Assembly (NCBI RefSeq): GCF_001997345.1
Contig: NZ_CP019606.1
Coordinates: forward strand, 2,666,001-2,730,000
Reading direction: 5' to 3'
From: Tessaracoccus aquimaris
GTDB taxonomy: Bacteria > Actinomycetota > Actinomycetes > Propionibacteriales > Propionibacteriaceae
DNA: 64,000 nt
Positions within the stretch are counted from its first letter, which is position 1, and every line of letters begins with the position of its first letter. Below the pieces are notes generated by a model. The model ran no database searches. It saw only the letters and a list, made by a program, of their open reading frames with translations, and had not been told where the DNA came from. A program made the position numbers and the translations under genes. Shown here in pieces: positions 1 through 64,000 of the stretch.

Positions 1-3000
1 AACTCGAGTTCCTGGACGGTGCCGCCGCGGCCCTGGTCGCCGTGCCTCTTGTGCGCGGTGGCGACCATCAGCTTGATGCGGTTGAGTTGGTTGGTCTCCG
101 AGGCGCCCGGGTCGTAGTCGACGGCGACGATGTTGGCCTCCGGGTAGCGCCGCCGCAGTTCGGCGAACATGCCCTTGCCGACCACGTGGTTGGGCAGGCA
201 CGCGAAGGGCTGGGCGCACACGATGTTTGGCGCGCCGTGCTCGATCAGTTCGACCATCTCGGCGGTCAGCAGCCAGCCCTCCCCGGCAAGGGTGCCGAGC
301 GAGATGATGCCGTCGGCCTTCTCCGCGAGGTCGCGCATCCTGGGCGGGGCGTCAAACTTGCCTCCGCAGCGTCGCAGCGCCCGGGCGACCGGCCGCTGGT
401 ACTGCTCGACGATCCACACCGCGAGCCGCTTCCAGGCGACGGTGCCCTCCCCGATGCCGAGCGCATCGGCCTTGAAGCGCGCCGAGTGCAGCCCCATCAG
501 GAAGAACGGCAGCATGCCGGGCAGCACGGCCTCGCAGTCCTCGTCCTCGATCACGTCGACCACGTGGTTGTTGGCGTCGGGATGGAACTTCACCAGGATC
601 TCGCCGACGATGCCGACGCGCGGCTTGCGCTCCCCGTCGACCAGTGGGAGGGCGTCGAACTCGCGCACCGCCTGGTCGACGAGCCCCCGGTACCCGATGT
701 GGCGACCGAGCGTGACGCTGTGGCCCGAGTGCTGCAGGAACTCCTGGCAGATGGTGTCCCAGCGCTGGTACAAGGCGTCGGCCGAGCCGGGGTCGCGTTC
801 GTAGGGTCGCGTGCGCAGCGTGAGGCTCTGCAGCAGGTCGCCGAGCACCAGGGCCTGGATGGCCGGGTGCAGCATCGCGGGGCTGAGCTTGAAGCCGGGG
901 TTGTCCTCAAGCCCCTGCAGGCTGATCGCAAGCACCGGCACCTGCGGATAGCCCGCCTCCCGGAGCGCCTTGCGCAGCAGCGCCGCGTAGTTGGTGGCGC
1001 GGCACATCCCGCCGGTCTGCGTGATGCCGACCGTCGAGCGGTCCGGGTCGGCCTCGCCGGAGCGGATCTTGTTGACCAGTTGCCCGACCACCATGATCGC
1101 CGGGAAACAGGCGTCGTTGTTGACGTACTTCAGGCCGACCTCGACGTCCTCTGCCGAGGCATGCTCGAGCAGTTCGACGCGGTAGCCGAGCTTTCGCATC
1201 ACCGGCATCAGCAGCCGGAAGTGCATCGGCGCCATCTGGGGCGCGTAGATGGTGTGGGCGTCGCGCGCCGCCTCGTCGAACACAGCCCGCTCGGCCGCCT
1301 CGGGCGCGGTCCTGATGACGGCGTTGCCGGCGCGTTCCGCGGCGGCGGCCTGCATCGAGCGGAGCCGGATGGTTGCGGCGCCCAGGTTGGACACCTCGTC
1401 GATCTTCAGCAGCGTGTACAGCTCGTTCGACGCGTCCAGGATCTCCGCGACCTGGTCGGTCGTGATGGCGTCGACGCCGCAGCCGAAGGAGTTGAGCTGC
1501 ACCAGGTGCAGGCCGGGCTCCTCGCCGACGACCGCCGCCGACTCGTAGAGCCGTGAGTGGTAGGTCCACTGGTCGCGCACCCGCAGCGGCCGCTCGAGCC
1601 TCGGCGCGGTGGGGTCGATCACGGCGTCCTCGGTGAGCACGCCCATCCCGAGGCCGTTGATGAGGCTGGGGATGCCGTGGTTGATCTCCGGGTCGACGTG
1701 GTAGGGCCGTCCGGCGAGGACGATGCCCTTCAGGCCTCGGTCGCGCAGGTAGTCCAGCGCCCGCCGTCCCTCTGCCCGGATGTCGGCCTTGACGGCTGCG
1801 TCCTCCTCGAAGCCCACCTTGACGGCGTCGCGGGCCTCCTGCAGCGTGACGTCCCAGGCGGAGAACACCTCGACGAGTCGGCGGGCGAGCTTGTCGGGGT
1901 CGTCGAGGTTCAGCATCGGCGCGAGGTAGGTCACGCCCTTCTCGCGCAGGCTCGCCAGGTTCCGCTCGAGCACCTGCGGGTAGAACGCGACGATCGGGCA
2001 GTTGAAGTTGTTGTCCGAGTCGGCCAGTTCCCTCGTCTCGTGTGGCACGCATGGGTAGAAGATCGTGTTGATGCCCCGCTCGAGGAGTCCCTCGATGTGG
2101 CCGTGCGCGAGCTTGGCCGGATAGCAGGCGTTCTCGGCGGGGATCGACTCCATGCCCTGCTCGAAGACCTCGTGGCTGGAGCGTCCGGAGATGGTGACGC
2201 GGAAGCCGAGGGTGGTGAGGACGGTGAACCACAGGGGGAAGTTCTCGTACATGCCGAGCACGCGCGGGATGCCGATCTCCCCGCGGGTGGCCTTCTCGTG
2301 CGTGAGCCGTCGGTAGCCGAAGAGGCGTCGGTACTTGTAGTCGTACAGGTTGGGAAGGTCGGACTTCTTGGGGACGCGCTCGGTCGAGGCGCCCCGCTCG
2401 CACCGGTTACCGGAGACGTGCCTCGACCCGTCGCCGAAGGTGGAGATCGTCAGCCCGCAGTGGTTCTGGCACAGCCGGCAGGTCTTCAGCTCGGTCTCGA
2501 CGGTGAATGCGCCGAGTTCGCTCAGGTCGAGGGCCTGCGACGAGGCCCCCTCGACCCAGTTGCGGCGCGCTGTCAGGGCCGCGCCGAAGGCGCCCATGTG
2601 GCCGGCAAGCTCAGGCCGGATCACGGTGAGGCCGGTCTGCAGTTCGAAGGCCCGCAGCACGGCGTCGTTGAGGAACGTGCCGCCCTGCACGACGACCTTG
2701 TCGCCCAGTTGGCCGGCGTCGCGCAGTTTGATCACCTTGTACAGCGCGTTGCGCACCACGGAATAGGACAGGCCGGCAGCGATGTCCGCGGCGGAGGCGC
2801 CCTCCCGCTGCGCCTGCTTCACAGAGGAGTTCATGAACACGGTGCAGCGGGTGCCGAGGTCGACGGGCGCCGACGACGTCAGCGCCAGCCGGGCGAACTC
2901 GCGCACGTCGAGACCCATCCCTGCCGCGAAGGTCTGCAGGAAGGATCCGCAGCCGGACGAGCATGCCTCGTTGACGGCGATGGAGTCGACCGCACCGCCC

Positions 3001-4306
3001 AGGATGCGCAGGTACTTCATGTCCTGCCCGCCGACGTCGATGACGGCGGTGACTCCGGGGCAGATCGCGTCTGCCGCCCGGTAGTGGGCCATCGTCTCGA
3101 TCTCGCCGTCGTCGAGCCGCAGCGCCGCCTTGACGAGCCCCTCGCCGTACCCGGTGACGCAGGCCCGTGCCAGGTGCGCCGAGAGCGGGATGCCCTCCAG
3201 CACCTCGCGCAGGATGCCCCGCGCCGCCGTGACGGGGTCGTTGCTCAACTGGTAGTGCGAGTAGGCGACGCGCCCGGCCTCGTCGAGCAGCACGGCCTTC
3301 ACCGTGGTCGACCCGGCGTCGATGCCGAGGAACATCGGGCCGTCGGCGTCGGCGAGGTCGATGGTGGGGGCGGGGTGGCCATGGTGGCGGGCGTCGAAGT
3401 CGCCGCGCTCGTCGGCGTCTGCGAACAGGGGCCGCATCCGGGCGCTGGCAAGCGGGAGCAGCACCGTCTGGCGGAGGCGGGCGTGCAGGTCGCGCGGGTT
3501 CTTAGGCGTCGGGGGCGCTTGTCCCTGGATGGTCGGGCTGCGAGCAGCGCGGCGCCGATGGCGACGTAGAGGTGGGCGTCGGCGGGCGTCGTGAACCCGT
3601 GCACCTGGCCGTCGAGCGCACGCTGGTAGGCGGCCCGCAACTCGGGAAGGAAGTGCAGCGGGCCGCCCAGGAAGACGACGTTGCCTCGGATCGGATGCCC
3701 GCAGGCGAGGCCCGCGATGGTCTGGGTCGCGACGGCCTGGAACACGGAGGCCGCGAGGTCGGTGTGCGCGGCGCCCTGGTTGAGCAGCGGCTGCAGGTCG
3801 GACTTGGCGAACACCCCGCAGCGCGAGGCGATCGGGTAGAGGTGCTGGTGACGGGCCGCCAGGTCGTCGAGGCCCGCGGCATCGGTATGCAGCAGGGTGG
3901 CCATCTGGTCGATGAACGCGCCGGTCCCGCCCGCGCAGGTCCCGTTCATGCGCTGCTCGACGCTCGGTCGCAGGTAGGTGATCTTGGCGTCCTCGCCGCC
4001 CAGTTCGATGACGACGTCGGTGTCCGGCACGAATGCCTCGATGGCCGCCGTCGATGCGATCACCTCCTGGACGAAGTCGACGCGCATCAGGTCGGCGACG
4101 CCGAGGCCGGCCGACCCGGTGACGGCCGCCGTCATCGACTGGCCGGGGAAGGCGTCGGCGACCTCGAGCAGGAGTTGGCCTAGCGCCCCCCTCGCGTCGG
4201 CGTTGTGCCGCCGGTACTCGCTGAAGGCGACGTCTTCGCCTGCGAGCACGACGGCCTTCACCGTGGTCGATCCGATGTCCAGGCCGAGTGACAGCGCTGG
4301 CGCCAT
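1..4306 (-). CDS. Acyl-CoA dehydratase activase-related protein (two BadF/HgdC ATPase domains + DUF2229), frameshifted, 3' end off window
   Basis: Start ATG at 4306. The N-terminal ASKHA ATPase domain (about residues 8-258) shows GLDIGSTTVKAVV, GGEDAKITYL, and cysteines in NGTCAGGTG and SRCGVFAKSD that in this family bridge a 4Fe-4S cluster. A second ATPase domain starts at 3335 (FLGIDAGSTTVKAVLL, NEACSSGCGSF, GTRCTVFMNSS). It is followed by the DUF2229-type region with conserved cysteines (ENACYPAKLAHGH, PCVPHE), open to base 1, giving about 1,435 residues so far. The two halves lie in different frames: the first frame misreads after about 3515, and one extra C in the C5 run (plus-strand G5 at 3511-3515) joins them. 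Known family members activate 2-hydroxyacyl-CoA dehydratases by ATP-driven electron transfer; the role of this large fused form is not established. No dehydratase subunits are adjacent. Confidence 0.85.
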
Positions 4307-4351
4307 GGGGAATCTCCGATCCGAGACTGCAACTACGACCGAGTGTAGTAA

Positions 4352-4367
4352 GCAAGTGCATGCTTGC
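4352..4367. promoter_or_regulatory. Candidate TetR operator
   Basis: The 16-base sequence GCAAGTGCATGCTTGC has perfect 5-base arms (GCAAG/CTTGC) around a TGCATG centre. It lies in the 75-base divergent spacer between the activase gene and the TetR gene, overlapping the region just upstream of the TetR -10 hexamer TAGACT (4370-4375). Position and symmetry fit autoregulation plus control of the activase. This is inferred, with no binding evidence. Confidence 0.55.
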
Positions 4368-4381
4368 AATAGACTGGGGGC

Positions 4382-4966
4382 ATGAACCGTTCCGCCCGTT
4401 CTCAGGCCACCGCAGACGCGCTCCTCGACGCGGCGCTCGACCTGATCGGCGAATGCGGCCTGCGCGGCACGACCACGAGGGCGATCGCGGAGCGGGCAGG
4501 AGTCAACGAGGTGACGCTGTTTCGCAAGTTCGGTTCCAAGTCCAAACTGGTACGCGAGGCGATCTCGGCGCGGTTCGCGACCCTGACCGCCGACGCGATC
4601 ACGCACACCGGCGATCTCGAGGCCGACCTGGTTCGACTGACGTCGGCCTATCACGCCGCGCTCGAGGGCTTCGGCCCTGTCGCACGGGCGGTGCTGACGG
4701 AGGTGCCGTTCGACGAGGAGGTGGCGGTGGCGCTGGAGGGGCTCCGCGCTGTCATCGAGGCGATCGGCGGGCTGCTGCGGACCTACCAGGCTGAAGGCCT
4801 GCTCGCTGAGGAGCCCCTGGAGACCCAGATCCCCGCACTGCTGGGGCCCATCGTGATGCCGATCGTCACCGGCGGCTACGCGCTGGTCCCCTCGCTGGGC
4901 GAGGCCCCGTTCGACGCCGCGCGCCACGTCGACCGCTTCCTGCACGGCCACGCGAAGACCGACTAG
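4382..4966 (+). CDS. TetR-family transcriptional regulator
   Basis: A protein of 194 residues. Residues about 8-55 form the TetR helix-turn-helix (ADALLDAALDLIGECGLRG, then TTTRAIAERAGVNEVTLFRK). The remainder is an all-alpha ligand-binding domain I cannot assign to a ligand. The start ATG follows the -10 hexamer TAGACT by 6 bases with no Shine-Dalgarno sequence, so a leaderless mRNA is likely. It is divergent from the giant activase gene, with a palindrome between them, so it probably controls both genes. The stop lies 14 bases from the convergent end of fumC. Confidence 0.9.
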   Translation: MNRSARSQATADALLDAALDLIGECGLRGTTTRAIAERAGVNEVTLFRKFGSKSKLVREAISARFATLTADAITHTGDLEADLVRLTSAYHAALEGFGPVARAVLTEVPFDEEVAVALEGLRAVIEAIGGLLRTYQAEGLLAEEPLETQIPALLGPIVMPIVTGGYALVPSLGEAPFDAARHVDRFLHGHAKTD

Positions 4967-4979
4967 GCGTCTCCCCTTC

Positions 4980-6371
4980 TCAGCGTGGACCGGTCATGTC
5001 GCCGGGGATCACCCACGCGTCGAAGTCCGCCCCGTCGACACCGTTGGCGAGCGCCGAGTCCCGCAGCGAGGTGCCCTCGCGGTGCGCCTGCTTGGCGATC
5101 TTGGCCGCCATGTCGTAGCCGATGTGCGGATTCAGCGCCGTGACCAGCATCAGGTTCGAGTCGAGATTGGCCTGGATCCGCGGCCGGTTCGGCTCGATGC
5201 CCACGGCGCAGTGGTCGGTGAACGACACGCACGCGTCGGAGATCAGCCGGATCGACTCGAGCACGGCGTGCGCCATCACGGGCTTGAACACGTTGAGTTG
5301 GAAGTTGCCCTGGCTGCCGGAGAAGCCGACGGTGACGTCGTTGCCGAAGACCCGCGCCACGACCATTGTCATCGCCTCGGACTGCGTCGGGTTGACCTTG
5401 CCCGGCATGATCGAGCTCCCCGGCTCGTTCTCCGGGATCGTGATCTCGCCGATGCCGTTGCGGGGGCCGCTCGCGTACCAGCGCACGTCGTTGGCGATCT
5501 TCATGAGGGCGCCCGCGAGCACGCGAAGCGCGCCGCTGACCTCGACGAGTGAGTCGTGCGCGCTGAGCGCGGCGAAGAGGTTGTCGGCCTGACGGAACTC
5601 GAGTCCCGTCTCCTCGCTGATCTTGACGGCCGCGAGGGCACCGAAGCCGGGGTTCGCGTTGAGCCCGGTGCCGACGGCGGTCCCGCCGATGGCGAGGTCG
5701 CGGGCCCTCTGATCCGCCGCCTTGACCCCCTCGATCGCGAAGTCGAGTTGTGCGACCCAACCGCCGATCACCTGGCCGAGCCGCACGGGCGTGGCGTCCT
5801 GCAGGTGGGTGCGGCCGACCATCACGACGTCGTCGAACTCTGCGGCCTTGGCGGCGAGCACGTCCCGCAGCCGTGCGACGCTCGCGTAGAGGCGCGCGTT
5901 CAGTTCGGAGACCACCGCGATGTGCATCGCCGTGGGGAAGGTGTCGTTGGACGACTGGCCGCGGTTGACGTCGTCATTGGGGTGCACGGGGGTCTTGGAT
6001 CCGAGCTCACCGCCCGCCAGTTCGATGGCGCGGTTCGAGATGACCTCGTTGGTGTTCATGTTCGACTGGGTTCCAGAGCCTGTCTGGAACACCACGAGGG
6101 GGAAGTGCCCGTCGAGGTCGCCGGCGATCACCTCGTCGGCGGCGCGCACGATGAGGTCGGCGCGGTCGGAGGGGAGCTCACCCAGGTCGGCGTTGGCCTG
6201 CGCCGCGGCCTTCTTCAGCACCCCGAGGGCGCGGATCATGTCGCGGCCCCACACGAACGTGTCGCGGCCGATGTCGAAGTTGTGGAGGCTGCGCTCGGTC
6301 TGCGCGCCCCAGTACCGGTCGTCGGCGACCTGTACGTCGCCCATGGAGTCCTTTTCGGTGCGGTAACCCAT
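4980..6371 (-). CDS. fumC: Class II fumarate hydratase
   Basis: 463 residues, the normal length for a class II fumarase. It catalyses the reversible hydration of fumarate to L-malate in the TCA cycle. The superfamily signature [15 protein letters not shown] lies near residue 320, with the substrate-site segments [13 protein letters not shown] and [11 protein letters not shown] upstream. The ATG at 6371 sits 6 bases after a -10 hexamer TAGCGT (minus strand, 6383-6378), which supports a leaderless start. It is transcribed away from the RlpA-type gene terminator just upstream, so it is probably monocistronic. The C-terminus ends at IPGDMTGPR. Confidence 0.97.
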
Positions 6372-6406
6372 GGGCCGACGCTACCCCGGAACGGACATCT
6401 CCGGGC

Positions 6407-6454
6407 AGAAAAAGGCCCGGCCCGCTGCTCTTGGGGGGCGGCAGCGGACCGGGC
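6407..6454 (-). terminator. Rho-independent terminator of the DUF348/G5/RlpA gene
   Basis: On the minus strand, a 14-base G+C-rich stem (arms at 6454-6441 and 6428-6415, GCCCGGTCCGCTGC pairing with GCAGCGGGCCGGGC) is followed by CTTTTTCT. It lies 76 bases past the stop of the gene ending at 6531 and upstream of fumC, so it separates the two. Confidence 0.85.
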
Positions 6455-6530
6455 GGTTCAGTGGGGCTCCTCTCGCAGGAGCACTTGAAATACGCTACCA
6501 GCCGGGGGCGGCCGGTAGCCAATTCTGGTC

Positions 6531-7754
6531 TTACCCAACAACCTCGTAGTTGACGGTGATCACGCCGGCGGAGGTGCCGCCGATGGCCTTCATGGCGGCC
6601 GTCGAGAGATCGAGGCAGCGACCGGAGATGTAGGGACCGCGGTCGTTGATCCTCACGACGACGGACTTGCCGTTCTTGGGGTTCGTGACCTTGACGCGGG
6701 TCCCGAACTTGTAGGTCTTGTGGGCGGCCGTCAGGTCGTTGGGGTTGAAGCGCTCACCGTTGGCGGTCATCTGACCCTGCCAGTAGTAGGACGCCTTGCA
6801 GCTCGCGCCTGTGGCTGGGGTGAGGTCGCTCGAGCTGGAGCTGGAGGACTTGTCGTCGCTCGAGGAGCTGCTCGACGAGGACGAGGACGAAGACGACGAG
6901 GAGGGCTTCGGCTTGGGGGTCTCAATGACCTTGGTGCCGACCTGGGTGACCTCGGTGACGGGCTTAGTGTCGACCTTGGTCTCCTTCAGCGTCGAAGAGA
7001 CGAGCTTGCCGTCGTTGTAGACGTCGGTGTAGGTCTCGGTGGCCTTGCCCTTGACTCCCTCGGTGGAGACCTTTGTCTTGCCCTTCTCAAGCTTGTCGCT
7101 CTTGACGGATGACTTCTCGAAGGGAATCTCCTTGGCCTTGGTCGAGGTCTTGACCTCGACCTTCACGAAGGAGATCTTCAGGCCGTCGGTCAGCGTGGTG
7201 TCCGCGGCGGGCGTGAGCTTGTCGTCGGCGTCGGGCTTGATGCCCTGCTCGTCGAGGACGTCCTGCACGGTGCCCGCCATGCGTACCGGGTTGGCGGCGC
7301 CCGCGACTGTCAGGCTGACGTCCTTCGCGGTGGCGATGTCGAGGTCAAGGCCCTCGCGGCCGATGCCTGCGGAGCGGGTGGCAGACAGCTTGGAGTCGGC
7401 CTCGTCGAGACGCAACTGCTGCAGCGCCTCGCCGACGTTGCGGGCAGTCGTCCAGACGGTGCGCTCCTCCCCGTCGACGGTCAGGGTGAGGGGGCGACCG
7501 TAGGACACGGAGATGGCCATGCCGTCGGTGATCGTCGTATCAGCGGCCGGGAGCACGACGTCGTGGTCGCTCAGCGTGATGCCCTCGAGGTTCAGCACCT
7601 CCTGCACGGTGCGCTCTCGCACCGCGATGGCGCTGCTCGCGCCGTCGACCGTCAGCGTCACGTCGTTCTTGTGCAGGGCGGTCGCAACTGCTGCGCCGCC
7701 AACTACGGCAAGTGCGACGCCACCGGCGATCGCGGGGATGAGGACCTTTGCCAT
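6531..7754 (-). CDS. DUF348/G5/RlpA-domain cell-wall protein (resuscitation-promoting-factor-like, YabE type)
   Basis: 407 residues. An N-terminal membrane or signal segment (about residues 4-27) is followed by three DUF348 ubiquitin-like repeats (about 33-76, 88-131, 145-187) with the recurrent pattern 'VTLTVDGA…[15 protein letters not shown]'. A G5 domain (about 205-280) comes next, then a serine-rich linker with runs of 15 and 7 serines (about 286-315). The C-terminal RlpA-like double-psi barrel contains [17 protein letters not shown] and RINDRGPY. Actinobacterial RpfB has the same DUF348/G5 architecture but ends in a lysozyme-like Rpf domain; here it is replaced by the RlpA fold, as in firmicute YabE. 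The likely role is peptidoglycan remodelling outside the membrane. Catalytic activity is not proven. Confidence 0.88.
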
Positions 7755-7810
7755 CTTCGAATGCTCCAGGAAGGGTGTCTCGCAGCCGGACAGTTCCGGA
7801 TACAGGCAAC

Positions 7811-7839
7811 AGCCTAAGGCGTTCCTGAGGAATTCCCAA
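7811..7839 (-). promoter_or_regulatory. Promoter of the DUF348/G5/RlpA gene
   Basis: The minus strand carries TTGGGA (7839-7834), a 17-base spacer, then TAGGCT (7816-7811). This is a good housekeeping-sigma promoter giving a 5' leader of about 50 bases before the ATG at 7754. The surrounding 7820-7865 stretch is unusually A+T-rich. I looked for a c-di-AMP (ydaO-type) riboswitch, common before rpf genes, and did not recognise one. Confidence 0.55.
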
Positions 7840-7960
7840 ATGAAAACTTAAGATTCTCAGGATATCTTTCGACGGGTTCACTCCAGGCGGAACCGGAGGC
7901 GCGACGCGGGCGCCCCACCGCCGCTGCCTCCGCGGCGCCCGGGCGCGGGTCGAGACGGCG

Positions 7961-7991
7961 CGACCCCGGCCCGGAATCCGGGTCGGGGTCG
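7961..7991 (-). terminator. Hairpin downstream of copZ-like gene
   Basis: An inverted repeat with 14-base arms (cgaccccggcccgg and ccgggtcggggtcg, one G-T pair) and a 3-base loop lies 16 bases past the copZ stop. There is no T-tract, so it may be a weak terminator or an mRNA-stabilising structure. Confidence 0.5.
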
Positions 7992-8006
7992 TGACGTGTT
8001 GGTGGC

Positions 8007-8216
8007 TCAGGCCTCGACGACGGCGTAGTCGCCCGCCTCCTTGACGGCCTCGATGATGGCGTCGAACGGGATCCGCTCGTCGGACTCGACGGCCATGGCG
8101 CCCCCCTCGAGGCTCACCTTGACGTCGTTGACGCCGTCGATCTCCGAGACCTCCTCGGTGACATGGTTGACGCAGTTGCCACAGGTCATGCCCGTGACGG
8201 TGTAGTTGGTGATCAT
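8007..8216 (-). CDS. copZ: Heavy-metal-associated domain copper chaperone
   Basis: 69 residues forming a single HMA ferredoxin-like domain. The metal-binding loop is GMTCGNC, with the two cysteines that carry Cu(I). It is preceded by a good ribosome-binding site (AAGGAG) and lies 12 bases downstream of the csoR stop, so the two genes form an operon under the CsoR operator. The usual third member, a CopA P-type ATPase, is absent here. It is expected to be a cytosolic Cu(I) shuttle that delivers copper to an exporter encoded elsewhere, or that buffers it. Confidence 0.88.
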   Translation of the reverse strand: MITNYTVTGMTCGNCVNHVTEEVSEIDGVNDVKVSLEGGAMAVESDERIPFDAIIEAVKEAGDYAVVEA

Positions 8217-8228
8217 CTGTTCTCCTTG

Positions 8229-8540
8229 CTACTTCACCAGGCGCTTGATGGCCTGCATCGCTTCCTCGAGTTTCTCATCGGCCTCCGCCCCACCCTTGCG
8301 CGCGGCGTCTGCGACGCAGTGCTCCAGATGGTCCTCGAGCAGGCCGAGCGAGACGGCCTTGAGGGCGCTCGTCACGGCGGCGACCTGCGTGAGGATGTCG
8401 ATGCAGTACTGGTCGTTCTCGACCATCCTCGCGATGCCGCGCGCCTGCCCCTCGATCAGCTTCAGGCGGCGCAGATAGCTCGCCTTCTCGGCCGTGTAGC
8501 CATGCGTCGAATGACACGTCTGATCAACTGCCTCGGTCAT
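8229..8540 (-). CDS. csoR: CsoR-family copper-sensing repressor
   Basis: 103 residues from the ATG at 8540, chosen because an AGGAGG ribosome-binding site precedes it. It has the DUF156 all-helical fold. All three Cu(I) ligands of Mycobacterium CsoR are present with the right spacing: Cys in QYCIDIL, His 25 residues later in LEDHLEHC, and Cys four after that. The gene lies directly downstream of a consensus CsoR box and upstream of copZ. It should repress its own operon and release DNA on binding Cu(I). Confidence 0.93.
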   Translation of the reverse strand: MTEAVDQTCHSTHGYTAEKASYLRRLKLIEGQARGIARMVENDQYCIDILTQVAAVTSALKAVSLGLLEDHLEHCVADAARKGGAEADEKLEEAMQAIKRLVK

Positions 8541-8559
8541 GGGAACCTCCTGACGCCCA

Positions 8560-8578
8560 AATATACCCCCCTGGGGTA
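8560..8578 (-). promoter_or_regulatory. csoR promoter with CsoR operator
   Basis: TACCCCCCTGGGGTA (8564-8578) is the classical pseudo-palindromic CsoR box. On the minus strand it abuts and overlaps the -10 element TATATT (8565-8560), so a bound repressor would block RNA polymerase. The csoR start is 20 bases downstream. Confidence 0.88.
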
Positions 8579-9181
8579 CTGGACCCAAGGCAGGCCTCCG
8601 ACCCGCTCGAGGCAACGACCGGCCGAACCGGATCAGCGACGGACGGCGACTCCCGCGAGCCCCGCCCCGAACGCCGACGGGGCGGGCGCCGCGCGAGCGC
8701 CGCACCGGAAGTTATCAACATCCCACGCACATGCGCTGTGGATAACTCGACTCTTTTGTCCCGCACGTTGGGCGATTCGGTGCCGCGACTCCGCTCATAC
8801 CACGAACAGGGCGGCCACGTCCAACCGGGGCCATTTTGCGGCTCCAGTCCTTGTGGGCGGCGTTTCGAGAGGTTAAGCACCAGAGCCGAGGGGCGGCGAC
8901 GCGAGCCCTCCCGACGGCCGCGGCGACCCGCGAAATCGACTGCCGGGCGATTTGTGGACAAATACCCACCTTGATCGTCGATTCCATGAATATAACGATT
9001 TGATAACGGGCATTTGACGCTCAGCGAACAGGGTCATCCACATGCCCCCATCGGCACAGTCCGAGTTATCCACACTCCGTCCACAACTCGTCCCCAGGGT
9101 TGCACACAGGGCGCCGGACGGATCTGTCGCACCGGTGACCTAACCTAAGTGCTGCCATCGAAGATTCCGCCAGGAGGTGCA
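8579..9181. other. Gene-free spacer upstream of dnaB with a cluster of DnaA boxes
   Basis: About 600 bases with no convincing gene. It holds two perfect TTATCCACA boxes (minus strand 8737-8745; plus strand 9066-9074), one perfect actinobacterial TTGTCCACA box (minus strand 8953-8961), and near-matches at 8712-8720 (TTATCAACA), 9034-9042 (TCATCCACA) and 9077-9085 (CCGTCCACA). An A+T-rich stretch (about 8985-9015, gaatataacgatttgataac) lies among them. A -10-like TAACCT (about 9141) precedes dnaB. No dnaA or dnaN is present, so this is not shown to be the chromosomal origin. A DnaA-titration or DnaA-controlled dnaB promoter is an alternative. Confidence 0.6.
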
Positions 9182-10540
9182 GTGACCCAAGCTGCCGTGT
9201 ACGACGATCGTGAGCTCGACCGCACACCTCCCCAGGATCTGGCGGCGGAGCAGAGCGTGCTCGGCGCCATGCTGATGTCGAAGGACGCCATCTCGGACGC
9301 CGTCGAGGTGCTCCGTGGGGTCGACTTCTACCGTCCCAACCACGAGACCATCTTCGACGCCATCGTCAACCTGTACGGCCGCGGTGAGCCGGCCGATCCG
9401 ATCACGGTGGCGGGCGAGCTTGGCAAGTCGGGTCAGTTGGCGAAGGTCGGCGGCACCATCTATCTTCACGACCTGCTCTCGAGCGTCTCGATCGCGGCCA
9501 ACGCGCCGTACTACGCAGAGATCGTGCGCGACAAGGCCGTGCTTCGCCGCCTCGTGAACGCGTCGATCCGCATCGCCCAGCTTGGCTACCAGGGTCAGGG
9601 CGAGGTCGACAAGATCGTCGACGAGGCGCAGCAGACGCTCTTCGAGGTCACCGAGAAGAAGGCCTCCGAGGACTACAAGTCGCTGCGTGAGCTGATCGAG
9701 CCGACGTTCGACGAGATCGAGTCCATCCAGAACTCCGGCGACGGACTCTCAGGAGTCCCGACCGGTTTCACGGACCTCGACCGGCTCACCAACGGCTTCC
9801 ACGGCGGCCAGATGATCATCGTCGCGGCCCGCCCGGGCGTCGGCAAGTCGACCTTCGCGCTCGACATCTGCCGCAGCGCGGCCATCCATCACAACCTGAC
9901 GGCCGCGTTCTTCTCGCTCGAGATGAGCCGCACCGAGATCGTGATGAAGGTCCTCAGCGCCGAGGCGTCCATTCCGCTGAACCGGATCCGCGGCGGTGGC
10001 GCCAAGATGGACGAGAGCGACTGGCAGCGCATCACTGACAAGGCCGCCATCCTCGGCGAGAAGAGCTTCTTCATCGACGACTCCCCCAACCTCACGATGA
10101 TGGAGATCCGGGCAAAGGCCCGCCGCCTGAAGCAGCGCAACGACCTGCAGTTGCTCGCGATCGACTACATCCAGCTGATGAGCTCCGGCAAGAAGGTCGA
10201 GTCGCGCCAGTTGGAGGTCTCCGAGTTCTCCCGTCAGATCAAGCTGCTGGCGAAGGAACTCGAGATCCCCGTCATCGCGTTGTCGCAGTTGTCGCGTAAC
10301 ACCGAGCAGCGCAAGGACGGCATCCCGCAGCTTTCGGACCTTCGAGAGTCGGGCTCGCTCGAGCAGGACGCCGACATGGTGATCATGCTGCACCGCCCGG
10401 AGATGTACTCGCAGAACCCGACCGACGACGAGCGCGGCCTGGCGACCTTCCACATCCCGAAGCACCGTAACGGCGAGACCGGCAAGATCGACGCGCTGTT
10501 CCAGGGCCACTACAGCCGCTTCACCAACGCCCCCATCTGA
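9182..10540 (+). CDS. dnaB: Replicative DNA helicase
   Basis: 452 residues from the GTG at 9182, preferred over an upstream ATG at 9149 because an exact AGGAGG (9172-9177) sits 4 bases before it and homology begins near PPQDLAAEQSVLGAML. It has the N-terminal DnaB primase-interaction domain, then the RecA-like hexameric helicase core with Walker A in ARPGVGKST and Walker B in LLAIDYIQLM. There is also a conserved SQLSRNTEQR arginine-finger region. No intein interrupts the core, unlike in some actinobacteria. It unwinds DNA at the replication fork. The upstream spacer is rich in DnaA boxes. Confidence 0.97.
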   Translation: MTQAAVYDDRELDRTPPQDLAAEQSVLGAMLMSKDAISDAVEVLRGVDFYRPNHETIFDAIVNLYGRGEPADPITVAGELGKSGQLAKVGGTIYLHDLLSSVSIAANAPYYAEIVRDKAVLRRLVNASIRIAQLGYQGQGEVDKIVDEAQQTLFEVTEKKASEDYKSLRELIEPTFDEIESIQNSGDGLSGVPTGFTDLDRLTNGFHGGQMIIVAARPGVGKSTFALDICRSAAIHHNLTAAFFSLEMSRTEIVMKVLSAEASIPLNRIRGGGAKMDESDWQRITDKAAILGEKSFFIDDSPNLTMMEIRAKARRLKQRNDLQLLAIDYIQLMSSGKKVESRQLEVSEFSRQIKLLAKELEIPVIALSQLSRNTEQRKDGIPQLSDLRESGSLEQDADMVIMLHRPEMYSQNPTDDERGLATFHIPKHRNGETGKIDALFQGHYSRFTNAPI

Positions 10541-10610
10541 GGCTTCCGCTGGCTTAGGCTGGTGCGCAGGGACGTCGGGCCAGCGTCCCCCGGATGCGCA
10601 GGAGGCCGCC

Positions 10611-11285
10611 ATGATCCCCTTCGACACCGCGGAGAACTGGGCCTACGTCGACGCCCTGACCGCCCGCTGGTTCCCTCCGCCGCAAGGCCCCGCCGCGCCG
10701 GCCGACCTGTCGACCGTCGAGGCGAGGCTGACCGCCGTGGTCCCCGGTGCGCTCTCGCCCGCCCTCGCCGAGTTGGCCACCAGGGCCGCGCGCGACGACG
10801 TGTGGAACGTGCAGGACCGCCTCCTACCGAGCGACAGATGGGCCTTCTGGAAGGACCGGCTCGTGATCGGGGAGGAGGCGCAGGGCGTCACGCAGTGGGG
10901 CATCGACCTGCAACACCTCACGGACCCCGACCCTCCCGTCGAGTACGTGGATCTGGACACCGACGAGTGGGAGGACGAGTTCGGGCGGGTCTCGGAGTTC
11001 GCGATCGTGTGGGTGCTGCTTGCGGTCAAGTTCTCGCCCGCTGACCTGCGTCGCTCCAACGGTCAGGTCGAGGACGACCCCCTCAACCGCTTCCGGGCCG
11101 CGCATCAACCGTTGCCGCTCGGTGCGACCTGGCCGGCCGACCCGACCATGTTCTACCCGCTGGACGACGCGCTCCTGGAGGTCGACGGCGACACCTGGGC
11201 CTGGCTCACGGCCCGCGACGACGCGGCTTTCGACGCCGCCACCGAGAGATTGACGGGCTTCGGCATCACGCTCGATCCCTTCTGA
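10611..11285 (+). CDS. Uncharacterised acidic protein
   Basis: 224 residues, start supported by AGGAGG 8 bases upstream. I do not recognise the family with confidence. It is rich in Trp and acidic residues (VEYVDLDTDEWEDEFGRV), has no signal peptide or membrane segment, and ends LTGFGITLDPF. The segment EFAIVWVLLAVKF resembles a buried beta-helix core. A distant SMI1/KNR4 (SUKH)-type fold is possible but unproven. Its 3' end overlaps the convergent AraC-type gene by 20 bases. Confidence 0.65.
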   Translation: MIPFDTAENWAYVDALTARWFPPPQGPAAPADLSTVEARLTAVVPGALSPALAELATRAARDDVWNVQDRLLPSDRWAFWKDRLVIGEEAQGVTQWGIDLQHLTDPDPPVEYVDLDTDEWEDEFGRVSEFAIVWVLLAVKFSPADLRRSNGQVEDDPLNRFRAAHQPLPLGATWPADPTMFYPLDDALLEVDGDTWAWLTARDDAAFDAATERLTGFGITLDPF

Positions 11286-12186
11286 GCCGCCGGTAGTCGC
11301 TGGGGCTGAGGCCGAACTCGCGGCGGAACGCCGTCGACAGCGCGAAGCCGCTCCCGTAGCCGACCTCACCCGCGATGGCGTCGAGCGGGAGCGCGCCGTC
11401 GGCGACCAGGTCCGCGGCGATGGCCAGGCGCCACGACCTGAGGTAGGCCATCACGGGTCGCCCGACGACGGAGGTGAACCGGGCGCTTGCCAGTGCGCGC
11501 GACGCGTGCGCCGCGGCCGCGAGCGTCGCGACGGTGTGGCCGTCGGCGGGCGCCTCGTGGATGCGCGCCAGCATCGGGCCGACCACGGGGTCGTCGGGTG
11601 CGGCGAGCCAGCGGGCCGCCGCCCGATTCTTGGCGGCCCACCCGCGAACGCTCTGGACGAGGAGCACTCCCACCAGCGAGGTGAGCAGCCCCTCGTGGCC
11701 GACGCCGCCGCCCGAGAGTTCGGCGGCCAGCAGGTCGGCGGACGCCCCGCCCATCGGGGCGGCGACGATGGCGCGGGGAAGCACGGCGTCCAGGGCCCGC
11801 GCGGAGGCGCCGTGGTCGGTGTAGACGCCGATCAGGAACTCGGTCCCACACGCTCCTGGCATCCCCCACGACCTGACGCCGCGGCGCCAGACCAGTTCGA
11901 GCGACTCCCCCGCGACGGTCTCGCAGCGCTGCTGCTCGTTGATCCGGATGGTCACCGGCGCGCCCTCGTCGCTCAGCACCCGGAAGGGCTCGGGCCCGCG
12001 CACGACGGCGACCTGGCCCGCGTCGACCCGCTGGCCCTCCACGATGAGTCGGCCTGCCGTGACGGCGATCACCGTCAGGCTTGACCGGTCCTCGACCGAA
12101 AGTCCCCATCGACCGGCGAGGTGGACGCGCAGGCAGGTGGGTGCGACGGCGCGAGGGCCGAGCACGAACCGCGACAGGGGATCCAT
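11266..12186 (-). CDS. AraC-family transcriptional regulator
   Basis: 306 residues. The N-terminal half is a cupin-type ligand domain (about 10-170). The C-terminal half (about 205-300) holds two helix-turn-helix motifs, ending in the AraC signature region GYGSGFALSTAFRREFGLSPSDYRR. The start ATG follows TAGGGT by 6 bases, so it is probably leaderless. It is divergent from the DUF1772 membrane protein gene, which it plausibly regulates. The effector is unknown. Confidence 0.9.
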   Translation of the reverse strand: MDPLSRFVLGPRAVAPTCLRVHLAGRWGLSVEDRSSLTVIAVTAGRLIVEGQRVDAGQVAVVRGPEPFRVLSDEGAPVTIRINEQQRCETVAGESLELVWRRGVRSWGMPGACGTEFLIGVYTDHGASARALDAVLPRAIVAAPMGGASADLLAAELSGGGVGHEGLLTSLVGVLLVQSVRGWAAKNRAAARWLAAPDDPVVGPMLARIHEAPADGHTVATLAAAAHASRALASARFTSVVGRPVMAYLRSWRLAIAADLVADGALPLDAIAGEVGYGSGFALSTAFRREFGLSPSDYRRLRRDRA

Positions 12187-12281
12187 CCGTCCACCCTAGA
12201 CGCCTGCGCATGATTCTCAGCGCCTCAACCATTCTTTCCGTCCACCGAAGACGGCAGGCTCGTCGTGTCCGAAGGAGTCAC

Positions 12282-12731
12282 ATGCAGCCCCACCTCCCCG
12301 TCACCGTCCTGGCGGCCACGGCCGCCGCCGCCACGTCCGGGATCTATCTGGCCTTCACCTCGATGGTGCTTCCCGCCCTGGCCGTTCGTCAGCCAGACGA
12401 CGCGGTCGCGACCATGCGGGCGATCAACCGGGCCGCGGTCCGGGCGCCGTTCATGTCGCTGTTCTTCGGCGGCGCGATCGCCGCGGTCGCGGCAGGGGCG
12501 CTGTCTCTGGGTCATGGCTCCACGATCGGCGCGGTGGGCGCTGCCCTCTCCCTTGCCAGTCACGTCGTCACCGTGGCGTCGAATGTGCCTCTGAACAACG
12601 CCCTCGAACGCGACCCTTCCGCTTCGTGGCAGGAGTACTCGCGGCGTTGGGGAACCTCCAACGCGCTGCGGGCCGCGTTGTCGGCCGCCGGCGCCGCCTG
12701 CCTGGCCGCCGGCCTCGTGGGGCAGCCCTGA
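12282..12731 (+). CDS. DUF1772-type small membrane protein
   Basis: 149 residues from the ATG at 12282, which has GAAGGAG upstream; in-frame starts further 5' would run into the divergent AraC promoter. There are four predicted membrane segments, and the DUF1772 pattern is visible in VASNVPLNNALE and in the C-terminal RRWGTSNALRAALSAAG. Relatives are annotated as anthrone-oxygenase-like or of unknown function. It is divergent from the AraC gene, which suggests control by that regulator. Confidence 0.8.
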   Translation: MQPHLPVTVLAATAAAATSGIYLAFTSMVLPALAVRQPDDAVATMRAINRAAVRAPFMSLFFGGAIAAVAAGALSLGHGSTIGAVGAALSLASHVVTVASNVPLNNALERDPSASWQEYSRRWGTSNALRAALSAAGAACLAAGLVGQP

Positions 12732-12783
12732 AGGATCGGCGGTCCGGTTCCGATCGGTCGGCACGGTGCTATAGGTTGCGTTC

Positions 12784-13302
12784 ATGACCTCTCCCCTGTT
12801 GGAACGCGCCCGCTACGGCACCAAGCCAGGCAAGGCCGATCACTTCCTGGGGTTCTGGCTGTCGCTGGTGATCGAGGGCCGCGGCTATGTGCGCGCCTCG
12901 GACGCCCGGCGCGCCAGGAAGACGATCGACGCGTTCGTCGCTGACACCGCGCCTGCCCTCGCAGAGGCGGGGCCGGAGGCGTACTTCGGCGAACTGCTCG
13001 ACGCGGCGCGGCTGTACTTCGGCACCACGCTGACCGACCCCGCCTACTCGTCGACGCTTTTCGGGCTCAAGCGGATCTCGAATGAGGAACTGCACGGCAA
13101 GATCGCCAACGAGGCGGCCTCGGCCCTGCAGGTCATCATCGACTCCAACCTCGAGACGGACACGGCGCGCCGGCTGCCCCAGTTGTGGGTCGAGGGCTAC
13201 CTGGAGGCCATCCCCAACGGCGCGGACGAGTTGCGTCGAGCCCTGGCGAAGCGGCCCTCGGCGTTCGACGCCGTCGGGCACCTGCTCGACCCGTTGGCGT
13301 GA
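12784..13302 (+). CDS. Uncharacterised cytosolic protein
   Basis: 172 residues, predicted all-helical and soluble, beginning MTSPLLERARYGTKPGKADHF. I do not recognise a named family. The start ATG lies 6 bases after TAGGTT (12772-12777) with no Shine-Dalgarno, so it is probably leaderless. Its stop overlaps the mutY start (GTGA), so translation of the two genes is probably coupled and they form an operon. A link to DNA repair is possible by context only. Confidence 0.75.
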   Translation: MTSPLLERARYGTKPGKADHFLGFWLSLVIEGRGYVRASDARRARKTIDAFVADTAPALAEAGPEAYFGELLDAARLYFGTTLTDPAYSSTLFGLKRISNEELHGKIANEAASALQVIIDSNLETDTARRLPQLWVEGYLEAIPNGADELRRALAKRPSAFDAVGHLLDPLA

Positions 13303-14171
13303 CCGGGGACGTCGAGGCTGTCCGCTCGGCGGTCATCACCTGGTTCGCGGACCATGCGAGGGCGCTGCCGTGGCGCGACGCGGCGACGACGCCCTGGGGT
13401 GTGCTTGTCAGCGAGATCATGCTGCAGCAGACGCCCGCGGCCCGCGTCGAGGCTCCGTGGCGGGACTGGATGCTTCGCTGGCCGACGCCCCGCGACCTGG
13501 CAGAGGCCCCAATGGACGAGGTGTTGAGGGCGTGGGGTCGGCTCGGCTACCCGCGGCGGGCGCTGCGACTGCGCGAGGCGGCGGCCACGATCGTCGACCT
13601 GCACGGCGGGGTCGTCCCGGACGACGAGTCAGCCCTCCTTGCGCTCCCTGGGGTCGGCGCCTACACCGCTGCGGCGGTGCGGGCGTTCGCGTTCGGAAGG
13701 CGGTCTTTGGTGCTCGACGTGAACGTCCGCCGGGTGCTGGCGCGAGTGGCCGACGGCGTCGAGCATCCGGCGCGGCACGAGACCGCGGCGGAGCGTCGGG
13801 CGGCGATGGCGTGGGTGCCGGACGGCGACGCGGAGGCCGCCGCCTGGTCGGCCGCCGCGATGGAGTTGGGCGCGACGGTCTGCACGGCCCGCTCTCCCGA
13901 GTGCAGGGCCTGCCCGGTGGCCGGGCAGTGCGCCTGGCTTGCTGCGGGTCGTCCCGCGTGGCAGGGCCCGGCGCGGGTCGCCCAGCCGTGGGAGGGGACC
14001 GACCGGCAGTGCAGGGGTCGCATCATGGGCGCCCTGCGCGGGTCTCGCGAACCGGTGCCGCTCGCTGAGTTCGCCTGGTCCGACGAGGACCAGTTGGCCC
14101 GCTGCGTCGCGTCGTTGGTCTCCGACGGGCTGGCGGTCGCCACGCCCGCCGGGCTGAGCCTGCCCCGCTAG
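13299..14171 (+). CDS. mutY: A/G-specific adenine glycosylase
   Basis: 290 residues from a GTG that overlaps the previous stop. It removes adenine mispaired with 8-oxoguanine. The helix-hairpin-helix is LPGVGAYTAAAV, the catalytic Asp is in VLDVNVRRVLARV, the active-site Glu region is SEIMLQQTPAARV, and the 4Fe-4S cluster cysteines are spaced C-x6-C-x2-C-x5-C in CTARSPECRACPVAGQC. The NUDIX-like C-terminal 8-oxoG recognition domain found in E. coli MutY is missing, as is common in actinobacterial forms. Confidence 0.93.
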   Translation: MTGDVEAVRSAVITWFADHARALPWRDAATTPWGVLVSEIMLQQTPAARVEAPWRDWMLRWPTPRDLAEAPMDEVLRAWGRLGYPRRALRLREAAATIVDLHGGVVPDDESALLALPGVGAYTAAAVRAFAFGRRSLVLDVNVRRVLARVADGVEHPARHETAAERRAAMAWVPDGDAEAAAWSAAAMELGATVCTARSPECRACPVAGQCAWLAAGRPAWQGPARVAQPWEGTDRQCRGRIMGALRGSREPVPLAEFAWSDEDQLARCVASLVSDGLAVATPAGLSLPR

Positions 14172-14187
14172 CCCTCGCGAGCGGCGT

Positions 14188-14976
14188 TCGTCGAGCCTGT
14201 CGAGACGTCCGAAACCCGCTCGGCGCACCGACCGTTCGTCGAGCCTGTCGAGACGTCCGAAACACGCTCGGCGCACGGACCCTTCGACCAGCTCAGGGAA
14301 CGGCACCACGACAAGCTCAGGGACCGGCCTACCGTTCGTCGAGCTTGTCGAGACGTCCGAAACACGCTCGGCGCACCGACCGTTCGTCGAGCCTGTCGAG
14401 ACTTCCGAAACCACCAACCTCCCCGAACCCACGGACCCTTCGACGGGCTCAGGGAACGGCCCACCGATCGTCGAGCCTGTCGAGACGTCCGAAACCCGCT
14501 CGGCGCACGGACCCTTCGACGAGCTCAGGGAACAGCACCACGACAGGCTCAGGGAACGACCCACCGTTCGTCGAGCCTGTCGAGACGTCCGAAGCACGCT
14601 CGGCGCACGGACCCTTCGACGAGCTCAGGGAGCGGCACCACGACAGGCTCAGGGAACGACCCACCGTTCGTCGAGCTTGTCGAGACGTCCGAAACCACCA
14701 ACCTCCCCCGAACCCACGGACCCTTCGACGAGCTCAGGGAACGGCCCACCGATCGTCGAGCCTGTCGAGACGTCCGAAACCCGCTCGGCGCACGGACCCT
14801 TCGACAAGCTCAGGGAACGGCACCACGACAGGCTCCGGGGCGCCGGCCCACCGTTCGTCGAGCCTGTCGAGACGTCCGAAACACGCTCGGCGCACGGACC
14901 CTTCGACAAGCTCAGGGAACGGCACCACGACAGGCTCAGGGGCACCGGCCCACCGGCCGTCGAGCCTGTCGACGCG
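14188..14976. repeat. Tandem array of intergenic repeats (family R1)
   Basis: About nine copies of a unit that begins GTTCGTCGAGCCTGTCGAGA and runs through CGTCCGAAAC(A/C)CGCTCGGCGCAC, most followed by CCCTTCGACRAGCTCAGGGA and ACGACAGGCTCAGG. Periods are about 47, 85 and 100 bases depending on which sub-blocks are present. Starts fall near 14188, 14233, 14335, 14382, 14467, 14566, 14665, 14751 and 14852, and a partial copy lies near 14958. A single copy also occurs at 18371-18400. The array fills the gap between mutY and a HAD gene and keeps frames open on both strands without coding for a recognisable protein. Confidence 0.9.
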
Positions 14977-15077
14977 CGTCGCCGCGCTACCCGGGGCAGG
15001 CGGTTCTGGACCACCGCGACCGGGTCGAGGGTTACGCGGAGAGTTCCAAACCGGGGGTGGCTCGTTACGATGGCACC

Positions 15078-15722
15078 ATGCGCTTCGAGGTGGATGCCAT
15101 CCTTTTCGACATCGACGGGACGCTGGTCGACTCGACCGCCGTCGTCGAACGGACCTGGCGGTTGTGGTGCGACGTGCACGACGTGGACGTCGACGAACTG
15201 CTGAGCGTCAGCCACGGCAGGCGCAGCGAGGACACCATCGCCGACTTCCTGCCCCCCGAGCGGATCCCCGAGTCGCTGGCCTTCCTCGACTCGCTCGAGG
15301 AGGACGACCTCAGCGACGTCGTGGCCCTCCCCGCCACCGGAGACCTGCTCGCCTCGCTTCCCCTGGACAGGTGGGCGGTCGTGACGTCGGGGAACCGGTC
15401 GCTGATGCAGGCACGACTCAGGACCGCAGGGCTTCCGATCCCGCCCGTGATGGTGACCGCCGAGGACGTCTCCAACGGCAAGCCCGACCCGCAGTGCTAC
15501 CTGCTCGCGGCCGAGCGCCTCGGCTTCACGCCCGGGCGCTGCCTGGTGGTGGAGGACGCGCCTGCAGGCATCCACGCCGGCCTGGCCGCCGGGGGCCCGG
15601 TGCTTGGCGTCGCGACCTCGCACCCGGCCGACGCGGTAGCCGACGCGACGGCAGTGGTCACCGACCTCACCTCCGTGACGGTCGCCGTCACCCCGGAGGG
15701 CCTGGTCGTCGAGACCTCCTAG
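15078..15722 (+). CDS. HAD-superfamily phosphatase (sugar-phosphatase-like, subfamily IA)
   Basis: 214 residues from the ATG at 15078, which lies 6 bases after TACGAT (15066-15071), indicating a leaderless start. Motif I is FDIDGTLVDST with the nucleophile and acid/base Asp pair, motif II is VVTSGN, the Lys is in NGKPDPQCY and motif IV is VVEDAPAGIHAG. The pattern fits GPP/sugar-phosphate phosphatases that hydrolyse small phospho-sugars or glycerol phosphate in the cytosol. The exact substrate cannot be read from sequence. It lies just after the R1 repeat array. Confidence 0.87.
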   Translation: MRFEVDAILFDIDGTLVDSTAVVERTWRLWCDVHDVDVDELLSVSHGRRSEDTIADFLPPERIPESLAFLDSLEEDDLSDVVALPATGDLLASLPLDRWAVVTSGNRSLMQARLRTAGLPIPPVMVTAEDVSNGKPDPQCYLLAAERLGFTPGRCLVVEDAPAGIHAGLAAGGPVLGVATSHPADAVADATAVVTDLTSVTVAVTPEGLVVETS

Positions 15723-15762
15723 CGACGCCGCCGCCCGGCGAATGCGGTGGTCGGGTCACGAG

Positions 15763-16107
15763 TCAGCCGGCCACGGCGCCGCGCGGGGCGTACATGATGA
15801 TCCCGACGCCGACCAGGCAGATCAGTGCGCCGACGACGTCCCAGCGATCCGGGCGGAAGCCGTCTGCAACCATGCCCCACAGCAGCGAGCCCACGATGAA
15901 CACGCCCCCGTAGGCCGCAAGGATGCGGCCGAAGTTCGCGTCCGGCTGCAGCGTCGCGACGGCCCCGTAGAGGCCAAGCGCGATCACTCCCCCGCCGATC
16001 CACACCCAGCCGCGGTGCTCGCGGATGCCCTGCCACACGAGCCAGGCGCCGCCGATCTCCAGCAGGGCCGCGGCCACGAACAGCGCGGCGGAGCGCAGGG
16101 TCAGCAC
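15763..16107 (-). CDS. UPF0060 (YnfA) family inner-membrane protein
   Basis: 114 residues with four membrane helices, matching YnfA length and pattern ([43 protein letters not shown], ending [11 protein letters not shown]). Some YnfA homologues act as SMR-like drug-efflux proteins; function here is unknown. It starts 5 bases after the stop of the upstream NCS1 permease, so the two genes are co-transcribed. Confidence 0.9.
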
Positions 16108-16111
16108 CGGG

Positions 16112-17536
16112 CTACTGCTGACGGCGGACCCGGCCGCCGCACAGGATCCAGTAGCCGAAGAAGCCGATCAGGATCGCGACGAGCACGCCGAGGTTCGAGT
16201 ACGCCCAGGCGCCCTCCTTGCCCCCCAGCGGGCCGAGCAGGTAGCCCTGCCACTTGGTGAAGTCGGCCATCGTGTTGGTGACCAGTCCCCAGCCGATGAT
16301 CGAGCCGACCACCATCAGGGTCACCGCGACCCAGTTGACGGACCCGTAGATGCCGCGGGAGTCGAAGAGCGCCTCGTCGTGGTACCCCTGGCGTCGCAGC
16401 ATCAGGTCCGCGAGGAAGATGCCGACCCACACCGCGAGCGGCACCCCGAGCGTGATCAGGAAGCCCTGGAAGGGGCCGATGAAGTTGGTCGCGACCCACA
16501 CGGCATAGATGGTGCCGATGACCATCAGGACGCCGTCGAGCGCCGCCGCCTGCCAGCGCTTGACGGGCAGGCCGAGCGCGAGCAGCGTAAGGCCAGAGGA
16601 GTAGATGTCGAGCACCGCGCCGCCGACGAGGCCGAGGATCGCGACGATGACGAACGGGATCAGGAACCACAGCGGCAGGATCTGGGTGAGCGCGCCGATC
16701 GGGTCGAGGTTGACCGCTTCGCTGAGCTTGGGGTCAGAGCCGGCCAGGAAGAGACCGTAGATGACAAGGACGATGGGGGCGACCGACGCGCCGAACGTCG
16801 TCCAGCCGACCACGCCGACGCTTGAGGAGGAGCGCGGCAGGTACCGGGAGTAGTCGGAGGCCGAGTTGGCCCAGGAGAGGCCGAAGCCGGTGATCGCGAG
16901 CACGAGGGCCCCGAGCACCGCCTGGAACGGTCCGGACGGGATCGCCGTGACGGCCGCGACGTCGATGTGCTGGATGGTCAGCGCGATGTAGATCACCGTC
17001 AGGATCGCGGTGGCCCAGGTGATCCACGTCTGGACCTTCATGATCGCGTCGAAGCCGAGGATGCCCGCCGCGACGATGATGGCGGCGATGATCAGGAAGG
17101 AGACGATCAGCGACACGTTGCCAGAGGCCCAGCCGAGCCTGCCAAGAACCGTGTTGGTGGCCTTCGTGGCGAGGGTCACGAGCACGATCTCCCAGCCGAC
17201 CAGGATCAGGTACCCGATCACCGACGGCAGCGCGTTGCCGTGCACGCCGAACGCGGCGCGCGACAGGATCATGGTGGGCGCAGACCCGACCTTTCCCGCC
17301 AGCGAGGAGAAGCCGACGAGCAGGAACGACGCGATGACGCCGATCACGCCCGCGATGGTCGCCTGCCAGAAGGAGATCCCGAACCCGAGGAACCACACGC
17401 CGTAGGGGATCGCCAGGATGGAGATGTTGGCGGCGAACCAGGGCATGAACAGGTCGCTGGGCTTTCCCTTGCGCTCGTCCTCAGCGATCACATTGATGCC
17501 GTTGACCTCGATGGAGGTCGCGGAGTTTTCGGTCAT
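16112..17536 (-). CDS. NCS1-family nucleobase permease (cytosine permease-like)
   Basis: 474 residues from the ATG at 17536 with AAGGAG just upstream. There are twelve predicted membrane helices. The NCS1 core is visible in [20 protein letters not shown], in [15 protein letters not shown] (helix 3 region), and in [16 protein letters not shown], which is typical of CodB-like purine or cytosine permeases. It probably imports a nucleobase or related compound with a cation. No deaminase gene is adjacent. It heads a two-gene unit with the YnfA-type gene. Confidence 0.88.
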
Positions 17537-17662
17537 GGTCGGCTCCTTTCTGGGGCACAAACCTAGACCCCCCAGGGTGACCTGGGAAGGATTTGCGCAT
17601 CGGGGCGACGCGCGCCGCCCGCACCAGCCCCGCCTGACAGGCCCACGGCTTAGGATCGGGAC

Positions 17663-18259
17663 ATGATCCAAGCAGTCGTGTTTGACCTCGGCGAGGTTCT
17701 CGCCTCACCTCCCTCACTGCTGCCGGGGCACGCCGCACGGCTCGGCGTCGAGGAGTCGGCCCTGCGTGCGCACTACTGGGACGGTCGGCCGGACTACGAC
17801 GCCGGCTCCTCCGACGCGGACTACTGGGGGCCGCTCCTGGAGCGCCTCGGAGTGGACGCGACGCCGGAACTGATCGACGACACGGCAAGGTACGACGCGA
17901 GTTGCTGGAGCGAACTGCGCGCGACCGCCCGACAGTTGCTGCGCGACGTGCGGGGTGCGGGGACCACCGTCGCGATCCTGTCGAACGCGCCGGTCGCCAT
18001 GAAGGTCGCAGCGGACACCGCGCCTTGGCGCGAGGACGTGCACCACCTGTTCATCTCGGGAACGCTCGGCGTCGTGAAGCCCGACCACGACATCTACCGT
18101 CACGTCGAGCGGAGGCTCGGGCTGGAGGGCCGCGAGATCGCCTTCGTAGACGACCGGCTACCCAACGTCGAGGCGGCCGCCGAACTCGGCTGGCAGGCCC
18201 ACCATTGGGTCAGCGACGCCGACACGCGCGTCTGGCTGGTCGGCCTCGGCGTCATCTGA
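17663..18259 (+). CDS. HAD-IA family hydrolase (YihX-like)
   Basis: 198 residues. Motif I reads FDLGEVL, so the usual second Asp is Gly, as in YihX-type glucose-1-phosphatases and epoxide-hydrolase-type HADs. Other motifs are ILSNAP, GVVKPDHDIYRHV and FVDDRLPNVEAA. It is probably a cytosolic phosphatase with an unknown small substrate. The ATG is 6 bases after TAGGAT (17651-17656), giving a leaderless start. It is divergent from the NCS1 permease. Confidence 0.85.
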   Translation: MIQAVVFDLGEVLASPPSLLPGHAARLGVEESALRAHYWDGRPDYDAGSSDADYWGPLLERLGVDATPELIDDTARYDASCWSELRATARQLLRDVRGAGTTVAILSNAPVAMKVAADTAPWREDVHHLFISGTLGVVKPDHDIYRHVERRLGLEGREIAFVDDRLPNVEAAAELGWQAHHWVSDADTRVWLVGLGVI

Positions 18260-18272
18260 CGCGTCGGGGGCG

Positions 18273-18875
18273 TTGATTGAGCCAGCCGCGGCGACGCAGT
18301 CGCCCGCCGCTGCGTCGAAATCCTCGCGAGGCCGGACAGGGACACCGGTCCGACCGAACTCGGGACCCGCTCGTCGAGCCTGTCGAGACGTCCGAAACCG
18401 CGAATCAACCGGCCAGCCCGGCGCGCCTCCCGGCCGCTGAACGGGTACCGCGGTCAGGTGCCGGTTGGTTTCGACGCGACACGCGCGGGGCTCCGCCCCG
18501 ACGGTCGGCTCAACCAGCGGCCGTTGATTGAGCCAGCCGCGGCGACGCAGTCGCCCGCCGCTGCGTCGAAATCCACGCGAGGCCGGACACGGACTGGAGT
18601 CCCGCTGCTGGGCACAGGAGGTTTCGACCGAAGAAGTCCGCTGACGCGTCCTTCTTGGCTCAACCAGCGGCTCCGCCCCGACGGTCGGCTCAACCAGCGG
18701 CCGTTGATTGAGCCAGCCGCGGCGACGCAGTCGCCCGCCGCTGCGTCGAAATCCACGCGAGGCCGGACACGGACTGGAATCCCGCTGCCGGGCGCAGGAG
18801 GTTTCGACCGAAGAAGTCCGCTGACGCGTCCTTCTTGGCTCAACCAGCGGCTCCGCCCCGACGGTCGGCTCAACC
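18273..18875. repeat. Repeat block R2 including a 180-base tandem duplication
   Basis: Three copies of TTGATTGAGCCAGCCGCGGC followed by GACGCAGTCGCCCGCCGCTG start near 18273, 18523 and 18703. Positions 18491-18670 and 18671-18850 are a 180-base tandem duplication with three differences by eye, plus a partial third unit from 18851. Each unit carries hairpin-forming elements bounded by GGTTTCGAC and GGCTCAACC. One R1 unit sits at 18371. The block lies between the convergent HAD and sortase genes and has no coding signal. Confidence 0.88.
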
Positions 18876-18883
18876 CGCAGGCC

Positions 18884-19581
18884 TCAGCCGCGCGGCGTGG
18901 TCTCCACCAACTCGCCGAAGGCGATCAACCGGTTGTCGGTGTGGAACACCTCGGCGCAGGCGATCAGCGTCAGCAGCTTGGACCCTGGGACCTGCTCCGG
19001 CTCGAAGCCGCCGTCGGGGTTCTTGGGGAGCGGGTCGAGCACCCACCCGGCCTGGCTCGTCACCTCGAGCGAGTCGCCGCCGTTGATGAGGCCGTAGGTG
19101 TAGGTCGCCTCGCGGGTCTCGACGATGATCTGGTCGCCCTTCTCCAGCTTCGGCATGTTCCGGAAGGGCTCTCCGTGCGTGACCCGGTGCCCGGCGACGG
19201 CGAAGTTGCCCTCCTGGCCCGGGGCGGCGGTGTCGTCGAAGTGGCCGAGGCCCTCGCCAAGCACCTTGTCGCCGGTGCCCTCGAGCACCGGGATGATGTA
19301 GTCGTCCCCGAAGCGCGGGATGCGGATCAGGGCGACCACGTCCTCGCCGACCATGACGGGGGTGTCCCCGTGCCGCTGACCTCACCGCTCCACTGCTTCT
19401 CGACCTCCTGGACGATCCGCTTGTGCGCCTGCCAGGAACCGAGGTTGGTGCCCCACTGTTCCCATGCCGCGTAACCGAGCACGCTGAGCGCGCCGAGCAC
19501 CAGGACGATGCCCAGCCAGAAGGTGCCTCGACGCCTGCCCTTCTGAGGGCTTGTGCTATCGGCTCGGGTGGCGGAAGACAT
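18884..19581 (-). CDS. Class E-like sortase, frameshifted
   Basis: With one base restored the gene encodes 232 residues. The N-terminal part (from 19581) has a basic segment and a membrane anchor (TFWLGIVLVLGALSVLGYAA). The C-terminal part has the sortase barrel with the catalytic His in FAVAGHRVTHGEPFRNMP, the Cys in LLTLIACAEVFHTDNR, and the Arg in the same segment. The halves are in different frames; one more C in the C5 run (plus-strand G5 at 19358-19362) joins them. It lies just downstream of the giant surface protein and is presumably its transpeptidase. A terminator separates the two, so the sortase may have its own promoter. Confidence 0.85.
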
Positions 19582-19623
19582 GGCGCCATTGTTCCTCACG
19601 CTCAACATTCCTCCAAGCCAGCG

Positions 19624-19671
19624 CCGAAAAGGGAACCGCCCCGGGGGTTGGTTTCCCAAACCCCGGGGCGG
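19624..19671 (-). terminator. Rho-independent terminator after the giant surface-protein gene
   Basis: On the minus strand an 11-base perfect stem (CCGCCCCGGGG with CCCCGGGGCGG, arms at 19671-19661 and 19646-19636) is followed by TTCCCTTTTC. It starts about 36 bases past the stop of the surface-protein gene and ends upstream of the sortase ATG. Confidence 0.8.
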
Positions 19672-19706
19672 AACTTCACTCACCGTGGTGAGTCAGGCGA
19701 TCAGCC

Positions 19707-22700
19707 TCAGCTGTGCGTCCGGCGACGGCCGCGCAGCACGAGGACTCCACCAGCGAGCAGCGCCGCGAAGGCGACCACCAGCAGACCCACGGTGACCGTG
19801 CTACCAACGTTGGGCAGCGGCGGCTTCGGCGGGTTCACCGGCGCCGGGGGCACGTTGTGCTCCGTCTCGACCGGCGGGGGCGTGATCGTCGGGACGCCTG
19901 GAGGCGTGGCCGACGACTCGGCGTGGTTGTTCACCTTCGTCGCAGGAGCGTCCGAGTTGACCGTCACCGCGTAGGTGATGACGACCTTCTGGCCGACCTG
20001 CAGGACACCCTTCCACGACATCGTCGTGCCGGTGAGGGTCGGGGCCGCCGCGGCGGTCTCGTTCCCATCGGCGTCGACGATCTTCGCGACGGGGGCACCG
20101 GACAGCGTGGTGACGTTGAGCACCTTCGACAGATCGTCGGTGACCACGACCGGGTCGAGCACCGTGGCGCCCGTGTTGGTACCGGTCAGGGTGTAGGTGA
20201 TCTTCTCGCCACGGTTCACGGTCGAGCCCGACTTGGGGTCGGAGGTCTTGGTGAACGTGTAGCCCGGGATCGGGTGCTCCGTCGTCACTTCCGGAGGAGT
20301 GATCGGCGGGCCAACCGGCGGCGTCGCGGTCGACGACGCACGGTTGTTGATGATCTTGCCTTCCTGACCCTCGTTGACCTTCACCTTGTAGGTGATGACG
20401 ACCTGCTCGCCCTTCTGGAGCGTGCCCGTCCAGGTGAGCTTGGTGCCGTCGAGCGTCGGCTTGGCAGCCTCGGACTCGCCGTCGGAGGTCACGATGGTCG
20501 CGACCGGGTCGCCCTGCAGCGTGGCGTGGGCGGTGACGTTGGCCAGGTCGTCGTTGATGACGACCGGGTCGAGCACCGTCTCGCCGAAGTTGCTGCCGGT
20601 GAGGGTGTAGGTGATCGTGTCGCCCGCGACGACCGTGGAGCCCGAGACGGGATCTGCGGTCTTGTTGAAGGTGTAACCCGGGGTCGGGTGCCAGACCTCA
20701 ACATCGGGAGGCGTGATCGGGGGAAGGCCCGGAGGCGTCGCCGACGAGGACGCGTGGTTGTTCACGATGACGCCCTCGGCGTCGTCGTTCAGCGTCACCG
20801 TGTAAGTGATGACGACCTTCTGGCCGACCTCGAGCTTGCCCGTCCACGAGATCTTGGTGCCCTCAACGGTGGGCTGCGGAACATCGTCCACGCCCTCGAT
20901 GGTGGCGACCGGGTTGACGGTCAGCTTGGCGTTGTTGAGCACCTTCGACATGTCGTCGTTGATGACGACGGGGTCGAGCACGGTCTTGCCCGTGTTGTTG
21001 CCCGTCACCGTGTAGGTGATCGTGTCGCCCGGGTTCACCGCGGTGCCCGACTCGGGGTCGGAGGTCTTGGTGAACTCGTAGTTCGGCGTCGGGTGCTCCG
21101 TGGTCACGTCCGGAGGCGTGATCGGCGGCTCACCCGGGGGCGTCGCCTCGGACGAAGCGTGGTTGTTCACCACGACGCCCTTGGCATCGTCGTTCAGCGT
21201 CACCGTGTAGGTGATGACGACCAACTGGCCGACCTCCAGCTTGCCCGTCCACGTCACCTTGGTGCCGTCGACCACCGGCTGCGGAACGGAGTCCGCACCC
21301 TCGATGGTGGCAACGGGCTGGACGGTGAGGGCGGCGTTGTCGAGCACCTTCGACAGGTCGTCGTTGATGACGACCGGGTCGAGGATGGTCGCGCCGGTGT
21401 TCTCGCCGGTCAGCGTGTAGGTGATGGTCATGCCGGGGTTCACCGCGGTGCCGGACACGGGGTCCGACGTCTTGGTGAAGTCGTAGCCGGGGACCGGGTG
21501 CTCCGTGGTCACGTCCGGAGGCGTGATCGGCGGGCCAGTCGGGGGCGTCGCCTCGGACGATGCGTGGTTGTTGATCACCACGGCGCCCTTGTCGGTGCCC
21601 TCATTGACCTTGACGGTGTAGGTGATGACGACCTTCTGGCCGACCTCAAGCTTGCCCGTCCACGTCACCTTGGTGCCGTCGACCACCGGCTGCGGAACGG
21701 AGTCCGCACCCTCGATGGTGGCAACGGGCTGGACCGTCATCGCGGCGTTGTTGAGCACCTTCGACAGGTCGTCGTTGATGACGACCGGGTCGAGCACCGT
21801 CGCGCCGGTGTTGGTACCGGTCAGCGTGTAGGTGATGGTGCCGCCGGGCTGAACGGTGGTACCCGAGACCGGATCCGACGTCTTGGTGAAGTCGTAGCCG
21901 GGGACCGGGTGCTCGGTGGTCACGTCAGGGGGCGTGATCGGCGGGCCGGTCGGGGGCGTCGCGCTGGACGACGCGTGGTTGTTCACCACGACGGCATCCT
22001 TGTCGGCGCCCTCGTTGATCGTCACCGTGTAGGTGATGACGACCTTCTCGCCGATGGCGAGCTTGCCGGTCCACGCAACCTTGGTGCCGTCGACGGTGGG
22101 GGCGGTCGCGGGGGTCTCCGCGCCGTCCTTGTCGATGATGACCGCTGCCGGGGCGGTGGTCATGGTCGCGTTGTCGAGCACCTTCGACAGGTCGTCGTTG
22201 ACGACGACCGGGTCGAGGGCGGTGGCGCCGGTGTTGGTACCGGTCAGGGTGTAGGTGATCGTGTCACCGGGGTTGACGAGCGAGCCGCTCTTGGGGTCGG
22301 CCGACTTGGTGAAGTCGTAGCCCGGGATCGGGTGCTCGGTCGTCACCTCCGGGGGCGTGATCGGGGGCGTCGTCGGCGGGGTCGCCGTCGAGTTCGCCTT
22401 GTTGTTGATCGTCTTGCCCTCGAAGCCCGCCTTCACCGTGACGGTGTAGGTGATCTTCACGGACTCACCAACGGCCAACTTGCCGTTCCAGACGAGCTTG
22501 CCGTCGGTCACGGTCGGAGCCGTGGCCGGCGTCTCAGCGCCGTCCTTGACGATCACAGCGGCCGGGGCCGTCGTGATGTCAGCGAACGCAACCACATTGG
22601 TCAGGTCGTCGTTGACGACGACCGGATCGAGCGCGGTTGCGCCGGTGTTGGTACCGGTCAGCGTGTAGGTGATGGTGTCATCGGCCTGCACCGAGGTGCC

Positions 22701-25700
22701 GCTCGCCGGATTGGCCGACTTGGTGAAGTCGTAGCCCGGGATCGGGTGCTCGGTCGTCACCTCCGGGGGCGTGATCGGGGGCGTCGTCGGCGGGGTCGCC
22801 GTCGAGTTCGCCTTGTTGTTGATCGTCTTGCCCTCGAAGCCCGCCTTCACCGTGACGGTGTAGGTGATCTTCACGGACTCACCAACGGCCAACTTGCCGT
22901 TCCAGACGAGCTTGCCGTCGGTCACGGTCGGAGCCGTGGCCGGCGTCTCAGCGCCGTCCTTGACGATCACAGCGGCCGGGGCCGTCGTGATGTCAGCGAA
23001 CGCAACCACATTGGTCAGGTCGTCGTTGACGACGACCGGATCGAGCGCGGTTGCGCCGGTGTTGGTACCGGTCAGCGTGTAGGTGATGGTGTCACCCTTC
23101 ACCACGTCCGTGCCCGACTTGGGATCGGCCGTCTTCGTGAACGTGTACCCCGGGATGGGGTGCTCGGTCACGACCTCCGGGGGCGTGATCGGCGGATCGT
23201 ACGGCGGGGTCGCCGTCGAGTTCGCCTTGTTGTTGACGATCTTGCCCTCGTGCCCCTCGCCCACCGTGATGGTGTACTTCAGGGTCACGGTCTCGCCGGG
23301 CTTCAGGTTGCCGGTCCAGGTGAGGGTCGTGCCGTCGACGGTCGGGGCGGCTGCTGCCGTGGTCCCGATGGTCGCGGTCGGGGCCCCGGTCAGGGCGTTG
23401 CCCTCGGCGTAGGCGAGGACCTCGGCCAGGTCGTCGGTGATCTCGACGGCCAGCGGGGTCTTGCCGGTGTTCTTGCCGACGACCGTGTAGGTGATCGTGT
23501 CACCCTTCACCACGTCGGTGCCCGATGCAGGATCGGCCGTCTTCGTGAACTCGTACCCGGGGACGGCCTTGAGGGCCATGTCGAGGGTGAAGTTCGTGAA
23601 GCCGTCGGTCGTGCCGGGGGTGACGGGCATGTTGCCGGTGTTGTCGTTCAGCGGCTCATTGCCGGTGATCGTCGAACCGTTGACGGTGGCAGACAGGTGG
23701 ATGTTGCCGGTCTTCATGCCGCCTTCGAACGGGGCACCGTTGTGGTCGTCGCCCTCGTTCTTGTCGGTGTTCGGATCGGCCTGGTACCCGACGGTCTGCG
23801 CGACGTAGCCCGCAAGCTTGCCGCCTGCGGCGAACTCCGCCGCGGGGATGACCGCGTAGTAGTCGCCCTCGGGCAGGTCGTTGATAACCCAGCGTCCGTC
23901 CTTGTTCGTCGTGACGCTCCCCGCGAGGGTGCCGTCAGCCTTGTACACGTCGACCTTGACACCCTCCGGTGCCGTGGTGTCGACGCCCGGGGTGAGCTTG
24001 CCGTCGTTGTTGGCGTCGAACCAGATCAGGTCACCGAGCGAGAAGCCGACGACGCGAACCATGACCTGGTTGGAGGTCAGAACCTGGTAGACGCCGGTCG
24101 CCTCGTTCTTGAAGGTGTCGCTGAACGCCGTGAAACGGTTGACGTAGAGGTCGCCCGCAGCGTTGTCAGCCTGGTTCATCTTGAACTTGAACTGCAGACC
24201 CGACTTGACGCCGGTGCCGGCGAAGTCGAGGCCCTGGGCCGCGACGAACTTCCAGGCGGTCGCGTCCGTGGTGAACGTGGTCGACCAGATGGACGGGTCG
24301 GTGTCCGCGTTCAGGTCCTGCGGAACGAGCTTGGGATCGATCGTCGTGTAGTAGAAGGTGCCTGTCGCCGGCGTGGTGCCGTCGAACCAGAACACCTGCG
24401 GGGGTGCGTCCAGCTTCGTGGTTCCAGCGAAGTCGGATGCCGGGTTGCGGTTGACGTTGGCATCGTTGGTCGCGTCGCCGTTGTACGGCAGGACGTCGAT
24501 GATCGTCGGTGCGGCGACCCGAAGGGTCTCACCGAAGTTGCGGACCTGAAGGGTGTAGACCTGGTCCTTGTCCTGCAGGTCGAGGACCTGGTCGACGGAC
24601 TTCTTCAGTTGCAGCGAGCCCGGCTGGATCACTGTGACGGTGTGATCGTCGTAGTGCGCCGACTTGTAGTAGACGATGCCGTCGGCGCGGACCTCGGTCT
24701 TGTTGGTCAGCGAGGTGTTGTTCGGCAGCAGCGGATCGACGTGCGTGACGACCTTCAGCGGACCGAGCGGCTGGTTCGGCGTGCGCGTCCCCAGGTTCCA
24801 CACCAGCGTCGTGGTGCCGTCAGGGTTGACCGTGTACGAACTCGGCGCGGTGTTGCCCGCGATGGCTGCGGTGGCGGCCGGGTCGTACTCGGCACCCTTG
24901 GGAAGGATGTCGGTCACGACGACGTTGTCCACCGGAGCCGGCGCGTCGCTCGCCGCGGACAGCGACGGGTCGATCTGCCAGATGACAGGCGTGCCTGCCT
25001 TCGCCGAACCCGTGTTGCCGATGGCCGAAGCGCCGGTCGCGTCCGCGCCGTTCACGGTGCCGTCGATCGTGTGCTTCGTGATCGCGAGGCGGGCGCGGAC
25101 CAGGGTCCAGCGGTCGCCCATCGTGGAGCCGTTCTCCGACGCGACGGTCTTGCCGTCGGTGTTACCTGCACCCGGCAGGTAATCGTTGACGGGCTTCCAG
25201 TTGCCGAAGGTGTCCGACTTCAGGTTGGCGAAGTTCGCCGCCACCGTCAGCTCGGGGATCTCCTGGCCTGCGTGCGGGCCACCGTAGTAGGTGTTGCGCT
25301 GCTGCAGGCCGATCATCCACTGGAAGCTCGTGCTGTTGAGCTGCGTGTATCCGGGCTTGGTCTGCAGCCAGGCGGCGTTGACCCCGTCGATACCACCGGG
25401 GACGTCGGCCGGGTTGTCGTACCAGGTCACGTTCGGGTTGCCACAGGCGATGTTGGTGCCAGCGGCTGCCTTCTGGGTCGTCCAGGTGCCCTTCCACCGG
25501 TTGGTGGCCGAGTCGAAGCTCCCGTTGTTGGGGTCGTCCGACCCGTAGTCGACGTGGGCGTACTTGATGGTGACGTTGTCCTGGAACGCGGGCATCTTGG
25601 CCCGGTCGGGGTCCGCACGACCCTGCGGGATCTCGACGGCGGCCGAGTACAGGTCATTCCAGACCGGGCCCGTCGAGACGTTGTCACCCGGGATGTTCCT

Positions 25701-27778
25701 CAGGAGGTCGAGCTTCATCATCGACCCGTCCCAGACGTCGCACATCTGCAGGTTCTGGGTGTCCAGGGATATCTTGGCAGTGATCACGGAGGCGTAGGTC
25801 TGACCCGGCTGGACCTGACCCGCTCCGTCGCCCAGCGTATTGGCCGACTCGGGGAGGGCTGCGTTACGGAACAGCCACGTGCCGCGCGGGTTGGAGAGCA
25901 CCTTGCCCCAGGAGCCGGGGCTGATGGTCAGCTCGGCGAGCGTGGGGCTCACGTTGTTGCTCTGCGTGTTGTTGGGCATCTTGTCGCATTTGGTGGCGGC
26001 GTCGGTGTTCGGGCCAGGCTGGCAGTAGCCGGGCTCATTGCCGGTGCCGTAGTTGCTGACCCCAGACAGGCCGGTCGGGTCGAAGTTGCCGACCCGGTTT
26101 CCGAGCTTCGCGGAGCCGATGCCGTTGCCCTCGATGCCGTCCATAGCGTCGATCGCCTCGTAGGGGATGAACACCTTGATGGCGTAGCTGGCCACGTAGA
26201 ACTTGTTGGCGGGGAGCGGGTTGCCCTCAACGTTCTTGGTGGGATAGGTGGCGCCAGAGGCGTCGATGCCGCTGAGGGTGAACTCGTAGTTGCCGGTATC
26301 GGGATCGCCAACGCGTGAGAATGCACAGGTACCGGAGTCACGCACGGAGTCGTCAGCGGTGGTGTTGCCGTTGTTGGACTGGTTCCTGCCGCCGATCTTG
26401 CCGTACACGGTGGTCGGACCGGGGCCGACGGCCTGGTTGCCGGTGTTCGGCTGGCAGGAGGTGATCTCCCAGGGGAAATCGGGCTGCATCGTGGCCGCGC
26501 CATCGTTGCTGAGGCCCCAGAGGGAATCCTCGAACGTGACCGGCTGCTCGAAGGCCTCGACGCCGACCTTGCGGTCGGTGCTGATCTGCACGGAGTACAG
26601 GATCTCCCAGCCGAACTTGGTCACGCCGTTGACGTTCTTCTGCCCGAGTGGGTAGGTCCAGGGACGCTGCTTCTCGAGGTCGTAGCGCGGAACCGCGGTG
26701 ATCTTGAAGGGGCCGAAGTCCTCGGGTCCGTCCGGACGCGCGGTGGTTACGCCGTCGCTGGTGGCCCCGTACGTGCGCACCGAGGTGTCGAACGAGGAGC
26801 CGTTCGGCGAGGCGCTGGTAACGAAGGCCTGCGTGGCGACCGTCTTCTGCGCGGTGTCCTCGCTGATGGTCCCAAGATCACACTTCAGGACCACCGAGGT
26901 GGTGCCGGCAGGCGGCGCGACTCGGGGCTGGAGGATGGTGCCGGATGGCAGTGCCGTAATGGTGCTGGTCGCTGCCACACAGGCTGTCGGGAGCTCACCG
27001 AAGGTGACGACCGCGCCGTCCTTGGGGGTCAGCGTCTGCTCGAACCACCCGTTGAAGGTCGAGCCGGTGTCCAGCTCCGCCTTCGACACGACGGACCAGT
27101 TGTAGTTGACGACGTCACCGTTACGGACGATGTCGTTGCCATTGCCCGAGTCGTTACCCGGGTCGTCGTTGGCGTCGAACGGGCCGGTGCCGGTGTAGAT
27201 GGCCTTGCCGTCGTAGCCGTCGGGGTCGTTGAGTGCGATGACGTCGGTGGACCACGTGGGGTACACGAGCGCGTTCAGCTCAAGTGCGGTGGTGCCCTCC
27301 GGGATCGCTGCGGACACCGACTTCTGAGCGTTGCCGTTGCCAGCGACACGGGTGAAGTCGTTGTCTCCGCTGGTGGCCGTTGGCGCGATGTACGCGTTGT
27401 TGTTGACGCCGGCCGCGTCGATGGTCACGGTGTACGGACCAGGCCCTGCGTGGTCGCGTCCGCCGGAAGGAATGCCCAGTTGCCCTGCGCATCTGTCGTG
27501 ACGCTCACACCGGGGATGGTCGCGTCGGATCCTTGCAGCGTCACCTTGACGCCCGCGAGCGGGGTGTCGTTGGTGCCGACCGGACCGGAGTCGATCGCGT
27601 CGTTCTTGTTCGAGTCGACGATGACCTTGCCGAACGCAAGATCACCTGGGGCCGCGTTGGCTGGCTGAGCCAGCCCCGCGGAAAAACCGCCAATGAGCCC
27701 GACGGCGATGGCGACATTGAGCCATCCCAGTCCGCGGCGCTTGTGCTTGGGGGCAGAGTCCCCCCGTTGATTTAGCAC
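19707..27778 (-). CDS. Giant cell-wall-anchored surface protein with nine DUF11-like repeats, frameshifted near 5' end
   Basis: With one base restored, about 2,690 residues from the GTG at 27778 (GGGAGGG upstream). There is a signal peptide (GLGWLNVAIAVGLIGGFSAG, cleavage near ANAA), then an SdrD/Cna-B-like region (VIVDSNKNDAIDSGPVG). A long N-terminal adhesin region and a second SdrD-like unit follow (GDLIWFDANNDGKLTPG). Nine tandem repeats of about 137 residues come next, each starting like PGYTFTKTADPKSGTDV and ending PPITPPEVTTEHP. The C-terminus is a sorting signal LPNVG, then a hydrophobic helix and RGRRRTHS. The frame breaks near 27444-27446; adding one base to the short G run gives QGPGPYTVTI. 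It probably works as a long stalked adhesin or matrix protein. Confidence 0.88.
22299..23094 (-). repeat. Two identical 382-base copies inside the giant surface-protein gene
   Basis: Positions 22299-22680 and 22713-23094 match base for base by eye, at a 414-base offset. They encode most of repeats two and three of the protein. The other repeats are clearly diverged, so this pair is recently duplicated or converted. Confidence 0.85.
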
Positions 27779-27972
27779 TAGTGTCCCTCCCTGTACTGCT
27801 ATCGGAGGCTGACATTGCACGTTTTCTGCAGTCAACGCCGATAGTTTGGGACGAACACTATCCAAAGAATCCCGGGCGAGTCGAGTCGCGGACTGAGAAA
27901 CTCTCAGCCCGGAACAAAATCGTCGAGGTTTCACGCTCAACGAGGCCCCGACAGGGGCGTATTAGTGATTCG

Positions 27973-29202
27973 TCAGGAAGCCTCAACCATCTCTCGAACC
28001 TTCACGGATCGGACTGTCGGGAGCGGGAGCCTGCGAGTCGCCAGCGGCAGGGCGACGCCCGCGACGGCGAGGGCACCCATCACGCTGAAGGCGAGGGCGT
28101 AGTTGCCTGCCTCCCCCACCATCGAGGAGGCCGCCAGCGGGCCGAGTACCCCTGCCAAGGACCATCCGACAAGCATCAGTCCGTAGATCGCCCCGGCATG
28201 GCGCATCCCGAAGAACGCGCCTGCCGTGGAGGGCAGCGTTCCGAACGCGCCGCCGTAGCAGAGGTACACCACGGCGGCCAGGGCGAGGAAGGTCCACCCG
28301 GTCGCATGCGGGAGCGCGATCAGGGCGACGCCCTCGAGCAGCAGGATCGCGGCGAGGACGGGCAACTGCCCGACGCGCTGGGCAGCAGAGGCCCAGGCGA
28401 TCCGTCCGGCGCCGTTGAACAGGGCGAGCACGCCGACGACGGTCGCCACGGAGGCCGCGTCGATCCCGCCGACGTCGACGGCAGCTACCGCCATCATCGA
28501 CACGAGCGAGATGCCAGCCGCGACGGCGACGGCGAGGATGCCCGTCAGGAGGAACCAGTGCGGGGTGCGCAGCGCCTGCCGGACGTCCAGGTCGTTCGAC
28601 GGTGTCGCCTCGGCTGCTTCCTGAGCGGGAGGGGTGCTCATCATGGCCGAGCCGAGGACGCCGAGGACGAGGTAGCCGACGCCGATCCACAGGAACGAGG
28701 ACGCCGGTGCCGCGGGTGCCCTGGCGATCAGCGCCTCCGCGACCGGGGAGGTGAGGGTGGCGCCGAACCCGAACCCACCGACGGCGATGCCGGTCACCAG
28801 CGCGCGCCGGTCCGGGAACCACTTCTGCAGAAGCGCCACGGGGACGATGTAGGCCATGCCGAGCCCGAAGCCGCCGATCAGGCCGTACCCGAGCACCAGG
28901 AGCCACAGGTCGCCCGCGTCGCGGGCGAACGAGGAAAGGATCAGGCCCGCCGCGTAGACGGCGGAGCCGACCATCGCGACGAGTCGCGGGCTGCTGCGGT
29001 CCTGCAGCCGTCCGCCGATGGACGCGCCCACGAAGATCATGCCGATGGCCACCTCGAACGGGATGGACGCCTGCACCGCGGTTAACCCCATGGCCCCTTG
29101 GCTCTGCAGCGCGCGTCCGAACAGGCTCCACGAGTACACCCCGCCGACGACGAGCTGCACCAGGACGCCACCGAGAAGAGCTAACCAACGCACAAGCGGC
29201 AA
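27973..29202 (-). CDS. OFA-type major facilitator superfamily transporter
   Basis: 409 residues with twelve membrane helices. The motifs match the oxalate/formate-antiporter (OFA) family: GGVYSWSLFGRAL in helix 1, GGRLQDRSSPRLVAM in loop 2-3, and YGLIGGFGLGMAYIVPVALLQKWFPDRR. Substrates of these proteins are usually small carboxylates; none can be assigned here. The start is uncertain: TTG at 29202, or GTG at 29193, which lies 8 bases after a CAGACT -10-like hexamer. The 190 bases between this gene and the giant gene hold only the latter's promoter region. Confidence 0.85.
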   Translation of the reverse strand: MPLVRWLALLGGVLVQLVVGGVYSWSLFGRALQSQGAMGLTAVQASIPFEVAIGMIFVGASIGGRLQDRSSPRLVAMVGSAVYAAGLILSSFARDAGDLWLLVLGYGLIGGFGLGMAYIVPVALLQKWFPDRRALVTGIAVGGFGFGATLTSPVAEALIARAPAAPASSFLWIGVGYLVLGVLGSAMMSTPPAQEAAEATPSNDLDVRQALRTPHWFLLTGILAVAVAAGISLVSMMAVAAVDVGGIDAASVATVVGVLALFNGAGRIAWASAAQRVGQLPVLAAILLLEGVALIALPHATGWTFLALAAVVYLCYGGAFGTLPSTAGAFFGMRHAGAIYGLMLVGWSLAGVLGPLAASSMVGEAGNYALAFSVMGALAVAGVALPLATRRLPLPTVRSVKVREMVEAS

Positions 29203-29335
29203 GTCTGCCGGAGGGCCGAATGCTCCTGGCAGCGGGGTCTACTAACGAAAGTAGGGGCGCCTCATACTCGCGGATGAGACCCGGATCGGTCGCTGGCCCG
29301 ATGCCAGCGGCTCCCTCTACTGTCAGACTGGGTTT

Positions 29336-30007
29336 GTGGACATCAACAACATCGACGATCAGCTCCGCATCACCTCGGCCCAGCGCGAGAGTGCGGTCGA
29401 ACTGGTGCGACAGGCGGCGGCAGACGGTCGGCTGGACTTCGACGAGATGAACGGCCGCGTCAGCGTCGGCCTGGAGGCCCGCACCCAGGGCGAGTTGCGG
29501 CGCATCGTCGGCGACCTCGTACCGAGCGCCGAACTCGCCGCGTTCCTCGCGGACGTCACTCCCCCGTTGGAGGGCCCAGGGTCGACGTGGGACGACCCGC
29601 TCGTCATCGGCCGTGACAGCCAATGGGACGTGAAGGGCCCCTGGAACGTGCCCCCGTTCCTGGAGGTCTACTGCTCCTTCTGGAAGGTGCTGACCCTCAA
29701 CTTCCTCGAGGCAACGGCGCTCGCGCCCGTGATCGACATGGTCGTCGTCGCCCACAGCGGCTCGCCGACGGTGATCGTGCCGCCCGGCTGGGGCGTCGAC
29801 ACGGAGCGACTGTCGGTCAACAGCCAAGGTGCCTTCACCTCGAACGTCGCGACCCGGCCTGACAAGGGCATGCCCCGCATCGTGATGCGTGGCCACACGC
29901 GCAACGGCAAGGCCCGCTATGCGACGACGCGGGAACTCCGCAAACTGGCGGAGCGACGCGCACTCGCGAACCCATCGATGGGACCGGCGGCGCTCGAGAC
30001 CTCCTGA
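29336..30007 (+). CDS. DUF1707 domain protein
   Basis: 223 residues. The N-terminal segment (about 8-60) is DUF1707: LRITSAQRESAVELVRQAAADGRLDFDEMNGRV. This short SHOCT-like domain is common in actinobacterial membrane or regulatory proteins. The rest has no clear membrane helix and ends in a LiaF/cell-wall-active-response-like beta region (SPTVIVPPGWGVD, GMPRIVMRGHTR). The GTG start lies 6 bases after CAGACT. Function is unknown; related proteins are linked to envelope stress sensing. Confidence 0.8.
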   Translation: MDINNIDDQLRITSAQRESAVELVRQAAADGRLDFDEMNGRVSVGLEARTQGELRRIVGDLVPSAELAAFLADVTPPLEGPGSTWDDPLVIGRDSQWDVKGPWNVPPFLEVYCSFWKVLTLNFLEATALAPVIDMVVVAHSGSPTVIVPPGWGVDTERLSVNSQGAFTSNVATRPDKGMPRIVMRGHTRNGKARYATTRELRKLAERRALANPSMGPAALETS

Positions 30008-30053
30008 CTGCCCTCCGGCCACGCGCTGGGCGTTGCGGCTTAGGCTGGCAGGC

Positions 30054-31034
30054 ATGAACGCAAGGGCAGAGGGTGCGCTGATCGGGCTGGCATTGGGGGA
30101 TGCGCTCGGCATGCCGACGCAGATGCTCACCCGGTCGCGGATCGCCGAACTTTTCGGGACGCTTGACCGCTTCCACCCGGGGCCCGCAGAGAACCCGATC
30201 AGCCCCGGCCAGGTCGCGGGAACCGTCACCGACGACACCGAGCAGGCCGTGATCCTCGCCCGCCTCATCCTCGACGGCGGGGGCACCGTCGACCTCACGA
30301 CCTTCGCTCAGGCGCTCAGCGACTGGCATCACGAGATGGAGGCCAAGGGGTCGCTCGACCTGCTCGGCCCTTCGACGCTGCGTGCGATCGAGGCCTTCCG
30401 GCGCGGCACACCTCCCACCGAGACCGGAAGGTGGGGAGACACCAACGGTGCAGCCATGCGCGTCGCCCCACTCGGGATCGCGCACCGGATCTTTCCGATG
30501 CGGGCCTTCGTCGACAGGATCGAGGCGGTCGACGTCCTCACGCACAACACCCGGATCGCGAACTCGGGCGCCTCTGCCATCGCCGCCGCTGTCTCGGCCG
30601 GGATCGACGGCGCCGACCTGCGCGACCTGATGCATGCGGCACTCGAGGCCGCGGAGGAGGGCGCGACCCGCGGCTACGCCACCCCGGGCCCGTCGGTGCC
30701 CGACCGGATCAGATGGGCCGTGTCCCTCGCGATGGGTCCCGAGCCACTCGAGGCCATCGAACGGCTGGTCGGCACCTCGGTCGCGACGCAGGAGGCGGTG
30801 CCCGCCGCGCTCGCGATCGTCGCCGCCTACGCCGACGACCCGTGGGCAGGGGTGCTGGCCGCCGCCAGCCTGGGTGGCGACAGCGACACCGTCGCCGCCA
30901 TGGCAGGCGCGGTCCTCGGCGCGCTGCACGGCGTCGACGCCTTCCCGGCCGACGAGGTCGCCTACCTCGAACTGGTCAACCCGGACCTGGACCTCCGCGG
31001 CCTCGCCGCCGGCCTGATGGGGCTGCGCCGATGA
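30054..31034 (+). CDS. ADP-ribosylglycohydrolase family protein
   Basis: 326 residues from the ATG 7 bases after TAGGCT (30041-30046). The dinuclear Mg site motifs are present: GALIGLALGDALGMPTQ, TDDTEQA, and near the C-terminus LGGDSDTVAAMAGAVLGA. Family members cleave ADP-ribosyl or related N-glycosidic bonds, including DraG and nucleoside-hydrolase-like enzymes. Its stop overlaps the start of a PfkB-type kinase (ATGA), so both are translated together. That suggests it releases ribose or a related sugar that the kinase phosphorylates. Confidence 0.9.
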   Translation: MNARAEGALIGLALGDALGMPTQMLTRSRIAELFGTLDRFHPGPAENPISPGQVAGTVTDDTEQAVILARLILDGGGTVDLTTFAQALSDWHHEMEAKGSLDLLGPSTLRAIEAFRRGTPPTETGRWGDTNGAAMRVAPLGIAHRIFPMRAFVDRIEAVDVLTHNTRIANSGASAIAAAVSAGIDGADLRDLMHAALEAAEEGATRGYATPGPSVPDRIRWAVSLAMGPEPLEAIERLVGTSVATQEAVPAALAIVAAYADDPWAGVLAAASLGGDSDTVAAMAGAVLGALHGVDAFPADEVAYLELVNPDLDLRGLAAGLMGLRR

Positions 31035-31942
31035 GTCGCCTCGTGGTGATCGGCAGCGTGATCGGCGACCAGATGATGACGGTGCCACACCTGCCGGAGC
31101 GTGGCGGCGACGTCCTCGCGGGACCGGTCGCCGCGCAGCCGGGCGGCGCCTACAACATCGTCGCCGCCGCGATCCGGATGGGCCTGGAGACCGCCGTCGC
31201 CGGACGGATCGGGACGGGGCCGATCGGCTCGCTGCTGACCGACGCCCTCGCCGGGCTGGGCGTGCCGGTGCTGATCCCTCGCAGCGGCGAAGGGGACTCC
31301 GGCACCAGCATCGGGTTCATCGAGCCGGACGGGGAGCGCACCTTCGTCACCAGCCCCGGCGTCGAGCAGGAGATCACAGACGCTGATCTCGCGGGCATCG
31401 CGTGGCGGCCCGACGATCTCGTCTACCTGAGCGGCTACGACCTGCTCTACCCGGAGACGGGACCGGCCGTCGCGCGCTGGCTCGACGGGTTCACGCCCGC
31501 AGGGCTGCTGCTCGATCCGGGGCCGCTGATCGCAGAGGTGCCTGCCCCCGTCCTGGACCGGGTGCTCGGGTCGGCGACCGTGTTCAGCATGAACGAACGG
31601 GAGGCGGCGATCCTCGGGCAGCCGCCCGCGGGCCCGTTGACGCTCTGGGATCGGCTGCCTCGACCGGAGGCCGTCGTGCTGGTGCGCGTCGGGGCGGACG
31701 GCGCCTGGCTGCACCGACGCGACCGCGACCCACTCCTGATCGAGAGCCCGCCGGTCGACGTCGTGGACTCCACCGGCGCGGGCGACGCGCACGCCGGGGC
31801 CCTGCTCGCCTTCCTCGCCGAGGGCCTCGAGGTCGATCAGGCGGTGCTGCTCGCCAACGTCGCTGCGGGGATGGCCGTCACGGTGCAGGGCTCGGCCACG
31901 GGGCCCACCCGCTCCGAACTGTTCGCGGCGCTCGAAGGCTGA
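31031..31942 (+). CDS. PfkB-family carbohydrate/nucleoside kinase
   Basis: 303 residues. PfkB signature 1 lies around GDVLAGPVAAQPGGAYNIVAAA and signature 2 is DSTGAGDAHAGALLAFL, with the catalytic Asp in GAGD. It phosphorylates a sugar or nucleoside using ATP in the cytosol. It overlaps the ADP-ribosylglycohydrolase gene by 4 bases, so the pair probably forms one salvage pathway. Ribose or a ribonucleoside is the likely substrate, but this is inference. Confidence 0.9.
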   Translation: MSRLVVIGSVIGDQMMTVPHLPERGGDVLAGPVAAQPGGAYNIVAAAIRMGLETAVAGRIGTGPIGSLLTDALAGLGVPVLIPRSGEGDSGTSIGFIEPDGERTFVTSPGVEQEITDADLAGIAWRPDDLVYLSGYDLLYPETGPAVARWLDGFTPAGLLLDPGPLIAEVPAPVLDRVLGSATVFSMNEREAAILGQPPAGPLTLWDRLPRPEAVVLVRVGADGAWLHRRDRDPLLIESPPVDVVDSTGAGDAHAGALLAFLAEGLEVDQAVLLANVAAGMAVTVQGSATGPTRSELFAALEG

Positions 31943-32034
31943 CGCGGCAGGCAGGTATGCCGCGAAGCGGGCACCCCTGCCACCAACTCGACCATGGATG
32001 GCTAGCCTGAAGTCCTACGCCAAAGGAGCCGCAC

Positions 32035-33150
32035 ATGCGCATCGGAGTGCCCCGCGAGATCAAGAACAGCGAGTACCGGGTCGCGATCACTCCGGTGGGG
32101 GTGCACGAGTTGACGCTGCGCGGGCACACTGTGCTGATCGAGGCGGGGGCAGGCGCGGGTTCCTCCATCGCCGACTCCGACTACGAGGCGGTCGGGGCAA
32201 GCCTCGTCGAGAGCGCCGACGACCTGTGGGCCGCGTCTGAGCTGATCCTGAAGGTCAAGGAGCCGATGCCGGAGGAGTACCACCGGCTGCGCGAGGACCT
32301 CGTAGTGTTCACCTATCTGCACCTGGCCGCGGAGGAGGACCTGGTCGACGCGCTGCTCGCCGCCGGGACCACGTCGGTCGCCTACGAGACGGTGCAGATG
32401 CCGTCCGGGCTGCTCCCGCTGCTCTATCCGATGAGCGAGGTCGCCGGCTGCCTCGCCCCGCAGGTCGGCGCCAACGAACTGCTGAAGAACTCCGGCGGGC
32501 GGGGCCTGCTGATGGGCGGCATCGGAGGGGTCGCCAACGCGAAGGTCGTCGTGCTCGGGGCGGGCGTCGTGGGGCAGAACGCCACCGAGGTCGCGATCGG
32601 GATGGGCGCCGACGTCACGCTGCTCGACACCAACCTGGAGAAGTTGCGCGCCTGTCTCGGCAGGTGGGGCAACCGGGTGACGCAACTTGCGTCGTCGTCG
32701 CTCGTGGTGCGGGAGCAGGTGCTCGACGCCGACCTGGTGATCGGCACGGTGCTTGTGCCAGGGGCACGCGCCCCGAAGCTCGTCACCGAGGAAATGGTGG
32801 CGCAGATGAAACCGGGCTCGGTGCTTGTTGACGTGTCCATCGACCAGGGTGGCTGCTTCGAATCGAGCAGGCCGACCACGCACGAGGACCCCACCTTCCA
32901 GGTGCACGGCTCGACGTTCTACTGCGTGTCCAACATGCCGGGCGTGGTGCCGATCACGTCGACGTGGGCGTTGACGAACTCGACGCTTCCCTACGTCATC
33001 GCGCTCGCCGAGCACGGCTGGCGGGACGCGATGCGCCACGACGCCGCCCTGGCGAAGGGCCTGTCGACCCAGGCCGGCCGGCTGACGTCCGAACCGGTGG
33101 CCGCGGCGTTCGGGCGGGCTTGGGTGCCCGTCTCGGAGGTGCTTGCCTGA
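32035..33150 (+). CDS. ald: Alanine dehydrogenase
   Basis: 371 residues, the standard Ald length. It interconverts L-alanine and pyruvate plus ammonia with NAD. The N-terminal MRIGVPREIKNSEYRVAITP, the substrate Lys in LKVKEPMPEEY, the His in FTYLHLAAEEDLV and the Rossmann loop VVLGAGVVGQNA are all present. An AAAGGAG ribosome-binding site precedes the ATG. A -10-like TAGCCT lies about 30 bases upstream, so it has its own promoter after the kinase operon. Confidence 0.96.
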   Translation: MRIGVPREIKNSEYRVAITPVGVHELTLRGHTVLIEAGAGAGSSIADSDYEAVGASLVESADDLWAASELILKVKEPMPEEYHRLREDLVVFTYLHLAAEEDLVDALLAAGTTSVAYETVQMPSGLLPLLYPMSEVAGCLAPQVGANELLKNSGGRGLLMGGIGGVANAKVVVLGAGVVGQNATEVAIGMGADVTLLDTNLEKLRACLGRWGNRVTQLASSSLVVREQVLDADLVIGTVLVPGARAPKLVTEEMVAQMKPGSVLVDVSIDQGGCFESSRPTTHEDPTFQVHGSTFYCVSNMPGVVPITSTWALTNSTLPYVIALAEHGWRDAMRHDAALAKGLSTQAGRLTSEPVAAAFGRAWVPVSEVLA

Positions 33151-33221
33151 GCGACACCTGGTCGCCATCCGGCCACTCCCGCTGCTCCTAGACTCGTGGG
33201 TTCAGCCCGAGAGGAACGCGC

Positions 33222-34271
33222 GTGACCGAGACAGCCACCACCTTCCCCGACACCGTCCGACCCTCCGCCGAGCGGGTCGGCGTCCTGTTCGCCAACCTCG
33301 GCACCCCGGAGGGCACCGACTACCGCTCGATGCGCCGCTACCTGGGCGAGTTCCTCTCCGACAAGCGCGTCGTCGACCTGCCGTCGTGGAAGTGGCAGCC
33401 GATCCTGCAGTTGGCGGTGCTGACCCGCCGCCCGTTCACGTCAGGCGCGATCTACCGCTCGATCTGGAACGAGACCGACGACGAGTCGCCCATGATGACG
33501 ATCACCCGGCGCCAGGTCGAGGCGCTGCGCGCCGCTGCCGCCGAGCGGTTCGGCGAGGACGTCGTCGTGGACGTGTGCATGCGCTACGGCAACCCGTCGA
33601 CGTCGGACGTGCTGAACCGGCTGGCCGAGGCGGGCTGCACCCGGATCCTGTTCGTGCCGCTGTACCCGCACTACGCGGGCCCGACGTGGGCAACTGCGAA
33701 CGACCAACTGTTCCGGGCGCTGATGGCCATGAAGCGACAGCCAGCGGTCAGGGTCGCCCCCGAGTACTACGCGCGGCCGAGCTACCTCGACGCGCTTGCG
33801 GCGTCGGTGGAGGAGGCCTACGCGCGGCTCGACCACACGCCTGACGTGCTGATCGCGTCCTACCACGGCATGCCCCGGCGCTACTACGAGGAGGGCGACC
33901 CCTACTACGAGCAGTGCCTCGAGAACTCGCGACTGCTCGCCGAGCGCCTCGGCTGGGAACCGGAGCGGATCCACACCACGTTCCAGTCGGTGTTCGGGCG
34001 CGAGGAGTGGCTGCGGCCCTACACGATCGAGCACGCCGCCGACCTCGCACGGCAGGGCCGCACGGTCGCCGTCATCTCCCCCGCCTTCGCCGCCGACTGC
34101 GTCGAGACCCTCGAGGAGATCGACAAGCTGATCCGGGACGCCTACGAGTCCGCGGGAGGGCCTCGGTTCGACTACATCGCCTGCCTCAACGACTCCCCCG
34201 CGCACGTCGACGCGCTGCTGGAGGTCGTGGAGGAGAACCTGGCCGGCTGGGTCGCACCGCTGAACCGTTGA
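33222..34271 (+). CDS. hemH: Ferrochelatase (probably coproporphyrin-type)
   Basis: 349 residues from a GTG with GAGAGGAA upstream and TAGACT (33188-33193) as -10. It inserts ferrous iron into the porphyrin ring. The family start VGVLFANLGTPEGTD, the catalytic His in IASYHGMPRRYYEEGDPY, and the Glu in SPAFAADCVETLEEI are present. In Gram-positive bacteria the enzyme (CpfC) acts on coproporphyrin III, and that is the expected substrate here. No other heme genes are adjacent. Confidence 0.95.
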   Translation: MTETATTFPDTVRPSAERVGVLFANLGTPEGTDYRSMRRYLGEFLSDKRVVDLPSWKWQPILQLAVLTRRPFTSGAIYRSIWNETDDESPMMTITRRQVEALRAAAAERFGEDVVVDVCMRYGNPSTSDVLNRLAEAGCTRILFVPLYPHYAGPTWATANDQLFRALMAMKRQPAVRVAPEYYARPSYLDALAASVEEAYARLDHTPDVLIASYHGMPRRYYEEGDPYYEQCLENSRLLAERLGWEPERIHTTFQSVFGREEWLRPYTIEHAADLARQGRTVAVISPAFAADCVETLEEIDKLIRDAYESAGGPRFDYIACLNDSPAHVDALLEVVEENLAGWVAPLNR

Positions 34272-34338
34272 CACGCCTCCGGGTCGCTGACTAGCGTCGA
34301 AGCGAAGAGGCCGACCGATCCTCGGAGCTGAGGCGAAC

Positions 34339-34833
34339 ATGACCACCGTTGCCCCCGTCGAGTCCCTCGATCTCGAGCGCTATCTGGGGCTCTGGTACGA
34401 GATCGGGCGGCTGCCGCTCAAGTGGGAGGACCCGGCCGCGACCTGCATCACCGCCGAGTACCGCCTCGGCGAGGACGACGCCGTCGAGGTCGACAACCGC
34501 TGCTTCGACGAGGCTGGCGAGCCGACGCAGAGCTTGGGCCGGGCGACCGTGGTCGGCCCGGGAAGGCTGAAGGTCACCTTCCTGCCTGCGGCCCTGCGCT
34601 GGCTGCCGTTCACGCAGGGCGACTACTGGGTCCTGAAGATCGCCGGTGACTATTCGGTGTCGCTGGTCGGCACCCCGGACCACAAGAACCTGTGGCTGTT
34701 GGCCCGCGAGCCAGAACTGGACGAGGCGGTCGCCTCGGACTACCTGGACGAGGCGCGCCGTCAGGGCTTCTCCCTCGAGGCTTGGATCGCGCCTGTGCAG
34801 GACGGTCGCCGGGTCACCGACGACCTGTTGTAG
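34339..34833 (+). CDS. Lipocalin family protein (Blc-like)
   Basis: 164 residues. The lipocalin G-x-W motif is in RYLGLWYEIGRLP, followed by the YRLGEDDAVEVDNRC strand pair and DYWVLKIAGDYSVSLVGTPDHKNLWLLAREP, which is typical of bacterial Blc/apolipoprotein-D-type lipocalins. No signal peptide or lipobox is seen, so it is probably cytosolic, unlike E. coli Blc. Ligands are lipids or other hydrophobic molecules. It follows ferrochelatase after 67 bases; a tetrapyrrole-binding role is possible but only by context. Confidence 0.9.
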   Translation: MTTVAPVESLDLERYLGLWYEIGRLPLKWEDPAATCITAEYRLGEDDAVEVDNRCFDEAGEPTQSLGRATVVGPGRLKVTFLPAALRWLPFTQGDYWVLKIAGDYSVSLVGTPDHKNLWLLAREPELDEAVASDYLDEARRQGFSLEAWIAPVQDGRRVTDDLL

Positions 34834-34865
34834 TCCGCACCCGCCGGTGGCGGTGTTGGGCCACA

Positions 34866-35230
34866 ATGATCCGCATGCACGACGACCTGGCGACGATCCC
34901 GCTGACCCGCGACCTGTTCGACGAGCGGGAAAGGGTGCTCCTTGAGACTTCCCACACCCGGATCACCGCATCCGCCTTCGCTTCGGGCGTGGCGGCCCTC
35001 ACGATCGTCACGCCGCGCGTCCAGGCCGTGCTCCTTCCGTTCCGCGGGCAGCAGGTGTGGCGCTACCGGGTCGACGGTGAGGAGATGACGATGCGCACCC
35101 ACTTCGACGAGCCGGCTCGTTCGACGAAGTTCGGTGAGACCTACGGCCCCTTCATGCTGCACTGCGGCCTCACCGGGATTGGGGCGCCCTCTCCTCAGGA
35201 CACCCATGCCCACCACGGCGAACTCCCTAA
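34866..35230 (+). pseudogene. DUF4432 (aldose-epimerase-like) gene, 5' fragment interrupted by IS
   Basis: The first 121-odd codons of a DUF4432 protein, a galactose-mutarotase-like fold. The frame runs MHDDLATIPLTRDLFDERE through GVAALTIVTPRVQAVLLPF to HAHHGELPN, where an IS1380-type element enters. ATG at 34866 or, more likely, at 34875 (7 bases after CACAAT). Read with the 3' fragment starting at 36942, after removing the IS and one CTAA copy, the frame is continuous (…GELPNADYERPSLL…). The gene was probably for sugar recognition or epimerisation and is now disrupted. Confidence 0.9.
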
Positions 35231-36941
35231 CCTCGATGTTTCATCGGGTTGGTGAGCGGGGGCGTTCGGCGTCGTTGCCGGTGTTCAGCTGCTGATTCTG
35301 GCATGTGGGTGTGACAGATCGTCGCAGTGTCCGTTGCGGGCGGTCGGGTTCCACTCCCGAGAGGAGGATTCTGCTGGTCGGTGGGGCGGGTGGAGCCGCC
35401 TGGTCAGGTCTGTGCGACGGCGGTGCGGAGCCGGTTCATGCCGGTTAGGACGGTTCGGGCTTCGGGGGCGTGTTCGGCGAGATGGAGGACCTTGTGCCGG
35501 CAGCGGCGCACGAGAGTCGCGGGGATCTCGAACAAGCGTGCGCGGAGCCGTTTGGGTTCCCACTTCCTCGCGTCATGGCCGGTCAGAGCTATGGTCTGCA
35601 TCCAGGCGACGAGCTCGGAGGCGAGCTGGATGATCTGGCACCAGATCTGGTTCTGCGCGAAGCCCTGCAGCGGGAACTTCATCAAGCCCAGGTCCTTGGC
35701 GTTGCGGATCCGGTCTTCGCATCGTGCGCGGCGGCGGTGACGCAGCTCGAGGACGGGTAGCTGGCCGCGCGGGGTGTTGGTGGCGAACGCGGTGATGCGC
35801 ATTCCTTCGTGATCGGTGATCCGTAGTTGCGCTCCGGGGTGGGGGCGTTCCTTCCGCACGATCACCCGCATCCCGGCAGGCCACCCGGACAGGTCCAGCA
35901 GTCCGGTCAGCTCCGCCACCCACGCCCCCTCGCGGATCCCGTCGGTATCGGTGTCATAGGCCGGAGTCCACGCCTGCGCCTCATCGATATGTTCCAGCAG
36001 GTCAGGAGTGTGCGCGGGGAGAGTGAACCCGACGGAGTAGGCCAGCCGCCGCCTGGTCAGCCACTTGACGAAGTCCTTGGTGCCGCCGGCTCCGTCGGTG
36101 CGGATCAGAATCTTCTTCGACCCCCGCCTGCTCCGGGCCAGCAGGGCTGGTGGGAGCTGCGCGAGCGCGGCCTTGGTGACGGTGATGTGATCAGCCGCGG
36201 TGTTCGAGCCGGCGTTGCCGGGGCGGAGATGGATCGCCAGCGGTTCCCCAGTCCCTTCGCTGCCGTGGTCGAGGAACGCGCACAGCGGGTGATAGCCGAA
36301 GCCGCGTTTGAACGTCGGTGCGGCCTGCTCCTTCTCGCTGTGGACGTTGATCAGGGTGGCGTCGAGGTCGATGACCAGCGGGCTCTTCGCACTGGCCCCC
36401 GCGGCGGGGGAGTGCTCCCCGGCCAAGGCCCAGGCCCGTTCCCGCGCGGCGCGACGGGCATTCGAGATCGCCTCGATCACGGCGGGCGCGTCCTCAGCCA
36501 GCGTGGTGAGCATGCGGGAGATCGTGGGGGCCGAGGCGACGTCACCGAACAGGTCCGGTTCGCACCGCAGCAGATCAGCATCCGAAGCGTGCTCGCCGCC
36601 GATCGCGAGAGTGAGTGCGAGATCCAGCAGGACCTTCGAGCTGTGATGCTCTGCCAGCGGTTTCGTCCACGAATCCAGCGCCTCACGCAGCGAAGCAGCG
36701 AGGCCAGTGGCGTGAATCGTGTCGGTCAGCAGCACAGCGCCCGCATGCGCGAGGGCCGGAACCTCGGCGACGTCCACCCGCGGACGGGGGTAGAAGAACA
36801 AGGTAGGGTGGGACACCTGAAAGGTGCTCCTTCCAGCGGATGGCTACGGGTCTCAACACCTCGTATCATCCCAGGCCAGGAGCACCTTTCGCCATTCATT
36901 CCGCCGGTCGAGACCACACCCCCGTGAAATCTCGAGGCTAA
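35227..36941. mobile_element. IS1380-family insertion sequence with 4-bp target duplication
   Basis: The element spans 35231-36937 (1,707 bases). Its ends are imperfect inverted repeats: left CCTCGATGTTTCATCGGG, right (read inward) CCTCGAGATTTCACGGGG. It is flanked by direct repeats CTAA at 35227-35230 and 36938-36941, the 4-bp duplication typical of IS1380. It carries one transposase on the minus strand. The transposase frame is intact and the target gene reads through once the element is removed, both pointing to a recent insertion. Confidence 0.95.
35404..36816 (-). CDS. IS1380-family transposase
   Basis: 470 residues, intact. It has the DDE transposase fold with IS1380 landmarks: LVIDLDATLINVHSEKEQA (first acidic residues), FGYHPLCAFLDHGSEGTGE, LAIHLRPGNAGSNTAADHI, ILIRTDGAGGTKDFVKWL (second Asp), and the C-terminal RCEDRIRNAKDLGLMKFPLQ (Glu region). 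It catalyses cut-and-paste movement of the element. The start is 121 bases inside the right end. G+C is close to that of its neighbours. Confidence 0.96.
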   Translation of the reverse strand: MSHPTLFFYPRPRVDVAEVPALAHAGAVLLTDTIHATGLAASLREALDSWTKPLAEHHSSKVLLDLALTLAIGGEHASDADLLRCEPDLFGDVASAPTISRMLTTLAEDAPAVIEAISNARRAARERAWALAGEHSPAAGASAKSPLVIDLDATLINVHSEKEQAAPTFKRGFGYHPLCAFLDHGSEGTGEPLAIHLRPGNAGSNTAADHITVTKAALAQLPPALLARSRRGSKKILIRTDGAGGTKDFVKWLTRRRLAYSVGFTLPAHTPDLLEHIDEAQAWTPAYDTDTDGIREGAWVAELTGLLDLSGWPAGMRVIVRKERPHPGAQLRITDHEGMRITAFATNTPRGQLPVLELRHRRRARCEDRIRNAKDLGLMKFPLQGFAQNQIWCQIIQLASELVAWMQTIALTGHDARKWEPKRLRARLFEIPATLVRRCRHKVLHLAEHAPEARTVLTGMNRLRTAVAQT

Positions 36942-37647
36942 CGCTGACTACGAGCGCCCGAGTCTTCTGTTCGGCTCGACAGACGGAGTCGACACCGTTG
37001 CGCTCACGGGCACCGCCCAGGTACGCACCAGCCACCTGCTGTCGGCGACCTTCACCCCACGGATCACCCTGCGCAGCGACAGCCCGGCGCTCCGCTTCGA
37101 CATGGACATCACCAACCAGCGGCGCACTCCGATGAGCTACTCGTACCTGTGCCACGTGAACTGGGCGCCCGTTGACGGTGCCGAACTCGTCCAGCCCGTG
37201 CGACCAGCCCTGCCCGACTTCAAGGTCGACCCGCACCCCGGCCAGACGCCGGAGACGGCCGCGTACACCGCGCGCATCTCTGCCGACCCAACGCTCTCCA
37301 ACCGGATCGACCTCGCGCAGTCGCTGGTCCCCGAGTACTGCGCGGTCCTGACGCCCACTCCAGATGAGTCCGGCTGGGCCGAATTCCTCATGGTCCGGCC
37401 GGACGGTAAGGCCGCTTCGGTGCGCTACGACACCACGCGCCTGCCTCACGCCATCCGGTGGATCTCGAACACCGGCGACGAGGAGGCCGCTGGGTTCTGC
37501 CTTCCATCGACTGCCCACCACCACGGCCGCGCCGCGGCCGAGGCTGACGGCATGCTCGTCGAACTGGCCCCCGGAGCCAAGCACCACCTGGTCGTGATCG
37601 CGGACGTACTGGACGCCTCGACGGCCTCCTCACGACGTGCCGGCTGA
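36942..37647 (+). pseudogene. DUF4432 gene, 3' fragment after the IS
   Basis: In the frame continuing the 5' fragment it encodes ADYERPSLLFGSTDGVD, then TPRITLRSDSPALRFDMDIT and YLCHVNWAPVDGAELVQP, typical of the DUF4432 beta-sandwich core, ending ASTASSRRAG. It has no start of its own near the junction and is preceded by IS sequence, so expression of this half would need read-through. Its 3' end overlaps the next HAD gene by 11 bases, showing an original two-gene operon. Confidence 0.9.
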
Positions 37648-38323
37648 ACGGCCCCTTGGTGCCACGGATCGCCCTCTGTTCGTCTACGACCTCGACGGGG
37701 TCATCACGACCCGGGACACCTTGACGGCCCTGATTGTCGAGCGCCTGCGATCGCGACCCGGTCGCGCCCTTCGGGCGATACCTCACGCTGCCACGCGACT
37801 GTTCTGCCGCGGTGCCGCCCGACACGACCGTGCCCGTGCAGTCGTCGGACACGCACTGGCCGGACTCGGCCTGGATGAGTACGAGCGACTTGCCGCGACG
37901 GTCGGGGCCCGACTCGGCTCGGATTCACGCTGGATCCGGCGCGCGGTGTGCGAGCGGCTCCGGTCGCGACACGCAGCCGGAGCCCGCATCGTGATCGCGA
38001 CAGCGAGCGAAGAACTGCTCGTCAGAGCGCTCCTGGAGGGTGCGGGCGTGCCGTTCGACCTGCTGTCCGCCACCACACTGGGCACTGGCCGCTCGGGACT
38101 GCGGGTGGACGACTACCGGATCGGTCCCCGCAAGGCGACGGCGCTGCTCCAGGCCGGGGTGCGGATCGACGAGGCCACCTTCGTGACCGACTCGACGACC
38201 GACCTTCCGACTGCCCGGCTGGCGGCATCGGTCGAGCTGGTGGGAGCCTCACGGCGGACCTCTGCCGCCTTTCGTCGCGCGGGAGTCGCGGCTGACGAGG
38301 GGCAGGGCACCTCAAGACGTTGA
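37637..38323 (+). CDS. HAD-superfamily phosphatase (SerB-like, subfamily IB)
   Basis: 228 residues from a GTG that overlaps the end of the DUF4432 gene by 11 bases. Motif I is FVYDLDGVITTRDTL, motif II is IVIATASEELLVRALLEGAG, the Lys is in GPRKATALL, and motif IV is FVTDSTTDLPTARLA. This is the phosphoserine-phosphatase-like (HAD-IB) layout. The substrate is unknown. It lies in the sugar-related DUF4432 operon and faces the large catabolic operon tail to tail, 48 bases away. IS insertion upstream may have lowered its expression. Confidence 0.82.
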   Translation: MPAERPLGATDRPLFVYDLDGVITTRDTLTALIVERLRSRPGRALRAIPHAATRLFCRGAARHDRARAVVGHALAGLGLDEYERLAATVGARLGSDSRWIRRAVCERLRSRHAAGARIVIATASEELLVRALLEGAGVPFDLLSATTLGTGRSGLRVDDYRIGPRKATALLQAGVRIDEATFVTDSTTDLPTARLAASVELVGASRRTSAAFRRAGVAADEGQGTSRR

Positions 38324-38371
38324 GGGCTCCGCCGCCGCTGGCAGGTCGGCGACGGAGCCTATAAGCGTTGG

Positions 38372-39412
38372 CTACTCGTACAGGTTGGCCGCGATCGCGG
38401 GGTCGTCGAGGTTGGTCGCGTCGTACCACTCGAAGCCGGAGTCGATCACCTCGGGCAGCGTCTGACCGTCGATGGCCTTGATGGCCGCGATGACCGTCTC
38501 ATAGCCCATCTTGACCGGGGCCTGAGTGATGGCGCCGGCCTCCGAGCCGTCCCGGATGGCGTCCAACTGCGTCTTGCCCGAGTCGAAGCCGACGACCGTG
38601 ACATCGGCGTTGCCCGCCTCCTTCACTCCCTGCACGACACCGCCCGCTGCGGCCTCGTTGGTGCCGTACATACCCACGACGTCAGGGTTGGCTTGCACGA
38701 TCGACTTGGCCGCGTTTGCCGCGAGACCGACCTCCCCCGCGTACTGCTGCTGCAGCACCTTGATCTCTGGCGCGTTGTCCTTCATCCAGTCCTGGAAGCC
38801 GCGACAGCGGTCCTTGGCACTCTGCGAGGTCTGGTCGTGGCAGACGAGCCCCACCGTTCCCTTGCCGCCGATGAGCTCGGTCAGGTGCTCCGCAGCAGCC
38901 TGGGCGGCGGCATAGTTGTCGGTCTGCACAGTGGTCACCGGCACATCGGAGTCGACGGCGGAGTCGAACGCGATCACGGGGATCTTCGCTGCGGCGATCT
39001 CCTGCAGCACCGGCTCTGCGGCACCAGAGTCGAGCGCGGCGAACCCGATGGCCGCGGGCCGCGAGTCGAGGGCCGTCTTGAGCTGGTCCAACTGCTGCGT
39101 GACCTTCGTCTCGTCGTCGGGACCGACGAAGGCGATCTTGTAGCCGAACTCCTCGCCCGCCTGTTCTGCTCCCTCCTTCACGGCCTGCCAGTAGCGGTGC
39201 TGGAAGCCCTGGGAGACGAGGTAGATGGTCTTGGTGCCATCCCCCCTAGGCACGTCGCCGCTCGGCGCCGACGATTGGGCGGGTGAGGCCTGCTTCGAGG
39301 CCGGGGCTTTCGAGCTGGGCGCGCTTGGCCCTCCGGCGCTGGAGGTCGAGCACGCGCTGAGGCCGAGCACAAGCACGGCGGATGCGGCGATTGCCTGGCG
39401 CAGGATGCGCAT
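38372..39412 (-). CDS. ABC sugar-type substrate-binding lipoprotein 1 (RbsB-like)
   Basis: 346 residues. The lipobox is VLGLSAC (Cys at residue 21), followed by a Ser/Pro/Ala-rich linker to about residue 58, then a periplasmic-binding-protein type 1 fold (TIYLVSQGFQHRYWQAVKEG, PVIAFDSAVDSDVPVTTVQ, TVVGFDSGKTQLDAIRDG). It is the last gene of the minus-strand catabolic operon and the second binding protein in it, sharing only general fold features with the one at 46556. A perfect 8-base hairpin lies just upstream, suggesting separate control of its level. Confidence 0.9.
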   Translation of the reverse strand: MRILRQAIAASAVLVLGLSACSTSSAGGPSAPSSKAPASKQASPAQSSAPSGDVPRGDGTKTIYLVSQGFQHRYWQAVKEGAEQAGEEFGYKIAFVGPDDETKVTQQLDQLKTALDSRPAAIGFAALDSGAAEPVLQEIAAAKIPVIAFDSAVDSDVPVTTVQTDNYAAAQAAAEHLTELIGGKGTVGLVCHDQTSQSAKDRCRGFQDWMKDNAPEIKVLQQQYAGEVGLAANAAKSIVQANPDVVGMYGTNEAAAGGVVQGVKEAGNADVTVVGFDSGKTQLDAIRDGSEAGAITQAPVKMGYETVIAAIKAIDGQTLPEVIDSGFEWYDATNLDDPAIAANLYE

Positions 39413-39430
39413 GGCGGTTCCTTCCTGTCG

Positions 39431-39521
39431 GTCGGGAGTCCGTTCTCCCGACTGGCTGGTCTGGCTGGGCGCGACCGGATCTGGGCGCGCGCCACCAACG
39501 GCTCCGCCGGGTGGCGGAGCC
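39431..39521 (-). promoter_or_regulatory. Two intercistronic inverted repeats before binding-protein gene 1
   Basis: GTCGGGAG-TCCGTT-CTCCCGAC (39431-39452) and a second perfect 9-base stem GGCTCCGCC/GGCGGAGCC with loop GGGT (39500-39521) fill the 128-base gap between the ASRT-family gene and binding-protein gene 1. Neither has a T-tract. They look like mRNA-stabilising or processing hairpins that would set the higher level usually seen for binding proteins. Confidence 0.6.
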
Positions 39522-39540
39522 GGAGTCGGTTGAGAGTGCG

Positions 39541-39903
39541 TTACTCGCTGTATCCAGGGGTTGTGTAGAAGGCCATCTCTGGTTGCCTGACGTCCAGGCG
39601 GCCGTACTGAGCGACGATGGGTGCATCGGCAGACAGCGAGATCGCATACTGCTCCCCGACCGGCACCTCTACGCCGCCCATGTCGGAGGGCTCATTGGTG
39701 CGAAGGCAGCGCACCCTCTGGCCCTCTACCCGGAACTCGAACTGCGCTGGGGCCTTGTCTGTGTACCACAGCGTTGCGCGGACGGCGACGGGTGCGAGGT
39801 TGGTGTTGAGCACGATGATCGACTCGTGGCCGTAGAGTTCGCCGCCGGGTCCGTACGGGGGCAGCTCGGCGTCCGGGAACACCCAGGTGGTGCGCCCGGT
39901 CAT
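39541..39903 (-). CDS. Sensory-rhodopsin-transducer (ASRT) family protein
   Basis: 120 residues matching the whole ASRT family: WVFPDAELPPYGPGGELYGH, then ESIIVLNTNLAPVAVRATLWY, RCLRTNEPSDMGG and APIVAQYGRLDVRQPEMAFY. The founding member from Anabaena binds the photoreceptor ASR and forms a beta-sandwich tetramer; most homologues sit in bacteria without rhodopsins. No rhodopsin gene is in this window. Here it overlaps the NodB-type deacetylase gene by 4 bases within a catabolic operon, so a role in binding a carbohydrate or metabolite is more likely than light sensing. That role is inference. Confidence 0.88.
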   Translation of the reverse strand: MTGRTTWVFPDAELPPYGPGGELYGHESIIVLNTNLAPVAVRATLWYTDKAPAQFEFRVEGQRVRCLRTNEPSDMGGVEVPVGEQYAISLSADAPIVAQYGRLDVRQPEMAFYTTPGYSE

Positions 39904-40814
39904 GCCCGCACCGCCTGACGCTCGCGCACCAGTTCGGGCAGGTCCTTCGACATCTTGAACTCGGCGCCGGCGTCCAGCAGCCCGCGGAGCAGGACGCGGA
40001 ACTCGTCCAGGGCGACGTCGCCGCAGTTTTTGGTGATGAACTCGTCGGGGATGACGGTTGCCTCGCCGAAGTTGTAGCTCTCCTCCACGGGCCAGAACTC
40101 CCAGGGATGGATGTAGTAGCAGAGGAAGGTGTCGATTCCCTTGTCCCTGCAGAACTCATCGAAGGCCAGGGAACGCTCCAGCATGTACTGGCCGCCGATG
40201 GTGCGAAACAGCGGCCACTGGTCACGGTCGCGCTCCAGGCCGGGGTCGTTGGATTCCATGGTCATGTCGGCGAAGTTGGGGATCTGGAGCAGTGTCGAGT
40301 CGCCGGGCTTGGTCCAGTCGTTGAGGTCGACGAAGTAGGGCTCGAACTGTTCGCGGTAGAAGTACATGGGGTAGGTCAGGTCGGCGGTGTATCCCAGCTT
40401 CGCGAGGGACTGCACCACGGCCGTCGACCCCCACAGACGTGGGCAGCGGAAGGAGACGGGACGCACCCCGGTCGCCTTCTCAACGAGTTCGGTGTTCAGT
40501 TCGATCCGAGGGAACACCTCATGGGGAAGGATCGGCTTGGTGCCGGGCAGGTCGAAGAGAGGGTCGCCGACCGTCTCGTGCTGGTACGAGTGACAACCGA
40601 CTTCATGGCCACGGGTCAGGCACTCCTTGGCGACCTCGGGGTGCGCAGCGGCAGCCTCCCCGGTGAACAGGAACGTCGTCTCGATGCCCAACTCGTCGAA
40701 CAGGTCGAGCAGACGGGGCGTGCCGTTGACGAGGCCCTCGTAATAGGGCGTGAAGCTGCCGACATCGGTCTCCATGTCGATGCCGATGACGACTGTGATG
40801 GGGTTTCTTGTCAT
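39900..40814 (-). CDS. NodB-type polysaccharide deacetylase family protein
   Basis: 304 residues with no signal peptide, so probably cytosolic. The NodB fold motifs are visible: metal/base Asp in VIGIDMETDVG, the H-x3-H pair in GCHSYQHETVGDP, and RCPRLWGS. The C-terminus has FLCYYIHPWEFWPVEESY. Cytosolic NodB-family enzymes include allantoinase-type amidases, so it may hydrolyse a small N-acyl or cyclic amide rather than a polymer. It overlaps the ASRT gene start by 4 bases and follows the LacI regulator gene after 68 bases. Confidence 0.87.
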   Translation of the reverse strand: MTRNPITVVIGIDMETDVGSFTPYYEGLVNGTPRLLDLFDELGIETTFLFTGEAAAAHPEVAKECLTRGHEVGCHSYQHETVGDPLFDLPGTKPILPHEVFPRIELNTELVEKATGVRPVSFRCPRLWGSTAVVQSLAKLGYTADLTYPMYFYREQFEPYFVDLNDWTKPGDSTLLQIPNFADMTMESNDPGLERDRDQWPLFRTIGGQYMLERSLAFDEFCRDKGIDTFLCYYIHPWEFWPVEESYNFGEATVIPDEFITKNCGDVALDEFRVLLRGLLDAGAEFKMSKDLPELVRERQAVRA

Positions 40815-40882
40815 GTCCGGGTACTCCTCAGGTCCGGCCGTCGGTGGCCGGTGGATTGCTGACTGGTGGGTGATGTGTGTGA

Positions 40883-41869
40883 TCAGGTGGTTTCGCCGAG
40901 GCGGAACACGGAGTTGAGAGGCTCGGAGTTGTCGACCGGTTCCCCAGCGAGGCTCGCCTCAAGACGGTCACAGGCAAGTGCCGCGATCCGGTCCAGGGGC
41001 TGCAGCATCGTGGTGATGACTGGGCGCATGAACTCGTAGGTGTCGATGTGGTCGAAGCACGCGACCGCGACGTCGGCGGGCACCGACAGGCTCTGTCGCC
41101 TCACCGCCCGGATGGTCGCGTAAGCAAGCACGTTGTTTTGAGCGATGATCGCGCTGGGCCGATGCGGCCCCTCCAATAGTTCGACCGCCTTGGCGTAGCC
41201 GTCGGCGTACTCGAAGCGCCCGTGCGCGATCCACTCGTCGCGGAGTTCCAACGAGTTGGCCTCCATCGCCTGACGGAAACCCTCTGTGCGTTCCACCGCC
41301 GAGGACTCGCCGGGCGACCCGGTGATGGTGGCGATCGCGGTGTGCCCACGGTTGATCAGATGCTGCGTCAGTTCGAAGGAGGAACGCACGTTGTCGACGC
41401 CGACGTAGGCGAATCCGTCGGGGATCGCTGGCCTGTTGTCAATGAACACGACGCGGCTGAGCAGGTCGCGCGGCAGGCCCGCATATGCGTCACTTCCCGC
41501 GGTCGCCACGACCATGGCGTCGACGGTCGCAGAACGCAGATGCCCGAGGAACTCGCGTTCGCGCTCCGGGTTCTCCCCAATGTCGAACAGCACCGGGGTG
41601 AACCCGGCAGGGCCGAGCCTGTGGTCGATCTCCTTGAACAAGATGGCGTAGAACTCGTTGCTGATGTCGGGGACGACGACCCCGATGGAGTTGGCCGACT
41701 GCGACTTGAGCCGCTGGGCCAACTGGTTCGGATGGAAGTCGATTTCCTGAGCGTAGGCAAGCACCTTGTCGATGGTGTCCTGACCGACGCGCCCCTTCCC
41801 GCTCAGCACCCGGGACACCGTCGACACGGAGAGGCCCAGATGCGCAGCGATGTCGCGCAGAGTCGCCAT
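40883..41869 (-). CDS. LacI-family transcriptional regulator
   Basis: 328 residues. The N-terminal HTH is LRDIAAHLGLSVSTVSRVL with the hinge helix PNQLAQRLKSQSANSIG, followed by a periplasmic-binding-protein-like effector domain (GVVVPDISNEFYAILFKEID, AIIAQNNVLAYATIRAVR, VACFDHIDTYEFMRP). It is encoded inside the operon between the permease and the deacetylase. LacI-like palindromes occur upstream of the first gene and of binding-protein gene 2, so it probably autoregulates the whole unit in response to the imported substrate or a breakdown product. Confidence 0.93.
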   Translation of the reverse strand: MATLRDIAAHLGLSVSTVSRVLSGKGRVGQDTIDKVLAYAQEIDFHPNQLAQRLKSQSANSIGVVVPDISNEFYAILFKEIDHRLGPAGFTPVLFDIGENPEREREFLGHLRSATVDAMVVATAGSDAYAGLPRDLLSRVVFIDNRPAIPDGFAYVGVDNVRSSFELTQHLINRGHTAIATITGSPGESSAVERTEGFRQAMEANSLELRDEWIAHGRFEYADGYAKAVELLEGPHRPSAIIAQNNVLAYATIRAVRRQSLSVPADVAVACFDHIDTYEFMRPVITTMLQPLDRIAALACDRLEASLAGEPVDNSEPLNSVFRLGETT

Positions 41870-41890
41870 GGCAACAGACCAATCTCGGGT

Positions 41891-42871
41891 TCAGGATTTC
41901 TTCGAGTTCACGTCGATGAGCACCACTGTAATGAGGATGGCGCCCTTGACGATCCACTGGAAGTAGGTGTCGATTCCCATCAGGACCATCGCGTTGGTGA
42001 TGACCCCAGTCAGCAGCGCGGCGATGACCACACCGATCACATTTCCCTTGCCTCCGAACAGGGACGTCCCGCCGAGCACCACGACTGTGATGACGTCGAA
42101 GAGCATCGACTCGCCGAGCGAGGCGGCCCCGGACATCGTCCGCGCCGTCAAGCCGATGGAGCCGAGCGTGGCGAGCAGGGAGCACAACACGAAGGCAAGC
42201 ATCCCGATGAACTTGACGTTGATGCCGCTGAGCCGGCTCGCATCGGGGTTGCCTCCGACTGCGTAGAAGCTGCGTCCAAGCTGAGTGTGGGTAGTGAAGA
42301 TGTAGCAGAGGGCAGCCACAATCACCATCAGATAGACGGGCACCGGGACGTTGAAGAGGTACCCCATCCCGAGGTAGTTCATCCAACCTGGCAGACCGCT
42401 GATCGGGAGGCCTCGCGAGTAGATGTAGGCAACGCCCATGAGGACGTTCATCATCACGAGCGTCGCGATGAAGGCCGGTACCCGCCCGTAGACGACGAGG
42501 GCCCCGTTGATCAGCCCGATCAGGACCGCGGCGGCGAACACAACGAGGATGGCGAGGCCGACAGGGAGGCCGCTCTTGGCGACCAGCCCGGCGAGCAGGA
42601 CAGACGTCAAGCCGATCGACGAACCGATGGAGAGGTCCATGTGGGCGATCAGGATGACGAAGAACTGGCCGAGGGCAACGATGGTCAGGAACGAGACCTG
42701 CCGGGCGATGTTCATCAGGTTGCCGAGTTCGAGGAACCGGTCGATGAACACGGCGCACAGGACGAACAGCGCCGCGAACAGAAACAGGATCATCCACTCG
42801 TTCATGAAGCTTCGCAAGCCGCCGGTGTAGCGCCGCGACTTGTCTGCGTAGGTGGCGGTGGCTGTTGACAT
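41891..42871 (-). CDS. RbsC-like ABC transporter permease
   Basis: 326 residues with about eight to ten membrane helices. It has the BPD_transp_2 family pattern: GQFFVILIAHMDLSIGSSIGLTS, LINGALVVYGRVPAFIATL, and AVGGNPDASRLSGINV near the cytosolic coupling helix. It forms the membrane channel with the ATPase encoded immediately upstream; the stop and start codons overlap (TGATG), so the two are translationally coupled. The transported compound is unknown but this family usually moves monosaccharides or small polar molecules. Confidence 0.93.
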   Translation of the reverse strand: MSTATATYADKSRRYTGGLRSFMNEWMILFLFAALFVLCAVFIDRFLELGNLMNIARQVSFLTIVALGQFFVILIAHMDLSIGSSIGLTSVLLAGLVAKSGLPVGLAILVVFAAAVLIGLINGALVVYGRVPAFIATLVMMNVLMGVAYIYSRGLPISGLPGWMNYLGMGYLFNVPVPVYLMVIVAALCYIFTTHTQLGRSFYAVGGNPDASRLSGINVKFIGMLAFVLCSLLATLGSIGLTARTMSGAASLGESMLFDVITVVVLGGTSLFGGKGNVIGVVIAALLTGVITNAMVLMGIDTYFQWIVKGAILITVVLIDVNSKKS

Positions 42872-44358
42872 CAGTGGGCTCCCAGGAGGCTCGTCATGAT
42901 TTCGGATTGGTTGCGGCGCTCACCCTCGACGACGTCGCGGACACGGCCCTCGTAGAGGACGTAGATGCGGTTGCTGAGGCCGAGCAGTTCCTCGACCTCG
43001 GGCGACACGAGCACTACCGACTTTCCTGCCGCCGTCAGTTGTGCAATGAGCTTGTAGATCTCGGACTTGGCGCCGACGTCGATGCCGCGGGTGGGTTCGT
43101 CCATCAGGAAGATCTCGGTGTCCGCAAGAAGCCACTTGGCGATGACGATCTTCTGCTGGTTGCCGCCCGAGAGCTTGAGGGTGCTCTGCCATAGGGACGA
43201 GTAGCGAAGGTTCAGCGCGCCGAGGGTGTCGAACGAGTCGCGCAGTTCGCGCCCCTCGTTCATGAACGGGCCACGGCGGTACTTCGCCATCGAGGCGAGC
43301 GTGGTGTTCTTGCGCACGTCGAGGGCCGAGTTCAGGCCGAGCCGTTTCCGTTCGTCGGGGATGAACCCGAGGCCGAGTCCGATGGCCGCCTGGGGCGAGC
43401 CAAGTCGGGCCCGTTTCCCATCGATCCACAGCTCACCGGAGGTGACCTTGTAGTCGCCGAAGATCGCGCGAAGCAGTTCGGTCTTGCCCGCACCGACGAG
43501 GCCTGCGATCCCGACCACCTCGCCGCGCCGGACATGCAGGTCGACGTCGGCGAAGGAGTCCGAGGTGAATCCCTTGACCTCGAGGATCACCTCGTCACGC
43601 GGGATCGGCAGGGGTGGGAACACCTGGCTCAGCGCGCGGCCGGCGATCATCTCAACGAGGGCCGGTTTGGTGAGGTCGGCCACCTTGTCCGTCTTGATGT
43701 GTCGCCCGTCCATCAGGACGGTGTAGGTGTCGCAGACCTCGAAGATCTCGTCGAGGCGGTGCGAGATGTAGATCACGCCCTTGCCGTCTGCCTTCAGCAG
43801 CCGCACGATCCTGAAGATGTTCTCGATGTCCTGCTCCGGAAGCACCGCGGTCAGCTCATCCAGAATGATGACCTTCGCCTCCTGTGACAGGGCACGGGCA
43901 AGCTGCACGAGCTGCTTCTCCGCAGTGCGCAGGAACTTCACGGGGACGTCGAGCGCGATGTCGACGCCGAGGTAGGCGAGCAGTTCCCGCGCCTTGGCCC
44001 GTTGCCTCTTCCGGTCGATGAACGGGCCGCGCTTTGCGTAGTGCCCGACGTAGATGTTCTCCAGCGCGGTCATCTCATCCATGAGCTGGAACTCCTGGTG
44101 CACGATGGCGATGCCATGGCGCTGCGAGTCCCGCACCGCGAAGCCTGCCGGGAGTTGCTCCCCTTCGACGAGGATCTCGCCCTTGGTGAGTTGGTTCTCT
44201 CCGATGATCGCCTTCGCCAGGGTCGACTTACCCGCGCCATTCTCGCCGACGAGGGCGTGGCACTCTCCTGGTTGAAGCGCGAACGACACGTCGTTGAGAG
44301 CCAGCACTCCGGGGAACTCCATGGTGGCTCCCTGCACCTCCAACAGCGGCGCGGTCAT
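42871..44358 (-). CDS. RbsA/MglA-type ABC transporter ATP-binding protein (two NBDs)
   Basis: 495 residues, the usual length of fused sugar ATPases. NBD1 has Walker A GENGAGKST, but its signature region reads LRTAEKQLVQLARAL and Walker B ends ILDELTA, so the usual DEP Pro is Leu. NBD2 has a degenerate Walker A (GLVGAGKTEL) and a canonical signature LSGGNQQKIVIAKWL with FLMDEPTRGIDVGAK. It powers import with the RbsC-like permease and the two binding lipoproteins. It starts 4 bases inside the end of the upstream hydrolase gene. Confidence 0.94.
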   Translation of the reverse strand: MTAPLLEVQGATMEFPGVLALNDVSFALQPGECHALVGENGAGKSTLAKAIIGENQLTKGEILVEGEQLPAGFAVRDSQRHGIAIVHQEFQLMDEMTALENIYVGHYAKRGPFIDRKRQRAKARELLAYLGVDIALDVPVKFLRTAEKQLVQLARALSQEAKVIILDELTAVLPEQDIENIFRIVRLLKADGKGVIYISHRLDEIFEVCDTYTVLMDGRHIKTDKVADLTKPALVEMIAGRALSQVFPPLPIPRDEVILEVKGFTSDSFADVDLHVRRGEVVGIAGLVGAGKTELLRAIFGDYKVTSGELWIDGKRARLGSPQAAIGLGLGFIPDERKRLGLNSALDVRKNTTLASMAKYRRGPFMNEGRELRDSFDTLGALNLRYSSLWQSTLKLSGGNQQKIVIAKWLLADTEIFLMDEPTRGIDVGAKSEIYKLIAQLTAAGKSVVLVSPEVEELLGLSNRIYVLYEGRVRDVVEGERRNQSEIMTSLLGAH

Positions 44359-46472
44359 GACTTGTCCTCCGCGAGCCAGAGCCAGCCCAGCGCCTCGATG
44401 CCCGAACAGATGATCGCGTCGTCGCGGTGCTCGGGGTGCCGGAGGTTATACACCAACCGTTTCAGCTCGTGGTAAGGCATCATGCAGCTCTTGACGCCCG
44501 TGAAGTCGACGGGGTTCAGGTCGAAGAACATCTCCTTCGCGATGTCGAAGTCACGCTCGTTGTGCGCGAGGACGGCATCGAGGTGGCTGTCCCTCTCGAT
44601 CGGGTCTGTCGCCCGCTCATAGTCGAGCGCCGCGAGCACCAGATCGTAGATCGCCCGGTTTCGCCGTTGGGCGTTCTCCAACCGGTCGAGATGCTTGACC
44701 CAGCGGACGTGGCGGGGGTGCGCGGCCATCTTCGAGCGCAACTCGCGGATCTCGGCGAGCAACGGTTCGTGACGCGCGATCGCGTCCTCGATGGCAGGGA
44801 TGTCGTCGTCCGTCATCGTGTTGGCCTGGAACGGGAACGGCGTGGTGTAGAGGGGGATCTGGCTTTCGTGGATGGTGACCATGTCGCGCATCACGCTGAG
44901 CAGTCGCGCACCGAGGTCCGCCCCGAAGGTGGCCTCCATTGAGCCAGCGAAGAAGCGGTCCTGTTCCAGCGTCGAGCCCCAACCGTAGTTGCCGTGGGCC
45001 CATTGGTGGAGGAAGATGCCGTGCCACTCGAAGACGTACCCGTTGATGCCGTGCACATCCGCGGCGACGCTCCCAATGTGTTGCTCGATGTCCCGTTCGA
45101 TCGTCTGGGTGTTGGCCTCGTCCGGGTAGCGGATCAGGTTGGACTCAAACGTGCGGTACAGCCTGCCCATGGTCGAGGTGATGGAGTTGGACTCGCTGTC
45201 GCGCCCCCAGATGCGGTCCTTTCCGAAGGCGTCGACCCACTTGCCGAACTCGGTCTCGGGCACGTACAGGGCGGGCGCCCAGAACAGGACCACATCTGAT
45301 GGCAGCGAGGCCGCCGTCTCGCGCAGCCACGTCTCGTCCTTGACCAGTGGCGGCTGGCGGAAGGCTCGGATTCCGATCACTACGTCGGGGTTGATCTCCC
45401 GTACCGCGGTGCGGATCTGGTGCAGAAGTTCGATGTTGGCCCGGTGCTTCGCCTCACCCGGAGTGGCGCCGTCCGAACGCCAGCGGGCAAGACAGCGGTC
45501 GCACTCGCAGAACCAGAAGCCCTCCTCGCTCTCCTCGAGGGTGTAGCCGTCGAACCCGAGCCTGGCGATGTGTCGCATGCATTCGAGGATGTACTCGGTG
45601 GTCTCCTCGTCGGACAGGCAAGCGGAGTCGAAGTCGTTGAGGAAGTCGCTGCCCGCCGGAGGCACCATCCGCTTGTCGGGGTGCGCGATCGTCCAGCCGC
45701 CGTTGTAGGAGTTGAGACCGACGTAGGCGAAGACCGCCACGCCCATGGTGTGCGCGAGGTCGATGAAATCGCCGAGGAAGTCGTCGGCGACGTTGGGGTG
45801 GGAGAACGAGATGTCGAGGAAGCGCCCGGTCTCCTGGTTCCACACCTGCATGGGGATGTCGCGGTAGACGGTCTCGGGGTAGCCAGGTACCTCGAACGGC
45901 CAGTAGCCGTAGAGCACCATGTTGAGCTGGTTGATCTTGTTGTCAAGGCAGTGCTGCAGGTAGTAGATCCACTCTTCGCGACCCCACAGTTGCATGTCGA
46001 AGCCCATCCGCCCGTAGCCGGCGTACCAACTGAAGGTGGGAGCGACGGCGCGCACCGGGATGGAGGGGTGGTCGACGATCCGCGCCAGCGGGAGGCGCGT
46101 CCCATTGCCGGCCGCTTCCTCGGCCGCAATCAGCGACTTCAGCGTCGAGAGACCGTTGACCAGCCCGGCCCGTTCCTGGGCGTACAGCGTGGCGGCGCCT
46201 GGTGCGATGTCGAGCACGTAGCCCTGCTCCCGGAAGAGCGTCTGCTTCTCTCCGGCGTCCTCTCCTGCGTCACCCTGGCGGATATCGACGCGGTAGCCGT
46301 CCGTTCCGTCGAGCAATTCGGGGTAGGCGCTGAGGCGGAACTCGGCGATGCGCACGACCTCGTCCGCCGACACCTCGCCGATGTCCTCGGCGTCGAAGAC
46401 GAGCGATGCGAATGGGTCGGTTGCTCCGTCACGATCGTGCACTGTCTTGGGTTCGGGGAACGTCGCAATCAT
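44355..46472 (-). CDS. GH20-like glycoside hydrolase family protein
   Basis: 705 residues, no signal peptide, so intracellular. The N-terminal part (to about residue 135) looks like the zincin-like alpha/beta domain that precedes GH20/GH67/GH84-type barrels (YVLDIAPGAATLYAQERAGL, ARIVDHPSIPVRAV). A TIM-barrel follows (INQLNMVLYGYWPFEVPGYP, TMGVAVFAYVGLNSYN) with the segment YTLEESEEGFWFCECDRC. That C-x-C-x2-C patch resembles DUF4838-type proteins. I cannot see the standard GH20 D-E catalytic pair, so the specificity is open. The C-terminal 200 residues are helical. It probably cleaves the imported glycoside. Confidence 0.75.
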   Translation of the reverse strand: MIATFPEPKTVHDRDGATDPFASLVFDAEDIGEVSADEVVRIAEFRLSAYPELLDGTDGYRVDIRQGDAGEDAGEKQTLFREQGYVLDIAPGAATLYAQERAGLVNGLSTLKSLIAAEEAAGNGTRLPLARIVDHPSIPVRAVAPTFSWYAGYGRMGFDMQLWGREEWIYYLQHCLDNKINQLNMVLYGYWPFEVPGYPETVYRDIPMQVWNQETGRFLDISFSHPNVADDFLGDFIDLAHTMGVAVFAYVGLNSYNGGWTIAHPDKRMVPPAGSDFLNDFDSACLSDEETTEYILECMRHIARLGFDGYTLEESEEGFWFCECDRCLARWRSDGATPGEAKHRANIELLHQIRTAVREINPDVVIGIRAFRQPPLVKDETWLRETAASLPSDVVLFWAPALYVPETEFGKWVDAFGKDRIWGRDSESNSITSTMGRLYRTFESNLIRYPDEANTQTIERDIEQHIGSVAADVHGINGYVFEWHGIFLHQWAHGNYGWGSTLEQDRFFAGSMEATFGADLGARLLSVMRDMVTIHESQIPLYTTPFPFQANTMTDDDIPAIEDAIARHEPLLAEIRELRSKMAAHPRHVRWVKHLDRLENAQRRNRAIYDLVLAALDYERATDPIERDSHLDAVLAHNERDFDIAKEMFFDLNPVDFTGVKSCMMPYHELKRLVYNLRHPEHRDDAIICSGIEALGWLWLAEDKS

Positions 46473-46555
46473 CTGTGGTCCTTCTGTCCGTTCTCAGGGA
46501 GATGGATGGGGGATGGGGCCGCTCCGCGGAAGGAGCGGCCCCGGGGCGAGCTCGG

Positions 46556-47623
46556 TCAGCCGAGCCACTTCCAGCTCTGCCAATCCGTGTCGCCGATGTT
46601 GTCTGGCGTGATCGCCTCGGGCCTTGGCAGGTCGTAGCGTTCCGGCAGCTTCTCGCCTTCGGCCATCGACTTCCACAGCGCGTCCATTGCGGTGTAACCG
46701 AGCACCACCGGGTCCTGCAGGACCTCACCGAGCCACGACTGGTTGCCGTCGGCGATGTACTTCAGGACTTCCTTGTCGCCCGCGATGCCGATGAACTTCA
46801 TGGTGTCTGCCCGGCCTGCTCCAACGGCGGCGTTGTAGGCGCCGAGGACCTCGGCGTCGTTGTGACCCGAGACGACGTCGATCGTCTTCTCACGCTGGAG
46901 CACGTTCTCCATTAGCGTCTGGGCGGAGTTGCGGTCGGCGGCACCGGTGTCGCCTTCCTCGATGATCTTGGCGTTGGGATACTTGGCCTTGACGACGTCG
47001 GTGAATCCCTTGAGCCGCTGCTGGGTCACCTCGCCGGAGGTGGGGACCGTGATGAACAGCAGGGTCGGGTCGTCCTTGCCGAGCGTATCGAGGTGCTTGA
47101 CGGCGACCTCTCCCGCTACCTCTCCCAGGGCGAGCATGTCGTGGCCGACGAAGGTGTTCCACACGACGTCTTCCGGGTTGTCCGGCTGCTGCGGGTAATC
47201 GCCGACGACGAACTGCGTGCCGTTGCGCTTGTGCAGGTCGACCATTGTGGGGATGATCGCCTTGGAGTCGACCGGGAACACCACGATGCCCTTGGCGCCA
47301 GCGGCGACCAGGTTCTCCAGGTTGTTGATGTTGGTCTGGATGTCCTGCTTGCTGTCCTCGAACTGGAACTTGACCTTGGCCTCGGGGTGGTCCTTGGCCC
47401 AGTTCTCCATGCCCTCCTGCGCTCCAAGGAACCAGGCGTACTGCAGGGTGAAGATGCTTCCGCCGATGAGGGTCTCATCCTCACCGAACTTGTGGTCGCC
47501 CGCCGCCGGGCTGCCGCCGGTTGACGGCTTCTGCTCCGACTCGATGGGGCTGGAGGTGGCACCGGCGCAGCCGGTGAAGAGGAGGGCTGCTGACAACAGC
47601 AATGCCCCGAGCTTGATCCGCAT
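46556..47623 (-). CDS. ABC sugar-type substrate-binding lipoprotein 2
   Basis: 355 residues with start MRIKLGALLLSAALLFTGC; the lipobox LFTGC places the lipidated Cys at residue 19. The type 1 periplasmic-binding fold follows (FTLQYAWFLGAQEGMENWAK, IVVFPVDSKAIIPTM, VVSGHNDAEVLGAYNAAVGAG). It has longer helices and little resemblance to the second binding protein (38372), so the transporter may accept two ligands. It is preceded by the palindrome CCAACGATTGG, close in core sequence to the LacI operator before the M24 gene, and separated from that gene by about 210 bases. Confidence 0.9.
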   Translation of the reverse strand: MRIKLGALLLSAALLFTGCAGATSSPIESEQKPSTGGSPAAGDHKFGEDETLIGGSIFTLQYAWFLGAQEGMENWAKDHPEAKVKFQFEDSKQDIQTNINNLENLVAAGAKGIVVFPVDSKAIIPTMVDLHKRNGTQFVVGDYPQQPDNPEDVVWNTFVGHDMLALGEVAGEVAVKHLDTLGKDDPTLLFITVPTSGEVTQQRLKGFTDVVKAKYPNAKIIEEGDTGAADRNSAQTLMENVLQREKTIDVVSGHNDAEVLGAYNAAVGAGRADTMKFIGIAGDKEVLKYIADGNQSWLGEVLQDPVVLGYTAMDALWKSMAEGEKLPERYDLPRPEAITPDNIGDTDWQSWKWLG

Positions 47624-47662
47624 GTGGTTGCTCCATTCGGGAAAAACGGGTTGGCGAGCCAT

Positions 47663-47673
47663 CCAACGATTGG
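47663..47673. promoter_or_regulatory. Candidate LacI half-site before binding-protein gene 2
   Basis: CCAACGATTGG is an imperfect palindrome whose CAACGATTG core matches CAAACGATTG in the 49037-49054 operator. It lies 40 bases upstream of the binding-protein start. Confidence 0.45.
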
Positions 47674-47836
47674 TGTTGGTCGGCGTGAGGTGGAGGTGGT
47701 CGGTTCACCGACCGGTTGACCAGGCGTGCGGGGGTCGCCTCATCTTTGAGGGGGCTCAACAGTGAGCCTCGGCGCTTGTGGGTGCGGCGGTTGTGGGAGG
47801 GGTCGAGCCCAGCCGCGCGGGCCCGACCCCTTTGTC

Positions 47837-49006
47837 TCAGAAGGACAGTTCGACGATGTCGCCGATCTGCGGGGACAGCAGGTCGATGCCGTCGTCGGTG
47901 ATGGCGATGGGCTTCTCCCAGCGGACGCCGAAGTCGGATCCCATCCCGAAGGTGTCGATCTGGAAGGTCATGTTCCTGACGAGGTCGTAGGTCGACGTCG
48001 TCTCCATCCAAGGGGCCTCAACCTCGATGAGGCCGAGTCCGTGGCATGGTCCGTAGAGGTAGGCGTCCTTCTTGCCTGCGGCGATGAACTTCTCCTCGAA
48101 CTCCCGCGCGATCTCGCCGGAGATCCGACCGGCCTTCAACTGGCCCTCGGTCCAGCGGTGCATCTCGAGGATGAACTCGACGATGTCGCGCTTCTCGCCC
48201 CCGAGCGGGCCGAGCGAGATAGGCATGCCGATCGAAGGGCTGTACCCGTCGACCTTCGCGGAGAGGTTCAACTGGACGATGTCGCCCATCTTGATCTCAC
48301 GGTGCGAGGAGCGGGAGATGGCGTGCTTGGTCGACTTCTGGCTGAAGACGTACATCGGGAGGCCTTCGTACTCGGCCCCATGCTCGTAGATGGTCTTTTG
48401 AGCAATGCCGACCATCTGGAGTTCGGTCACGCCCGGGCGGAGGGCCTTGATGACCTCCTGGGTAGCGATGTGGGTGATGCGGGCGGCCTCTCGCAGGCAC
48501 GCGATCTCGTTGTCGCTCTTCACCGAACGGAGCGCGACCATGATGTCGCGGGCGTCGACGAGTTCCGCGCCCGGGTAGGCCGACTGCAGTCCCTGCCACA
48601 TGACCACGTTGGTGTCGAGGATGGAGGCGACACCGATTCGGAGGCTCTCGCCCTTCACGCCGAGGTGGCCGAGCACGTCCTGGTAGGTCTGAAGCGTCAG
48701 GTGCGGGTAGGCGGGATCGGCCGACTCGCGGTACTCCGCCAGCACGAAGACGTCATCGATCTTGCCGAAGTCTGCGGCGTAGATGTCGGACTCGGGGCCG
48801 ACCATCAGCGCTGTGTCGCCGTCGGGGTTGATGGCCACGCCGCAGCGTTCGAAGACGGGCCAGAAGCCGCTGAAGTAGCGGGTGTTGGCGTAGTCGGCCT
48901 CGTTTCCGTTCACGATCAGGGCGTCGAGGCCCCGCTCGCGCATCAGTTGGGCGGCTCGCTGAGCCCGATCCTTGTACTCCTGCTCGGGAATCTGAACCCG
49001 GTTCAT
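47837..49006 (-). CDS. M24-family (creatinase/aminopeptidase P-like) hydrolase lacking metal ligands
   Basis: 389 residues from the ATG at 49006 (GAGGAGAGAC upstream), preferred over an earlier in-frame start that would include the operator. It has an N-terminal creatinase domain (about 10-155) and a C-terminal pita-bread domain. The usual first metal Asp is Asn (IVQLNLSAKVDGY) and the second position falls in SPSIGMP, so the dinuclear metal site is missing. Creatinase-type His and Glu positions remain (GPCHGLGLIEVE, GVRWEKPIAI). By family knowledge this fits creatinase-like C-N hydrolases rather than peptidases. It is the first gene of the operon. Confidence 0.85.
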   Translation of the reverse strand: MNRVQIPEQEYKDRAQRAAQLMRERGLDALIVNGNEADYANTRYFSGFWPVFERCGVAINPDGDTALMVGPESDIYAADFGKIDDVFVLAEYRESADPAYPHLTLQTYQDVLGHLGVKGESLRIGVASILDTNVVMWQGLQSAYPGAELVDARDIMVALRSVKSDNEIACLREAARITHIATQEVIKALRPGVTELQMVGIAQKTIYEHGAEYEGLPMYVFSQKSTKHAISRSSHREIKMGDIVQLNLSAKVDGYSPSIGMPISLGPLGGEKRDIVEFILEMHRWTEGQLKAGRISGEIAREFEEKFIAAGKKDAYLYGPCHGLGLIEVEAPWMETTSTYDLVRNMTFQIDTFGMGSDFGVRWEKPIAITDDGIDLLSPQIGDIVELSF

Positions 49007-49036
49007 GTCTCTCCTCTCGAGGCTCACCTTCGAGCC

Positions 49037-49104
49037 TGCGCAAACGATTGTGCACGACCTTAGAGGGAGACAGGGCAAGGCGTCAACGGTTTTGCGCAAT
49101 CGTT
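49037..49104 (-). promoter_or_regulatory. Putative LacI-family operators of the catabolic operon
   Basis: TGCGCAAACGATTGTGCA (49037-49054) is a near-perfect 18-base palindrome with a central CG, as in LacI/GalR sites. A second related element, TGCGCAATCGTT (49093-49104), contains the palindrome TTGCGCAA. The centres are about 53 bases apart, roughly five helical turns, allowing looping. They lie just upstream of the first operon gene. Confidence 0.65.
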
Positions 49105-49141
49105 ATCTCAGCAAGAGTCGCGAGAGGGGCACGCGGTCGCC

Positions 49142-49771
49142 TCAGGATCCGGCGAGGCCGCTGACGAGGTTGATGGTGCAGGCGAGCACCACGGCGCCGA
49201 GGAAGTAGCTGAGCAGGGTGTGCCACAAGACGACGACGCGCAACTGGTTGGTCTTCAGGTTCGTGTCCGAGATCTGGTACGTCATGCCGAGGCAGAAGGT
49301 CAGATAGGCGAAGTCGGTGTAGCGGGGCGGTTCGTCGCCGAAGTCGATCGGCGGCTTTGGCGCTGAGAAGTAGAGATCCGCGTAGCGGACGCCGTAGATG
49401 GTGTGCACAAGAAGCCAGGAGGCGACCACGCAGGCGACGCCGATCCCGGCGGTCACCAGGTTCGACGCGTTGCCTGCCAGCAGCACGAAGCCGATGCCGA
49501 TGACGCTTGCGACGGCCGCGACGATCAGGATCACGTCGGCGAACCACCGCCCCGGATCCTCTTCGCGTGCGTGCTCTGCCGTCTGCTGGGAGTCGAGGGG
49601 CCACAGCACGAGCCAACTCCAGATGCAGTAGAGGAACACGAACGTCGTCCAGCCGGCGGCGGCCCCGACGTCGTAGCTGATCGCCTTGCCGACCAGGACG
49701 CCGACGATCGCGCCGAACAGCAGGGAGATCCCCTGCCGGACCCTGCGCCGGGTGGAGCGTTTCACTGTCAT
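49142..49771 (-). CDS. DUF1345 integral membrane protein
   Basis: 209 residues with five predicted membrane helices and the DUF1345 landmarks VHTIYGVRYADLYFSA and YTDFAYLTFCLGMTYQISDT. The function of this family is unknown. The ATG lies 6 bases after TAGCCT on the minus strand with no Shine-Dalgarno, so it is probably leaderless. No link to the neighbouring catabolic operon is evident. Confidence 0.88.
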   Translation of the reverse strand: MTVKRSTRRRVRQGISLLFGAIVGVLVGKAISYDVGAAAGWTTFVFLYCIWSWLVLWPLDSQQTAEHAREEDPGRWFADVILIVAAVASVIGIGFVLLAGNASNLVTAGIGVACVVASWLLVHTIYGVRYADLYFSAPKPPIDFGDEPPRYTDFAYLTFCLGMTYQISDTNLKTNQLRVVVLWHTLLSYFLGAVVLACTINLVSGLAGS

Positions 49772-50071
49772 CGCCTCAGGCTAGGGCAGGGCGCACACCC
49801 TGTGTGGTGACGCACAGATCGCCCACCCTCCGGAGTCGCCGCGAGGACGGGTGGCTGTTTGGCGCCGTCGGCAGGCCATCTCGCCCGAGGGCGAACGGCG
49901 ACGGTTCCGTTCCCGTCGCGACGGCTCATCGGCCCCCGACGCCGTCGTTCCCGGAACGTCGTTGCGGAGCCGTCGAGGGGTCCGGTAACGCAGCGGAACC
50001 CTGGTCGACGCATTCAGCCCGAGTCGTCCTGATGTCGCGGGCACAGCAGGCGGGAAGCTCGGCCGCTGGCC
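49772..50071. other. Gene-free spacer
   Basis: About 300 bases between the DUF1345 start and the ArsC-like stop. I see the DUF1345 promoter at its left edge and a short palindrome GTTCCCGGAAC near 49949-49959. No gene or RNA is recognisable. Confidence 0.6.
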
Positions 50072-50425
50072 TCAGGCGAGGAAGGCGGGCACCCGCGACT
50101 TGGGTCGGCCGATGATGGCCCGACCGCCGCGGATCAGCACGGGGCGCTGCGCCAGTTCGGGGCGCTCGGCCAGCACCGTTGCGACCTGCTCCGCGGTGGC
50201 CACCTCGTCGTCCTTCAGCCCGGATCGCTCGAAGTTGGGGTCGCGGCGGACCAGGTCGCCGGGCTCGCCGTCCAGCTTCGCGATGACATCGAGCCACTCG
50301 TCGCGGCTCAGGGGCGAGGTGAGGTAGTTCCGCACGAACGCCTCCAGACCGCCCGCCTCGACCGCCTCAACGGCGGCCCGAGAGGTCGAGCAGCGTGGGT
50401 TGTGCAGGACGATGATCTCACTCAT
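50072..50425 (-). CDS. ArsC/Spx-family thioredoxin-fold protein
   Basis: 117 residues, standard for arsenate-reductase-like ArsC (YffB/Spx type). The redox Cys is in HNPRCSTSRAAVEAVEAGG, and the C-terminal RPVLIRGGRAIIGRPKSRV matches the ArsC fold. The substrate may be arsenate or a protein partner; there is no ars operon context. The ATG lies 6 bases after TAGGCT on the minus strand, giving a leaderless start. Confidence 0.9.
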   Translation of the reverse strand: MSEIIVLHNPRCSTSRAAVEAVEAGGLEAFVRNYLTSPLSRDEWLDVIAKLDGEPGDLVRRDPNFERSGLKDDEVATAEQVATVLAERPELAQRPVLIRGGRAIIGRPKSRVPAFLA

Positions 50426-50518
50426 GACGCCAGCCTAGGCGCCCGGCCCAGGCCACGAGCCGGGCGGCCGCAAGGCAGCGGCCCGCCGTCAGGGACGGGC
50501 CCTGCCCTGCTGCCCTGA

Positions 50519-51568
50519 CTACTTCTTCGCCGCCACGGAGAGCTTGTCGACCAGCGACGGGAGCCCGTCCTTCCAGTCGAAGGTCAGCGCGGTGGGCGGC
50601 GAGACCGAGGAGACGGTGACGGGGTCGCTGACCTGCGCGACGCGACCGGCCTTCACCGCGGGGATCGCCTGGAGGGCTGGCTTGGTCAGGAACGCCTTCG
50701 CGTCCTGCTCGTTGGCGTGGTAGGCGATCAGGATGTCGGCATCTAGCTTGTCCAACTGCTCATAGCTGAGCTCGTAGTAGAAGCCGCCGTTCGACGTGTC
50801 CAGTTCAGAGACGCTCGGGGCCACCTTCAGGCCGAGCTCCGTGAGGATCCCGATCCGGGGGTCCGCCCCCGTGTACACGGAGACGGATCCGTCGCCGTCC
50901 CAGATGCCCGCGATCGTCTTACCCTCGAACTCGGGGTGGGCCGCCTTCATGGCCGCGAGCGAGTCGTCGATGCCGCTCAGGACCTTCTCACCCTCCGCGC
51001 CACGGCCGAGGGCCTCGGCCGTGATCGTGATGGTGTCCTGCCATCCGGTCGTCCAAGGGGCCGCGGGGTAGGCGACCACCGGCGCGATGTCGCTCAGGGT
51101 GTCGAACTGCTCCTGCGTGAGCCCGGAGTAGGGCGCGACGATCAGGTCGGGGTCGGCGGCGATGAGCTCCTCGTACGGGAAGGTGGCGCCGCCGTCAGCA
51201 TCCGTGAGCACTGCGGGCTTCTCGACGCCAGCCTCGTCGTAGGCGGCCTCGACCCAAGGCAGCAGGTTGCCTGCCCCGACGGTCCAGGACTGCTCGGCGA
51301 CCGCGACAGGGTAGACGCCGACCGAGATGGCCGCCTCGGTCGATCCCCAACCCCACGTGGCGACGCGCTTCGGCGCCTCGGCGATGGTGGCGGTGCCGAG
51401 CGCGCTGGTGATCTCGACGGGGAAGGCGTTGCTGCTGGCTTGAGGGCTGGCGGCCCCGCTCGGCGTCACGCTTGGATCGGCGTTCGACGGTCCGGCAGGC
51501 GAGCCGCAGGCGGCGAGGGCGAGCCCGGCGATGGCGAGCGCCGCGGTGATGATGCGTGGCTTCCGCAT
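50519..51568 (-). CDS. Siderophore ABC transporter binding lipoprotein (FecB/FepB-like)
   Basis: 349 residues. The lipobox LALAAC gives a lipidated Cys at residue 21, followed by a Ser/Pro linker. The helical-backbone binding fold (PBP type 2/III) is visible in APKRVATWGWGSTEAAISVG, AADPDLIVAPYSGLTQEQFD and YYELSYEQLDKLDADILIAY. It captures an iron-siderophore for the adjacent FecCD-type permeases. Last gene of a five-gene minus-strand operon. A GGGGCC-GTGAC-GGCCCC hairpin lies before its start, possibly stabilising its mRNA. Confidence 0.92.
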   Translation of the reverse strand: MRKPRIITAALAIAGLALAACGSPAGPSNADPSVTPSGAASPQASSNAFPVEITSALGTATIAEAPKRVATWGWGSTEAAISVGVYPVAVAEQSWTVGAGNLLPWVEAAYDEAGVEKPAVLTDADGGATFPYEELIAADPDLIVAPYSGLTQEQFDTLSDIAPVVAYPAAPWTTGWQDTITITAEALGRGAEGEKVLSGIDDSLAAMKAAHPEFEGKTIAGIWDGDGSVSVYTGADPRIGILTELGLKVAPSVSELDTSNGGFYYELSYEQLDKLDADILIAYHANEQDAKAFLTKPALQAIPAVKAGRVAQVSDPVTVSSVSPPTALTFDWKDGLPSLVDKLSVAAKK

Positions 51569-51615
51569 GGATTCTCCTTGGGGTTGTGGGGCCGTGACGG
51601 CCCCGGTTCTTGGGT

Positions 51616-52413
51616 TCAGGCCGCGTGGCTGCGGCCGACGGGCACGACGAGCGGCGTGCCGGAGACTGGGTCGGGGATGACGTGGGAGTCGAGGCCGAAC
51701 ACGTCGCGGATGGCGTCGGCCGTGACGACCTCTGCGGGCGGGCCCTGCGCGACGATCGCGCCGTCGCGCATCATGACGAGGTGGTCGGCGTAGCGGGCGG
51801 CGAGGTTGAGTTCGTGCAGCACCATCACCACGGTGGTTCCCCGCTCACGGTTGAGGTCGGCGAGCAGGTCGAGCAGGTCGAGTTGGTGCGTGACGTCGAG
51901 GTACGTCGTCGGCTCGTCGAGCAGGACGATGTCGCTGTCCTGGGCCAGCACCATCGCTATCCAGACGCGTTGCCGCTGACCTCCCGACAGTTCCTCGACC
52001 CGTCGATCGGCCAGGTCGGCGATCCCGGTGTCGGAGAGGGCCTTCGCGACGATCTGGTCGTCGTCGCTTCGCGCGAACCCGAACCAGCCCTGATGCGGGT
52101 AGCGGCCCCGGGCCACCAACTCGCCGACGCGAACGCCGTCGGGCGCGGTGGACGACTGCGGCAACACGGCGACGGTCCTGGCCACGGTACGTCGCCCGAG
52201 CCGCTCGATCGACTCGCCGTCGAGCCTCACCTCGCCCGCGGCGACCCGGTGTAGCCCCGCCATGGAGCGCAACAGGGTTGACTTGCCGCAGGCGTTCGGG
52301 CCGACGATGACGGTGACCGCCCCGGACGGCACCGCGAAGTCGAGCCCTGAGATCACCACCCTCGAGTCGTAGGCGACGGTGATGCCGAGGGCCTCGAATG
52401 CATGGTCGTTCAT
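51616..52413 (-). CDS. Siderophore ABC transporter ATP-binding protein (FecE/FepC-like)
   Basis: 265 residues from the ATG at 52413, whose codon overlaps the permease stop (ATGA). Walker A is GPNACGKST, the Q-loop region is AVLPQSS, the signature is LSGGQRQRVWIAMVL and Walker B is IVLLDEPTTYLD, all standard for iron-siderophore importers. It powers uptake through the FepD/FepG-like permeases encoded upstream. Confidence 0.95.
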   Translation of the reverse strand: MNDHAFEALGITVAYDSRVVISGLDFAVPSGAVTVIVGPNACGKSTLLRSMAGLHRVAAGEVRLDGESIERLGRRTVARTVAVLPQSSTAPDGVRVGELVARGRYPHQGWFGFARSDDDQIVAKALSDTGIADLADRRVEELSGGQRQRVWIAMVLAQDSDIVLLDEPTTYLDVTHQLDLLDLLADLNRERGTTVVMVLHELNLAARYADHLVMMRDGAIVAQGPPAEVVTADAIRDVFGLDSHVIPDPVSGTPLVVPVGRSHAA

Positions 52414-53446
52414 GAGGTGGCCTTTCGTTGCCCGGCCAGGAGGACGAGCAGGTAGGGGGCGCCGATGAGGCCGGTGACGATCCCGACCGGCGCGACGAGC
52501 CCAGGGACGGCGTGCTGCCCCAGCACGTCGGCGGCGAGGGTGAGAGCGGCACCGACGAAGCACGACACCAGGAGCGCTGGGCCGCCGTCGTTCTGCAGGC
52601 GGCGCGCGATCGGCGCGGCGAGCAGCGCCACGAAGGCGATGGGGCCGGTGAGGCTGATCGCCGTTGCAACGAGGGCGACGGACGCGAGCAGTAGCACCAG
52701 GCGGCTCCGGTCGAGGCTCACCCCGAGGCCCTTGGCGAGTTCGTCCCCGAGCGAGAGGGCCCGGAGCGGCCGGGCCGAGAGAGCGATCACGGTCGCGAAG
52801 GCCAGGACCAGCCATCCGAGGACGTCAAGGTGGTCGCCCCGCACGTCTGCGACGCTCCCGATCGTCCACAGCAGCACGGGCTGGGCCTCGCGCACCGACG
52901 ACTCGCTCAGCAGCCAACTGATCAGCGAGCCGCTCAGGTAGGACAGCCCGATGCCGACCAGCACGAACCGGATGCCGTGCAGGCCCTTTCGCCATGCGAG
53001 GGCCCAGATGGCCAGGGCGACGACGAGGGCGCCCACGAACGCGCTGAGCGAGATCGCCACGCCGCTCCATCCGAACCAGAGCACCGCGGCGACCGCGCCG
53101 AGGCTCGCCCCCGACGAGATGCCGAGGATGTCGGGGCTGGCGAGCGGGTTGCGCAGCACCGACTGGAACACCGCGCCGGCGAGCCCGAATGCGGCGCCGG
53201 CCCACAGTGCCGCCTCGATCCGCGGCAGCCGGAGGGTGTGCACGATGAGGATCTCGGACTTTGTGCCGACCCCGAAGAGCCCCGGACGACCTGGTCGAGG
53301 GTGAGGTCGGCCGCGCCGAGCAGCAGGCCCGCGACGCTCAGGGCGGCAATCAGCCCGGTGGCCGCGACGACCACCACGGCCTTGCGCAGGAGGCGGCCCC
53401 TGCGTCGGGAGCGGACCTGGCGGGCAAGCGTCGACGGTTCGGTCAC
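52410..53446 (-). CDS. FecCD-family siderophore permease 2 (FepG-like), frameshifted
   Basis: With one base restored, 345 residues from the GTG at 53446 that overlaps the stop of permease 1. The N-terminal membrane segment (VVVVAATGLIAALSVAGLL) and DLTLDQVVRG are in one frame. GVGTKSEILIVHTLRLPRI and the remaining helices (GISSGASLGAVAAVLWFGWS, LTGPIAFVALLAAPIARRL) are in another. Adding one G to the GGGG run (plus-strand C4 at 53280-53283) joins them as VVRGLFGVGTK. A consensus error is more likely than inactivation because the rest of the operon is intact. Confidence 0.88.
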
Positions 53447-54477
53447 AGGCCGACCACCCTTCGACCGCGCGCGACGGCGACGAGCACCGGCGCACCGAGG
53501 AACGCCGCGACCACGCCCGCCTCGAGTTCGTCGTTGCTGACGACCAACCGTCCGATCACGTCGGCGAGCAGCAGCATGATGGGGCCGAGCAGCACCGCGA
53601 GCGCCGTGGTGAGGTGATGATCCGCGCCGACAAGGCGCCGGGCGGCGTGCGGCACCACCAGCCCGACCAGCGCGATGGGCCCCGCCAGGGAGACGGCGGT
53701 GCCGCAGAGCAGCACGATCGCAGCGGCGGCCAGTGCCCGGGTGACGCCGACGTCCTGCCCCAGCCCGCGGGCGACGTCGTCGCCCAATGCCAGGGCGTTC
53801 AGGCGGTGGGCGAGGACGGCGGCGAGGGCGAGTCCGACGAGCAGGAAGGGCAGCATCAGGGCGAGCGAGCGCAGGTCGCGGCCCGTGAGCGCGCCGACGA
53901 CCCAGAACCGGTACGAGTTGAAGGTGGCCTGGTCGCGCAGCAGGACGAGGGTGATCAGCGGGGAGATCAGCGCGACCAGGGCGGCGCCGACCAGGGCGAG
54001 CTGAACCGGCTGGGCGTGCCCGAAGGAGAACACGACGGCGGCGGCGAGCGCGGCCCCCGCGAACGCGAACCAGACGTAGCCGACGGCGGACGTTACGCCG
54101 AGCAGTTGGATGGCGAGCACGACGGCGAGCGAGGCCCCGGAGTTGATGCCGAGCAGGCCGGGGTCGGCGATCGGGTTGCGCGTCACGCCCTGAATGACGA
54201 CGCCAGCCACGCCGAGCGCGACCCCGGCGGCGAGCCCGATGAGGGTTCGCGGCACGCGTTGCTGCAGCACGACCATGTGGTCCACATTGTCGGCGACGGG
54301 TGCGGTCAACGCCTGCCATACGGTCGCCGGGTCGAGGTCACGGACGCCGAGGAGCAGGCTGGCGCAGCAGATCACGACAAGCACCGCGAGGGCGCCCGCG
54401 AACACCCACCCGGCGCGGTTCCTGCGTGCTCGCAGCACGGCCCCGGCCGCGGCAGCCGGGGAGGTCGTGACGGTCAT
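53443..54477 (-). CDS. FecCD-family siderophore permease 1 (FepD-like)
   Basis: 344 residues with about nine or ten membrane helices. Typical FecCD motifs are RVPRTLIGLAAGVALGVAGV, GLLGINSGASLAVVL and LAGPIALVGLVVPHAARRLVG (coupling region). It forms the membrane pore as a heterodimer with the next permease. It begins 2 bases after the end of the siderophore-interacting-protein gene and overlaps the next gene by 4 bases, so the genes are transcribed and translated together. Confidence 0.95.
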   Translation of the reverse strand: MTVTTSPAAAAGAVLRARRNRAGWVFAGALAVLVVICCASLLLGVRDLDPATVWQALTAPVADNVDHMVVLQQRVPRTLIGLAAGVALGVAGVVIQGVTRNPIADPGLLGINSGASLAVVLAIQLLGVTSAVGYVWFAFAGAALAAAVVFSFGHAQPVQLALVGAALVALISPLITLVLLRDQATFNSYRFWVVGALTGRDLRSLALMLPFLLVGLALAAVLAHRLNALALGDDVARGLGQDVGVTRALAAAAIVLLCGTAVSLAGPIALVGLVVPHAARRLVGADHHLTTALAVLLGPIMLLLADVIGRLVVSNDELEAGVVAAFLGAPVLVAVARGRRVVGL

Positions 54478-54479
54478 GG

Positions 54480-55409
54480 TCAGTCCAGCTCTGCCCGGCC
54501 TGTGCGCCAGTAGCCCATGAAGGCGACCTGGCGGCGGTCCAAGCCGGCGTCGGTGACGAGGAAGCGGCGAAGGGCCTTGACCATGCCCGCCTCGCCCGCG
54601 ATCCAGGCGTAGCAGTCGGCGTCGAGGCTGCTCCCCTCGGGAACGTCCCAGAGGGGGGCGTCGTCGGGGTCGTCGAACGTCGTCGGCCGCGAAGGCTCCG
54701 GCACGCGACCAGCGGCGGAGCAGGTCCGCGCGACCCAGTCGCGCAGCGCCGGGATCAGTCGCTGGCCCTGGTCGCCGTCGGGTGTGCGGGGAAGGAACCG
54801 GACGCTGACGCCCTCCGGGGCGACCAGGTCGAGGGCATCCGCGGCGTCCGGGACCTCGATCAGCGCGACCCCCGTTGCGTCGGGTGGAAGCGTCGCGAGG
54901 ATCGACGCGATGGCAGGGGCGGCGGTCTCATCGCCTGCCAGCAGGTGGGTGCTGACGTGACCGGGGCGCCAGTCGATGCCGAGGGCGCGCCCCGGGCTTC
55001 GCTCGTCGGGGCCGACGATGACGACCTCGTCACCGGCGGCCGCGCGCGCCGCCCATCGGCTCGCGGGCCCGGCGTCGCCGTGACCGACGAAGTCGATGTC
55101 GACCTCGCGCTGCTCCGGCCGGACGGCGCGCACCGTGTAGGTGCGGAACGGGTTGCGGCGCTCCGAGGGGAGTTCCCGCCATGCGGCGTACCAGTCGGCC
55201 ACCTGCGGGAAGTGCTCGAATCCGACCTCCGGCAAGGGCAGCACGACCTTGACGCGCTGGTCGAGCCCGGCGGTGCCGAAGTCGAGGAGATCGTCGCCCG
55301 TGAAGGTGATCCGCGTGAAGTGCGGGCTGAGACGGCGGGTGCGCGCCACGCTGACCCGGAAGGCCCGGTAGGCGGGGCGGGCGTCGTTCGAGGCAGGTGC
55401 GGAAGACAT
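54480..55409 (-). CDS. Siderophore-interacting protein (ferric-siderophore reductase, ViuB/YqjH type)
   Basis: 309 residues from the ATG at 55409; an earlier in-frame ATG at 55454 would place the start inside a palindromic operator. The FAD-binding domain is marked by NPFRTYTVRAVRPEQREVDI and the NAD(P)H/SIP domain by YAWIAGEAGMVKALRRFLV and AFMGYWRTGRAELD. It reduces Fe(III) in imported siderophores to release iron in the cytosol. First gene of the uptake operon. An AT-rich -10-like TAATAC lies 9 bases before the ATG, so the leader is very short. Confidence 0.92.
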   Translation of the reverse strand: MSSAPASNDARPAYRAFRVSVARTRRLSPHFTRITFTGDDLLDFGTAGLDQRVKVVLPLPEVGFEHFPQVADWYAAWRELPSERRNPFRTYTVRAVRPEQREVDIDFVGHGDAGPASRWAARAAAGDEVVIVGPDERSPGRALGIDWRPGHVSTHLLAGDETAAPAIASILATLPPDATGVALIEVPDAADALDLVAPEGVSVRFLPRTPDGDQGQRLIPALRDWVARTCSAAGRVPEPSRPTTFDDPDDAPLWDVPEGSSLDADCYAWIAGEAGMVKALRRFLVTDAGLDRRQVAFMGYWRTGRAELD

Positions 55410-55418
55410 CGCGAAAAG

Positions 55419-55446
55419 TATTACACAAGTCGTCCATTGCGTAATA
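55419..55446. promoter_or_regulatory. 28-base palindromic operator before the siderophore operon
   Basis: Arms TATTACACAA (55419-55428) and TTGCGTAATA (55437-55446) are inverted with one mismatch around an 8-base spacer. The element covers the -10/-35 region of the first operon gene. It is followed by TTAGGGCCACCTTAG (minus strand, about 55457-55471), which loosely resembles a DtxR/IdeR iron box. Iron-dependent repression is expected, but which protein binds the 28-mer is unknown. Confidence 0.6.
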
Positions 55447-55988
55447 GCCGACATCTAAGGTGGCCCTAACTTGACGGTCTGGAAGCGCTCCCGACTGCCG
55501 CCAGGTCGGTTGCTCCAGGCATTGTCAGACGTGGGTCGCGATCCTCCGACGACCCCACTCCACCCGTGCGACGATCCTGGGCAACAACGCGACGACGGCA
55601 CGGGGCCGCGGTGCCGCGACTGCCCAACCGACGCGCGCTGGCTCTCAGCCATGAGGGACGCCTCAGCGGAATGGCGCACGAGGTCTTCGACCGATGAAAC
55701 GACGCTCCGGGGCCGCTCCGTGTCCCAACCAGCTCCAGGTTGTGGGGACCGTTGCCGGGCTCCGCACCCGGCACTGCTCTCACGCAGCGGACGGAAGACG
55801 CCATGACGCCGGGGACGTTCTCGCCCAACTCCCCCGGCGGGATCCTTGGTGGGCCGAAGGTCGTGGGCGAGGTGGTCGGCGTCCGGAAAGTCGGGAGGCC
55901 ACTCAGGCGGTCCCTGGTCACGACCGGGTCGGACGAAGAGCGGGGTGCCGGACATGTACGGGGTAAGCACTACTGAAAGGCTTCCCCC
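55447..55988. other. Gene-free spacer with a degenerate R2 element
   Basis: About 540 bases without a convincing gene. Near 55675-55738 it contains TTCGACCGATGAAACGACGC followed by TCCGGGGCCGCTCCG, a decayed version of the hairpin element at 62658-62706. The left edge holds the siderophore operon promoter; the right edge has a GAAAGG ribosome-binding site for the next gene. Confidence 0.6.
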
Positions 55989-56576
55989 ATGGATCTCGAC
56001 GACCTCCTGGACGCTTCGTCCCCGGGCATCGCTCCCAGAGACGAGGCGCTGCACACCGAACTGCTGACGATGACGCTCGCCACGCGCGACGCAGACAGGC
56101 TGCGCGGTCGCAGGTTCCGCGTGGGGCTGGTCGGCCTGGTCTCGGCCGCACTGGTTGCGGGCGGCGTCGCGACCGCAGGCGCCGTCATGAACGGCTGGTT
56201 CGGCTTTGGCACCACCACCGACACGGCATGCGTTGCCGACATCACCTTCTCCCCGAAGGGCAACGAGGGTGAGGGAAGCGAGACCTACCCCCGCGACGTC
56301 GAGGACGCCGCCGTCGCTGCTTCCGAGGCGTTCCTCAAGTCCTACAACTTCGACGCGATCGACGCCGACGCGGCAGCGAAACGCCAACGTCAGGTGGAGA
56401 GGCAGATCATCGACGGGCAGGAAGAGGGAGAGAGGCAGCCGGTCCTCTCCGACCAACAGAACGAGCTCAACGGGATCACGCAGGTCTTCATCGACGACTG
56501 GAAGGCGCATCTCACGGAGCTGGGGTTGCCGTGGAGGGCGTCGTTGCTCTCCGTCGGGTGGACGTGCGAGTCGTGA
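55989..56576 (+). CDS. Membrane-anchored protein, candidate anti-sigma factor
   Basis: 195 residues. A short cytosolic N-terminal segment (about 1-43) is followed by one membrane helix (GLVGLVSAALVAGGVATAGAV) and an external domain with two cysteines (CVADITF, ending VGWTCES). I do not recognise the family. Its stop overlaps the GTG of an ECF sigma factor gene, and the topology fits a membrane anti-sigma factor. It lacks a visible zinc-binding H-x3-C-x2-C motif, so the role is inferred from context only. Confidence 0.7.
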   Translation: MDLDDLLDASSPGIAPRDEALHTELLTMTLATRDADRLRGRRFRVGLVGLVSAALVAGGVATAGAVMNGWFGFGTTTDTACVADITFSPKGNEGEGSETYPRDVEDAAVAASEAFLKSYNFDAIDADAAAKRQRQVERQIIDGQEEGERQPVLSDQQNELNGITQVFIDDWKAHLTELGLPWRASLLSVGWTCES

Positions 56577-57064
56577 ACGCCTCCCTCACCGAGGCGCTCC
56601 GCCGCAACGCCGACGACCTGCTCGCCTACTTCGAGCGTCGCGTCGTGCCACGCTCCGAGGCAGGCGACCTGCTCGCCGAGACCATGCTTCAGGCATGGCG
56701 ACGGGCCGAGAACACCCCGACCGACGAGACGGAGGCCCGCATGTGGCTCTTCGGGATCGCCGGCAACGTGGCGCTGAACCACTCCCGCGGACGCCGTCGC
56801 CGCAACGCCCTCGCCGACAAGCTGCGTCAGGCACTCGACCGGCAGCAAGAGCCTGATCCGGCAGAGGCGATCGCCGTGCGCGACGCGGTCGCGCGGCTCG
56901 ATCCGAGCCAGGCCGAGCTGGTGCGTCTGATCCACTGGGACGGGTTCAGCATCACCGAGGCGGCAACGATCATGGGCCTCAACGCGTCGACGGCGCGCGG
57001 TAGATACGCCGCAGCGAAGGGCAGGCTCCGCGCCCTGATTGGCGAGGCGGCCAGCGTCACCTGA
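56573..57064 (+). CDS. ECF-type RNA polymerase sigma factor
   Basis: 163 residues from the GTG overlapping the previous stop (GTGA). Region 2 is seen in LLAYFERRVVPRSEAGDLLAETMLQAW and EARMWLFGIAGNVALNHSRG. Region 4 is seen in LDPSQAELVRLIHWDGFSIT and EAATIMGLNASTARGRYAAA. It redirects RNA polymerase to specific promoters. The putative anti-sigma gene comes first in this operon, the reverse of the common order. No target promoters can be defined from the window alone. Confidence 0.9.
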   Translation: MNASLTEALRRNADDLLAYFERRVVPRSEAGDLLAETMLQAWRRAENTPTDETEARMWLFGIAGNVALNHSRGRRRRNALADKLRQALDRQQEPDPAEAIAVRDAVARLDPSQAELVRLIHWDGFSITEAATIMGLNASTARGRYAAAKGRLRALIGEAASVT

Positions 57065-57098
57065 GCCGCGCGACCGGCCGTGCCACCAGGCCGGTCGC

Positions 57099-59189
<2,091 letters not shown>

Positions 59190-59285
59190 GGGGTGAGTCT
59201 TGCACGTCGACCCTTGGCCGCGCTGAGCAAAGAATCCGGAGTCCCGGTGACAACCAAACAGGGACCCCGTCGCGTCGTGACCAAC

Positions 59286-59882
59286 ATGACAGCAGATCCG
59301 CGTCCCCGCACCGCCACCCGCCTGGCTGGCAGATGGGCCGCGTGGCTCACCGGGCTGATGCTCGCCCTCACCTGCGTCGGCGTCCTGCAGGTCAGCTACG
59401 CGCCGACCGCGGCCGCCTGCTCGTGCAAGCCGTTCACCACCGACGAACTGATGGACGAGGTGGACCTGATCGCCCAGGTGCGGGTCCTGTCGGCGGGAGT
59501 CTCCCCCTCAGACAGGTACGCCGGGGAGTACGAGGTCGCCCTCCTGGAGGTGTGGAAGGGGGAGCAGTCCCCCACCGTGACCATGGAGACCAACTTCCAG
59601 GGGACTGCATGCGGGCTCGGGGAGTTGAAGGTCGGCGAGGAACTCCGGCTGTGGGGCTTCGAGCACGACGGCACCTACGGCGCATCGTGGTGCGGCCTGC
59701 CGAGCGAGCCGGCCGATCAGGTCGACGCCGCCCTCGAATCGAGGTTCGGCGAGCCATGGGCGCCAGAGACCATCGCAACCCCCACCCCCGTCAGCGGGTT
59801 CGACGGCCTCTCGGACGTCCTCCCGCCGCTCGCGATCGGGATCGTCGCGGCCCTCGCCCTGTTCCTCCTCGTCAGGGGATGA
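59286..59882 (+). CDS. CSC-type secreted, membrane-anchored protein 1 (TIMP/NTR-like)
   Basis: 198 residues. A signal peptide (WLTGLMLALTCVGVLQVSYA) ends just before ACSCKPF, so the mature protein starts at or near Cys-x-Cys. The domain reads DEVDLIAQVRVLSAG, VALLEVWKGEQSPTV and GTACGLGELKVGEELRLWGF, and a C-terminal membrane helix follows. An N-terminal Cys after the signal and internal Cys pairs are the layout of TIMP/NTR-fold domains. Two related genes follow in the same direction. Function is unknown. Confidence 0.8.
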   Translation: MTADPRPRTATRLAGRWAAWLTGLMLALTCVGVLQVSYAPTAAACSCKPFTTDELMDEVDLIAQVRVLSAGVSPSDRYAGEYEVALLEVWKGEQSPTVTMETNFQGTACGLGELKVGEELRLWGFEHDGTYGASWCGLPSEPADQVDAALESRFGEPWAPETIATPTPVSGFDGLSDVLPPLAIGIVAALALFLLVRG

Positions 59883-59929
59883 TGATGAACACCCACGACC
59901 GCACCTCCACAGGCAACCAAGGAGTGAGC

Positions 59930-60565
59930 ATGAGACGTCCCGACCGCCCCCGGTGGGGCATTCCGCTCCTCGCGTCGAACCTGGCGATGGCCGCCGGGGT
60001 CGCCGCGCTGTCCTGGGTGGCGGTGCCCGCCTCCGCGTGCGACATCTCCCCGATCGTCGACCCTCCCCCGATGCAGGAGCGCATCGACGAGGCCGCCCTC
60101 GTCGCCGTCGTCACGGTCGTCGACGAGTACGAGCCCATCGGCGCGCACCACGCCAGTTACGACGTCGACTTCACCACGATCTGGAAGGGCGACCCGCTGC
60201 CGGGAACCCGGATCGAGGCAAAGGACACCTCGTGCGGCAACCCGCGCTTCAACGTCGGAGACAAGATCCTCGTGTTCAACTCCACCATCTCCCAGAGCTA
60301 CGGGGCGTGGATGGGAGACGGCATGTCGGTCGTCCCCGACATCGAGGCCGCCGTCGGCCCCGGCAAGACCGCGGCCAGCGACCCCGAACTATTCGAGAAG
60401 CTCAACACCCACGTCCCCGCACCCGTCCCGGTCGACCCGCTCAAGACGCTGCCCGTGGCTGCGCGGTGGGCGCTCAGCGGCCTGCTGCTCCTCAACGGCA
60501 CGGCCGCCATCATCGCCATCGCCGTTGCGCGCCGCCGGCGCCCCTCTCCTGCCACCACACCCTGA
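59930..60565 (+). CDS. CSC-type secreted, membrane-anchored protein 2
   Basis: 211 residues from the ATG at 59930, chosen for AAGGAG at 59919-59924. The signal peptide ends at VPASACDISP. The mature domain has VDFTTIWKGDPLPGTRIEAK, DTSCGNPRFNVGDKILVF and a C-terminal helix (ALSGLLLLNGTAAIIAIAVA) with a basic tail. It is clearly paralogous to the genes on both sides through the W-K-G-(E/D) motif and the later (A/S)-C-G pattern, although its mature N-terminus has one Cys rather than two. Confidence 0.8.
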   Translation: MRRPDRPRWGIPLLASNLAMAAGVAALSWVAVPASACDISPIVDPPPMQERIDEAALVAVVTVVDEYEPIGAHHASYDVDFTTIWKGDPLPGTRIEAKDTSCGNPRFNVGDKILVFNSTISQSYGAWMGDGMSVVPDIEAAVGPGKTAASDPELFEKLNTHVPAPVPVDPLKTLPVAARWALSGLLLLNGTAAIIAIAVARRRRPSPATTP

Positions 60566-60590
60566 CCCACCTCCTCCAAGGAGACTCACC

Positions 60591-61220
60591 ATGAGAAGCA
60601 AGTCCATCCTGCTGTTGCTGGCGATGCTCGCCGGCTCGATCGGCATCGCCTGGGGCCCGGCCGCCGTGGCCTCCGCCTGCAGTTGCGCCATCAGCACCCC
60701 CGCCGAGAACGCCTCGCGCGCCGTGCTGGTCGCCGAGGGGGTCGTCGGCGCCGTCGACGCGCCCGCCGACCCCACCAGCAGCACCGATCCGAGGATCTTC
60801 GCGGTCGCCCTCGAGCGCGTCTGGAAGGGCGAGGCCGCCAAGACCATCGAGGTCACCACCCCGAACAACTCGGCCAGTTGCGGGCTCGACAACGTCACCG
60901 AGGGCATGCGGATCATCGTGTTCGCCACCCACACCGACGTGATGGGCGAGCCGATCGAGGGCTGGGGCTCGATCCTGTGCGACGGGACGGGCCCCGTCGA
61001 CGAGACGGTGACGGCCGAACTGACGACCGCGTTGGGCGAGCCGCGCGCACCGGCACCAGACGCGCAGGTCGACCCGGCCCCGCAGGGCGGCGGCGAAGAC
61101 GGCAGAGGCGAGACGATCGGCGGCGAATGGCTCGCCTTCGGCCTCGGCGCGGCCGGCCTCGTCGCTCTGGCCGCGGTGGGCATCGTGCTGGTCACGGTGC
61201 GGCGCCGCCGGGCCGGCTGA
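60591..61220 (+). CDS. CSC-type secreted, membrane-anchored protein 3
   Basis: 209 residues, AAGGAG before the ATG. The signal peptide ends at VASACSCAIST. The mature domain has RAVLVAEGVVGAVDAPADP, VALERVWKGEAAKTIEV, NSASCGLDNVTEGMRIIVFA, and a C-terminal helix (FGLGAAGLVALAAVGIVLV) with VRRRRAG. Third member of the tandem set, closest to protein 1 in its CSC start. The spacing (about 25-50 bases between genes, each with a good ribosome-binding site) indicates one operon. Confidence 0.8.
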   Translation: MRSKSILLLLAMLAGSIGIAWGPAAVASACSCAISTPAENASRAVLVAEGVVGAVDAPADPTSSTDPRIFAVALERVWKGEAAKTIEVTTPNNSASCGLDNVTEGMRIIVFATHTDVMGEPIEGWGSILCDGTGPVDETVTAELTTALGEPRAPAPDAQVDPAPQGGGEDGRGETIGGEWLAFGLGAAGLVALAAVGIVLVTVRRRRAG

Positions 61221-61419
61221 CCCAGCGAGCCACGGCGCGCCGGCCGCCGGGCTGGCACGCGCCGAGGCGGGCGATGCCTCACTGACAAACGCGCTGGGGC
61301 TCGCCCCTGTTCCCCGAGCGCACGGGGAGCGGCGCCCCGGTCGAGCCGTCCGGCGACCGGTCGCCGCGCACTGTGCCGGGTTTGCCGAAGATGGCGGCCC
61401 TCTCCCCGATACTTGGTCC

Positions 61420-62016
61420 ATGGAAATGCTCCCGATGACCTTCGCGGCCGGCTGGGCCTCTGGCATCAACGCCTACGCGACGGTGCTCGTGCTCGGCCTG
61501 CTCGGCCGCTTCCTCGGCGTCGACAGCGTGCCAGCCGGGCTGGAGCGCACCGACGTGCTGATCGTGATGGGCGTGCTGTGCGTCATCGAGTTCGTGGCGG
61601 ACAAGGTGCCCGTCGTCGACTCCATCTGGGACGTTCCCTCCACCGTGGTCCGCCCGGTCGCGGGGGCGGTCATCGGCGCGCTGATGGCCGGCGCCTCCGG
61701 GGATCTGTGGACGGTGACCCTCGCGTCCGTCGGCGGCATCACGGCGCTCGTGAGTCACCTGGCGAAGGCCAGCATCAGGCTGGCCGTGAACAGTTCACCC
61801 GAGCCGGTCACCAACATCTCCGCCTCCGTCGCGGGCGACGTCGGGGTCGTCGGCGTGACCACCCTGGCCGTGCTGTATCCGGTCGCCGCCGCGGTGATCG
61901 CAGGCGTCCTGTTGGTGGCGATGATCGTGCTCGCCGTCATCCTGGCGCGGTTCGCGCGCCGCGGTTGGCGGTGGGTGAAGCGGCGCTGGGCCAAGGAGGC
62001 CGAGGTCGTTCAGTAG
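61420..62016 (+). CDS. DUF4126 membrane protein
   Basis: 198 residues with about five membrane helices. It matches DUF4126: FAAGWASGINAYATVLVLGLLGR, CVIEFVADKVPVVDSIWDVPS, VRPVAGAVIGALMAG and KASIRLAVNSSPEPVTN. Function is unknown. The ATG lies 6 bases after GATACT (61408-61413), giving a probable leaderless start. It is followed after 33 bases by the phosphatase gene with its own ribosome-binding site. Confidence 0.88.
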   Translation: MEMLPMTFAAGWASGINAYATVLVLGLLGRFLGVDSVPAGLERTDVLIVMGVLCVIEFVADKVPVVDSIWDVPSTVVRPVAGAVIGALMAGASGDLWTVTLASVGGITALVSHLAKASIRLAVNSSPEPVTNISASVAGDVGVVGVTTLAVLYPVAAAVIAGVLLVAMIVLAVILARFARRGWRWVKRRWAKEAEVVQ

Positions 62017-62049
62017 CGGCGGGTTCCCCGTCGAGGAGCGGAGGTCACG

Positions 62050-62468
62050 ATGGCACGTCCATCAGTGTTGTTCGTGTGTGTCAAGAACGGCGGCAAGTCG
62101 CAGATCGCAGCGGCGCTGATGCGTCGGCTGGGTGGGGTCGACGTGTTCTCGGCCGGGACGGCCCCCGGCTCGGCGTTGAACGCGGAGTCGGAGGCGGCGG
62201 TCGCCGAGGTGGGCGCCTCGATGAGCGGCGAGGTGCCGCGGCCGATCGACCCGACGGTATTGGCGGGCGTGGACCGCGTGGTGGTGCTGGGCGAGGAGGC
62301 GGTCGTCGACCCGGTCGACGGGATGCGAGGGCCGATCGAGACGTGGATCACCGACGAGCCGTCGCTGCGCGGCATCGGGGCATGGACCGGATGCGGTTGG
62401 TGCGCGACGACATCGCCGCCCGGGTGGAGAGGCTCCACGCCGAACTGCTGGAGCCCTGCGCTGGTTGA
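62050..62468 (+). CDS. Low-molecular-weight phosphatase/arsenate-reductase-like protein, frameshifted near 3' end
   Basis: With one base restored, 139 residues. The P-loop is FVCVKNGGKSQIAAALM: the general pattern C-x5-R-S is C-x5-K-S here, a variant I associate with actinobacterial members. The general acid region is ETWITDEPSLRGIG. As printed the frame shifts after RGIG; one more G in GGGG (62377-62380) gives GGMDRMRLVRDDIAARVERL, the normal C-terminus. It may be a thiol-dependent arsenate reductase or a protein phosphatase. A GGAGG site precedes the ATG. Confidence 0.82.
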
Positions 62469-62708
62469 GCCATGAAGGACGCGCAGCGGGCTTCATCGGT
62501 CCCGCTGGTTGAGCCATGAAGGACGCGCCAGCGGACTTCATCGGTCGAAACCCCCGCACCCCCACAAGCAGACCAGTCACAGCACCAGGCGCAAGAGGTT
62601 TCGACGCGCCAGCGGGCGACTCCGTCGCCGCGGCCGGCTCAACCGGCGGAATGGTGCCAGGGGTTTCGACCGATGAAGCGACGCTCCGCGCCGCTTCATG
62701 GCTCAACC
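62461..62708. repeat. R2-type hairpin elements between phosphatase and lipid kinase genes
   Basis: Three or four elements share the ends GGTTTCGAC and GGCTCAACC in either orientation: near 62461-62500 (partial) and 62505-62551 (reverse), both with a TGAAGGACGCG stem; 62599-62643 with a different stem (CGGGCGACTCCGTCGCC); and 62658-62706 with GAAGCGACGCTCCGCGCCGC. They match the 18.3-18.9 kb block. No coding signal is present. Confidence 0.82.
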
Positions 62709-63658
62709 AGCTTTGATCTTGACCGCCAGAGCGTCGCGGGCGACCTCGATGCTCGCCGATCGGATCTCGCCGAAGTGATCCCCGTCCAGTTCGATCTCCT
62801 CGGGCTCGCGCAGGTTGAGGTCGATGTGGGTGCACTGCAGGTAGCGCAGTTCGCGGGCGTTGTCGTCGCGCTCGCGCATCCTCGTCGACTTCAGCCTCCG
62901 CAGGAAGCCGTTGTCGACGAGCACCCGCCAGGCGACCGCGATCCAGCCGAGCGGGCCGACCGGCCGGGCGGCGACCACGTCCAGGATGCCGTCGTCGATG
63001 GACGCGTCCGGCATCAGCGTCACGTTCTTCCCGATGGTGCCGACGTTGCCGACCAGCACGGTGTGCACCTTGGTGAGCTTCGGTTCGCCGCCGTCGATCC
63101 GGTACTGGAGCGTCATCCTGCGACCCTTGAGGAGCGCGACCGCGCCAGCCTTCACGTAGGCGAGCACCCCGACCCGCTTCTTCAGGCCCTCGTCGGTCGA
63201 CGACATGATCTGCGCGTCGAGCCCCATCCCAGCCATCACCGCGAATGCGTGGCTCTCCTTCGATCCGTCGGGCCGCGTCCAGTCGGCAAGCCCGATGTCG
63301 ATGGAGCGCGTCTGGCCGTTCAGGGCGATGTCGACTGAGGCGGACAGGTCGTCGATGGGGAGGGCAAGGTGGTGGGCCAGCAGGTTTCCGGTGCCCTGTG
63401 GGACGAGGGCAAGCGGAACGCCGCTGCCATGCATACCCTCCGCGACCGCGCGAACGGTCCCGTCGCCTCCGACCGCGATCACGACGTCGCACCCTTGGTC
63501 GATGGCCGAGCGTGCCTGTTCGGTGCCAGGCGAGTCCTTCTCCGTCTCGAACCAGACGCTCTCCCCCAGCCGGCGTCCTCTACCGCAGGGTTGAGGACCT
63601 TCTCGAGATCGGCCCGGTCGAGTTTGGTCGGGTTGAAGATGACGGCGGCGTTAGGCAT
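62703..63658 (-). CDS. Diacylglycerol kinase-family lipid kinase (DgkB/YegS-like), frameshifted
   Basis: With one base restored, 318 residues. The N-terminal piece (MPNAAVIFNPTKLDRADLEK) and the catalytic part (VVIAVGGDGTVRAVAEGMHG, LVPQGTGNLLAHHLALP) are in different frames. Adding one G to the G5 run (plus-strand C5 at 63562-63566) gives WGESVWFETEKDSPGTEQAR, joining them. The C-terminal half has ITLMPDASIDDGILDVVAAR-like beta strands of the family (as NVTLMPDASIDDGILDVV). It phosphorylates diacylglycerol or a related lipid at the membrane. The ATG lies 6 bases after AACAAT. Confidence 0.88.
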
Positions 63659-63707
63659 GCCCACATTGTTGCCGACGTGCCCGTCACCTTGGCTGGAACG
63701 CTGAACC

Positions 63708-64000
63708 TCAGGCCTGGGCGCGCTCCTGCCACACCACGACCGACCATGCCGGGACCTGTGCCGACCCCTCCTGCACGGGCCCCTCTCCCTCCGCCCAGTA
63801 GTTGGCGTGGGATTCCTCGCTCACATCGGTGTTGATCAGGGCTCGCCAGAAGCGGCCCTTGCTGATCTCCGGAGCCGTGAACTGGACCGACACGTCGGCC
63901 ATGTTGATCATCACGAAGAAGTTGTCGCCGGGCGAGTTGATGTAGACGCCGACCGTACGGTCGCCACCCCTGGTGCTCCCCTCGCCGGACGGCGTCCGGA
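63708..64000 (-). CDS. C-terminal end of a large protein, probably glycogen-debranching/isoamylase type
   Basis: The frame is open to the right edge of the window; about 97 codons are visible, ending VPAWSVVVWQERAQA. The visible part (GDRTVGVYINSPGDNFFVMI, NMADVSVQFTAPE) looks like the all-beta C-terminal domain of GlgX or isoamylase-type GH13 enzymes. No catalytic residues are in view, so this is a weak assignment. Codon use is normal for the window. Confidence 0.5.
   Translation of the reverse strand, partial: RTPSGEGSTRGGDRTVGVYINSPGDNFFVMINMADVSVQFTAPEISKGRFWRALINTDVSEESHANYWAEGEGPVQEGSAQVPAWSVVVWQERAQA

Follow-up and report, generated by a model that had tools for sequence, protein, structure and literature searches.

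LacI-controlled sugar operons of the CUT2 (RbsABC) type are the closest described relatives of the gene cluster analysed here, with which they share a binding protein, a double ATPase, a permease and a LacI regulator; ribose operons contain a kinase. GH20 and GH84 enzymes act on N-acetylhexosaminides. The catalytic pair of GH20 is an Asp-Glu located where the fourth barrel strand ends, and the GH84 fold is made up of an N-domain, a barrel and a helical C-domain. NodB/CE4 deacetylases possess a metal triad, an HxxxH motif and a catalytic Asp. Creatinase works without the metals of the M24 metallopeptidases. The metal ligands of PepQ are given in a passage of PMC4213023 as Asp246, Asp257, His339, Glu384 and Glu423. 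For the ASRT-like family, passages of De Souza et al. (2009, PMC2739507) report a conserved Trp and Asn and a SHEshChhN signature with His and Cys, and describe a stand-alone cytosolic ASRT protein beside a monosaccharide ABC transporter, with a sugar-sensing role predicted from gene context.

The window, a stretch of 64,000 nucleotides from Tessaracoccus aquimaris, carries nine minus-strand genes at 38372–49006, and ORF coordinates and Pfam matches bear out the number and the families named in the original prediction. The first gene encodes an M24 protein of creatinase/prolidase fold (47837–49006; Peptidase_M24 and Creatinase_N). It is followed by SBP2, the sugar-binding lipoprotein of the core cluster (46556–47623; Peripla_BP_4), a cytosolic GH20/GH84-related hydrolase-like protein of 705 amino acids (44355–46472; GH20b N-domain and barrel), an RbsA-type double ATPase (42871–44358; ABC_tran twice), an RbsC-type permease (41891–42871; BPD_transp_2), a LacI-family regulator (40883–41869; LacI and Peripla_BP_3), a NodB-type deacetylase (39900–40814; Polysacc_deac_1), an ASRT-family protein that closes the conserved core (39541–39903), and SBP1, an additional sugar-binding lipoprotein (38372–39412; Peripla_BP_4). 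By their Pfam domains the double ATPase, the permease and the binding protein qualify as a CUT2 importer. Scanned against NCBIfam, the core proteins reach the cut-off of none of the models listed (for RbsA, the best 25 of 198). The genes for the hydrolase and RbsA overlap by 4 bases, those for the NodB-type enzyme and ASRT by 4 and those for RbsA and RbsC by 1, and the gaps measure 21 bases between RbsC and LacI, 68 between LacI and NodB, 83 between SBP2 and the hydrolase, 128 between ASRT and SBP1, and 213 between M24 and SBP2 when the SBP2 start is taken as the ATG at 47623. The description of the junctions as overlaps or short gaps thus fits most of them but is generous for the last two.

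Eight of the genes, from M24 through SBP2, hydrolase, RbsA, RbsC, LacI and NodB to ASRT, keep the same order in all three other Tessaracoccus clusters, where a DUF4432 gene converges on the set, and much of the gene set occurs also in Clostridia, Spirochaetes and another actinobacterial class. The co-occurrence of M24, GH20-like, NodB and ASRT families, on which the original prediction had staked itself, is seen in other genomes, so its refuting outcome did not arise. In a spirochaete order represented by 139 genomes, the hydrolase is present in 8; all 8 carry the M24 subfamily (E below 1e-200), six of them also the creatininase-type enzyme (E below 1e-150), while the M24 subfamily stands without the hydrolase in 2 of the 139. 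Sets of M24 and ASRT are found in CUT2 clusters that have no hydrolase as well, and one locus (L026) has the hydrolase with no adjoining transporter genes. A search of a plasmid collection with the hydrolase gave no match. Contigs end near the genes in L018, L019 and L024, so that absences there carry little weight, and genome G566 is a fragmentary draft. Given the conserved set and order, we reject the idea that the eight core genes adjoin by accident; on this comparative sequence evidence they are a real module, and the original prediction was largely right about the grouping. Recurrence in the same company in distant bacteria makes the cluster look like a genuine, little-studied nutrient pathway rather than an accidental neighbourhood; the open-licence literature searched yielded no description of it.

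Candidate control elements lie on the minus strand upstream of the M24 gene. A promoter-like TTGACG, an 18-base spacer and TAAGGT occupy 49057–49086, with GTTGAC invariant in all four Tessaracoccus upstream regions, and an imperfect palindrome resembling a LacI-type operator, GTGCACAATCGTTTGCGCAG, lies just behind the −10 element at 49036–49055, where it aligns with palindromes in three relatives. The block of predicted promoter and operator is thus conserved upstream in four Tessaracoccus. The window copy of the operator falls below the palindrome threshold of the scan, and the consensus promoter scan returned 0 sites against 0.9 expected, leaving the TTGACG–TAAGGT element unflagged. A possible second operator half or site, similar to the operator by eye, is located upstream of the −35 element at 49091–49104. 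Predicted RNA hairpins on the same strand are situated between SBP2 and the hydrolase gene (46515–46542; z −2.7), between ASRT and SBP1 (39500–39521; z −3.2 for that whole stretch) and downstream of SBP1 (38325–38359; z −4.2). The terminator scan gave 3 sites against 5.2 expected and did not flag the hairpin between ASRT and SBP1, which has no T-run; this hairpin is a possible end of the core transcript.

SBP1 sits between two strong hairpins and did not turn up in the other three Tessaracoccus clusters; it shares 38–42% identity with binding proteins that serve a second transporter in five relatives. It probably lies outside the ancestral core, and its proposed membership of the pathway finds no support. 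Nor are the two binding lipoproteins unrelated, as had been stated: both belong to Peripla_BP_4, and hence represent different subfamilies. In the first set of loci, 11 others have an aligned relative of SBP2 next to the hydrolase. A HAD phosphatase gene facing the operon, likewise offered as a pathway member, did not appear in any of the three sister clusters and is left without backing. The DUF4432 gene that also faces the operon fares better as a member of the set in several lineages, but in this strain it is split by an insertion element at 35231–36937, which bears a DDE_Tnp_1_4 transposase gene (35404–36816, minus strand) and CTAA on both flanks. Its 5' piece is placed on the plus strand at 34893–35230 (a tblastn match to 34893–35252, clipped at the end of the element) and its 3' piece, also from a tblastn match, at 36979–37578. 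The gene at 33222–34271, considered as a DUF4432 candidate, was rejected on being identified as ferrochelatase. That the genes are unrelated units brought side by side by accident would fit the two gaps above 100 bases and the resemblance of SBP1 and the HAD gene to later arrivals; the conserved set and order of the eight core genes contradict it, and we regard it as extremely improbable.

The kinship of the hydrolase with GH20/GH84 is upheld by fold and profile. GH20b is its only domain above the Pfam cut-off; no catalytic-domain family exceeds its cut-off, and Glyco_hydro_20 is absent from the Pfam families listed for the window protein and 14 members. The protein nonetheless matches the GH20 profile with 96.7% probability, and its fold lists consist mostly of GH20 and GH84 chains, families missing from these lists not being thereby excluded. 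In the profile alignment, E313 and E314 fall on the Asp and Glu of the GH20 HIGGDE motif, with Glu replacing Asp; this mapping of catalytic residues comes from profile alignment on shallow alignments. All 12 sequences compared, among them members of distant clades, have the Glu-Glu pair. Residues C285, C322, C324 and C327 are invariant as well. A substrate without a 2-acylamino group is conceivable, with the amide step falling on the aglycone and the common product consequently not being an amino sugar. We consider such a glycoside unlikely, given that chains of N-acetylhexosaminide enzymes fill most of the fold lists and that 24 of 27 genomes combine the hydrolase with a deacetylase or an amidase.

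The accompanying enzyme is of the NodB type in 12 of the 27 genomes and of the creatininase type in another 12; none has both and three have neither. The NodB-type protein of the window matches Polysacc_deac_1 with 63.3 bits (cut-off 23.1), and its D13, E15, D17, H75 and H79 are invariant in 6 of 6 sequences, the usual TFDD motif not being literally present. On the hydrolase tree the exchange of the two enzymes appears as one inherited swap, the creatininase type occupying a nested clade. In view of the kinship among the genomes and the single switch on the tree, we did not accept the probability of 2.6e-5 for the lack of overlap as proof. Two co-occurrence probabilities computed alongside it are weakened by the same kinship. 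The two enzymes seem to replace each other, and a swap that is a single tree event provides modest evidence of their equivalence. The creatininase, M81 and Gfo/Idh proteins of the relatives reached no cut-off among the NCBIfam models scanned.

Another candidate substrate is a carbocyclic mimic of a sugar, such as an amino-cyclitol; the creatininase-type or NodB-type enzyme would then act on a keto-cyclitol or an N-acyl-inosamine. The creatininase-type proteins match the 3-dehydro-scyllo-inosose hydrolase model IolN at about 53–55 bits, inositol dehydrogenase-like Gfo/Idh genes adjoin the hydrolase in L026 and lie near it in G431, and SBP1 matches a rhizopine binding-protein model at 71 bits. 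All these matches stay far under the curated cut-offs (245 for IolN, 420 for the rhizopine model), creatininase itself scores higher at 61–71 bits, and the hydrolase is nearest to hexosaminidase folds. A cyclitol thus appears quite improbable.

The M24 protein contains the Creatinase_N and M24 domain pair and, by sequence, the two-domain pita-bread architecture of creatinase and prolidase/aminopeptidase P. Creatinase (1chm) is among its matches, with aminopeptidase P and prolidases matching better; its relatives' M24 proteins reached no cut-off when scanned with NCBIfam models. Instead of the five-ligand set D, D, H, E, E, the ligand columns read N247, S258, H322, D351 and E364, the canonical D, D and E being replaced by N247, S258 and D351. 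Neither Asp position is ever D in the 31 alignment rows with data. With an incomplete metal site, the C-N hydrolysis assigned to this protein is unsupported, and a guanidino compound as substrate likewise finds no support. The loss of both Asp ligands and the joint travel of M24 and ASRT without the hydrolase could point to a pseudo-enzyme whose role would be to bind a sugar, or a partner (ASRT for example), and to regulate the pathway, not to catalyse a step. However, H322, E328, E330 and D351 (invariant in 31 of 31 rows) and E364 (invariant in 29 of 29 rows reaching that position) resemble a retained active site, and creatinase catalyses without these metals, which renders a purely regulatory role improbable.

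We therefore lean tentatively, and with a little less than even confidence, towards a LacI-controlled, horizontally spread module that imports an N-acylated sugar conjugate, cleaves it as a glycoside in the cytosol and hydrolyses an amide. The genome comparison shows the CUT2 importer, hydrolase, M24 protein, NodB- or creatininase-type enzyme and ASRT travelling together, often with DUF4432. In the proposed route, SBP2 and RbsA/RbsC would take up this small conjugate, and intracellular cleavage of its glycosidic bond would fall to the hydrolase, using E313/E314 in place of the Asp/Glu of GH20 enzymes. The NodB-type enzyme or its replacement would take off the acyl group or open the amide, the M24 protein might act metal-free, like creatinase, on the remainder of the molecule, and DUF4432, if intact, would provide a mutarotase or epimerase step. 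ASRT may be a sensor of a sugar intermediate, and LacI would be released from its operator by substrate or product. Since the core holds neither a kinase nor an aldolase, the product probably passes into general sugar metabolism. A broader proposal, which we hold to be doubtful, is that the module breaks down N-acylated sugar conjugates lacking a described catabolic route, that its M24 protein represents a new metal-free, sugar-acting pita-bread group, and that gene transfer has carried it, along with the ASRT sensor, between bacteria of the gut, of digesters and of the environment.

If the favoured reading is right, the cluster constitutes a single defined, testable pathway holding several functionally unassigned proteins: the Glu-Glu hydrolase, the M24 protein with its incomplete metal site, the step filled by a NodB- or creatininase-type enzyme, and the cytosolic ASRT. 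Identification of the SBP2 ligand would open all of them together.

Set against known systems, the hydrolase shares the GH20b N-domain, barrel fold and profile match of GH20/GH84 N-acetylhexosaminidases, but differs from GH20 in its Glu-Glu pair, its four invariant cysteines and its unmatched catalytic-domain model; the M24 protein differs from M24 metallopeptidases in its incomplete set of canonical metal ligands. The ASRT protein matches its family (PF07100; 94 bits, cut-off 25) and retains W7 and N33 in 10 of 10 sequences, but of the SHEshChhN signature in De Souza et al. (PMC2739507) it keeps the His and lacks the Cys in 10 of 10, and the passages of that paper on ASRT systems name no M24, GH20-like or NodB neighbours. 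Compared with ribose-type CUT2 operons, the cluster dispenses with a kinase and instead includes the hydrolase together with the NodB-type, M24 and ASRT proteins.

All nine minus-strand genes predicted to form a catabolic operon (window 38372–49006) are present at the predicted positions, and the families proposed for them agree with the domain scan. The genome carrying the window is a single contig of 3.93 Mb. The gene order M24, SBP2 (a binding lipoprotein), GH20/GH84-related hydrolase, RbsA, RbsC, LacI, NodB and ASRT is unchanged in all three other Tessaracoccus clusters (L027, L028 and L013/L029), and these eight genes are the conserved core. The joint set of M24, GH20-like, NodB and ASRT families, for which co-occurrence elsewhere had been proposed as a check, is thus kept in 3/3 of these clusters. 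The ninth gene, encoding the additional binding lipoprotein SBP1 (38372–39412), was not found in the three clusters. It is flanked by two strong stem-loops in the window, and its product shares 38–42% identity with the binding proteins of second CUT2 (RbsABC-type) transporters in five other loci (L014, L015, L017, L021 and L025); it may represent a leftover or an alternative receptor. We regard the cluster as a genuine, conserved module for catabolism, of a general kind that is already known. No description of it was found in the literature searched; the chemistry proposed for the module, its substrate included, is a reasoned guess.

Two genes facing the operon tail to tail had been proposed as its companions. 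The proposal is supported for the DUF4432 gene, which is convergent with the cluster end in all three sister clusters (at a distance of about 3 kb in L013). The HAD-family gene, which in the window sits between the DUF4432 gene and the operon (37637–38323), was not found in L027, L028 or L013/L029. The DUF4432 gene of the window is broken: its matches at 34893–35252 and 36979–37578 are split by an insertion element (35231–36937) with a 4-base duplication, CTAA, on either side and terminal repeats that match imperfectly (17 of 24), presumably of the IS1380 type given its transposase domain. The strain may do without the DUF4432 step, or the step may be covered elsewhere. Upstream of the operon, translations read by eye point to a putative iron-siderophore-type uptake set of binding lipoprotein, ATPase and permease (50519–53495).

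The hydrolase occurs in 3/35 other genomes of the genus and 0/24 others of the order, and whole-genome profile searches recovered it in 5/396 Actinomycetota (the genome of the window included), 8/139 genomes of one spirochaete order and 3/391 of one clostridial class. In a pattern-based scan, the genome collection yielded 14 hydrolase loci in Tessaracoccus, Clostridia and Spirochaetes, with best segments 53–68% identical; within the region viewed, 11 of these show M24 and 9 show ASRT. Among seven loci with distant copies of 40–47% identity (L061–L065, L072 and L073), an M24 protein (25–38% identity) is found in six and ASRT in five. The phyla are interleaved on the hydrolase tree, which fits horizontal transfer. 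Four cysteines of the hydrolase (44355–46472), C285, C322, C324 and C327, are invariant in 12/12 sequences and may together make up a metal site.

In the first set of loci, counted together with the window, all 13 that carry transporter genes encode one of two enzymes, NodB or a creatininase-family protein (PF02633), and none encodes both. Neither is seen at two further loci, L018 and L026, whose genomes carry the creatininase type elsewhere; at L026 (8857–12605) the hydrolase copy has no transporter genes and is flanked by a Gfo/Idh dehydrogenase and a ureidoglycolate-lyase-like gene. Across 27 distinct hydrolase genomes (G027 and G060 taken as one, and partial NodB-domain hits in G674 and G750, weak at about 1e-12, left out), 12 have NodB only, 12 creatininase only, none both and three neither. 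In the spirochaete order, creatininase-type enzymes with E below 1e-150 occur in 6 of 139 genomes, all within the eight hydrolase carriers; a seventh match, in G580, is weak (2.9e-11). The three genomes with neither enzyme are the fragmentary G566, and G674 and G750, where an M81/MlrC-type metallopeptidase gene lies directly upstream of the hydrolase. This enzyme may be a third way to fill the amide step, although not a clean alternative, because G431 has M81 as well as NodB. In the distant branch, M81 genes adjoin or lie near the hydrolase at L072 7311–8783, L073 11586–13055 and L062 1–816. On the hydrolase tree the creatininase clade lies within the NodB rows and requires a single switch (97/95), and a second switch accounts for the M81 pair; the swap pattern shows one replacement retained across two phyla rather than many independent ones. 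A hexapeptide protein resembling maltose acetyltransferase follows the creatininase-type gene in four loci (L014 17140–17733, L020 17341–17913, L066 8872–9432 and L067 6869–7438).

In all four Tessaracoccus, the region preceding the M24 gene contains an invariant GTTGAC and a −10-like element, directly followed by a LacI-type operator block. The block is palindromic by our test in L013, L027 and L028 and not in the window copy; it fits repression by the operon's own LacI protein. A generic promoter scan found no site.

The M24 subfamily extends beyond the hydrolase. In the spirochaete order it is present (E below 1e-200) in 8/8 hydrolase genomes and also in G493 and G588, where no hydrolase was found in the genome. 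In G588 (L090 14788–18752), CUT2 genes are followed by three M24 paralogues in tandem and then ASRT; such a four-gene set also takes up a short contig in G493 (L092 205–4215), and a single run in G506 (L094 1965–11452) combines a CUT2 transporter, two M24 genes, an FGGY kinase and an L-ribulose-5-phosphate 3-epimerase family protein. M24 thus belongs to a broader family of sugar clusters, and we take this as a hint that it acts on the sugar side. De Souza and colleagues describe an ASRT-like neighbourhood with a monosaccharide ABC transporter and predict on the basis of gene context that ASRT-like proteins standing alone sense sugars inside the cell (PMC2739507). In the copies found here the His, Trp and Asn typical of the family are retained, whereas its signature Cys is absent in 10/10.

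The M24 protein of the window comprises Creatinase_N and M24 domains. The metal ligands described for E. coli PepQ are Asp246, Asp257, His339, Glu384 and Glu423 (PMC4213023); alignments place N247, S258, H322, D351 and E364 at these positions. Our M24 alignment has 32 rows, one of them incomplete and some taken from clusters that lack the hydrolase. In 31/31 rows the first ligand position is occupied by N, G or A and the second by A, S, T or V, and the protein is therefore not an ordinary metallopeptidase. H322, E328, E330 and D351 are invariant in 31/31 rows, as is E364 in the 29 rows long enough to include it, and H228 is variable (kept in 18/32). Catalysis by creatinase is metal-free; by sequence, the best solved relatives of the window protein are aminopeptidase P and prolidases, with creatinase further down.
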